Assembly (NCBI GenBank): GCA_913058215.1
Contig: CAJXQE010000023.1
Span: 1-37,347, forward strand
Origin: an uncultured Verrucomicrobiales bacterium
Lineage (GTDB): Bacteria > Verrucomicrobiota > Verrucomicrobiia > Verrucomicrobiales > DEV007
Length of the DNA stretch: 37,347 bases
Direction of reading: 5' to 3'
Shown here piece by piece: positions 1 to 37,347 of the stretch. The position numbers and the translations under genes were made by a program. The stretch's first letter is position 1, and each line of letters begins with the position of its first letter. The notes beneath the pieces are model-generated. The model did no database searches and was not told the origin of the DNA. It saw nothing but the letters and a program-made list of their open reading frames with translations.

Positions 1-49
1 ATCTACACTATCCTCTTCGTCGGCAGCGTCAGATGTGTATAAGAGACAG
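1..49 (+). other. Untrimmed Nextera i5 adapter
   Basis: Positions 1-8 are the end of the P5 arm, 9-16 (tatcctct) match a standard Nextera i5 index, 17-30 are the Read 1 arm, and 31-49 are the 19-bp Tn5 mosaic end (agatgtgtataagagacag). This is sequencing-library sequence, not genome. Biological sequence starts at about 50. Confidence 0.97.
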
Positions 50-51
50 CT

Positions 52-678
52 ACTGTCCTCGGCGTCGGATGCAAGAACGGTGGCTTTTACCTGCTCTACT
101 CCGGAGACGGTAGAATTCTAGGCAATACCCCAATTCACACGGGCAAGCCAGAGTATCCACTGGTTCCGAAACGCAACCCGCGGATGATTGCGCTGCCAAG
201 TACGATTGGTGGCATTCAAACGGGTTGCGCCACTGACGGGAAGCGCATCTTCACCAATGGTATTGATTGGCTAACTAACACAACTCTAAAGCCTGGATGG
301 CCGGAGGCTGGCCGGGTCGTGTGCCTGTCCACCAATCTGAGGCAAGAGCACTGGCGTCACGAGCGGCCGCGTATTCGAGTGCCTGGTTATGACGGGGGGG
401 ATCCGATCGCTTCCGGAATTGCCGTTAACCAAGGCGGAGTCGCCTGTTTCACGGGTACGGTGAGTGAGCGTCTGGTCGTGGTCGATGCGGCCAGCGGGAG
501 GACACTCAAAGACTTCCATGTCGGCACGGTGTGGAGTGGGCCGTCAATCTCGCGTGGCCGAATCTATGTTGGTACCGGAAGTATTCTGTTTCTGAAAAAA
601 CAGCTGAAAGGCGCTCTGATCTCATACGGACTTCCCGGTCGGGATGAGATCGATCGAATGGGCGCAGGCACGGAATAA
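52..678 (+). CDS. PQQ-type quinoprotein beta-propeller, C-terminal part (5' truncated)
   Basis: The reading frame is open from the adapter junction, so this is the C-terminal ~208 residues of a longer protein; the ATG at 184 is internal. Near the start is GVGCKNGGFYLL, the kind of blade seen in PQQ-dependent dehydrogenases where a 'GxKxGxxYxxD' strand precedes a tryptophan docking motif. Later segments (CLSTNLRQEHWRH, VVVDAASGRTLKDF, GPSISRGRIYVGTGS) are successive propeller blades. Proteins of this kind oxidise alcohols, for example polyvinyl alcohol, in the periplasm and pass electrons to cytochrome c. The PQQ-binding and calcium-ligand residues lie upstream of the contig, so the substrate and even catalytic activity cannot be judged. 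It stops 21 bp before the hydrolase start at 700, so the two are probably co-transcribed. Confidence 0.7.
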   Translation, partial: TVLGVGCKNGGFYLLYSGDGRILGNTPIHTGKPEYPLVPKRNPRMIALPSTIGGIQTGCATDGKRIFTNGIDWLTNTTLKPGWPEAGRVVCLSTNLRQEHWRHERPRIRVPGYDGGDPIASGIAVNQGGVACFTGTVSERLVVVDAASGRTLKDFHVGTVWSGPSISRGRIYVGTGSILFLKKQLKGALISYGLPGRDEIDRMGAGTE

Positions 679-699
679 TTGAGTTACAAAGCGAAGAAT

Positions 700-1752
700 A
701 TGAAGAACAGAAAGCGATTTCTTGGAGCCGGTATGATTCTACTGGCGCTGTCTAGTATCATGCCTGTGGCTGCGCAGGAGGATATGTCACGAGCCGCCTG
801 GAAAGCCAAGGGCTACCCCGCACTGCCTGACGATGTCATCCGCAGGCAGGTTGTCATCTGGAGCGATGGTACACGCATGGCTGGCGATGTGTATGCGCCG
901 AAAGACGCTGCCGCAGATGCCAGGCTGCCCGCCATCGTGTTCGTGCATGGGACGGGCGGCGTGAAGAAAATGCCGTGGTCGATCAAGCTCGCGGTCGAGT
1001 GTGCCCGACGAGGTTACGTTTTTCTCAATTTCGACTACCGCGGTTGGGGCGAGAGCGACAGTCGGTTGATGGCTCTCGAGGACATTCCCGAACCGGATGC
1101 CGAGGGGAATGTCAGTGTTACAGCCCGTGCTATCCGCTGGCAGATGGACTTCGGTGATCAGGTTACCGACATTCGCAATGCCATCGGCTTCATCGCCGGA
1201 GAGCCGAACGTCGACTTCGAGCGCATCGGTGTTTTCGGCACAAGCTATGGCGGAGGTCTCGCGACGTGGATCGCTGCGAAGGATCCGCGCGTCAAATGTG
1301 CTGTCGCACAAGTGCCAGGCATGGGAGGTGGTCGCAGCCTTGGGTATTACCAACATGCCTATACCCTGATGGCGCGCCAGGCACGGGGTGAGGCTGAACC
1401 GGTTCCGTTCAAGACCGGTGCGCCCGGCGGAACGATGGCCGCGTACAGTCACATGCGGTACAATTCCTCAAAGAACGTTGTTTACGATGTGTTCGAGGCA
1501 GCAGAGAAAATCAAGGCTCCTTTGATGATCATCGATGCCGGCAAGGAGGAGTTGATGGACATCACGCAGAACGGTGGACGCGTCGCGGAGATTGTCGAGA
1601 AGGTCGGTTCACCAATGGAATACCATGTCATTGCGGGCATGACGCATTACGGCATCTACGGCGAGCATCAGGACACTATTCTGAATATGGAACTCGACTG
1701 GTTCGATAAGCACCTTGGAGTTACCCAGTCTGAAGATCCCGATCACAGATAG
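700..1752 (+). CDS. Secreted alpha/beta hydrolase (S15/dienelactone-hydrolase-like)
   Basis: A 350-residue protein starting at ATG 700. A TTG at 679 in the same frame would add seven residues but would spoil the signal peptide MKNRKRFLGAGMILLALSS...AQE. The alpha/beta hydrolase fold is visible: IVFVHGTGG (oxyanion loop), FDYRGWGES, the nucleophile elbow GTSYGG with Ser182, an aspartate in MIIDAGKEE, and the catalytic histidine in GMTHYGIYGE near the C terminus. It resembles secreted X-Pro-dipeptidyl-peptidase/dienelactone-hydrolase-like esterases. It directly follows a quinoprotein, an order that recalls the PVA dehydrogenase plus oxidised-PVA hydrolase pair, but the substrate cannot be read from the sequence. 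Fold confidence is high; substrate is unknown. Confidence 0.8.
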   Translation: MKNRKRFLGAGMILLALSSIMPVAAQEDMSRAAWKAKGYPALPDDVIRRQVVIWSDGTRMAGDVYAPKDAAADARLPAIVFVHGTGGVKKMPWSIKLAVECARRGYVFLNFDYRGWGESDSRLMALEDIPEPDAEGNVSVTARAIRWQMDFGDQVTDIRNAIGFIAGEPNVDFERIGVFGTSYGGGLATWIAAKDPRVKCAVAQVPGMGGGRSLGYYQHAYTLMARQARGEAEPVPFKTGAPGGTMAAYSHMRYNSSKNVVYDVFEAAEKIKAPLMIIDAGKEELMDITQNGGRVAEIVEKVGSPMEYHVIAGMTHYGIYGEHQDTILNMELDWFDKHLGVTQSEDPDHR

Positions 1753-1806
1753 AGGCGACTAGCAGAAATAAACTATGCATGCTTCCCGCATCCTCCCGAC
1801 AGGCTG

Positions 1807-1859
1807 ATATTCGGAAATCCTTCGCGACATATAGTTGAAGGTAAATATCCGAATATTCG
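1807..1859. promoter_or_regulatory. Inverted repeat in the hydrolase-YVTN gap
   Basis: A 9-bp perfect inverted repeat, atattcgga at 1807-1815 and tccgaatat at 1848-1856, overlaps a 10-bp palindrome cgaatattcg at 1850-1859. There is no T-run after it, so an operator or RNA hairpin fits better than a Rho-independent terminator. The following gene starts at 1951. No regulator is known. Confidence 0.35.
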
Positions 1860-1950
1860 ATTCCTAAGCGGAGAAATGTGACGCCAGAACTTCAACCCAG
1901 CCAAGTCTCCTCGCCATTCGATTCAATTCATCCTTTCAGTTAACTCACCA

Positions 1951-4900
1951 ATGAAAACAGTCCCTCGATTCGCCTTAGTTGCCGCTGCAATCTACCTCAG
2001 CTTGTTATTTTCCGTTACCGGTTGGTTCGACTCTGGATTCGCCAAGCAGGAAAGGTCGGCTTCGACGAGCCCTGAGTTCCCCAAGAAGGTCGGGCACCCG
2101 CCTTTCTTGAGCCCTCACGCTTCTCCAATCGTCGTGCACCAAGGCCAGGTCTTCGTGGTCAATACGCCGACGGATACCGTCGATGTGATTGATGCAAAGA
2201 CCAAGAGTATCGAGCACCGCATTGATGTCGGCATCGATCCTGTCAGCATCGCGGTCCGGCCTGATGGAAAAGAGATCTGGGTGGCGAATCACGTTTCGGA
2301 CTCGGTCAGTGTCATTGACAATGTTTCGGAGAGCCCTACCTACCTGCAGGTCATCGCAACGATACAGGAGTTTGACCCGAAGACGAAGGCCACCCGCTTT
2401 GACGAGCCTGTCGGAATTGCCTTTGCCGGAAGCGACAAGGCTTACGTTGCTCTTTCTTCAGAGAATGAAATCGCCGTGATTGATGTTCCGACCCGAAAGA
2501 TCAGGAAACGGCTCAAGATCACAGCGCAGGATCCGAGAGCTATCGCGGTGCGAGGCGACCGGCTTTACGTGATCCCTTTCGAGTCCAACAACAAGACCCA
2601 ATTGTCCGGCGGACGGAAAGAGGATATCAATGGAGATCTCGTCACCTTCGATATCTGGGATCATTCGATTCATAACAACAACATATTGTCTTTGGGGCAC
2701 GTCACCGACATCGTAAAGCATCCCAAGGTTCCGGATCGCGATCTCTACGTATTCGATACGAAGACCGATACTCTCATCGAGACCGTCGACACGCTGGGAA
2801 CGCTACTCTATGGGCTCGCCGTCAATTCGAAGGGCCGCGTCTTCATTGCCCAGACCGATGCCCGCAACGAGGTCAACGGTCGCGCTGGAACGAAGAAACA
2901 CGGACTGGCGGAGCTGGGGAATCGCGCTTTTCTCAATCAGATTACGAACGTGCAGATTGGTGGAGAAGGGGCGAAGCCTGAGTTTTTCGATCTTGAGCCG
3001 CTTCCACCGAGTGATCCCGAACCGGGCCAGGCCCTCGCGACTCCCTTCGCCATCCAAGTTAGCGATGATGACTCCACCCTGGTGGTATCGGCGGCGGGAT
3101 CGGACAAGGTATTCACTGTCGATGCAAAGACAGGAGCAGTTCTCGGGCGGACGGAAGTCGACGCTGTGCCGCGCGGAATTGCCCTGGAGTCGGATGCCGA
3201 GGGGAGACCCTCCCGGGCGTGGGTGTTCAACGCGGTCGCCAACACCGTATCGCTGGTCGACGTCTCCGATCCGGCGTCTTTGAAGATGGAGTCGACCGTA
3301 GCATTGGAGGATCCTACGCCCCCTGCTTTCAAGCGGGGGCGAATCGCCTTCAACACGGCGAGGGCTTCTTCGACCAGGAGCTTTTCCTGTGCCAGCTGTC
3401 ACCCGGACGGGCATACCGATCAACTGCTGTGGGTGCTCAAGACTCCGATTGTCACGGGAGGCGACCAGATCATGCCGCGTTCGACGATGCCGATTCGCGG
3501 ATTGCGGGACACGGCGCCGTTCCATTGGGATGGTATTCCCGGAGACCCCTACGGGGGTAATAACAGCGCCAACCTTCACAGCCACGTCGAGCCAAACGCG
3601 AGCCTCGACGAGCCGGAGAGCACGACCCGACATCTCATCGATGGAGGACTCGCAGCAACGATGATGCGGGTCGGGGATGAGACGACAAACGATGAGGGAA
3701 AGGCGGGCCTGCTGTCTGCGGCAGAACGCGACGACATGGCAAGATTTCTCCTCCACGTCACCTATCCGCCCGCCCAGAAGCGGGCCTACACGAACGAGTT
3801 GTCGGAACAGGCGGAGAAGGGATTCGAATTGTTTCACCTGGTCGGGAATGAAGAAGGAGGGCCACGTCGCAATATCTGCGGCGACTGTCACCGGATGCCC
3901 TTCTGGGTCAGCACCAATCACCCGGGCTCGGGAATGGATGCACCGACCTGGCGGGGTGCCTACGATCGATTTCTCATCCTTCCCCAGGGACGGCTCAACG
4001 TGATTGATCTTCCCTTCTACCAGCGTTTCGCAGAGCAGGGGATTCCCGAGAGGGAGATGTGGCGTTTGTCGTGGAAGGGCAAGTCTGAGTTCGATCCCGT
4101 GTGGGACATGGTCCTTGAGGGGAGCACCGGCTATTCCGGATCGTTTGCCCGACAGGTGACGCTGAGCCAGGAAACGTCGGGCAGCGACTCGACGAGTGAT
4201 CTTCTTGCTGCCCTTGAGTCTTCTGCGGCGGAGGGCGGGATCGTTCTTCGGGCCGAGGGCGTTTTTCTCGAGAAGGAAAAGCGAGGCAGGTCAGCGGTGT
4301 TGCAGTTCGACGGAACTACCTACGCCACGGTGAGCGGCGAAGGGAGGAAATACTCTCGGGCCGAACTGGTCTCGCTCGCTTCCGAGGGGGAATTCCTCGG
4401 CACCTTCACCGGGCGTCATGGAGAGAATGCCGACTTCGAGCATCCACAGCCGGCCTTGTGGACGCTGGGACCGATTCATGCCCAGCGGGGTAAGCAAGAA
4501 TTTCCTGTCCTCTTTGGCGAGTCGAAATCGATGATGATCAGCGGTCGTCATCTTCGCGAAGGCGCTCGCGTGATCGTCGACGGACGGCGGGTCGATGGGG
4601 CGATTACTCTCGGCGATAACGAGCGTGTCGAGATCGCCCTCGAGACCTTGCCGGCTCCCGGCATGCATTTTCTCCAGGTGCAGAATCCGGACGGCCTCTT
4701 CAGCAACGACTTCATCTTTCACGTCGCGGCCAGCGAATCCGAAGCCCGTGAACTCAGCAGTTCGACCGATCCGAACCGGCATCGAAGAGTGCTGGGCGCG
4801 GCCATCTCGGAGGGGAAGGTCGCCGAGGCGAAGCGATTGATCCGGGATGGTGCCACGTTGAATGGACGTCACCCCGACTCTGGTTTAACTCCCCTTGGCG

Positions 4901-5247
4901 AAACTGCCTTTCACGGGGAAGGTGAGATCCTTGCCTTCCTGCTCGACCGTGGGGCCCGTACCTCTCACTCCAGTCGAGACGGCAACACGCCGCTTCACAC
5001 GGCGGCCTTCCTCTGTCGCAAGGAGATGGTGATGGCTCTCCTCGAGCGCGGCGCCTCCACCGAAAAGAAGAACGATCGTGGTGAGACGCCGGTTGACGTC
5101 GTTTCCGGCGAATGGGACGAAGGGCTCGCTGGGTTCTATCGATATCTCGACGAGGTGGGGAGTCTCGATCTCGATTTGGAACGGATCCGCCGAGTTCGTC
5201 CCCAGATTGCCGAACAATTGAGAAAGCACGCTTCGATGCGAAAGTGA
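1951..5247 (+). CDS. YVTN beta-propeller / di-haem cytochrome c / IPT / ankyrin fusion protein
   Basis: 1098 residues. After a signal or membrane anchor (residues 5-32) comes a YVTN/YncE-type propeller (roughly 50-450) with blades such as VDVIDAKTKSIEHRIDVG and EIWVANHVSDSVSVID. Two CxxCH haem motifs follow, CASCH (480-484) and CGDCH (643-647), in a region like MauG/di-haem peroxidase relatives. An IPT/TIG-like Ig fold lies at about 850-932, and two to three ankyrin repeats at about 946-1060 (GNTPLHTAAF, GETPVDVV). The propeller plus cytochrome core is common in planctomycete/verrucomicrobial secreted proteins; the ankyrin tail on an exported cytochrome is unusual. It probably transfers electrons in the periplasm, possibly with the neighbouring quinoproteins (inference). 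No Shine-Dalgarno is seen before the ATG. Confidence 0.8.
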   Translation: MKTVPRFALVAAAIYLSLLFSVTGWFDSGFAKQERSASTSPEFPKKVGHPPFLSPHASPIVVHQGQVFVVNTPTDTVDVIDAKTKSIEHRIDVGIDPVSIAVRPDGKEIWVANHVSDSVSVIDNVSESPTYLQVIATIQEFDPKTKATRFDEPVGIAFAGSDKAYVALSSENEIAVIDVPTRKIRKRLKITAQDPRAIAVRGDRLYVIPFESNNKTQLSGGRKEDINGDLVTFDIWDHSIHNNNILSLGHVTDIVKHPKVPDRDLYVFDTKTDTLIETVDTLGTLLYGLAVNSKGRVFIAQTDARNEVNGRAGTKKHGLAELGNRAFLNQITNVQIGGEGAKPEFFDLEPLPPSDPEPGQALATPFAIQVSDDDSTLVVSAAGSDKVFTVDAKTGAVLGRTEVDAVPRGIALESDAEGRPSRAWVFNAVANTVSLVDVSDPASLKMESTVALEDPTPPAFKRGRIAFNTARASSTRSFSCASCHPDGHTDQLLWVLKTPIVTGGDQIMPRSTMPIRGLRDTAPFHWDGIPGDPYGGNNSANLHSHVEPNASLDEPESTTRHLIDGGLAATMMRVGDETTNDEGKAGLLSAAERDDMARFLLHVTYPPAQKRAYTNELSEQAEKGFELFHLVGNEEGGPRRNICGDCHRMPFWVSTNHPGSGMDAPTWRGAYDRFLILPQGRLNVIDLPFYQRFAEQGIPEREMWRLSWKGKSEFDPVWDMVLEGSTGYSGSFARQVTLSQETSGSDSTSDLLAALESSAAEGGIVLRAEGVFLEKEKRGRSAVLQFDGTTYATVSGEGRKYSRAELVSLASEGEFLGTFTGRHGENADFEHPQPALWTLGPIHAQRGKQEFPVLFGESKSMMISGRHLREGARVIVDGRRVDGAITLGDNERVEIALETLPAPGMHFLQVQNPDGLFSNDFIFHVAASESEARELSSSTDPNRHRRVLGAAISEGKVAEAKRLIRDGATLNGRHPDSGLTPLGETAFHGEGEILAFLLDRGARTSHSSRDGNTPLHTAAFLCRKEMVMALLERGASTEKKNDRGETPVDVVSGEWDEGLAGFYRYLDEVGSLDLDLERIRRVRPQIAEQLRKHASMRK

Positions 5248-5284
5248 TTCGATACTGCCACGTAAACCAATCTCCTTCTAACCG

Positions 5285-6658
5285 ATGAAACGCTATCACG
5301 TCCCGCTCCTGATCTTTTGTGTATTGGTCATGGTATCGACGATCCCCGTTCGCGGGCAAGGGAATGGGGAAGATCAATGGCCTCGCCTCCGTGGTCCCTT
5401 TGCCACCGGGGTGCCGAAGATAACGGAGAATCCGAATCTGCCTGAAACCTGGAGCAAAACGGAGAATATTGCCTGGCAGACCGAAATTCCGGGAGTCGGG
5501 TGGTCTTCGCCGGTCGTGTGGGGGCGCAAAGTGTTTCTCACCACGGTTACGAATGACAAGGAGGCTGAAAACGCGCAGCCGAAGCCGGGGCTTTACCTGG
5601 GACCCGGGAGAAAAGAAATTCCCTCCGGGGAACACGAGTGGCTCACCTTGTGTTTCGACCTGGAGACCGGTGAGGAACTCTGGCGGCATTCGGCTCGTAA
5701 GGGTGTGCCCCCAGTCGGTCGGCACCCGAAGAGTTGCTATGCTGCGGAAACGCCTGTCACCGATGGGGAGCGTCTCTACGTGTTGTTTGGTGATGTCGGG
5801 CTCTTCTGCTTCGACCTGGACGGGGCATTGCTCTGGACTCACGAGATCAAGCCCCGGAAAACCCAGGCGGACTACGGCGCGGCTGCCTCGCCGGTGATAC
5901 ATGAGAACCAGGTGTTCTATGTCTATGACAACCAGGAGGACTCCTACATCGCCGCCCTCGACACCGAGACCGGCCGTGAGAACTGGAGGATACCTCGAAA
6001 GGAGAAAAGTACCTGGGCGACCCCGTTCGTCTGGAAAACTCCGGACCGCGTCGAGATCGTCGTCTGCGGCAAGCAGAAGATCTTGTCCTACGATCTCGAG
6101 GGGAAAGTGCTCTGGGGCCTGAAGGGCTACATGTCGAACCTTGTGATTCCTTCACCCTTCGCCGCGGACGGCCTGCTTTACATCGCTTCCGGATACGTGG
6201 GAGACATGCATCGACCGGCCTTTGCCATCAAGCCGGGTGCCAGCGGAGACATGGCTCTCGAGAAGGGGAAGTCACTGCCTGCGGCCATTCAATGGTACCA
6301 ACCTAAGGGAGGACCCTACAATACCACCCCCCTGGTCTACGACGGGATCTACTACCTGCTTCTGGATCGGGGAATGCTGGCCGCGTATGATGCGAAGACA
6401 GGAGAACTGAAATACGATCGAACTCGATTTCCTCCTCCGGCGAGTTTCACTTCGTCGCCCTGGGCTTACAACGGCAGGATCTTCTGTCTGGGCGAAGATG
6501 GAAAAACCTTCGTGGTCAAAGCCGGTGCTGAATTCGAGCTTCTCCACGTCAATGACCTGGGTCCCGACATGTGCCTGGCCTGCCCGGCAATCGTCGGTGA
6601 TCGGCTTCTTATCCGAACCCAGGGCAAGCTTTGGTGCATTGCGAAGCTGCCGAAGTGA
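5285..6658 (+). CDS. Secreted PQQ-like (BamB-type) beta-propeller protein
   Basis: 457 residues with a signal peptide (MKRYHVPLLIFCVLVMVSTIPVRGQ). The mature start DQWPRLRGPFATGV is the typical opening of the PQQ-binding-like propellers abundant in Planctomycetes and Verrucomicrobia. Blades recur through the protein, with aspartate-tryptophan strands such as LCFDLETGEELWRH, FCFDLDGALLWTHE and AALDTETGRENWR. It is full length for this subfamily, which usually lacks proven PQQ binding, so calling it a dehydrogenase would overreach. It lies 37 bp after the YVTN-cytochrome gene, on the same strand, and may share its transcript. The molecular function is unknown. Confidence 0.8.
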   Translation: MKRYHVPLLIFCVLVMVSTIPVRGQGNGEDQWPRLRGPFATGVPKITENPNLPETWSKTENIAWQTEIPGVGWSSPVVWGRKVFLTTVTNDKEAENAQPKPGLYLGPGRKEIPSGEHEWLTLCFDLETGEELWRHSARKGVPPVGRHPKSCYAAETPVTDGERLYVLFGDVGLFCFDLDGALLWTHEIKPRKTQADYGAAASPVIHENQVFYVYDNQEDSYIAALDTETGRENWRIPRKEKSTWATPFVWKTPDRVEIVVCGKQKILSYDLEGKVLWGLKGYMSNLVIPSPFAADGLLYIASGYVGDMHRPAFAIKPGASGDMALEKGKSLPAAIQWYQPKGGPYNTTPLVYDGIYYLLLDRGMLAAYDAKTGELKYDRTRFPPPASFTSSPWAYNGRIFCLGEDGKTFVVKAGAEFELLHVNDLGPDMCLACPAIVGDRLLIRTQGKLWCIAKLPK

Positions 6659-6752
6659 TGTTTCGCGCCCGACCGATGGACGCGGCTCCTACCCGTGATT
6701 CTTCCCTCGAAACTCTCGATTGGGCGAGGAGAACACTTTAGTATTCAACAGA

Positions 6753-7265
6753 ATGGAGACGCCCCTCAAAAATGAAGACAAAGCTTCGCAGGCGAGCGTG
6801 GGCGGGAAGATCGTGCGGTTGCTGCTTCCAGTTGCCCTGCTCGCGGCGGGCTGGTATGGATTCTCCAAACTGAGCGAGAAGCCTGAAGCGGCCAAAGAGG
6901 CTCCCAAGGAAACTAGAGCTATCAAGACCCGAGTCGCCGAATTGGAGGTAGTCGACTTCCAAACGGTTATCACGACCCAGGGAACCGTTCGTTCGCACGA
7001 AGAGGTTCCGTTGAGTTCTCAGGTCGCCGGGGAGATCACCCGGATTCATCCGAACTTCGAAGACGGCGCTTTCTTCGGAGCGGGAGAAATCCTTCTCGAA
7101 ATCGATCCCTCCGATTTTGCACCCCCTCAATCCCAGCAGGACCGACGCGCCTATAAGCAACCCTTGAAAAAGCGAATTCCTATCAATGGGCGGTTTGATT
7201 GGGGCCAGGAGAAACTTAAGTCCGAGATGAAGATTTTGTTCTCGAGTTGGACTGAACCGGATTGA
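6753..7265 (+). pseudogene. RND/HlyD-type efflux adaptor, truncated at residue 122 by repeat copy A
   Basis: Residues 1-122 are the N-terminal part of a membrane-fusion (periplasmic adaptor) protein. There is a cytoplasmic leader, one membrane helix (LLLPVALLAAGWYGFSKL), then the first lipoyl/barrel-sandwich half: VITTQGTVRSHEEVPLSSQVAGEI followed by GEILLEIDPSDF. In intact proteins the sequence continues into a coiled-coil hairpin, the second lipoyl half and a beta-barrel. Here homology stops exactly at 7118, where the dispersed repeat begins; the remaining 48 residues to the stop at 7265 are read-through of repeat and antisense ABC-gene sequence. An upstream TTG (6720) in frame is an alternative start. 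The product cannot assemble a normal tripartite pump. Confidence 0.75.
7118..7190 (+). repeat. Dispersed ~70-bp repeat, copy A
   Basis: First of three direct copies (others at 11456 and 15024). Shared landmarks in order are cacccc, a ggcaggaccgacgc-like core (here agcaggaccgacgcgc), then cttgaaaaagcgaattcct. It sits exactly between two gene fragments, the adaptor to its left and the ABC membrane domain to its right, so it marks a recombination or assembly junction. Confidence 0.85.
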
Positions 7266-8293
7266 TATTTCTGAGGGATCGGATTTTTGATCTCTTCAGA
7301 AAAGCGTTCGGCGATTGCGGATACCGAAGGCAGGGTGGAGATAAGCCGCTGCCAGACGCCCTGAAGCGATCCCAGCATGGGAACCAATCGGGCAAAGATG
7401 AAAATGAGAAGAAGAAGGCTCGCCTGATTGAGGGGAAATTGTGAAATAGCGAAATACACGATGAGCGAAAGCAGACCTGCTCCGACGATTGATTGGATCA
7501 ACGACACCATCGACTGCAGGCGGCTCATTTGATGCAATTGGTCCTGGATTCGACCTGCCGATTCCGCCAGAATTCCGGATTCTCTCTCTTCCCTCTCAAA
7601 TGCCTTGATCAGTTTCAACGCGTTGAGATGCTCGGTAATACCGTCGTACTGTGCTTTAAAGCTTCTGCGAATCGATTCGCTTGTTTTGAAATGGCGCCGT
7701 CTAAACGGAGTGAGCCCAAGGAACATTACTCCACCGCAAAGAACTGCCATTGAAGTGAACCAGGGAGAGAGATTGAGGGCGACGAGACAGTAAAAGAGAG
7801 TAACTACAGCAGTCGAACAGAGAGTCAGGCTCTGTTTGAGAAACTGACTCAATTGGCTCGAATCCTGTTGAACCATGTTCAGGATATCTCCTCCCGTACT
7901 TTTACGCGAGTCAATCCAGGGACGGTAGAGCCAATTTTGATACTGCTTGACCTGAAATTCACGTGTGATGGTGCGGACTAACTCAGAGCTGGAAATAGCC
8001 AGAAGATACTTCCCGACTCCTACTACGCAGATTGCTACAAAAAAAAGAATCAGGGCATTTTCAAGCCTCCAGGAAACTCCCAGTTGCTCCGATATTTCGA
8101 TGATTTTCCTGATTAACGGAGGGATCGATTCTGTGTTCTTTGCTTCTCCTATACCTATGAGATGCAAGAATGGAACAATCAGGAACAGTCCGACACTCTG
8201 GACTGCGCCAGTAAGAAGCAAAAGGAAAAACGTCAAGCCGATTCGCCTGCCCGCAAGCTGGAGGAAAATTCGGAAAAAACGATGGATTCGCAT
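7151..8293 (-). pseudogene. ABC exporter membrane domain, ATPase lost at repeat copy A
   Basis: Read on the minus strand from ATG 8293 (MRIHRFFRIFLQLAGRR; in-frame ATG at 8431 is an alternative) this gives about 380 residues. It has the six-helix ABC exporter type-1 fold: LTFFLLLLTGAVQSVGLFLIVPFL, ALILFFVAICVVGVGKYLLA, a coupling region with QYQNWLYRPW, further helices around CSTAVVTLFYCLVALNL, and SLIVYFAIS. The chain then reaches the first strand of the nucleotide-binding domain (ISDLSFSWPQSNRPLIGI), and the repeat begins before Walker A. Walker A, the signature and Walker B are all absent. It was probably a half-transporter exporting a peptide or lipid, and is now presumably non-functional. 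It is the last gene of the minus-strand tail-collar/DUF6916 cluster. Confidence 0.75.
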
Positions 8294-8511
8294 CGTTGGA
8301 GCTTCCCAGGGTTGTCCCTTCAAGTCAACCCGGCTGGTATTTGCCGAAAGAGACGATTGAACTGGCAAATCCGTGAGTGCAGATTGCAGTCGCCTTTTGA
8401 TAACGGTCCGGGTGGAAAGCGATCCAACCAATTACTGATAGGACAGGTCAGGAGCGGTGTCTCAGGCAGGTTAATGTGCTCGTCAGCCTGTCTCCTTTCC
8501 TGTTCTCCGAA

Positions 8512-8904
8512 TTACGCGAATATCGCTTCGTAATGGTATTGCCCTTTCTCTGTATCAATATCGCAAAGGCTAAGAGCCATATCGACTTTTCCAACGCCTT
8601 TTGCGTGGACCTGGAAGCCCTTGGTAGGCATCTCGCATTTTTCGTTTGAGATGAAAACGAGACTGAAAGGGTCTTTGCGGCCGGGTTCTCCGGCAGCCCC
8701 ATGCCATTTCACGGATTCAGCGAGATCGAGGGACATGTTAATCGTGGATTCATTGTCCTTGGAACGAAATACGAATTGGTCACCGATCTGATCTTCGAAG
8801 GTGCTCACGCTCAAGCCTGACGGCGCAGCAAAGGCAGGAGCCGCGATGCTTGTTGCTACTGATGCGGCTCCGATGGTTTTGATAAAGTTACGGCGATTTT
8901 TCAT
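8512..8904 (-). CDS. Tat-exported DUF6916-like protein
   Basis: 130 residues, starting at the ATG that begins a twin-arginine leader (KNRRNFIKTIGAASVATS ending APAFA). The mature part runs LSVSTFEDQIGDQFVFRSKD, ends each block with PFSLVFISNEKCEMPTKGF, and closes with QYHYEAIFA. This pattern (F..+G..F, then FSLVF, then a C-terminal YEA+F) matches the small DUF6916-type proteins found beside MdpB-type tail-collar genes. The molecular role is unknown. A second protein with the same pattern is encoded at 10161-10577 in the same cluster, but without a leader. A longer in-frame start at 9024 would bury the leader and is disfavoured. Confidence 0.6.
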   Translation of the reverse strand: MKNRRNFIKTIGAASVATSIAAPAFAAPSGLSVSTFEDQIGDQFVFRSKDNESTINMSLDLAESVKWHGAAGEPGRKDPFSLVFISNEKCEMPTKGFQVHAKGVGKVDMALSLCDIDTEKGQYHYEAIFA

Positions 8905-9054
8905 AGATTCTTTAGAGTGATTTAATTGGCGCGTTTCCGCTTTGACCTCAACTGAGTTGCTCAGGCGATATTCAACAGGATTTGTCCGGCTTTGACAATC
9001 AGTAACATTCGATTTTTCTTGCACTCTTTTTCTCCTGGAACACTAAATCAATTT

Positions 9055-9585
9055 ATGGCGCCGCTATTTACTATCATAAAGCCCGTTTCTTCGATCCGTT
9101 TTCGCCCCATTGACTTCGAGGCAGATCGGGATTTTCTCAGGGAAGTCTATGGGAAATGCCGTCTGGACTCTGATGCCATTGCCTCAATGACTCCAGGTGA
9201 GAGAGATTTTTTTATCAACATGCAATACAAGGCTCAGTGCGATCACTACATTAAAGAGTTTCCAAATGCTCACTACAGCGTAATGATCGATGAAAACAAC
9301 GAGCAGGTCGGCCGTCTATTTCTGGATAAGCGCGAAAAGGAATATCGGATTCTCGACATTGGACTGCTCCCGTCTTTTCGAGGAAAAGGAATAGGGAAAC
9401 AAGTGATAGGTGACATTATTTCAGAGGCAGAATCGGATCAGCCACCCAGATCGGTAACTATCTACGTAGAAAGAATGAGCCCATCGCTGAGTTTGTTCGT
9501 CAATCTTGGTTTTGAAAGTGTATTGGTTGATTCATCAGGGAATTCGTTTTTTATGACCAGAAAACCCGGCAAACCGGAGGCATGA
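9055..9585 (+). CDS. GNAT-family N-acetyltransferase
   Basis: 176 residues from ATG 9055. The acetyl-CoA pyrophosphate-binding motif A is clear: ILDIGLLPSFRGKGIGKQVI, with the R/Q-x-x-G-x-G loop as RGKGIG, and a C-terminal motif B region YVERMSPSLSLFVNLGFE. It is a paralogue of the GNAT at 9677-10174; both share an unusual N-terminal block (YKAQCDHYIKEFPNAHYSVM here, LKAQSQQYRSQFPHGEFCVI there). It is the only gene of the 7.2-11.3 kb block on the plus strand, facing its paralogue. Substrate is unknown; the cluster context suggests modification of a partner protein or a peptide (inference). Confidence 0.85.
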   Translation: MAPLFTIIKPVSSIRFRPIDFEADRDFLREVYGKCRLDSDAIASMTPGERDFFINMQYKAQCDHYIKEFPNAHYSVMIDENNEQVGRLFLDKREKEYRILDIGLLPSFRGKGIGKQVIGDIISEAESDQPPRSVTIYVERMSPSLSLFVNLGFESVLVDSSGNSFFMTRKPGKPEA

Positions 9586-9676
9586 AACAATCTAAAGATT
9601 GAGGTTCAGAACATTGGACTTCGGAATCCATTTCTGTCCCACTAATTTTCGCAGCAGACGCTCGATTGCCTGCAAA

Positions 9677-10174
9677 TTAGAAGCATCGACTCAACTGGAA
9701 ATGAAGACCTTCCTCAGCTACTATTTCGAAGCCAAGGCGCTTCCAGAGGCTCAGAGCGGGGTTGTCCCGAACCACATGCGCCTCTACTCTTCCAACGCCA
9801 ACTGACCGGCAATGATCGAGTAAACTTTGCACAACTCGTGTTCCTATTCCCTGGCCTTGTGCATCTGGAAGAATCGCGATATCGATCAAGGTTCCCACCT
9901 TTTCGTGTATCTGGCATGAAAAAATACCGATGGGTTTGCCCCGGCATTCCCGGATCACACAAAACTCCCCATGAGGAAACTGGCTACGGTATTGCTGACT
10001 TTGAGCTTTCAGCTGAATTTCGATCAACTGCTTAAGTTGTTCCTTCGGGATCGGTGCCTGACAAAGTCCCCACCCATGGGTTTTCTTGAACAGATCGAAA
10101 AGAAATCCCGAGTCGCGCACCGAATCGACCGGGATCAATTCCACCCGTGAATCTCTGAATTCAGAAGAAAACAC
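9677..10174 (-). CDS. GNAT-family N-acetyltransferase, paralogue of the 9055 gene
   Basis: 165 residues. Motif A reads LIDIAILPDAQGQGIGTRVV with the QGQGIG pyrophosphate loop; the C-terminal part has AHVVRDNPALSLWKRLGFEI, typical of the family. Its start overlaps the end of the DUF6916-like gene (10161-10577) by 14 bp, so the two are translationally linked. It converges with the other GNAT across a 91-bp gap that contains a small dyad (caatct/agattg, near 9588-9601). GNATs sharing this N-terminal block often sit beside tail-collar genes (family knowledge, not checked here). Substrate unknown. Confidence 0.85.
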   Translation of the reverse strand: MFSSEFRDSRVELIPVDSVRDSGFLFDLFKKTHGWGLCQAPIPKEQLKQLIEIQLKAQSQQYRSQFPHGEFCVIRECRGKPIGIFSCQIHEKVGTLIDIAILPDAQGQGIGTRVVQSLLDHCRSVGVGRVEAHVVRDNPALSLWKRLGFEIVAEEGLHFQLSRCF

Positions 10175-10577
10175 TTTCGTAAAAACACTTGGTTTGGCCC
10201 TCTGGGCATTCGAATAATTTTATGTGGAGAATGATTTTTAAGGAATCTGCCATTGCCCCTTCAGGAGCATCCCCGTGAGAAATCAGCTTGTAAGTGCATT
10301 CTGGAAGCTTGAGGTTAGAGGGACCGCTAAAAACGATTGCGAATGCAAGTTTACTCTGATTATCCGGGTTCGGGAGATCTTCGACCCGTTCGAGGGTCAG
10401 ATACACTCCGGTGGGCCCCAGGGGGTGAATAACTTCCAGATCTGAACCAACCAGTGGTTCGAAGTCTGTTGTTTTGTAATCTGGCATTGGCCCTTCCCGT
10501 TCGATAAACGCCTGGACTACTTCGGGAGTGGTCAAATCGATGATCAAATTGGGATTGGGAGCGATTTCGGAATCCAT
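10161..10577 (-). CDS. DUF6916-like small protein, no leader
   Basis: 138 residues. I start it at the ATG whose first base is 10577 (MDSEIAPNPNLIIDL) because the longer frame to 10718 would run through a terminator-like hairpin. The body contains YKTTDFEPLVGSDLEV, then LTLERVEDLPNPD, then FAIVFSGPSNLKLPECTY and ends CFYESVFF, the same order of motifs as the 8512-8904 protein (F.P.VG, FS.VF.GP...LP, YE..F at the C terminus). Unlike that paralogue it has no signal peptide. A GGAGG lies about 15 nt before the start. It is followed with overlap by a GNAT gene. Function unknown; association with the tail-collar gene upstream is the main clue. Confidence 0.6.
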   Translation of the reverse strand: MDSEIAPNPNLIIDLTTPEVVQAFIEREGPMPDYKTTDFEPLVGSDLEVIHPLGPTGVYLTLERVEDLPNPDNQSKLAFAIVFSGPSNLKLPECTYKLISHGDAPEGAMADSLKIILHIKLFECPEGQTKCFYESVFF

Positions 10578-10687
10578 ACTAATATCACCGTGCCTCCGTG
10601 ATTTCTGAGCACCCCCCGAATATATTGCGCGATGACGGCCATATAACCCAGATACACCGATCCGCGATAAATTATCTAAAAACGATA

Positions 10688-10724
10688 CCGAATATGCTCG
10701 CCGGGGGGGGGCGAACATATTCGG
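10688..10724 (-). terminator. Rho-independent terminator after the tail-collar gene
   Basis: Arms ccgaatatgctcgcc (10688-10702) and ggcgaacatattcgg (10710-10724) pair over 15 bp with one mismatch around a G7 loop. On the minus strand the hairpin is followed by a short T-run. It lies 25 bp past the tail-collar stop and before the DUF6916-like start, so the tail-collar gene may be its own transcript. Confidence 0.65.
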
Positions 10725-10748
10725 TGCGTGGAAGCTTATTTCGGCAGT

Positions 10749-11300
10749 TTAACTTCGAGAAGGAAATATCCCCGTCAGTGAGATACAGTGATAAATCCCC
10801 AAAAGAGGATTCCGGATGTTAAACGACTGTCCGCCGCCCTTAATGGATATGGAAGCCGCATTCATGGCCGAGACACCGTTCGCCGGAGCATTGTTGTAAA
10901 TCTTGATCAATTGAGTGGCGTCGGTTGCATTGACAGCAGTGGCCAAATAGGCGTTTCCGGCGTCGGCACCAGCAGTGTTGGCAACATCATTTGCGGCATT
11001 CAAGGTGTGACTGTGTTCCGGCATTTCAGAGACGATAAGAGTCTTCGTCTCAGCGCCCGTCCTCTCGCCCTGCTTTATTGGGTTCAGCCCTGGACCGTTT
11101 CCTGGATGGACGGCGTCACGCCCACGAAGGTCGGGAAGTCCGAAGGTGCTTCGTCCATCTCCCCCATAAACCGTACCGAGAAGTGAGAAAAGGGCTGAGT
11201 GTTGTGAAATGGATTGGAGTTGCCCGTCGCAAAACGCCCAGCCGCGAGGTGCAAAGTTGAATCCTACCATTTTAATTTCTCCAAGAAAAGGTTCCGACAT
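10749..11300 (-). CDS. Phage tail collar domain protein (MdpB/microcystin-dependent type)
   Basis: 183 residues. The N terminus MSEPFLGEIKMVGFNFAPRG leads into WAFCDGQLQSISQHSALFSL, then LLGTVYGGDGRSTFGLPDLR; this is the signature of the tail-collar domain. The rest is low-complexity, Ala/Asn/Thr-rich, with a conserved SHTLNAAND segment and a hydrophobic C terminus (NPLLGIYHCISLTGIFPSRS). Full length for the bacterial, non-phage MdpB group, usually 170-190 residues. No other phage structural genes are nearby. In this group the genes are found with small DUF6916-like proteins and transporters, as here. It may be a secreted or surface trimer; no function is established. Confidence 0.85.
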   Translation of the reverse strand: MSEPFLGEIKMVGFNFAPRGWAFCDGQLQSISQHSALFSLLGTVYGGDGRSTFGLPDLRGRDAVHPGNGPGLNPIKQGERTGAETKTLIVSEMPEHSHTLNAANDVANTAGADAGNAYLATAVNATDATQLIKIYNNAPANGVSAMNAASISIKGGGQSFNIRNPLLGIYHCISLTGIFPSRS

Positions 11301-11408
11301 AATAATTAGTTTTTGTTGATTTAGTTATCGAGAAAGTCTCGTCGTTAAACAGAAAATGAAGAATCTTGCTGAAACGCAAGCTTTTTCGTGATCTAATGGG
11401 AAAATTGA

Positions 11409-11526
11409 TTGATAGGAATTTGCTTTTTCAACCCTGAACTTGCTTAGCCGTCGATTGCACCCCCTCAATCCCGGCAGGACCGACGCCCCGATAAAAAATC
11501 CTTGAAAAAGCGAATTCCTGTCAGCC
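11409..11526 (+). repeat. Dispersed ~70-bp repeat, copy B, with an inverted left arm
   Basis: The shared repeat is 11456-11526. In addition, 11410-11431 (tgataggaatttgctttttc...) pairs with 11502-11523 over 20 of 22 positions, giving a long stem with a ~70-nt loop. The left arm is 22/23 identical to the minus-strand sequence at the right end of copy A. It lies in the gap between the tail-collar start and the CHAT gene. Confidence 0.8.
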
Positions 11527-11597
11527 CAATCTTTTCCCTGAATCGCATACAATCCAAGGTCGTCGTATGGTAGACTTACCTTTACCAACGATTTCCC

Positions 11598-14500
11598 ATG
11601 AACCGCTTTGGAATTTTTGCTCTTCTTTTCGTTTCTGCCTTTGTCGCAGGGCCAAATTCATTTGCTCAATGGAGCGAATACCCGCAGCCCCGGCTCATAA
11701 TATTTTCAAACGGCTACTCAGTAACCAAAGATCCACGGGCCAATTCCCCGATCGTTAAGTTTGTTACCGGTCCCACTGAGGCAAATATCAAAGGCACTTT
11801 CACAAACGATACTGGCCTTACCTTTTACCTCTCCGACTGGAGTTGGGATCGTCGCATGAGCGGGCAATCCCATTTCTGGATGCTCCCGAAGACAACCCCA
11901 GCCACCCCAAAACCGAATCCTGGTTCAAGTGCTGAATACCAGGTGATGAACAGCGCCCAGGAGTTCTCATTTCCTAAGGGATTCACCATCGTCGCCGCTC
12001 CCTCCTCTACTGCCAAGAGAATATCTACGAAGCCGGGGCCGCTCACGGCATCCGTCCGTGCATACAAAGACACCGGTGGGATTCGCTATTACATGTCGGA
12101 CTGGAGTTATCAGAGGATTCGCGAGGGACATAAGCCGAACTGGATTCGTCCTGCCTCGGCTATGAAGGTCGATACGCCTGCTGAACCTGATTTGCCACCC
12201 GCCTACAAATTCAGTAAGCAGGATTCTACCATCGTATTTAGCCGCGGCTATGAAGTCATTGGCGGAATAGGGCCGTCCCAAAAAGTGTTACGAAGGGAAG
12301 CAAAACCTTCCGCAGTTTTCACAAAAGCCAGCGCTTTCAATTCCCGCTTCAACGAAGATCAATACTATCTCGATATCGACAACTTCAGTCGATGGAAAGC
12401 CGGTCAACCATTCCTTTGGATCAAGGAAGTTCACAGCCCCGACCGGCCTGACCTTGTTCCTCGAATGGCCAAGCTGAAAGGAAGTCACAAACTCATGTTT
12501 GAAACGGCGAGATACTCTTCAATACCTTGGAAATTGTCCTCGGAGCTTTACGTATTTGATCGGCGGAAGGCCGTTACAATGATCAGCGAAATTGATTTGA
12601 AACCCTACGTTACCGAATTCGCTTTCTATTACGAAGACCAGGAATTCCCACAACAATGGATGCGGGAAGTCGCCAAGATTTTTAATCAAAGAGGCGAACT
12701 GCCCGACTCTATCTCAACGCTAAGGAATCGACTTTCCGAATACCCTGCACTCAGAGAACTTCACAAAACACACACCGATGAGATGATGGTCAGCTATGTC
12801 GATGATTGGGCACAATTTGATCGAAGGGTCGTTTCAATTCTCGAAGCCGAACGCGAAAACTTTGCCGAAGTCGAAAAACTGCTATTTCCAATCATCGATG
12901 AATGGAATCCGTCTGACGATGGGCTCAATGCTTCCGGTCCGAAAATCAATGTGCTCAGGGAGTATGCGAGGGCGCAATGGAAACAGGGGAAGACTGACGC
13001 CGCGCGAGCCAGCACGCGTCTCTGGTTGGATGCCTACGCCCGTGATATTGCGAGCGAACTGCTCCACCCGGAATATGTGGATGCCTCACAGCGGGTCATT
13101 GAGTTTGACTCAGACTTTGAAGTGATCGGTGACTATTTTGATCTACTCGAAGCGGTGACTGACCCTGAAATCGCAGCGGAAATTGTGATCGGATTGAAAG
13201 GACTCAAACTTGCCGTGACGACTTCGCAGCAAATCCAACGCGCCAACTCTGCCGATCCGGTAGTGGCGGCTCTCTCCAGAGAATTAGTCCAATTACTTGA
13301 GCAACAACAGCGCGATGCTATTGCAGGGAAAGAATTAGACGGTCAGAGGGAGGAGCGAATTTCTGAGATCAATTCCGAACTGGCGATGCGTCGACTGAGC
13401 GGCACACAACTCTCCCTTCGCGACAATCCGCAATGGTCCAAACTACAAAGCGAGATCGATAGACGCCGCAAAGCGGGCGCAGACGAGTGGGATGTGAAGA
13501 AACTGTCCGGCCAGCGGGACCTGATTGCTCTCGGCCACATGATCGAACGCGGAAAATTCATCGCCAAATCTGCCGACGTTGCCGCAAAGCTCCGGGCCGA
13601 TGAAGCGCTCATTGACTTCTTCAAACTCCCCGGAGCCACTTTCGAAGAAAAAGGACGCTACGGAGCCGTCGTCCTTCTACCTGACGGCTCAACCCATCTG
13701 GTTGCCATTGGTGAAACCCAGACCATCGACGGAGTGGTCAAAGAATTCAGGGACCTTATTCAGATAACCGGAAAGTATTCCAACCATTCCGATGAGCAGC
13801 TCGAAGTGGACTCGGTGAAGGTCCGGGCCCGGGTTTTTGATCTGATTCTGAAGCCTCTCCTTCCCCATCTTCCGTCGATCAATAAACTGGCCATCTGCGC
13901 CGACTCTCAGCTCCACTTTGTTCCCTTCGACGCGCTCCATTCCGGAGACGGCAACATTGCAGCCAACCAGTGGGAAATCACCTACATCAACGCAGCACGC
14001 GATCTGCTTCGCCCTCGATCAGAACAGGCTGCCAATGGAGGTACCGCGCTGCTGATTGGAAATCCGAATTTTCAAATCACAAATGCGGAAGCGTCCTCTG
14101 AAGACTATGTCAGCAAACTGTTCGCGCTTGACGAGAAATCCCGCAACCTTCTCTCAAATGTAGCGAGAGGCGTCTCTTTCGGCCCGCTCCCGGGCACCAG
14201 GGAAGAAGTGCTCAAGCTTGCTCCCAAGCTTGCGAAAGCTGGATACCGGGTAAAAACACTCACTGGAAACGGCGCAACAGAAAGTGCACTCAGCAGGCTC
14301 ACCGAATCGCCAACTATTCTTCACTTCGCCACCCACGGATTCTTTTTCAACGAACTCCCCGTTGCCAGCAAAAATGCAAGCTCAGCTGACGAGCCAAAAT
14401 CAGCTATGCTCTTGAGCGGGCTTGCTCTATCCGGAGCGCAGAATACCCTCGATGCCTGGGACAAAGGATCGTTCCCCTCCCCCTCCTCCGATGGAATGCT

Positions 14501-14855
14501 GCTCGCTTCCGAAGTCTCGCAACTCGATCTCAGCAAGACCAACACGGTCGTCCTCAGCGCCTGTGAAACGGCGGTTGGTAAAGCTCTAAGCGGAGAAGGT
14601 GTCGAAGGGCTGCGCAGTGGGCTCGCCCTGGCCGGTGCCGAAAACGTTGTCCTGACTCTCTGGCCGGTCGACGATGCCGCAACTGTCGAAGTGATGGAAG
14701 TCTTCTACGACAAAGTGCTTTCAGGACTTCCCGCCCCGATCGCCATGGCCGAGACGAAGCGGGAATTGTTCAAGAAATTTTCGGCGGCAGAAGGTGAGTT
14801 CAACGCACTGCTGAAGATCGATCCATTTATCGTGACGCGAAGCGGAGGTCTTTGA
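11598..14855 (+). CDS. Secreted CHAT-domain protease with three N-terminal SH3-like repeats
   Basis: 1085 residues. A signal peptide (to about residue 23) is followed by three tandem ~65-residue repeats at 32-97, 122-184 and 211-276, each with a 'YLSDWSWDRRMSGQSHFWM'-like centre; these look like SH3-type ligand-binding domains. A helical, TPR-like middle (about 330-650) leads to the CHAT (caspase-like HetF) peptidase from about 690. It has LHFVPFDAL, GPLPGTREEV, the catalytic histidine H913 in HFATHGFF, and the cysteine C989 in LSACETAVG. CHAT enzymes are cysteine proteases related to caspases and separase; many act in regulated proteolysis or defence. The normal C terminus (a 'PFYWAAF-like' strand) is missing: after LFKKFSAAEG the sequence diverges, ending about 170 bp before repeat copy C. 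It may therefore be slightly truncated. Confidence 0.8.
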   Translation: MNRFGIFALLFVSAFVAGPNSFAQWSEYPQPRLIIFSNGYSVTKDPRANSPIVKFVTGPTEANIKGTFTNDTGLTFYLSDWSWDRRMSGQSHFWMLPKTTPATPKPNPGSSAEYQVMNSAQEFSFPKGFTIVAAPSSTAKRISTKPGPLTASVRAYKDTGGIRYYMSDWSYQRIREGHKPNWIRPASAMKVDTPAEPDLPPAYKFSKQDSTIVFSRGYEVIGGIGPSQKVLRREAKPSAVFTKASAFNSRFNEDQYYLDIDNFSRWKAGQPFLWIKEVHSPDRPDLVPRMAKLKGSHKLMFETARYSSIPWKLSSELYVFDRRKAVTMISEIDLKPYVTEFAFYYEDQEFPQQWMREVAKIFNQRGELPDSISTLRNRLSEYPALRELHKTHTDEMMVSYVDDWAQFDRRVVSILEAERENFAEVEKLLFPIIDEWNPSDDGLNASGPKINVLREYARAQWKQGKTDAARASTRLWLDAYARDIASELLHPEYVDASQRVIEFDSDFEVIGDYFDLLEAVTDPEIAAEIVIGLKGLKLAVTTSQQIQRANSADPVVAALSRELVQLLEQQQRDAIAGKELDGQREERISEINSELAMRRLSGTQLSLRDNPQWSKLQSEIDRRRKAGADEWDVKKLSGQRDLIALGHMIERGKFIAKSADVAAKLRADEALIDFFKLPGATFEEKGRYGAVVLLPDGSTHLVAIGETQTIDGVVKEFRDLIQITGKYSNHSDEQLEVDSVKVRARVFDLILKPLLPHLPSINKLAICADSQLHFVPFDALHSGDGNIAANQWEITYINAARDLLRPRSEQAANGGTALLIGNPNFQITNAEASSEDYVSKLFALDEKSRNLLSNVARGVSFGPLPGTREEVLKLAPKLAKAGYRVKTLTGNGATESALSRLTESPTILHFATHGFFFNELPVASKNASSADEPKSAMLLSGLALSGAQNTLDAWDKGSFPSPSSDGMLLASEVSQLDLSKTNTVVLSACETAVGKALSGEGVEGLRSGLALAGAENVVLTLWPVDDAATVEVMEVFYDKVLSGLPAPIAMAETKRELFKKFSAAEGEFNALLKIDPFIVTRSGGL

Positions 14856-15023
14856 GCAGTTCATCCACTGACCACAAAGAAAAAATATATCACTTTCGTG
14901 TCTTCTGTGTACTCCGCGGACCAGTTTCATGATCAGCTTTCTGACATTGCTCAAACACTCTCAGACTGATTTATCCCCTTGATGTAAAAGCTTTTTTTAC
15001 TTTTCCTCTCGCACTGATTTTCA

Positions 15024-15099
15024 TTGCTACACCCCTCGATCCCGGCAGGACCGACGCGCCGATACGCAACTCTTGAAAAAGCAAATTCCTGCTATGGGG
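15024..15099 (+). repeat. Dispersed ~70-bp repeat, copy C
   Basis: Third direct copy, with cacccctcgatcccggcagg, the gaccgacgcgccgat core, and cttgaaaaagcaaattcctg. Its upstream flank (14985-15000, aaaagctttttttac) only weakly resembles the inverted left arm of copy B. It closes the AT-richer block that begins at copy A. Confidence 0.8.
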
Positions 15100-15405
15100 T
15101 TAGTCAAATGGGAATGTGGAATTTCCGCCAGGATTATGGGTTCATGATGTGGGTTGGGGTTTGAAAGTTTAATAGGTAACGAAAGTCTTTCTTTCCGTGG
15201 TGGGTCTCGCCGGGGTTTCCAGCGGCACAGCCTGCTATCCGCGCGTTTGCTCTAGTTGGTTAATTGATAGGCAAAGCGCCAGGTGACGGATTCGAGTCGG
15301 GGAAAGAAAAAGCGGTCTCATCTATCAGTCGGACGTTCCGTTGAAGAACGACCAAGAAATTTTACAGACGCGCGACATTCGTGGTGGAAAGAGATAAGGT
15401 GTGAT

Positions 15406-15624
15406 TCAACTCATAATCGGGAGGCAATGGTGTCCGGGGTTCACCCGGGAATGCTGCCCGTCCTCCTCCGGAACGAGGTGCGCCGCCACTCGATTGATTC
15501 GCTTGAGCAACTCAGCGAGCGGAACACTGGTTACCCAATCGGAATTGGCGATCTTCTTATACTCCTGAAGCGCCTTGGCGGGCAGATTAGATGATGGATG
15601 GGGATCTGTCACAAGAGAATGCAT
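15406..15624 (-). CDS. Possible small DNA-binding protein, low confidence
   Basis: 72 residues from the minus-strand ATG at 15624 (MHSLVTDPHPSSNLPAKALQ). Earlier in-frame ATGs at 15660 and 15699 would make it longer. The middle (WVTSVPLAELLKRINRVAAH) could be a helix-turn-helix-like helix pair, and the segment is more protein-like in composition than the opposite strand. It is divergent from the two-gene operon at 15763, and an 18-bp palindrome lies between, an arrangement typical of an autoregulated repressor. There is no family match I can name and it could be a fragment or spurious. Confidence 0.25.
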   Translation of the reverse strand: MHSLVTDPHPSSNLPAKALQEYKKIANSDWVTSVPLAELLKRINRVAAHLVPEEDGQHSRVNPGHHCLPIMS

Positions 15625-15642
15625 GCAATAGTTATTGGTAAT

Positions 15643-15660
15643 ATGCAAGGTTACTTGCAT
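15643..15660. promoter_or_regulatory. Operator-like palindrome upstream of the two-gene operon
   Basis: atgcaag-gtta-cttgcat, a perfect 7-bp dyad with a 4-bp centre; a related atgcatgcaat lies about 25 bp to its left. It is 103 bp upstream of the gene at 15763 and overlaps the 5' end of the small divergent frame. It has no T-run, so an operator is likelier than a terminator. Confidence 0.4.
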
Positions 15661-15762
15661 GTGTTTATATTCCCATTTACTTTGGGATATGCCGCTCACG
15701 AACAGGAAGGGGCGATCCTACGGAATCGATAAGCACCCCACCTTCAGATAATTCATTCAGCC

Positions 15763-17175
15763 ATGTCCACGAACGAAAACCAACAAGACCGCCGAGCCCT
15801 CAAAAACCTCCTCACTTCCTTCAACGCCACCTGGCTCGGTGAGGGAGACATCAACGCCGGGACGAACCTGCTCGTAGTCAATGCCGTCACGCTGAGCAAT
15901 CTGTCCCGGACCGGTTGCGGGATTCAGCCCTCCAAACTCAATCGCATGAAGGCCGGCTGCAGCCTACTGGTCAGTGGTGCGCTGAGTTCGAGCCACGCAG
16001 TAAATGACGTCGTCATCGAGGTAGGAATCCGCCAAAATAATCTGACTGCCCAGCTCCGGCGATTAATAGGGGACAAACTCGCTGACGCCAAGAAGAAGGG
16101 GCAAAGAACGATTGAGTTCCCGAGCGGTCCGGAAGCCAACGGTTCAGAGAACGCACTTTTCAATCTCGAACAGAAGGACTCGCTGATCCACTGTGAGCCA
16201 CAGGAACAATGGGCCGAGGCTCTCAAGTTTCCTCCGAATCCCCGCATCGATGATCTGGCTGCCCGGCCCAAGATGCTAGTAACGGTGAAGGGCCCGAAGG
16301 ATCTCGATAAGCAGCTTTATGGCTTGCATGGTAATCGGCCACTGGTGGTGATTGGATTGAATGAGCCGACGGAGGTAAGCGCCTACGCCGACACATGCAA
16401 CGCCCTGCTTAACGGTCCATACCCTGTCGGCGAGGACGGCGAGACGGTCATGGGTAATCTGCTCGTGACCGATAGTGGTAGCGCACTGGCTCGGGTAGCG
16501 CTTCAGGCTGATGATAAGTCGGCTTGGCTCGGGAGAATGGTTTGGTTGGTCGATGGGACCGTAGGTCCTGATGCGGTGGAGAACGTCCCGGACGAAGGCA
16601 AGTTCGAGGCATCGGACACTGGAGCTCGGTTCGGTGAGGCGCTCAGCGCAGTCCTCGGCAAGCGCTTGGATAACCATAATGCTGGCACGCAGGTGCACGA
16701 CTTCGAGCTCGGAGAGGCGCAGATCCGCTGGGTGGCCTACCTGAAGGAGATGGATGGCCGGCTCCCAGGCATCACTAGAACCGCACGCGGGTTGCTGGCC
16801 ACGCTGGCTTTCGGCCTGATTGAACTCGCGCAAGCTCCGAACTGTAAACGGCTGACAGTCACTCCGGAGGGAGTCGAGGCACTCGGGCGGTGGATCATCC
16901 AACGGATGGCCAATGCCCGGGGTGAAATGCTGCACACCGCGGACTTGGAAAGGCACATGAAGATCGCCCAAAAGATCTTCTTCAATCTCGGTAAAGGTGG
17001 GATGGGCAATCGGGACATCTACCGGCAAGCCAGCATTTCGGCGGACCTTTGCAGGGAGTTGCTGTGGAACATGAAAGCCGACGGCATGCTGCGCTACAAC
17101 GAGCAGAAATGGGAACACGTTGAAGGTGCCGTGTTTTCCGACTCTCTCAGAAATCGTCTGGCCCTCGAAGGATGA
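15763..17175 (+). CDS. Island protein of unknown function, first of an overlapping pair
   Basis: 470 residues, no signal peptide or membrane helix, so cytoplasmic. I do not recognise the family. The N-terminal ~100 residues (LLVSGALSSSHAVNDVVIEV and the LTAQLRRLIGDKL that follows) vaguely recall the start of DUF3987-type proteins of integrated elements, but there is no Walker A (GxxxxGKS/T) or other nucleotide motif. The C-terminal part (SADLCRELLWNMKADGMLRY) reads like a winged helix, suggesting DNA binding. Its stop codon overlaps the start of the next gene by 4 bp (ATGA), so the two products are probably made in fixed ratio and may form a complex. With the adjacent integrase it belongs to a mobile island. 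Confidence 0.75.
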   Translation: MSTNENQQDRRALKNLLTSFNATWLGEGDINAGTNLLVVNAVTLSNLSRTGCGIQPSKLNRMKAGCSLLVSGALSSSHAVNDVVIEVGIRQNNLTAQLRRLIGDKLADAKKKGQRTIEFPSGPEANGSENALFNLEQKDSLIHCEPQEQWAEALKFPPNPRIDDLAARPKMLVTVKGPKDLDKQLYGLHGNRPLVVIGLNEPTEVSAYADTCNALLNGPYPVGEDGETVMGNLLVTDSGSALARVALQADDKSAWLGRMVWLVDGTVGPDAVENVPDEGKFEASDTGARFGEALSAVLGKRLDNHNAGTQVHDFELGEAQIRWVAYLKEMDGRLPGITRTARGLLATLAFGLIELAQAPNCKRLTVTPEGVEALGRWIIQRMANARGEMLHTADLERHMKIAQKIFFNLGKGGMGNRDIYRQASISADLCRELLWNMKADGMLRYNEQKWEHVEGAVFSDSLRNRLALEG

Positions 17176-18614
17176 CTGGTAGCAAGCTCACTCCGTTTCC
17201 GAACCTGGGTTCCTGGCAGGCCCCCGAAGAACTTCTCGCCCTCAACAAGCCGATGCATGAGGTGCTCGCCGATTTCATTCATGGATGCTCTCCAGATCCT
17301 GACACCCGCACCGTGGCGACCACCGCGCTGTTGCTGAGTCTCTGGCAGCTGCAAGGCCGTGCGTTAACGCCTGAGGTGCCGTCGATGCTCCTGCTTCAGG
17401 CAGGAGAGCCTACAGACGATCCCATCGACCAGTTCATCAGGGGTCTTGTCTACGACGCGGCAGAGAACAAACCGCGAATTCAAACTAAAGGACCATTCAT
17501 GGGTGCCCCGATTGATCTCGCACCAACGGCGATGAAAAACGCATTCCTCAAGCGGCAAGAACTGGATAGGAATCTTCCCGTCGATGGTTCTGAGAGATAC
17601 TACGAGGCCAAGAATGCGGAGGAGAAATTCCACGCAGCCCGGCTGACTGCATTCGGCCACGGTAGCAGCCGACCTTACGCAAAGGCATGGCATCCGGAAT
17701 ACGGCCTCCTCACTGATGAGGACAACCAGATCATCCTGCGGCTAAATGACGACGAGGACCGGGCCGCGTTCTGCAACGACGTAGTCAATGATACGGGTAA
17801 GCTCGCTTTTGCAAAGGGCATTGGCCCCAACCTGTTTATGGTGCCGAAGAGAGTCTCGCTTTCTGGATCGCTGACACCGGGGAATTGGAAGGGAGAAACC
17901 GCGGGCATGTCCATCTCACTCGGCTGGCCTCTGTTTGCTCTGCCTCACTTCGCAGACGCCCCACTCACGACGGGCAATAAGACAACCCTCCAGAGCCTCT
18001 CGATGATTTGGAAGAATACGAGCATCCCACCCGTGTCCGCCTCTCCATGCTTACCGGTATCTGACTGGATCAACGCCTACCAGACTGCACTTCGGCGGCG
18101 ACTGACGATGCTACCCGGTGGCTACGAGTTCACCGTCCTGCAGGCCGTGCACCAGCTCGATGGCGTCTGTGACCGAATCGTCAACTTCGCGGCAGACAGC
18201 GAGACTGGACTCGAGGAACGGGTGGCCCTCTATCAGGACCTCTACCAGCATGCTTTGCGCTGCATGGTCATCGGCGTCGCCGGGCTTTCCTGGTATGGAC
18301 ACGGACTCTGCCTTGGTCCGGAGGGCGACCCCTTGCGAGTCGGGGCGGTTAAGCTGCTGAAATACCTTCGGGAGAAGAGTCCGACTTCCAAGAGCGTCAT
18401 CCTGCAGAACTGCCATTTGAAGAAACACCAACGCGATGTCCTGCTTGAGCACTTGGCAGCCGAAGATCTGGTGCGAGTAGATGGCGCGACAGTATCGGCA
18501 ACGACCTTCTCCGAATTCGTGAGAGCGCTATATAAGCGCGAGGAGTTCCCGCAGGTAACCAACCACTGGGCGAAAGTGCGGGAGAGCCGAAAGGTTACGA
18601 AGGCGTCCGCTTGA
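17172..18614 (+). CDS. Island protein of unknown function, second of an overlapping pair
   Basis: 480 residues, soluble. I do not recognise the family. It starts at the ATG that overlaps the previous stop. Features visible are an N-terminal helical segment (MHEVLADFIHGCSPDPDTRT), a conserved-looking centre (AFGHGSSRPYAKAWHPEYGL), and a C-terminal winged-helix-like tail (SKSVILQNCHLKKHQRDVLL, then EHLAAEDLVRVDGATVSATT). Both members of the pair share the plan of a large central domain plus a wHTH-like tail, so they may be distant paralogues. It converges with the integrase across a 321-bp gap. Possible roles include island replication, transfer regulation or defence; none is shown by sequence. 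Confidence 0.75.
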   Translation: MTGSKLTPFPNLGSWQAPEELLALNKPMHEVLADFIHGCSPDPDTRTVATTALLLSLWQLQGRALTPEVPSMLLLQAGEPTDDPIDQFIRGLVYDAAENKPRIQTKGPFMGAPIDLAPTAMKNAFLKRQELDRNLPVDGSERYYEAKNAEEKFHAARLTAFGHGSSRPYAKAWHPEYGLLTDEDNQIILRLNDDEDRAAFCNDVVNDTGKLAFAKGIGPNLFMVPKRVSLSGSLTPGNWKGETAGMSISLGWPLFALPHFADAPLTTGNKTTLQSLSMIWKNTSIPPVSASPCLPVSDWINAYQTALRRRLTMLPGGYEFTVLQAVHQLDGVCDRIVNFAADSETGLEERVALYQDLYQHALRCMVIGVAGLSWYGHGLCLGPEGDPLRVGAVKLLKYLREKSPTSKSVILQNCHLKKHQRDVLLEHLAAEDLVRVDGATVSATTFSEFVRALYKREEFPQVTNHWAKVRESRKVTKASA

Positions 18615-18935
18615 ATCCGGAGCGTGTTGTCCTTCGACGAGGGGAGCGTGGGTCCATGTCTCCCGGCTACAGTAGTTTTAGCTGAGGCGACGCATCGCCG
18701 AACCCATTGAACGATAGTAACTCCCGATGGAGAACCGTCACCTATCGACAATTCTTTTGCACGAAGAACTCCCGACCCGCTATAAGGAAGACGAAAATCA
18801 GTCCTGTCATGCCCGACAACGCTGACATCAGTTGACAATGGACCGACAGTGTCGGGATTTGTCAGTGGGGGCTTCTCTGTGCTGAGTGATTAAGAGCCAA
18901 GGAGAAGCCTTCAATCTAAGTATATGCGGATACCA
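18615..18935. other. Convergent gap with two inverted repeats
   Basis: The 321 bp between the unknown gene and the integrase stop. It holds cccgaca (18812-18818) / tgtcggg (18850-18856) and ggcttctc (18870-18877) / gagaagcc (18902-18909). The second, 27 bp past the integrase stop, could be a bidirectional terminator, but its 24-nt loop is long. No gene is seen. Confidence 0.5.
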
Positions 18936-20159
18936 TCATGCCGCCGCAATTGCTGGAACTTCCTCGCCGTTGGGGCCGATCTTGAAGAAGGCAATGGCTT
19001 CTTTTTTACTGGCCCGTCCCACGTAATGCTCTCTCAGAACCGAGGGGCTTCCGGTGTGCCCAAACTCAAAAAGGAGGCTCTCCAGAGGAACGCCAGCGGC
19101 GATGGCGTAGGAGGCATGGGAGTGTCGGAGCGCATTCTGAGGCCATCTTCCGAAAAGGGGAGAGGGCAGCTTCTTAGGATTCTTCCCCTGTGCCTCCTCC
19201 TGTTTCTGTTTCCTTTCAAGAAGTCGTGCCTGAAGATCCCAGCCGGCAAGGCGGCGACAGGCCTTGTTGACCTCCTTCCAATTAGGGCATGGTTCAAACG
19301 GGTAGGCGTTAAGCCACGCTATTAGTGTCGGGCTGGGGTTGATATGCCTGCGACGACCCTTCTTGGTAATGTCGGCGGACATTTCGATCCCTGCCTCAGT
19401 AACGTGGCGGGCTTCCAATCGCCCTATTTCTTCGGCTCGAATCCCCGCGAACAACTGCAGTGCATAAGGTGCTACCGCCCCTGGGTAGTGCTGTTCAGCG
19501 ACCATCAAAAGTTGCGTAGCTTCTACTGGCGTAAGGATCGCGATTTCTTTTTGATCCCGTCCGGATTTCGGAGCCTCGATTGCTTTGAATACATCAGCGT
19601 CACACCAACCTCTTTTCGCGGCCCACCTCCAGAATGCCCTCGCGTTCCGTATTCGGCCCAGGACTGCTGCACCGATGGCACCGGGAGGAGCGATCGTATT
19701 CTGGAGGTCGTCTGCCGTGATCAATGTGAGGAGTCGATCTCCAAAATCAACTTTGAGGCGATCGGCAGTCTGGCGATATTCTGAATAGGTCCGATCTCGA
19801 AGCCCTTCACACGCAAGCAGCCAGGCATCGACGGCATCATTCAGTGGCTTACTCGCATTCTCCCGCTCCTTGAGTTCAGCCACGATTTTGGCTGCTTCCA
19901 CCAAAGACACATTCCACGGCTTTAGAATCCTCTCCGCAGCTGTGGCGGCCTCGGCCAAACTAGGGCGGATGATTGATGCGGCCTCCCCATGCTGCTTATA
20001 CTTCTCCCGGAGCTCCGCTGCATGTTTCTTCGCCTTGTCTCTCGTTTCATGGAAATGGCGTTCTCGCTTACCAGACTCGGCGAGGCTGGCCGGAACATTC
20101 ACCCGCCAGCCATCCTTTGTTTTCAGAACTTTGAACTGAGGTCTTCGGGGCATGAACAA
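18936..20159 (-). CDS. Tyrosine recombinase/integrase
   Basis: 407 residues, starting at the minus-strand ATG at 20159 (M3 at 20153 is equally possible). An N-terminal basic, coiled arm-binding region (1-100) and a SAM-like core-binding domain (about 105-195) precede the catalytic domain. The catalytic residues visible are Arg241 in AGIRAEEIGRL, Lys267 in TKKGRRR, Arg345 in NALRHSHAS, His368 in FGHTG and the nucleophile Tyr379 in REHYVG. The usual His of the HxxR motif is Asn342, a variant known in some integrases. It catalyses site-specific strand exchange between element and chromosome att sites. It is read away from the tRNA-Leu half 150 bp to its right, which is the expected place for an attachment site. 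Confidence 0.92.
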   Translation of the reverse strand: MFMPRRPQFKVLKTKDGWRVNVPASLAESGKRERHFHETRDKAKKHAAELREKYKQHGEAASIIRPSLAEAATAAERILKPWNVSLVEAAKIVAELKERENASKPLNDAVDAWLLACEGLRDRTYSEYRQTADRLKVDFGDRLLTLITADDLQNTIAPPGAIGAAVLGRIRNARAFWRWAAKRGWCDADVFKAIEAPKSGRDQKEIAILTPVEATQLLMVAEQHYPGAVAPYALQLFAGIRAEEIGRLEARHVTEAGIEMSADITKKGRRRHINPSPTLIAWLNAYPFEPCPNWKEVNKACRRLAGWDLQARLLERKQKQEEAQGKNPKKLPSPLFGRWPQNALRHSHASYAIAAGVPLESLLFEFGHTGSPSVLREHYVGRASKKEAIAFFKIGPNGEEVPAIAAA

Positions 20160-20219
20160 AGATGTCGTAGCGCAACGGATTTTCGCAACTCAATTAGGCG
20201 CTTTTTCCTGCCTCTATTG

Positions 20220-20243
20220 CCGCTAAAAACCGAGAAATAGCGG
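20220..20243. promoter_or_regulatory. Small dyad upstream of the integrase
   Basis: ccgcta (20220-20225) pairs with tagcgg (20238-20243), 61 bp before the integrase start and about 60 bp from the tRNA fragment. It may be an integrase or excisionase arm site or an operator; only the symmetry is seen. Confidence 0.3.
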
Positions 20244-20302
20244 AATTGAAAGAAATCGAGGAATGTAAGTCGTTGATCGCCAATGCACGTAATATTTCAC
20301 TA

Positions 20303-20359
20303 CAGACTTAAAATCCGTTGTTCATTGCGAGCGTGCGGGTTCGATTCCCGCTGTTGGTA
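20303..20359 (+). other. 3' half of tRNA-Leu(UAA): attachment-site (attR-like) scar
   Basis: The sequence holds an anticodon loop cttaaaa (UAA), its 3' stem tccgt, a long variable arm, a perfect T arm (gcggg-ttcgatt-cccgc, 20335-20351) and the 3' acceptor strand. The 5' half of the tRNA (acceptor, D arm with 'ggaattggtag') is absent, and the 5' anticodon stem acaga mismatches once where acgga is expected. So the tRNA is broken in the anticodon region, the common crossover point of tRNA-targeting integrases. It lies 144 bp from the integrase start. Confidence 0.7.
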
Positions 20360-20378
20360 CCCTTTATTTTCAAAGGGT
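20359..20378 (+). terminator. Terminator-like hairpin after the tRNA-Leu half
   Basis: acccttt-attttc-aaagggt forms a 7-bp perfect stem starting at the tRNA 3' end. It presumably ended the host tRNA transcript. Only a weak T-run follows (gggttttcag). Confidence 0.5.
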
Positions 20379-21071
20379 TAAGGGTTTTCAGTAAATTGTT
20401 TTTAGGCTGTGGGCAGGTCAGGGGTTCCATCTAACTCATGATCTCGTTTCTGTTCTCGCCTAAGCGCGAGACTCCGTAGCGTGATACGACGGCTATTGTC
20501 ATTCCCCGGGAAAAGCAAACCTCACCCAGTCGATATCCCGGCGCACCCCGTGAAAGTCCTCCTCTCTTCGCATCAGAGCCACTAAGGGCTCCTATTCCGT
20601 GTCGCTCGGAACATTTTGCCGATCGACCACGCGTGAAATGCAACGGCAGAAGCATTCTCCATCTCCCCGGATACGGGCAATGCCTCATGGAAGTTGAATT
20701 GACCGCGGCAACAAAAGAAAGCATGTGAGACCTTCAAGGGTGAACAGGCCCCACCGCATTTACGTTATGACCTTCATCTATTCAGCCTCGCAGTAGTCCA
20801 GGGGATTACACTCTTCATGGAGCTCATCTCTTCCGGCTTGATCGACGGAGAACCATACAGAATCACTCTTTTTCACGACTCAGGTTCATTTTGAAGGCAG
20901 TCCGGAATCGAACACAAGTTTACGCCAAAAACCTCGAAGGGGCATTCTCTGATTGGAATCATCCGACGCACGGCTTATCTGCTTTTGTGGTTTTAGATTG
21001 CATGTGGGCAAAAAGGATTTATTAATCCGCCCCTTTGCATGGATCGCCTTCTAACACACTACATATCTGCT
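20379..21071. other. Gap of about 690 bp, no gene seen
   Basis: Between the tRNA scar and the small secreted frame at 21072. A minus-strand frame (20431-20724) has a composition unlike a protein and no motif; I leave it out. I see no RNA gene or repeat. Confidence 0.5.
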
Positions 21072-21341
21072 ATGCGCTCAATTGTGAGTGCGTTGCTTTT
21101 AGTCGCGTTGATAGTAGCGAGCGCATCCCTTGCCCCAATTCAATTCACAGAAGTTGAATGGGCAGATTCCACCGAGTCTTTTGTCATCGATGACGAAGGA
21201 AATACAGGGGCGGGTTCTGATTTCGTTGTAAGCATCCCACAGAGTGATGTTGATGTAGTATCCCGCACAACCACCTCGTGCGACTTCCGGGACATCGTTC
21301 CCAAGTATGTACTATACAGATGCCTGAGGCTCGATTGCTAA
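21072..21341 (+). CDS. Small predicted secreted protein of unknown function
   Basis: 89 residues from ATG 21072 (a start 33 bp upstream is also in frame). MRSIVSALLLVALIVASASL is a good signal peptide, followed by an acidic stretch (TEVEWADSTESFVIDDEGNT). The C-terminal part has three cysteines, two of them in the last six residues. No family is recognised. It is 260 bp upstream of the SulP-DabA start on the same strand, with no evident promoter or terminator seen between. It might be spurious, but the leader argues for a real product. Confidence 0.4.
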   Translation: MRSIVSALLLVALIVASASLAPIQFTEVEWADSTESFVIDDEGNTGAGSDFVVSIPQSDVDVVSRTTTSCDFRDIVPKYVLYRCLRLDC

Positions 21342-21601
21342 GTCGCTCCTCTATCTCTTATCGACAGGTCTGATCTCACTTTGCGGGAGAGGTTTGCCCA
21401 TATATCTAGACGTGAGCTTTTAATAAGCAATCACACCTTGCCTGCGCTTCTTAGACGGTATGACCCAACTGCGGGTAAACCGTGAGGCGATTCAGCACCA
21501 ATTCCGCCCCCTCCCATTGCTTCACCGAAGCGTTCCTGTCCGCCTACCCACTTCGCTCAATTTCTGGCCCTAGCCATTATCAACAATTTTTACATTCCTT
21601 A

Positions 21602-24600
21602 ATGAGTAACAAAACTAATCTCAAGCCCTCAGTCCCGAGAGATGGATGGCAGGGCTTCAAGCAAAACCTTCTCCCGGACGCGACCTCGGGGTTCGTGGTG
21701 TTTCTATTAGCGTTGCCGCTGAGCCTTGGTATTGCGGCAGCTTCGGAGTTTCCTCCTATCATGGGGCTCTTGACTGCTATTATCGGTGGCTTGCTTGCCA
21801 CCTTCTTTACTGGGTCCCAATTGGCGATCAAGGGCCCTGCTGCCGGGTTGATTGTTATTGTCGCTGAAGCTGTCACGGAGTTCGGGGGTGGCACAGAAGG
21901 GTGGCACCTTGCGTTGGGTGTGATGGTAGTCGCCGCGATCATACAGATTCTGTTCGGTCTTTTGAAGTGGGGCAAATTTGTTGATATATTTCCACTCTCA
22001 GCAGTTCACGGAATGCTCGCAGCCATTGGGTTCATTATCATAGCCAAACAGATCCCGGTGCTGCTGAATGTTGATCCCGCCCTGTCTTCCGGAAAAGGGC
22101 CACTAGCACTACTCGGAGCGATTCCCGGCTTTTTCATGAACCTTGATCCGCAGGTGAGTATCATTGGCGGTATCAGCCTTGCCATCATGTTGGGGTGGGG
22201 TTTTGTAAAGCACCCCGTGCTCAAAAAAATCCCGGCACCATTGCTGGTACTCCTGTTTGCGATCCCTACAGGCTTATATATGAATTTGGGTGCCACTGCT
22301 CCGGATTACACCTTGGTCAAGGTAGGTAAGCTCACTGAGCAAATTGGTGTTAACGTTAGCATGAGCGGCGTACACCACCTTTCAGTCTTCATAAAGTTCG
22401 TCATCATGGTGGCCCTGGTTGGAAGTCTTGAAAGCCTCCTTACCGTGAAGGCCATTGATATGATGGATCCGTGGAAGCGAAAAGCCGATCCTAACAAGGA
22501 TATGATTTCAGTCGGGATTGCCAATTCGCTGTCCGCGATTTTGGGTGGATTACCTATGATCTCAGAGGTCGCGAGAAGCTCCGCAAATGTCGCACAGGGC
22601 GGGCGAACCCGGTGGGCGAATTTCTTTCACGGTCTGTTCCTTCTGGTATCGGTTTTGCTTGCCTACCGTGTCCTTGAGTTAATTCCGAACGCGGCGCTGG
22701 CGGCCATGTTAATCGCTGTAGGCATTAAGCTTGCCCATCCTAAAGAGTTTATCCACATGTTGAAGGTGGGTCCGGAACAGTTGGCAATCTTCGTAACTAC
22801 GATTTTCTTCACCTTGTTTGAGGATCTGCTCGTCGGTATTGCCGCAGGGATGGGGCTCAAGGCTATTATCCATATCTTTCGTGGCGCCTCCTTTAAATCC
22901 TTGTTTCGTTCCGGAGTTAAGGTCGAAGACAAAGAGGGCGACATCATTTTGCATCTAGGGGATTCGGCGGTCTTCACCAATTACCTTGGAATTAAAGACG
23001 CTATTGAAAAGTTGCCCGACGGTAAAAGTGTCATCTTTGATTTTGCAAAAACCGTTGTGATCGATCACTCGGTTATGGAAAATTTACATCATTTCGGAGA
23101 CGACTACAGAAACGCCGGCGGAAAAGTTGAGTTTGTCGGCCTCGATAGTTTCACGCCGTCTTCCTCCCACCCGAGCGCTGCACGGAGGAGAAGTGCAAGC
23201 GTCTACAAGCCCACGAATACCGAATGGGCTATCGAGGACAACTCGGCTGTTTTTAATGAGGAGCATCTTTTGGAACTCCTGAAACACTATCTGCCTTCAC
23301 AGGCCGCGTTGAAAGATTTTGTCCATCACAACCCGCTCCATGCCTTCCAGGATCGGGAGTTCTTTGATGCGATCTTTTCGGCTTCCAAGGTTTTCGGTAT
23401 CAAGACGACATTCAGCCTGAACGAGTATCGTAAACTGTCCGCTCATGGCCGGATAAAGGCTTCGATTATCGACAGGGTCATAGGTGAAGAAAAGGGAGTC
23501 GACAATATCGAGGATTGGAGACAGAAAATGCTGCATGGAAAGTATACTCACATTTACGATCCACGAATCGGGAGATTGCGCTCGGAATGGAAGCAGCATA
23601 TCAAGTTTTCTCTGGATGACCGGGTTCACCCCCTACTCTTTCGACTTATCTGCAGCTATCTCGACCAGGGAATTGCGGTAGTGCATTTCCCGTTCGAAGA
23701 TACAGGATTGATCGAAGCGATTCGGACGATCGAGAAGAACAGTTTCACCAGTTTTTTTAAGACGAGTAGAGCGAGGAACTTGCTGCTGGATGACAGCGTC
23801 ACTCTGGAAAGCCTCCTCGATACCGTGGTAGGGAATAAGGCCTTCTACGAGCAATATGTGTTTGATCAGCAATTCGCCCACAAAGGTTGGAGCGGTATCA
23901 TCAATGCGATTGAAGACCAGCCGGGCACACTGCTTTATCAGAAGAAGATTGAGCTTCGAGATTTCGTCATGCTGGAATTGCTTCTCGAGGTTGATGCGCT
24001 TGAACGGGAACTGGGTAAAAACTGGCAACCTCTATGCAGCCATGTGATTTTTCCTCCGGAAAACTATTTTGCCGACGTCCCTGCCGGGGAAATGCAGGAG
24101 GTGTTGAAGCTGTGGCAACTTGCCTTCGAATGGGATTATTACGACGAAGTGCTCACCGGTGTTGGGCATTTGAACAAACTAAAGCGAAGCCACGAACAGA
24201 CGGAAACCAGCTTTCAGGCCCTCTTCTGTGTGGATGATCGGGAGTGTTCGATTCGTCGCCATCTGGAATCTGTTGATCCACAATGTGAAACTTATGGCGC
24301 TCCGGGCTTCTTCGGTGCTGCTATCTATTTTCAGCCCTGTGGAGGCCAGTTTTATGAGAAAAACTGTCCAGTTCCAATCACTCCAAAACATTTGATTAGG
24401 GAAATTGAGACAACCCGGTCGCATGGAACAGTGCCCTTTCATGATAAAAGTTCTCATACCTTTGTCAGGGGATTTTTATCCTCCCTGTCTCTGGGGTTGA
24501 TATCCAGCTTCAGGATGGTCGTTGATCTATTCCGTCCGACGATGCGGCCTGATATAGCAGATGCATTCTCCCACATGGATCTTCATGGAAAGCTACTCAT

Positions 24601-25774
24601 CGAATGCGAAGATCCTTCGAAAACCGAAGATGGACTACAGGTCGGTTTTACCGTCCCTGAGATGATTGAAATTGTGGAGGGCATTCTTCGGGGAGTGGGT
24701 TTGACAAAAAACTTTGCGGATGTGGTCTACATCGTTGCTCACGGAAGCAGCAGCGCGAACAATCCGCATCACGGTGCTCACGATTGCGGCGCTTGTTGCG
24801 GACGCCCCGGCGCTCCGAATGCAAGGGTCTTTTCGTTTATGGCGAACCATCTGGAAGTGAGGCTGGAATTGGGGAAACGGGGCATCGCGATCCCGGAGAC
24901 CACTCAGTTTCTGGCTGGTATGCATGACACAGCAAGCGATGAGATTGCGTTCTACGATCAATCTACGCTTTCGTCGACGAACCAACAAAAGCACGAAGTC
25001 AATATTCATAGAATTGAGGACGCCCTTGATTTGAACGCAAAAGAAAGGGCCCGGCGATTCGCTTCAATTGATACCAATCAGGGGATCAAAAAAATTCGAA
25101 AGGCCATCAAAGACCGCTCGGTGTCCTACTTTGAGCCACGTCCCGAACTGGGGCACGGGACCAATGCGCTCTGTTTCATCGGTTCCCGGCACAGAATGAA
25201 GGGGCTATTCCTCGACCGACGTGCCTTTCTTCAATCCTACGATTACCAGCAGGATCCCGAAGGAGAGGTGCTGGCCAAAGTTATAGCCCCTCTTCCCGGT
25301 GTTTGCGGCGGTATCAATCTTGAATACTACTTTTCCCGCATGGATATCGAAAAAATGGGGGCCGGGACGAAGTTACCACACAATGTAGTTGGGCTGATTG
25401 GGGTCACGAACAGTAGTGATGGCGATCTTCGCCCCGGACTACCTCTACAGATGATAGAGAATCACGATCCGGTTCGGCTCCTAATGGTGGTAGAGCACCG
25501 CCCGGAGGTGGTGCTTCAGATCCTTGCCAACTCTCCGGAGAACCTTGAATGGTTCGAAAAGGGATGGGTGCATCTCGTAGTTTCGTCACCGGAGGACGGA
25601 GAACTCTACTACTTCAAAAACGGAGGATTCCAAGAGTATCAGCCGATGGGCGAAGTATCAAACACCGCTGACATTCAGAATACGATCGATTCACATCCCG
25701 GAATGAGATCCAATCACATCCTCGACGCGACCAGAGAGAATATCTCTGTGCACATTTACGGAGATTCTAAATAG
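21602..25774 (+). CDS. dabA: SulP-STAS-DabA fusion (predicted inorganic-carbon transporter)
   Basis: 1390 residues starting at ATG 21602 (MSNKTNLKPSVPRDGWQGFK); an in-frame GTG at 21482 gives a non-conserved extension. Residues 1-430 are a SulP-family anion transporter (PLSLGIAAASEFPPIMGLLT, TGSQLAIKGPAAG), and about 438-520 a degenerate STAS domain. After a linker, about 549-1390 is a full DabA (DUF2309). The beta-carbonic-anhydrase-like zinc site is intact: Cys876 and Asp878 in FCVDDRE, His1047 in VAHGSSS, and Cys1062 in GAHDCGACCG, with the same 15-residue spacing as Halothiobacillus DabA H524/C539. DabA with DabB performs energy-coupled CO2 hydration to bicarbonate inside the cell. The SulP part could import or handle bicarbonate/sulfate (inference). 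dabB follows after 29 bp. The fusion in one chain is the striking point. Confidence 0.9.
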   Translation: MSNKTNLKPSVPRDGWQGFKQNLLPDATSGFVVFLLALPLSLGIAAASEFPPIMGLLTAIIGGLLATFFTGSQLAIKGPAAGLIVIVAEAVTEFGGGTEGWHLALGVMVVAAIIQILFGLLKWGKFVDIFPLSAVHGMLAAIGFIIIAKQIPVLLNVDPALSSGKGPLALLGAIPGFFMNLDPQVSIIGGISLAIMLGWGFVKHPVLKKIPAPLLVLLFAIPTGLYMNLGATAPDYTLVKVGKLTEQIGVNVSMSGVHHLSVFIKFVIMVALVGSLESLLTVKAIDMMDPWKRKADPNKDMISVGIANSLSAILGGLPMISEVARSSANVAQGGRTRWANFFHGLFLLVSVLLAYRVLELIPNAALAAMLIAVGIKLAHPKEFIHMLKVGPEQLAIFVTTIFFTLFEDLLVGIAAGMGLKAIIHIFRGASFKSLFRSGVKVEDKEGDIILHLGDSAVFTNYLGIKDAIEKLPDGKSVIFDFAKTVVIDHSVMENLHHFGDDYRNAGGKVEFVGLDSFTPSSSHPSAARRRSASVYKPTNTEWAIEDNSAVFNEEHLLELLKHYLPSQAALKDFVHHNPLHAFQDREFFDAIFSASKVFGIKTTFSLNEYRKLSAHGRIKASIIDRVIGEEKGVDNIEDWRQKMLHGKYTHIYDPRIGRLRSEWKQHIKFSLDDRVHPLLFRLICSYLDQGIAVVHFPFEDTGLIEAIRTIEKNSFTSFFKTSRARNLLLDDSVTLESLLDTVVGNKAFYEQYVFDQQFAHKGWSGIINAIEDQPGTLLYQKKIELRDFVMLELLLEVDALERELGKNWQPLCSHVIFPPENYFADVPAGEMQEVLKLWQLAFEWDYYDEVLTGVGHLNKLKRSHEQTETSFQALFCVDDRECSIRRHLESVDPQCETYGAPGFFGAAIYFQPCGGQFYEKNCPVPITPKHLIREIETTRSHGTVPFHDKSSHTFVRGFLSSLSLGLISSFRMVVDLFRPTMRPDIADAFSHMDLHGKLLIECEDPSKTEDGLQVGFTVPEMIEIVEGILRGVGLTKNFADVVYIVAHGSSSANNPHHGAHDCGACCGRPGAPNARVFSFMANHLEVRLELGKRGIAIPETTQFLAGMHDTASDEIAFYDQSTLSSTNQQKHEVNIHRIEDALDLNAKERARRFASIDTNQGIKKIRKAIKDRSVSYFEPRPELGHGTNALCFIGSRHRMKGLFLDRRAFLQSYDYQQDPEGEVLAKVIAPLPGVCGGINLEYYFSRMDIEKMGAGTKLPHNVVGLIGVTNSSDGDLRPGLPLQMIENHDPVRLLMVVEHRPEVVLQILANSPENLEWFEKGWVHLVVSSPEDGELYYFKNGGFQEYQPMGEVSNTADIQNTIDSHPGMRSNHILDATRENISVHIYGDSK

Positions 25775-25803
25775 TCGTTAACCCTACCAATTTTTCTGCA
25801 CCT

Positions 25804-27678
25804 ATGAATATAGAAACTTTAATCTTCATCCTCGTGGTGACACCCATAGTGTCTCTGCTTATCGGGTTTTGCTTACCAAATCAATCTGAAGGCCCGATTT
25901 TTAAGTCCGCGATTTTTGGAATCATCGTCAATTTCCTTGTCGCACTGGCAATACTGGTCCTGTGGATTAAGGGAGGATTTGAATCGGTCTTTTTGAAAGG
26001 TCCGGTTTTGTATCATGCCAAAGAAACTGAATTCTCGGTGAGCTTTTTCCTTGATGGCTACGGGCTGGCTTACATCTTGCTTTCCACTTTCCTGACAGGG
26101 GTGGTGGTTCTATTCAGCAAATCCTATATCCATCGGGAAAAAGGCTTCAAACGATTCTTTAACAATCTGAAGTTCTTCTACCTTGGATTGATGGTCCTTG
26201 TCCTTGCCGGAAATTTGGAAATGCTTTTTGTAGGTTGGGAAATCCTCGGCGTGACCTCTTTCTTTCTGATCAGCTTCTATCGGGAACGTTATCTTCCCGT
26301 GAAGAATGCTGTAAAGGTTGTTTCGCTCTACCGCGTTGCAGACATCTCCCTTCTGCTGGGGATCTGGGTATGCCACCATTACTTTGGTCACAGCATCAAT
26401 TTTGCGGAATTGGATGGGCTGAACAACGCACAACCCCACATCATGGCTCACGGGTTCTACGAGTTTTTCATCCCGGCGACTTTTCTCCTCGCCGCCATGG
26501 TTAAGTCCGCTCAGTTTCCATTCTCCTCCTGGTTACCCAGAGCGATGGAGGGACCGACAACCTCGAGTGCCATATTTTACGGATCGCTCTCGGTGCACGT
26601 CGGGGTGTTTCTGTTAATCCGAACCGCTCCCTTCTGGGAAGCAAACCTGGTCTTCCATTTCATTATTGGAGGCGTAGGTCTGTTAACTTGCGTCGTGGCT
26701 ACATTGATCGGCAGGGTCCAGTCAACGATTAAGACCCAGATTGCCTATTCTTCGATCGCCCAAATCGGACTGATGTTTATCGAGGTTTCCCTCGGGTGGT
26801 ATTGGATTGCGATCATACATTTCATTTGTAACGCCCTGCTTCGAAGTCATCAATTGCTCGTTTCGCCGTCGGTTTTGAACTATCGGATTCATAATCAGTT
26901 CTTTCACTTCTCGAAGCCGGGGCCTCATGGAACGGCAGGCCTCTGGAATAAGATAAGGCTCTCGCTATACACCCTTGGAATACAAGAGTTCAACCTCGAC
27001 AGTTTCATGTTCCGTTTCCTTTGGCGACCGCTAAAGAGGACCGGGAAGCTCTTCGATTTTCTGGGGATCCGAAATACTTACGTTCTGGCATTGCCTCCAT
27101 TTTTGATGGGGCTGTGGGCGGCATATAACAGATTACTTATTCCGGATTGGTTGCTCCGCTACCTCCCGGAGGCTTTTGCTCTCGCCGGTCTGGTGTTTAT
27201 CCTTAAAGCCTTTGTGGAAAGAAGATCGGCGCTTAATGCCTGGGTACTGATTGTGGTCAATCAACTCTACCAATCACTGGCGTTCAGTTTTAATGAGGAG
27301 TTTGCTTTCAGCCAGGTCTATCTGTATCTGAGTGGGATTTCTGTTTCAGCTTTGATTGGTATCTGGGCCATCAACCGCCTTCGTAACAATGGCGAGAATG
27401 TTTCTCTTTCGAAGTTTAACGGCCATGTCTACGTCTATCCCAGGGTGGCATTTATTTTTATGTTCGCGTGCCTTGGTTTGGCCGGATTCCCCGTAACACC
27501 AACATTTATCGGGGAGGATTTGATGTTGGGACATATTCATGAGAATCAGTTTCCATTGTTAATCCTGATTGTAGCGAACCTGATTATGGACGGACTTGTG
27601 ATCTTCCGTATCTATTCCCGACTGTTCCTCGGCCCCCATGAGAAAGGCTATCACGAAGTCTCTTACAGGTCTTCATAA
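25804..27678 (+). CDS. dabB: DabB, NuoL/Mrp-like membrane subunit of the DAB system
   Basis: 624 residues, polytopic membrane protein of the proton-antiporter (complex I NuoL/MrpA) family. Visible are the first helix (ETLIFILVVTPIVSLLIGFC), the glutamate Glu146 in FVGWEILGVTSFF, and the lysine Lys234 in MVKSAQFPFSSWLPRAMEGP, both key ion-path residues of this family. Later helices include LVFHFIIGGVGLLTCVVATL and the C-terminal FPVTPTFIGEDLMLG segment. DabB is thought to couple cation flow to the DabA reaction. It lies 29 bp after the SulP-DabA gene, so the two are an operon. The length is slightly above the usual ~550 residues. No complex I or carboxysome genes are near, so it is not a nuo gene. 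Confidence 0.9.
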   Translation: MNIETLIFILVVTPIVSLLIGFCLPNQSEGPIFKSAIFGIIVNFLVALAILVLWIKGGFESVFLKGPVLYHAKETEFSVSFFLDGYGLAYILLSTFLTGVVVLFSKSYIHREKGFKRFFNNLKFFYLGLMVLVLAGNLEMLFVGWEILGVTSFFLISFYRERYLPVKNAVKVVSLYRVADISLLLGIWVCHHYFGHSINFAELDGLNNAQPHIMAHGFYEFFIPATFLLAAMVKSAQFPFSSWLPRAMEGPTTSSAIFYGSLSVHVGVFLLIRTAPFWEANLVFHFIIGGVGLLTCVVATLIGRVQSTIKTQIAYSSIAQIGLMFIEVSLGWYWIAIIHFICNALLRSHQLLVSPSVLNYRIHNQFFHFSKPGPHGTAGLWNKIRLSLYTLGIQEFNLDSFMFRFLWRPLKRTGKLFDFLGIRNTYVLALPPFLMGLWAAYNRLLIPDWLLRYLPEAFALAGLVFILKAFVERRSALNAWVLIVVNQLYQSLAFSFNEEFAFSQVYLYLSGISVSALIGIWAINRLRNNGENVSLSKFNGHVYVYPRVAFIFMFACLGLAGFPVTPTFIGEDLMLGHIHENQFPLLILIVANLIMDGLVIFRIYSRLFLGPHEKGYHEVSYRSS

Positions 27679-27899
27679 GGTAAGGCCGTGGCCGCAAGCT
27701 GATGAAACGATAACACGGAGGAGACTGCGCACATATCCGGAGGATCCAGGTTGACCAGGGCATTCTTGAGTAATGGTTTAGTGGCCTGGAGGTTGTCAGG
27801 GACAGTGGCCAGTGATAGTCCTTCGGCCATATTTGAAAAGTTCTGAGAGTAGCAACTGTTAAAGGCGGCGAGCCCAAGCTTACAAGATCGATATTCCAA
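27663..27899 (-). CDS. Hypothetical small protein, low confidence
   Basis: 78 residues on the minus strand, converging on and overlapping the dabB stop by 16 bp. Sequence (MEYRSCKLGLAAFNSCYSQN and on to TALPYEDL) is protein-like but matches no family I know; there is no signal or motif. An overlapping frame (27584-27943) is less likely. It could be the remnant of a gene whose 5' part is lost. Confidence 0.25.
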   Translation of the reverse strand: MEYRSCKLGLAAFNSCYSQNFSNMAEGLSLATVPDNLQATKPLLKNALVNLDPPDMCAVSSVLSFHQLAATALPYEDL

Positions 27900-28159
27900 G
27901 GTTTTACGAAATCTTCTGTGCCCTCAGCGATGAAACTGGACATGGAGATTGGCCTAATTCTGTTGGATAGGAGTGTGAATGGTAGGCTCTACAGATCGGT
28001 CCCGGTCGGTCAAGAACTGTCAGCTGACTCCGAAGGCCTTTTCGATGGAATCATGAGCGGGTAGCGGTCGCACGCTTTTGCGCCGGAATAGCTCTTTGCT
28101 CTCCAAAGGGCTCCGCTCATTCTCTCGGTAAAATTTGCTGTCCATTCTTTTCGACATTT
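27679..28159. other. 481-bp gap between dabB and the glycosidase gene
   Basis: Apart from the doubtful minus-strand frame at 27663-27899 I see no gene, RNA or strong repeat. It probably holds the promoter of the gene at 28160, but no clear -35/-10 pair stands out. Confidence 0.5.
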
Positions 28160-29386
28160 ATGAAACTTCTTTCCATCGCTTTTCTGTCGCTCTTTGCCTT
28201 TACGGCAGGTTCGCAATCCGCCGAGCCGCCGCCGCCTCGCAATGGCGACAAGCTGGTGATCATCAATGACGATGGCTTCAGCAAATTTTACGGTGGCTAC
28301 TACCCGACGGAAGGGGCATTGCGCAAACGTCTCCTCGCATACAAGGACACTCAGTTGGCGGTATTTGAGTGGTGCTTCGTTGCGGGGAGTCGTGTGAATT
28401 ATCCTTCGGAAATCCACGAATTGATTGGTGAGGATATGAAAGAATTCCCGCGTCGCGGCGACAAGCGCGCGGCGGAGACATTGCGTCGGTTCCGCGACGA
28501 GGGCGTCGATACTCTGGCCGTGGTCGTGGATACTTGTCATGAAATGGGCATCTCCTGTTACGCTTCGATGCGCATGAACGGCGACTACCCTGCGAATGCC
28601 TGGGACGGGCAAATGGCTCCCATGTTCAACAGCGATTTTTGGCATGATCATCCGGAGTTTCGTCAGCGCGATGAGAAGGGGATAGACCTGACGCGCCTGT
28701 CGTACGCCTACCCCGAAGTTCGCGAGTTCAAGCTGAGCTTCCTGCGCGAAGCGGTTCAGCGCGACATCGATGGCATCAATTTTGATTTCCAGCGCCACCC
28801 GAATTTTTTCCGGCTCGAACAAGCAATGCTCGACGCCTTTCGGAAAAAGTATGGAGAAGACGGGCTCAAGGTATCCGCCGATGACCCGCGTTGGTTTCCG
28901 CTGCGCGCGGAGTTTATGACTGGCTTTGTCCGGGACGCGCGCGCCATTCTCGATGCTGCCGGTGAGAAAAAGGGGAGGCGACTCGGCCTTTCCGTACGCA
29001 TCGATTGGCAGAAATACCAACACTGGGGCTGCGACATCGAGACCTGGATGAATGAGGGCTGGATCGATTGTCTTATCGTTGGTCAGTACGGACTCGGTGG
29101 TTACGAATTCGACATCGCACCCTTTGTGAAAATGGCCAAAGAGAGTGGCAGCGGATGCGCCGTGCTCTTCAGCGAGGAATGCATCGTCCGCGGCCATGAC
29201 CGAACTCCGAAGGAAGATAAAGCCATCGCCGCAGGAACGATGACCCCGAAACGGAGCACGCACATTACGCTGGAGGAACATCAGCAACGTGCTCAAAAAG
29301 CTTACGACGCCGGCGCTGATGGAATGCACCTCTTCAACCTGAGTTACCCACAAGTTCTGAAAACGATAGGGACATCGGAAAAATAG
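28160..29386 (+). CDS. Secreted glycoside-hydrolase-like TIM-barrel protein (GHL10-type)
   Basis: 408 residues with a signal peptide (MKLLSIAFLSLFAFTAGSQS). The (beta/alpha)8-type pattern is that of the 'family 10 glycosylhydrolase-like' group common in Planctomycetes and Verrucomicrobia: VIINDDGFSKFYGG near the start, RRFRDEGVDTLAVVVDTCHE, the central strand DGINFDFQRHPNFF, RLGLSVRIDWQKYQHWGCDI, and GADGMHLFNLSYPQ near the end. It probably acts on a polysaccharide outside the cytoplasm, but no catalytic pair can be assigned with confidence. A 27-bp segment encoding its LSYPQVLKT tail recurs at 32651, after the sigma-factor cassette. Confidence 0.75.
   Translation: MKLLSIAFLSLFAFTAGSQSAEPPPPRNGDKLVIINDDGFSKFYGGYYPTEGALRKRLLAYKDTQLAVFEWCFVAGSRVNYPSEIHELIGEDMKEFPRRGDKRAAETLRRFRDEGVDTLAVVVDTCHEMGISCYASMRMNGDYPANAWDGQMAPMFNSDFWHDHPEFRQRDEKGIDLTRLSYAYPEVREFKLSFLREAVQRDIDGINFDFQRHPNFFRLEQAMLDAFRKKYGEDGLKVSADDPRWFPLRAEFMTGFVRDARAILDAAGEKKGRRLGLSVRIDWQKYQHWGCDIETWMNEGWIDCLIVGQYGLGGYEFDIAPFVKMAKESGSGCAVLFSEECIVRGHDRTPKEDKAIAAGTMTPKRSTHITLEEHQQRAQKAYDAGADGMHLFNLSYPQVLKTIGTSEK
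29339..29365 (+). repeat. 27-bp direct repeat, left copy
   Basis: ctgagttacccacaagttct followed by gaaaacg, inside the 3' end of the glycosidase gene. The right copy at 32651-32677 differs at 2 of 27 positions. The repeats sit 3.3 kb apart on either side of the sigma-factor operon. Confidence 0.75.
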
Positions 29387-29391
29387 AGTTT

Positions 29392-29432
29392 CGGTGGAAC
29401 GGCAAGCTTGCTGCGTAGCGGACTTTCCACCG
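29392..29432 (+). terminator. Possible terminator after the glycosidase gene
   Basis: cggtggaa (29392-29399) pairs with ttccaccg (29425-29432); inside the loop lies a second perfect palindrome, gcaagcttgc (29402-29411). Followed by ctcgtttgtccgttt. It starts 6 bp past the stop codon. Confidence 0.35.
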
Positions 29433-29483
29433 CTCGTTTGTCCGTTTAGATTCCGCAGGGTAGGATCAGGGAACAAATTAATT

Positions 29484-29512
29484 GGGGTCTGTTTTGAAAT
29501 GTCGCCTGACCC
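29484..29512. repeat. REP-like short palindrome
   Basis: ggggtctgttttgaaatg... ending cctgaccc, with gggtc and gaccc arms. From memory this resembles the palindromes linked to REP-associated tyrosine transposases in several phyla; no transposase is nearby. It lies in the gap between the glycosidase and the sigma-factor gene. Confidence 0.35.
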
Positions 29513-29602
29513 GGAATCCATGTGCCCCTGAAACCACGTAGCAAATCTCGGTCTTCAAGAAAATGTCCACGATTCGGAATTCAAATTGATTAGGTAGATA
29601 GA

Positions 29603-30148
29603 ATGAAATCACTTGCCGAACATGATCTTCGAGATCGCATCGTGAAACAGGCATTCGGATGTCGGGAGGCGCTTGAGGCGTACGCGTTTGTCATGCTTCG
29701 CGATCTCAGTGCAGCGGAGGACGTAGTGCAGGAGTGCCTGATTGTCGTGATGGAGAAGTATGACGAGTTTGAAGAAGGCACGTCGATGATGGCTTGGACG
29801 CGGGCGATCGTCCGCTGGAAAGCTTTACAACTCATCAATCGTCGGAAGAAGCAGGCCAGTCTGCAAGAACGGATGCTTGGCGATTCAGTAGAGGCCGCGT
29901 TCTGCGAAGTCGACTCGGATGATCATGCTGAAGCGGTCCACGAGCGCCACCGTCGATTGGAGCGATGTCTGAACCGGGTCTCCGACCACGCAAGAATGCT
30001 GCTGGATAGCGTTTATGGCGGCGGGATGAGCTACCAGGCGGCGGCCGACTCGCTGGGGATGAAGGTCGAAGCCGTGAGGAAGCGTATTTTCCGCACCAAG
30101 GGGCAACTGCGCGACTGCCTGCAACGTTCAACAGGAGCAACACAATGA
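29603..30148 (+). CDS. ECF-type RNA polymerase sigma factor
   Basis: 181 residues. Sigma region 2 is visible as EALEAYAFVMLRDLSAAEDV, then VQECLIVVMEKYDEF; region 4 is a helix-turn-helix with GGGMSYQAAADSLGMKVEAV, then RKRIFRTKGQLRDCL. Length and plan fit the small ECF factors of the Rhodopirellula/Verrucomicrobium type. Its last 4 bp overlap the start of the next gene (ATGA at 30145), so sigma and its partner are translated together, which usually means the partner regulates the sigma factor. The start is the ATG at 29603; no strong Shine-Dalgarno precedes it. Targets are unknown; they may include this operon. Confidence 0.88.
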   Translation: MKSLAEHDLRDRIVKQAFGCREALEAYAFVMLRDLSAAEDVVQECLIVVMEKYDEFEEGTSMMAWTRAIVRWKALQLINRRKKQASLQERMLGDSVEAAFCEVDSDDHAEAVHERHRRLERCLNRVSDHARMLLDSVYGGGMSYQAAADSLGMKVEAVRKRIFRTKGQLRDCLQRSTGATQ

Positions 30149-31161
30149 AACAAGAGCGATTAGAAACCTTGATTGAAGGGTATCTGGGAAACCTCCTCGT
30201 CGATGGGGAGATGTCTGAGCTGGCGAGTTGGCTCGACGAGGATGCCGCCCACCGTACTACCTTCCTGGAAGCGATTCAGTTTGAATACTCTATGGGGTCA
30301 CACCTGAAGGCTAGAGAAGCACTCGGCGACGAGAAACTGATTTTGATGGAGGAAAAAGGCGACAAGAGAGCCGTCCCATTTCCAAAGAAGACCTGGATGG
30401 CCAGGCCCCTGAGAGTCGCAGCCATGTTGGCATTCTGTGCCCCCCTAACCTGGCTACTGTGGCTCGGGGTCATCATGTTGCTCGGGGCGCCGACCCGGAC
30501 CTTGGCGGATGTCGCGAAAGCGATGGAAGGATTCCGCTACGTCCACTGGCAGCAACTTGAGATCAACAAGAACGTATTCGACTTCCTTGGCGTCGATCAA
30601 GTCGAACAGAAGCGGACGTCGTACTTCGATATGAAGGGGCACCGGTCGAGATTGGTGACCCACTACCCGTTCGGGGACTACATCCAGATTCAACATCATA
30701 AGACCGGCAAAACACTATGGTTCAATCCGCAGGATGGGACCACGACGATCACTAAGAGTAGGGGCCTGTATCTCGAACTTGCTGACGAGCTTGCTAAAGT
30801 CGCCAAAAAGCCAGAACCGATGCGGCATCCCTTTGAGTCCGTCCTGAAGGCGGGGGACGTTAAGATCACCAAGGCGAAGCTGGATGGGGTCGATTACGGC
30901 TATGCGGAAATTGTTGATGAAAATAATGGAGTGTCTGGAACCCTCAAAATTTGGTTGGATCTCCGAACCCAGCTTCCGTTTCGCACAGAGTATGCGCTGC
31001 CGGGCTTGAAGCTTCACTACACCAATACGGGGTTCACGTGGACGAACGAACTCGAGAACGCAGAGACCTTGTTTCAGATCGACACTCCCGAGGAAAGCAA
31101 GGCCAAGACCGGTGATCGTCTTGAGGGCAAGCCAGACTCCGGGGAGAAGAAGGGCAAATGA
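30145..31161 (+). CDS. Membrane-anchored putative anti-sigma factor
   Basis: 338 residues. Residues 1-80 are cytoplasmic and carry the opening seen in anti-sigma/FecR-like partners (LETLIEGYLGNLLVDGEMSE, then LASWLDEDAAHR). One membrane helix follows at about 95-112 (VAAMLAFCAPLTWLLWLGVI). The outer part (120-338) reads like a LolA/outer-membrane lipoprotein-sorting-like fold (FDFLGVDQVEQKRTSYFD and LVTHYPFGDYIQIQHHKTGK). Both ends overlap neighbours by 4 bp, sigma factor upstream and protease downstream. Role as a sensor that holds the sigma factor is inferred from order and topology, not from a proven anti-sigma domain. Confidence 0.65.
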   Translation: MKQERLETLIEGYLGNLLVDGEMSELASWLDEDAAHRTTFLEAIQFEYSMGSHLKAREALGDEKLILMEEKGDKRAVPFPKKTWMARPLRVAAMLAFCAPLTWLLWLGVIMLLGAPTRTLADVAKAMEGFRYVHWQQLEINKNVFDFLGVDQVEQKRTSYFDMKGHRSRLVTHYPFGDYIQIQHHKTGKTLWFNPQDGTTTITKSRGLYLELADELAKVAKKPEPMRHPFESVLKAGDVKITKAKLDGVDYGYAEIVDENNGVSGTLKIWLDLRTQLPFRTEYALPGLKLHYTNTGFTWTNELENAETLFQIDTPEESKAKTGDRLEGKPDSGEKKGK

Positions 31162-32642
31162 CTCCGGGACTACAACGACAGTCCTTCGGTCGCCTGGGGA
31201 CGATCGGTGTAGCGCTTGCCTTGGCTTGTGCTTATGCCGGGGCCTTGCCGCTCTTGGTCGCCCAAACGGGAGAACCCGCTGGATATACCGTCTTGGATCG
31301 AACCATGGTCGGTGACTACCCGCAGGACGTCGCGGCGCTCCGGGATATGGAGTCGAAGGTGATTGAGGTGGCCGAGAAGGCGATGCCATTCGTGATTAAG
31401 GTGGGGCAGGGCTCTGGTGTCATCATCGATGCCGACGGCTTGATCCTCTCGCAGTGGCACGTGACCCACAAAGATCCCGCGAGAGGGCCTGGCGATCGAA
31501 TTCGTGTCGTCTTTCGGGGTGGTGAAGAGAGATCGGCAGAACTTCTCGGAGCCGACATCTTTAACGACATTTCCCTGCTTCGATTGATCGAACCTGGTCC
31601 CTACCCCTTTATTTCGATTGCCGAGCGTGCAGACGTTCAACTGGGAGATCCCGTCATTAAGTTTGGCTACCCCGTGTCTGGCGGTCGACCATCCAGGGCG
31701 CCGGTCGTCCGGCTCGGCCGGGTGGTCTGTGCCGGTGAGGATTCGATCCGCAAACACGGATTCTTCGTGGCGGACTGCTTCGTGAATGGCGGCGATTCTG
31801 GCGGGCCGCTTTTCGACCTGGACGGACGGCTGGTCGCGATCATCCGCGCCAGCGCCATGCCCCACATCGTTCGTCCAAACTTCGGTGGAGTCCGACCGAG
31901 ACATCGGAGTGTCTTTTCCTATACGACGAGTGCGCGGGTAAGAGAGGTCCTGCCGAAGATGCTCGAGGGAAAGGTTCTCCCGGATCGCCCACCGCAAAGG
32001 CGGGAGGAGTATTCTTGTCTCCGATCAACGACCCAAGTTCCACCGGATTGCTGGACGCAGGGAAGCTACACCTGTCGGGCCTACGGCAACGCGACGAAGA
32101 AAGTCGGGCAAAGCGTCGTCGAGATCCGCGACGGAGACGGCAAGGCTGTATCGCTCGGCTTCGTGGTGGGTGACGACGGGTGGCTGATGACCCGGAGCGC
32201 GACGCTGCCGCTCTACCCGGTCTGCGTCCTCCCCGACGGTCGAGAGTTGGTGGCGGAGATTGTAGGGGTTTCCTCGAAACTGAACATCGCCATGCTGAAA
32301 GTCCAGGCCATCGGATTGCAGGCTATCTCCTGGGGAGAGCCTGTGGATTTACCAGTCGGGACTCTTGTTGCGATTCCCGGATCTGCGGCAAACACGGTGG
32401 CGGCCGGTGTGGTCAGTGTCTCGAACCCGGATGCGACCTTCGAGCACGATGCCGGACTCCTTCCCCACGAATACGGCGGACCGATCGTCGACCTGAGTGG
32501 TCGCGTCGTCGGCGTCAGCATCTCGCCCTTGGTCTATGGCTCGATCGCACTCTCAGTGGAGGAGGTGAGAGCATCCGTTCCTGAACTGAAGTCTGGTAGG
32601 CTTCGGCCAAAGATCGGAATCCCAAAGGGTCTAGCCCCTTGA
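31158..32642 (+). CDS. HtrA-like serine protease with a degenerate second protease domain
   Basis: 494 residues with a signal peptide or anchor (GTIGVALALACAYAGALPLL). The first trypsin-like (S1C) domain, about 70-250, is complete: His101 in SQWHVTH, Asp137 in FNDISLL and Ser214 in GGDSGGPL. The second domain (about 312-475) has the same fold pattern (LGFVVGDDGWLMTRSATLP ... LNIAMLK ... EYGGPIVDLSGRVVGV), but all three catalytic positions are replaced: Ala348, Asn376 and Tyr439. The inactive copy may bind substrates or the membrane protein next to it, in the place of a PDZ domain. It overlaps the putative anti-sigma gene by 4 bp, suggesting regulated proteolysis of that protein or a shared stress role (inference). 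Confidence 0.85.
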   Translation: MTPGLQRQSFGRLGTIGVALALACAYAGALPLLVAQTGEPAGYTVLDRTMVGDYPQDVAALRDMESKVIEVAEKAMPFVIKVGQGSGVIIDADGLILSQWHVTHKDPARGPGDRIRVVFRGGEERSAELLGADIFNDISLLRLIEPGPYPFISIAERADVQLGDPVIKFGYPVSGGRPSRAPVVRLGRVVCAGEDSIRKHGFFVADCFVNGGDSGGPLFDLDGRLVAIIRASAMPHIVRPNFGGVRPRHRSVFSYTTSARVREVLPKMLEGKVLPDRPPQRREEYSCLRSTTQVPPDCWTQGSYTCRAYGNATKKVGQSVVEIRDGDGKAVSLGFVVGDDGWLMTRSATLPLYPVCVLPDGRELVAEIVGVSSKLNIAMLKVQAIGLQAISWGEPVDLPVGTLVAIPGSAANTVAAGVVSVSNPDATFEHDAGLLPHEYGGPIVDLSGRVVGVSISPLVYGSIALSVEEVRASVPELKSGRLRPKIGIPKGLAP

Positions 32643-32650
32643 ATCCCAAG

Positions 32651-32677
32651 CTGAGCTTCCCACAAGTTCTGAAAACG
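32651..32677 (+). repeat. 27-bp direct repeat, right copy
   Basis: ctgagcttcccacaagttct followed by gaaaacg, starting 8 bp after the protease stop. It would encode LSFPQVLKT, the same as the glycosidase C terminus, so it looks like the remnant of a second glycosidase-gene end. Confidence 0.75.
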
Positions 32678-32697
32678 CTTCTGCGACTGCGGAGGAC

Positions 32698-34875
32698 CTA
32701 TTTATCGCTTGTATAGCCAGGTCGGTGATCGGTGATAAAGCGACTCGGTGAAAAATAAGTAGTTTCATCGCGAGGGTAGAGATCTCTCCTGATCTTGACA
32801 TCAAGGCGTTTGCGGATCTCCAGGTGAAGGTGTGTCGTATACATTCCCTCGTTATTTCCCATCGTTCCTATCTTGTCACCGCGCCTCACAAGATCACCGA
32901 CGGAGACCTCTCGCTTTTGCAAATGTCCGTAGAACGAATCGATATAGCGAACCTCTCCGCCCTCAGCGTAGGCGTGCCTTACGATGATGATATTGCCCCA
33001 TCCACGCTTCTCGTTTTGTGAGTGAACGACAAGTCCGTCGCCAATCGCATAGATCGGATCACCGAGAGGTGTCTCATCACCATCAAGGCCTGTCCAATCA
33101 TCACCCAGATGACCGTTTGCCTCGAACCCCTCTGACAATTGATACCCCTCGGCGTCAGGATTTTCGAAGGGATAGTCGAAGCCATCCGCTATCTGCACCG
33201 GTACTTTGAGACCGTCCACCACAGCGACCCGGGGAGCGTCCGCTACTAGATCGCGTCCCTCCTTGCCGCGGAGGCGCTTGATCGCGGCGACAATACGCTG
33301 AGCGACTTTCAATCGAAACGCAGGATCAGTAATCGCAGCCCGGTCCAGAGGGTTTGAAAGGATACCAGCGTCCAGATGCACGGTAGGGATCGAGCTGCTC
33401 CTGAGTAGCAGGAATTTCGCTGATCTCAGTTCTTGAAACGGTATATCTTCCAACTGACTCAGCTCATCCTTGATCAATTCCGCGAGCATCGACTGGTTCA
33501 ATTCTTCACGTTCCGGATGGAATACATTGAACCCGCGATCTGCTTTGTCCCCACTGGAACCAACATGGAGGGTAAGGGAAATCGCTTCCTTTTGTTTTTT
33601 GACACCAAGTTTTCGGGCAAGAGCCGAACGGGTGGCCAAGGGGACGAAAACATCTTCCTCCCGGGTCATGATGACATTGAAGCCTTCGTCCTTGAGTAGT
33701 TGCTCAACCTTCTTCGTCAGCAAGAGGTTAAGCTCCGCTTCCGTGACATCGCCAGACCTTGCGCCTGGATCCTTTCCGCCGTGGCCAGCATCAAGGACAA
33801 CCGTATCGAACCGCATTCCCTTAAAAACTCGTTCCTCAGTGTTGGGCGTTTGCGCGTTGGCCACGGCGAGCCCGATTGGCATCAAGAGCACCGAGGATAG
33901 AACGGCACCATGTATCCATCGGCGCACGTTTTTTCGATTCGTCGTGTCGGATGCGATTCGGGTCAGCCGCGTTTCGAGATTTCCGACATTCGCCATACCG
34001 AGATGAGAGGGGCCGGGGCGGGACGAACTCGCCAGGGACAGAACAAGGTGTGCATAACGACTTCGATCATTCCCGGTGGATGATTCGACGACCAGATCAT
34101 CGCAGGCGTGCTCGCATTCGATTTGGAGCTTCCTCACCATTAACCATGCAATTGGATTCCACCACTGCATCGCTTGCAGCCATTGGCCGAAACCCAGAGT
34201 GAGCGCATCGCGGCGACGAACGTGAGCGAGTTCGTGGCGGAGCACATCCAGTATCGTCTCATCCGTCCAAGCTTGAGCATCGTTCGGCAGGATGATACAT
34301 GCCGGGAAAGTTCCCCATGTCATCGGCGGCAGTGATTTACCAAGCGGCCCAAGGTGAATTCGGCAATTTGGAGCTCCCTGGATTGAGTCGGCCAGATCGC
34401 GAATCCTTCCCTCAGCCTGACTGCAAATCCCGGTGAGTCGGAAGAGACGGAACTGAGCAATTACGATACGCAACCCCAGGAAGAGAAAACCGGCAACTGC
34501 CAGAATCAAAGATGCACTCAGACCGAATCGAGTCAGTGCCCCCCAATCCAGTCTGTGCTGCATTTTCGCAGCCGCGTTGACTGGCATTGCAGCACTTGCA
34601 TCAGCGGAATCCGCCCCAATCGTCGAGATGGAATTCGGAAGCGCAGCTGGCAGTGTCCACGAGATCTCCTTATTGGATCTCGTCAAATGAACCGCAAGAT
34701 CGACAATCAGCATCGTGAAGATCAGTGCCATCCCGGCCACGATAATGAGATGACGGACCGACGCCGAGGCGCGACGCAAACTGCCCAACAAAGCAAGAAC
34801 AGCCAGTCCGATGGCAAGTGAGCGAAGTGTCCAGATTAGAAGTCCGGCTGCGATCGATTCGATGCTATCGTTCAT
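32698..34875 (-). CDS. M56 (BlaR1-like) antirepressor fused to amidase_3 and M23 peptidase domains
   Basis: 725 residues. N-terminal membrane helices (about 12-33, 40-63, 118-140) and a gluzincin domain with HELAH (His214, Glu215, His218) form the BlaR1/MecR1-type M56 protease; another helix follows near 325-345. The ectodomain is not the usual penicillin-binding sensor. Residues about 355-540 are an N-acetylmuramoyl-L-alanine amidase (amidase_3): His365 in LDAGHGGKDPG, Glu379 and His437 as zinc ligands, but the catalytic Glu of 'EAGFLSN' is Asp502 (LDAGILSN). Residues about 585-700 are an M23/LytM domain with HxGxD (His589, Asp593), His651 and HLH (His682, His684). It overlaps the BlaI-type repressor gene by 4 bp. 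Likely a cell-wall sensor that cleaves the repressor. Confidence 0.88.
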   Translation of the reverse strand: MNDSIESIAAGLLIWTLRSLAIGLAVLALLGSLRRASASVRHLIIVAGMALIFTMLIVDLAVHLTRSNKEISWTLPAALPNSISTIGADSADASAAMPVNAAAKMQHRLDWGALTRFGLSASLILAVAGFLFLGLRIVIAQFRLFRLTGICSQAEGRIRDLADSIQGAPNCRIHLGPLGKSLPPMTWGTFPACIILPNDAQAWTDETILDVLRHELAHVRRRDALTLGFGQWLQAMQWWNPIAWLMVRKLQIECEHACDDLVVESSTGNDRSRYAHLVLSLASSSRPGPSHLGMANVGNLETRLTRIASDTTNRKNVRRWIHGAVLSSVLLMPIGLAVANAQTPNTEERVFKGMRFDTVVLDAGHGGKDPGARSGDVTEAELNLLLTKKVEQLLKDEGFNVIMTREEDVFVPLATRSALARKLGVKKQKEAISLTLHVGSSGDKADRGFNVFHPEREELNQSMLAELIKDELSQLEDIPFQELRSAKFLLLRSSSIPTVHLDAGILSNPLDRAAITDPAFRLKVAQRIVAAIKRLRGKEGRDLVADAPRVAVVDGLKVPVQIADGFDYPFENPDAEGYQLSEGFEANGHLGDDWTGLDGDETPLGDPIYAIGDGLVVHSQNEKRGWGNIIIVRHAYAEGGEVRYIDSFYGHLQKREVSVGDLVRRGDKIGTMGNNEGMYTTHLHLEIRKRLDVKIRRDLYPRDETTYFSPSRFITDHRPGYTSDK

Positions 34876-35276
34876 TGTCCTTCCTCCTTTGTCCCACTCG
34901 TTTCGGTTGTGCTGGCAATCAGACTGCGAAGACGTTCTACTTCCGACTCGGGCAAATTTTCAGGCTGGGAAAAATGTGCGGCAAGTGCCGAAACCATCGA
35001 GCCGTCGAAGAAGGTTTCCACCACGTGCTGAAGGGCATCGGTGCCCTCGACCTCCCGGTCCGAGGTCGCCTCGTAGATGAACTCGCGCCCTTCTTTCCCC
35101 TTGCGAACGATTTCCCCTTTGTTCTCCAGGATCTGAAGAGAAGAGCGAACCGCGTTACCGGTTGGTGCGCTGCTCATTTGCTCCCGGATCGCGGAACAGG
35201 TCGCACCTTTAAGATGGAAAATGATGTCGAGAATCTCACGTTCTCGTCGGGACAGGTCGTTTCGTCGCATCGTCAT
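34872..35276 (-). CDS. BlaI/MecI/CopY-type transcriptional repressor
   Basis: 134 residues (M3, at 35270, is the alternative start and fits the family better: MRRNDLSRREREILDIIFHL). Winged-helix DNA-binding domain at about 5-75 with TCSAIREQMSSAPTGNAVRS, then SLQILENKGEIVRKG, followed by a short dimerisation tail. These repressors bind dyads in promoters and are released when a BlaR1/MecR1-type M56 protease is activated; here the partner gene overlaps by 4 bp (ATGA). Two operator-like dyads lie directly upstream of the start, consistent with autoregulation. The length is normal for the family. Confidence 0.9.
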   Translation of the reverse strand: MTMRRNDLSRREREILDIIFHLKGATCSAIREQMSSAPTGNAVRSSLQILENKGEIVRKGKEGREFIYEATSDREVEGTDALQHVVETFFDGSMVSALAAHFSQPENLPESEVERLRSLIASTTETSGTKEEGQ

Positions 35277-35280
35277 GATT

Positions 35281-35296
35281 CACTGAATTTTCAGTG
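35281..35296. promoter_or_regulatory. Operator-like dyad O1, 4 bp from the repressor start
   Basis: cactgaa-tt-ttcagtg, a perfect 7-bp dyad. It would overlap the leader and any ribosome site of the minus-strand repressor gene. BlaI/MecI-type operators are similar-sized dyads, but with a different consensus (TACTACA-type). Confidence 0.6.
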
Positions 35297-35319
35297 TTTC
35301 CGTGAAATTGCAAATGAAA

Positions 35320-35335
35320 AACTGAAATTCCCGTG
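35320..35335. promoter_or_regulatory. Operator-like dyad O2 (imperfect)
   Basis: aactgaaattcccgtg matches O1 at 12 of 16 positions, 39 bp centre to centre from it. Paired dyads on one face of the helix would fit cooperative repressor binding and control of the repressor, and perhaps of the divergent gene at 35627. Confidence 0.45.
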
Positions 35336-35626
35336 TTTAAAAGTGAATGCCGGCATGCTGCGGCACCATCATTTTTGAGCTTCTGAAAGTAGGCGACGGA
35401 CCCGGCAGCTGTCAGACGGGCCATTCCGTCCCCAAGCACGAAGATTTCGCGGCGGCGTGTAACCGACCTATCTGGTTTCCCAAGAAGGGTGTGAGGGCGC
35501 GGCACAAACCCACGTCCCGAACGAGCCCGGTCGCACGGGCTGCACTTCCTCCATTCTGCTAAGACGGAATAAACGGAGGGCGTGAGAAAGCGAAACAAGA
35601 AAAGTAAACACAACTAACAATACTCG

Positions 35627-36076
35627 ATGAAAAACAAGATCCATACTATCAGAACTACCCTGGCCGCGCTTGTCGCCGGCCTTTCCCTTGTCACCAGCGC
35701 CGCTCTTGCCGACGCACCCCTGAAAACCGCTCTCGACCTTGATATCGATCAGGCGGCGCAGGTAGATACCATCCAGAAAAATTCGCGCGATGCCGTCCGG
35801 CCCGTGCGTGGAGAATTAAAACGGGAGGAGCGCGCCCTTCGACGAGCCAAAACCGGGAACGACGCCGAAGCGATCGCAAAACAGGAGAAAGCCATCGAAC
35901 CGCTTCATCGAAAGCTCGCTGAGATTTTTGAGAGCGAGGCCGAAGAGATTCGAGCACTTCTAAGTCCTGAGCAAAAGATCAAATACAAGAAACACCTCAA
36001 AGAGCGCGACGAAATGGTCGGAAGTTCCCGCGACGTGAAAGAAATCAAAAAATCGGAAGAGAAAACGGCAGAATAG
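35627..36076 (+). CDS. Spy/CpxP-like periplasmic protein
   Basis: 149 residues. Signal peptide (MKNKIHTIRTTLAALVAGLS to about ALAD), then a charged, all-helical body: DLDIDQAAQVDTIQKNSRDA, ELKREERALRRAKTGND, and LHRKLAEIFESEAEEIRALL with LSPEQKIKYKKHL, the LTxxQ-like 'LSPEQ' repeat of Spy/CpxP/ZraP proteins. These act as envelope-stress chaperones or sensors and bind metal in some members. It is divergent from the repressor/M56 operon across 350 bp that hold the two dyads, so it may be under the same control (inference). A strong terminator follows it. Confidence 0.7.
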   Translation: MKNKIHTIRTTLAALVAGLSLVTSAALADAPLKTALDLDIDQAAQVDTIQKNSRDAVRPVRGELKREERALRRAKTGNDAEAIAKQEKAIEPLHRKLAEIFESEAEEIRALLSPEQKIKYKKHLKERDEMVGSSRDVKEIKKSEEKTAE

Positions 36077-36140
36077 CAAGTTGGCCAGTGCATCCATAGA
36101 GCGCGGGAGAACGAAGCGCCTGCCAATCGCGCCCATCTTT

Positions 36141-36169
36141 ACGAACCGGATCCCAAGGATCCGGTTCGT
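36141..36169 (+). terminator. Strong Rho-independent terminator
   Basis: acgaaccggatcc-caa-ggatccggttcgt: a perfect 13-bp stem with a 3-nt loop, then tgtttctc. It lies 65 bp past the Spy-like stop and ends that transcript. Confidence 0.9.
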
Positions 36170-36268
36170 TTGTTTCTCAAGTTCATTTGGGGGGCAGGCG
36201 AAAGACGCCGGAATCCCGCATACAGGAATATTGCTTCGACAGTCCGAAAGCGATATCTTCAACTCACC

Positions 36269-37301
36269 ATGCCACCGACCAGAAGAAAGTTCATCGCCGC
36301 CGCTCCTGTTCTATCCATGCTGGGAACTGCGTCGGCTTCAGTCCGCGAAGAAAACACGAACACTGGGACGACTGACTGGCAGTTAACTCGGGTGAAGATC
36401 AACGAGGGGGAATACCGAACTTCGCTTATCGAGGGCTACGCATCACGACAGTCACTCTTTCCAGGAGAAGAGATTTCGTTCTTTGTTAGCACCAAACCGG
36501 AACGGAAATTTACGATCGATCTTTATCGGATGGGCTACTACGAAGGGACCGGTGGACGCCACATGGCTCAGCTCGGACCGTTCCCTGGAAAAACTCAGGA
36601 GGTACCGGAAATCGGCGATAAACGAATCCGGGAATGTCAGTGGGAGGAAACGACCGCGTTCACTGTTCCTGCTGACTGGCCAAGTGGCGTTTACCTGGGG
36701 AAGCTGACTACGATTTCTGAAGAGGCCTCCGATCCCTATTGGCAAAGCTATATCATTTTTGTAGTCAAATCGGCAAAGCCAACCGACGTCGTTTTTCAGG
36801 TCAGCGACAATACCTGGCAAGCCTACAATCGCTGGCCGGTGAACGAATCTCTTTATACCAATCCCGATGGGGCTCAGGCTCCCGGTGTCGCCGTGAGTTT
36901 CGATCGCCCCTATGGCAAGTATGTCCAAATATTCGACAATCCGCTATCGATCGGATCGGGGGAGTTTTTGTTGTGGGAATTTCCGCTCTGTTATTGGTTG
37001 GAAAAAGAAGGCTACGAAGTCAGCTATGTTTCAAACAGCGATCTGGTCGATGGCAAGGCAATTGAAGGTGCCAAAGTTTTTCTCAGCGTTGGTCATGACG
37101 AATACTGGGATACCAAACAATACGAGACGATCCGCGCTGCGATCGAGAAGGGGATGAGTGTGTTATGGCTTTGCGGGAACTCGGTCTTTATCGATTCTCC
37201 ATTCACTCCTTCTTCCAAGGGGACTGCCAATCGGATCATCGAACGACGAGGATGTTATGGAGAGTTGAGGCAGGACGAAACGGAGATGTACAGTCGAATA
37301 C
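36269..37301 (+). CDS. N,N-dimethylformamidase beta-subunit-like protein, 3' truncated
   Basis: The frame is open from ATG 36269 to the adapter, 344 residues of a longer protein. A Tat-type leader (PPTRRKFIAAAPVLSMLGTA, then SAS) is followed by an Ig-like/carbohydrate-binding-like N-terminal region (FTIDLYRMGYYEGTGGRH, FTVPADWPSGVYLGKL). The signature of the C-terminal domain of N,N-dimethylformamidase large subunits is then seen: QVSDNTWQAYNRW and VGHDEYWD, with the latter being the family hallmark. It is an exported, presumably iron-binding amidohydrolase-like protein, but the actual substrate is not known and many relatives are annotated only by this domain. It ends at a library adapter, so it is incomplete, not broken. 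Confidence 0.8.
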
Positions 37302-37347
37302 CTGTCTCTTATACACATCTCCGAGCCCACGAGACCGAGGCTGATCT
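37302..37347 (+). other. Untrimmed Nextera i7 adapter
   Basis: 37302-37320 is the reverse mosaic end (ctgtctcttatacacatct), 37321-37335 the Read 2 arm, 37336-37343 (cgaggctg) a standard i7 index, and 37344-37347 the start of the P7 arm. It is not genomic. Confidence 0.97.

Follow-up and report, generated by a model that had tools for sequence, protein, structure and literature searches.

The DNA analysed here (the window) is a stretch of 37,347 nucleotides from a draft genome (G000), which is incomplete (595 contigs, 7.67 Mb, 92.8% complete). On its minus strand, blaI is followed by a gene for a fusion protein in which a BlaR1-type M56 membrane protease domain precedes an Amidase_3 and an M23 domain (Table 1). 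All three Pfam matches were above the curated cut-offs (Amidase_3, E = 9.6e-37; Peptidase_M56, 4.7e-23; Peptidase_M23, 9.8e-19) and lie in one uninterrupted frame, which bears out the three-domain architecture that had originally been predicted from the sequence. The blaI product matched PF03965 over its full length (profile 1-114 of 115, E = 3.4e-17).

Two other genomes of the family, G019 and G061, encode proteins with the same domain order (loci L041 and L042), in single frames that run through both linkers. Because M56, Amidase_3 and M23 are thus encoded together, each time downstream of a blaI, in these genomes as well, the fusion is genuine, and a frame error or a chimera joining separate genes was ruled out. 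The window's own genome contains a second fusion (L004), located behind a different blaI, in which M56 is joined to Amidase_3 but M23 is absent. Structure prediction of the ectodomain (residues 346-725), made without an alignment, was poor (mean pLDDT 36).

Table 1. Positions of the features discussed; the last two rows are numbered on their own loci, all others on the window
Feature	Position	Strand	Remarks
blaI (Penicillinase_R, PF03965), 134 aa	34872..35276	-	directly upstream of the fusion gene, 4-base overlap
M56-Amidase_3-M23 fusion gene	32698..34875	-	725 aa, ATG start, 0 internal stops
M56 (BlaR1-type) membrane protease domain	33961..34833	-	residues 15-305, Pfam
Ala-Asn-Ala, then Gln342	33853..33861	-	residues 339-341, just past the fourth helix
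Amidase_3 domain	33277..33801	-	residues 359-533, Pfam; H365, E379 and H437 kept
Asp502 codon	33370..33372	-	catalytic-Glu position of Amidase_3, from alignments
M23 domain match	32806..33075	-	residues 601-690, Pfam; ligand motif starts earlier, at H589/D593
Perfect inverted repeat CACTGAA-N2-TTCAGTG, 16 bp	35281..35296	.	4 bp before the blaI start
Decayed second dyad (candidate)	35320..35335	.	upstream of the first dyad, 39 bp from it, 3 mismatches to it
ECF sigma factor gene	29603-30148		convergent with the fusion gene
Gene for unassigned protein with hydrophobic stretch	30145-31161		convergent with the fusion gene
Gene for two-domain trypsin-like (HtrA-like) protease	31158-32642		convergent with the fusion gene
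Triple-domain protein L041 (G019)	5790-7937	minus	blaI at 7940-8365, 2 bases away; 34% identity to the window protein
Triple-domain protein L042 (G061)	2669-4885	plus	blaI at 2271-2672, overlapping; 32% identity to the window protein

The M56 head and its hydrolase ectodomain

The HExxH motif, which the original prediction had read as an intact HELAH, was confirmed at residues 214-218 of the fusion protein, and the further D, D and Y of M56 are also kept. The full set H214/E215/H218/D223/E255/D259/Y274 corresponds with identical spacing to H201/E202/H205/D210/E242/D246/Y261 of BlaR1, whose catalytic roles are taken from PMC9834060. In relatives, the Tyr aligns with small gaps. Hydropathy analysis gave four helices near residues 12-30, 44-62, 121-139 and 321-339, of which the fourth directly precedes the ectodomain. 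By hydropathy only, this layout is that of BlaR1; the third helix of the G061 relative is below the threshold, and a stretch after HExxH (near 220) is above it in all four relatives. The Ala-Asn-Ala/Gln342 sequence after the fourth helix, comparable with Gly331/Gln332 of BlaR1 (PMC9834060), would as a motif resemble a signal-peptidase site.

The NCBIfam models for BlaR1 and MecR1 matched the fusion over its M56 part with scores far under their cut-offs (59.4 bits against 400 and 19.5 bits against 1200, respectively). The class-D beta-lactamase-like penicillin-binding sensor domain was absent from the fusion by NCBIfam and Pfam, and Pfam places Amidase_3 and M23 at its position, as had been predicted. 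The fusion shares with the staphylococcal BlaI-BlaR1 and MecI-MecR1 systems a blaI gene beside the M56 protease, the catalytic residues and their spacing, an ectodomain after the fourth helix and dyads before blaI, but its ectodomain consists of Amidase_3 and M23 rather than the penicillin sensor. The original reading of the protein as a BlaR1-like sensor is partly supported, namely by its topology, its conserved M56 active site, the adjacent overlapping blaI and the dyads before it.

The zinc ligands of Amidase_3 domains are His-Glu-His and a Glu is the catalytic residue, and M23 endopeptidases have the signature HxxxD ... H ... HxH. The latter pattern is present in the fusion protein. Its residues H589, D593, H651, H682 and H684, as well as the amidase ligands H365, E379 and H437, do not vary among the three triple-domain proteins, in agreement with the predicted intactness of the M23 site, and the amidase ligands are kept in all 11 aligned amidase domains. 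Alignments with relatives and with solved Amidase_3 sequences also placed Asp502 at the position of the catalytic Glu, as had been noted from the sequence. Glu occupies this position in 9 of the 11 aligned domains and in five out of five solved Amidase_3 proteins among the alignments listed (31 sequences matched); Asp was found only in the window protein and in a paralogue on contig C64 of the same genome. Among the M56-amidase fusions, Asp502 is confined to the window copy, and L041, L042 and L004 keep Glu.

In the window copy, the amidase is probably weakened or binding-only because of Asp502; the M23 domain is probably active. The original suggestion of an amidase that binds wall material without cutting it is possible for the window copy, but it does not extend to the architecture as a whole because the three closest relatives keep Glu. 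A 713-aa M56 protein of G019 (L089, at 1541-3682), which belongs to the same group, has an ectodomain without a Pfam name that aligned to the amidase profile over 105 columns (hhalign probability 81%, E = 1.2e-5 for the pair) in a stretch without metal-site motifs. This one weak case hints that amidase-like domains can be kept for binding and lends slight support to a binding-only amidase in the window. After the amidase-like part of L089, repeated stretches look STN-like by eye; its gene lies behind blaI and tandem dyads. The C64 paralogue (L002, 1441-2628) is a free amidase-M23 protein of 395 aa with Asp for the catalytic Glu, whose M23 ligands look lost by inspection of the sequence, and it may be a pseudo-hydrolase that carries this pair of domains.

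The Amidase_3 domain shares its sequence family and zinc ligands with enzymes of the CwlD/CwlV/AmiC type, but the fusion is membrane-bound, and its window copy has Asp502 in place of the Glu. In the EnvC/NlpD-AmiA/B/C pairs, M23-type and Amidase_3 domains cooperate, and the activators lack some of the M23 ligands. In contrast, the fusion holds both domains in one chain with complete M23 ligands.

BlaI and the dyads before its gene

The perfect inverted repeat ahead of blaI, CACTGAAAATTCAGTG, is likely to be a BlaI operator. It differs from the TACAnnTGTA operator of the staphylococcal systems, a BlaI/MecI motif (PMC5460165): the window has no TACAnnTGTA and instead carries ACTGANNNNTCAGT, whereas the G019 triple-domain gene does have the classical motif, in three boxes. 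When three mismatches to the repeat were allowed, the window held three matches against 1.6 expected, which is chance level by sequence alone. It is therefore the 39-bp spacing that argues for the decayed second dyad. Two ACYRANNNNTYRGT dyads precede blaI at L042, L089 and L004 (39, 39 and 41 bp apart, respectively), and the perfect and decayed dyads of the window resemble these tandem arrangements. At another locus, L157, a dyad pair at 43 bp precedes a blaI-M56 pair whose ectodomain is carboxypeptidase-regulatory-like by inspection. An amidase-specific operator was thereby ruled out, indicating that this dyad type belongs to the BlaI subfamily and not to the hydrolase.

A search of the 7.67-Mb genome for further sites with at most one mismatch to the window dyad returned none (backward control, 0); the search used one strict pattern, which would miss degenerate targets elsewhere. 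A longer pattern, AAAACYNANNNNTNRGTTTT, which was drawn from L004 and L042 and is not matched by the window dyad, matched seven sites across G000, G019 and G061, compared with two for its backward control. The four sites in G000 and G061 are those from which it was drawn, and the real test lies in the three G019 sites, two of which are the paired dyads ahead of the L089 blaI and one of which lies elsewhere (L094). Across the three genomes, tandem TACAnnTGTA gave six matches at five places, against 0 for the control. One place is the blaI of the G019 triple; the other four lie immediately ahead of further BlaI ORFs or at their starts, and one of these ORFs (C362) was named by inspection only. 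Because dyad and TACAnnTGTA sites were found mostly before BlaI ORFs, these repressors seem to occupy mainly the operons that encode them. In Clostridium thermocellum, the regulons of BlaI_1845 and BlaI_0696 are likewise very small (PMC8457756): BlaI_1845 controls only its own operon, through ordered sites for four protomers. The BlaI_0696 motif, two GTCTAT repeats in inverted orientation with five nucleotides between them, differs from the window dyad in sequence and spacing.

A BlaI ORF was present at 19 of the 22 M56 loci of G000, G019 and G061, and the other three loci reach a contig end. The BlaI of Staphylococcus aureus is cut between Asn101 and Phe102 (PMC9834060). The window BlaI aligned with MecI over residues 5-120, with its ...LAAHF... 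on ...LVLNF... and Phe102 on Phe102. The presumed P1′ residue is Leu rather than Phe in two of the four BlaI proteins with ACYRA-type dyads (L042 and L004).

Relatives, rarity and history of the fusion

With up to 19 candidates scored per genome, matches covering both M56 and amidase (719-803 bits) came from four proteins, encoded in 3 of the 74 genomes of the family. The next match (184 bits) covers M56 only, and no other protein spans both among the matches listed. In a draw of 386 genomes of the order, the triple was found in three, with the extra M56-amidase protein in the window's genome (best two candidates per genome). Draws from the class (384 genomes) and the phylum (387) contained no spanning match beyond the window's own genome among the best three candidates per genome at E cut-offs of 1e-45 and 1e-55. 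These genome sets overlap, and degenerate fusions such as L089 (6-367, 142 bits), which are not counted as spanning, could be missed. The survey suggested with the original prediction thus finds that the architecture recurs behind blaI in G019 and G061 and is rare in the genomes searched. When the whole fusion was the query, 63 of the 74 family genomes matched at E ≤ 1e-30, nearly all through M23 alone; a free M23 protein like the tail of the fusion is common in the family. Another long protein, L048, ends in amidase- and M23-like stretches.

A scan of genome contigs found relatives of the M56 head beside blaI at three planctomycete loci, where profiles built in this analysis detected neither amidase nor M23. 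Plasmid sequences gave 181 matching records, and none covered 80% of the query among the matches listed (15 of 181). An Enterocloster plasmid match spanning 184-434 was M56 alone by Pfam, and an Azospirillum plasmid match was a free amidase by inspection.

The review PMC9662197, in the part available, describes M23 proteins with an M56 domain, thus both in one chain as here, and others with an amidase domain, and gives M23 proteins with further catalytic domains as less than 1% of its matches; that part does not describe an amidase beside M56 or a coupling to BlaI. We found no description of the exact M56, Amidase_3 and M23 combination in open-licence literature, among the matches listed.

To place the M56 heads, a tree of 34 domains was built from 21 of the 22 M56 loci of the three genomes (L109 was too short) and 13 loci of the class draw, one row of which (L127_cls) is an outlier of odd make-up. 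The G019 head falls in a supported clade of nine (100/99), apart from the window and G061 heads. The M56 domains of L089 and of the G061 triple group together (95/84), and the window head has no firm place. A single clade of the three triple-protein heads, a set named by architecture before the tree, was rejected (AU test, p = 1.0e-6), which rejects a single ancestral triple-domain protein as far as the M56 part is concerned. Because the three heads do not form one clade, hydrolase tails and BlaI/M56 heads were probably joined on two or more occasions.

For the tails, one clade was not rejected (p = 0.197 for the amidase and 0.158 for M23), nor was it recovered in either tree; the amidase tree left out 2 of 24 stretches, which were under 100 residues. 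In the M23 tree, G019 and G061 group with the free C64 protein (96/96), and the window tail groups with L048 (81/76) apart from them. This latter grouping may be a false join of long branches. Because long branches meet in both trees and one clade is neither rejected nor recovered, we make no firm claim on the lineage of the tails.

Ten other M56 proteins of G000, G019 and G061 were scanned with Pfam, some of them cut by the end of the locus. One carries a beta-helix, two a carboxypeptidase-regulatory domain and two a weak STN domain (below the Pfam cut-off); in the remaining five, nothing was assigned after M56. Because what follows M56 in these ten either varies widely or has no assignment, M56 looks like a modular sensor platform, with the hydrolase ectodomain one of many.

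A putative wall-responsive switch and its alternatives

We lean slightly towards reading the locus as a BlaI/BlaR1-type switch in which a peptidoglycan-hydrolase module replaces the penicillin sensor, so that the protein would act as a wall sensor, possibly also as a hydrolase, with control mainly of its own operon. From the known systems, we infer its signal, the binding and cleavage of BlaI, the hydrolase activity and the regulon as follows. The fusion would be anchored in the inner membrane by the four helices seen in hydropathy, with M56 facing the cytoplasm and Amidase_3-M23 facing the wall, a sidedness taken from BlaR1. Engagement of peptidoglycan or its fragments by the ectodomain would change the state of M56. 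As in BlaR1, M56 would then cut BlaI, near ...AH|F, and BlaI would leave the tandem dyads, allowing expression of the blaI-fusion operon. Because the sole near-match of the dyad found in the genome is at this operon, the main output would probably be the fusion protein itself, a self-adjusting, membrane-tethered wall sensor and maybe a hydrolase too.

More tentatively, sensor and effector could be one: an anchored amidase/endopeptidase whose contact with the wall sets its own amount via M56 and BlaI, giving closed-loop wall homeostasis, assembled at least twice from different BlaI/M56 heads with different operators. Wall-state sensing by bacteria outside the model groups is poorly known, and most work on BlaR1-type proteases concerns their role as beta-lactam receptors. 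If BlaI/M56 heads acquired hydrolase modules repeatedly, as seems to be the case, this would mark the head as a general platform for reading extracytoplasmic cues.

The fusion might instead be primarily a regulated wall hydrolase, with only its anchor making it a sensor. M56 and BlaI would keep the enzyme low, the ectodomain would be released to cut peptidoglycan, for example by signal peptidase after Ala341, and M56 would answer membrane or turnover cues rather than the ectodomain. Consistent with this, every triple has a complete set of M23 ligands, three relatives keep the amidase Glu and the operon is the sole strong dyad target found, and the Ala-Asn-Ala/Gln sequence after the fourth helix invites comparison with the shed sensor domain of BlaR1 (PMC9834060). 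However, the site is a motif only, the ten other scanned M56 proteins bear non-hydrolase or unassigned parts at that place, which fits sensing better, and L089, one weak case, keeps an amidase-like stretch without metal-site motifs. We judge this alternative unlikely, yet worth weighing.

A switch linked to beta-lactam resistance, which would read drug-caused wall damage instead of the drug and act on unlinked resistance genes, appears improbable. In its favour, wall fragments rise under beta-lactams. Resistance is also the classical role of BlaI/M56 pairs (PMC9834060), but the genome has no second match of the window dyad at up to one mismatch, and a Pfam scan of 19 window proteins found no beta-lactamase. 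An assembly chimera or a decaying gene, to which the draft assembly, the adapter-like sequence at the window's right end, Asp502 and the decayed second dyad might point, is largely refuted by the recurrence of the architecture in two independent genomes, by the continuous frame and by the other active-site residues being kept, and we regard it as very improbable.

At that right end (37302-37347), the contig reads CTGTCTCTTATACACATCT..., which we take to be the Nextera transposase adapter and which cuts off the last gene (DMFA2_C-like); similar-looking frames occur at the ends of two further contigs of this genome, C496 (L097) and C362 (L092). On the other side of the fusion gene, the ECF sigma factor, the unassigned protein and the trypsin-like protease are encoded in one apparent operon (29603-32642), possibly a set for envelope stress. 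Among family models, the ECF factor came closest to a 'Rhodopirellula/Verrucomicrobium' one (106.7 bits, under the cut-off of 124.55), which makes a bacterium of the PVC group a likely source. The ECF/trypsin-like gene set was not seen near L041 or L042 in ORF lists read by eye. Elsewhere in the window, a transporter of the sulfate-permease type and DabA, a protein of inorganic carbon uptake, share a single frame of 1430 aa (21482-25774), which is followed by a proton-antiporter subunit (25804-27678). The window also encodes a CHAT-domain protein of 1085 aa (11598-14855) and a 1098-aa protein with ankyrin repeats near its C terminus and a beta-propeller-like part (1951-5247).
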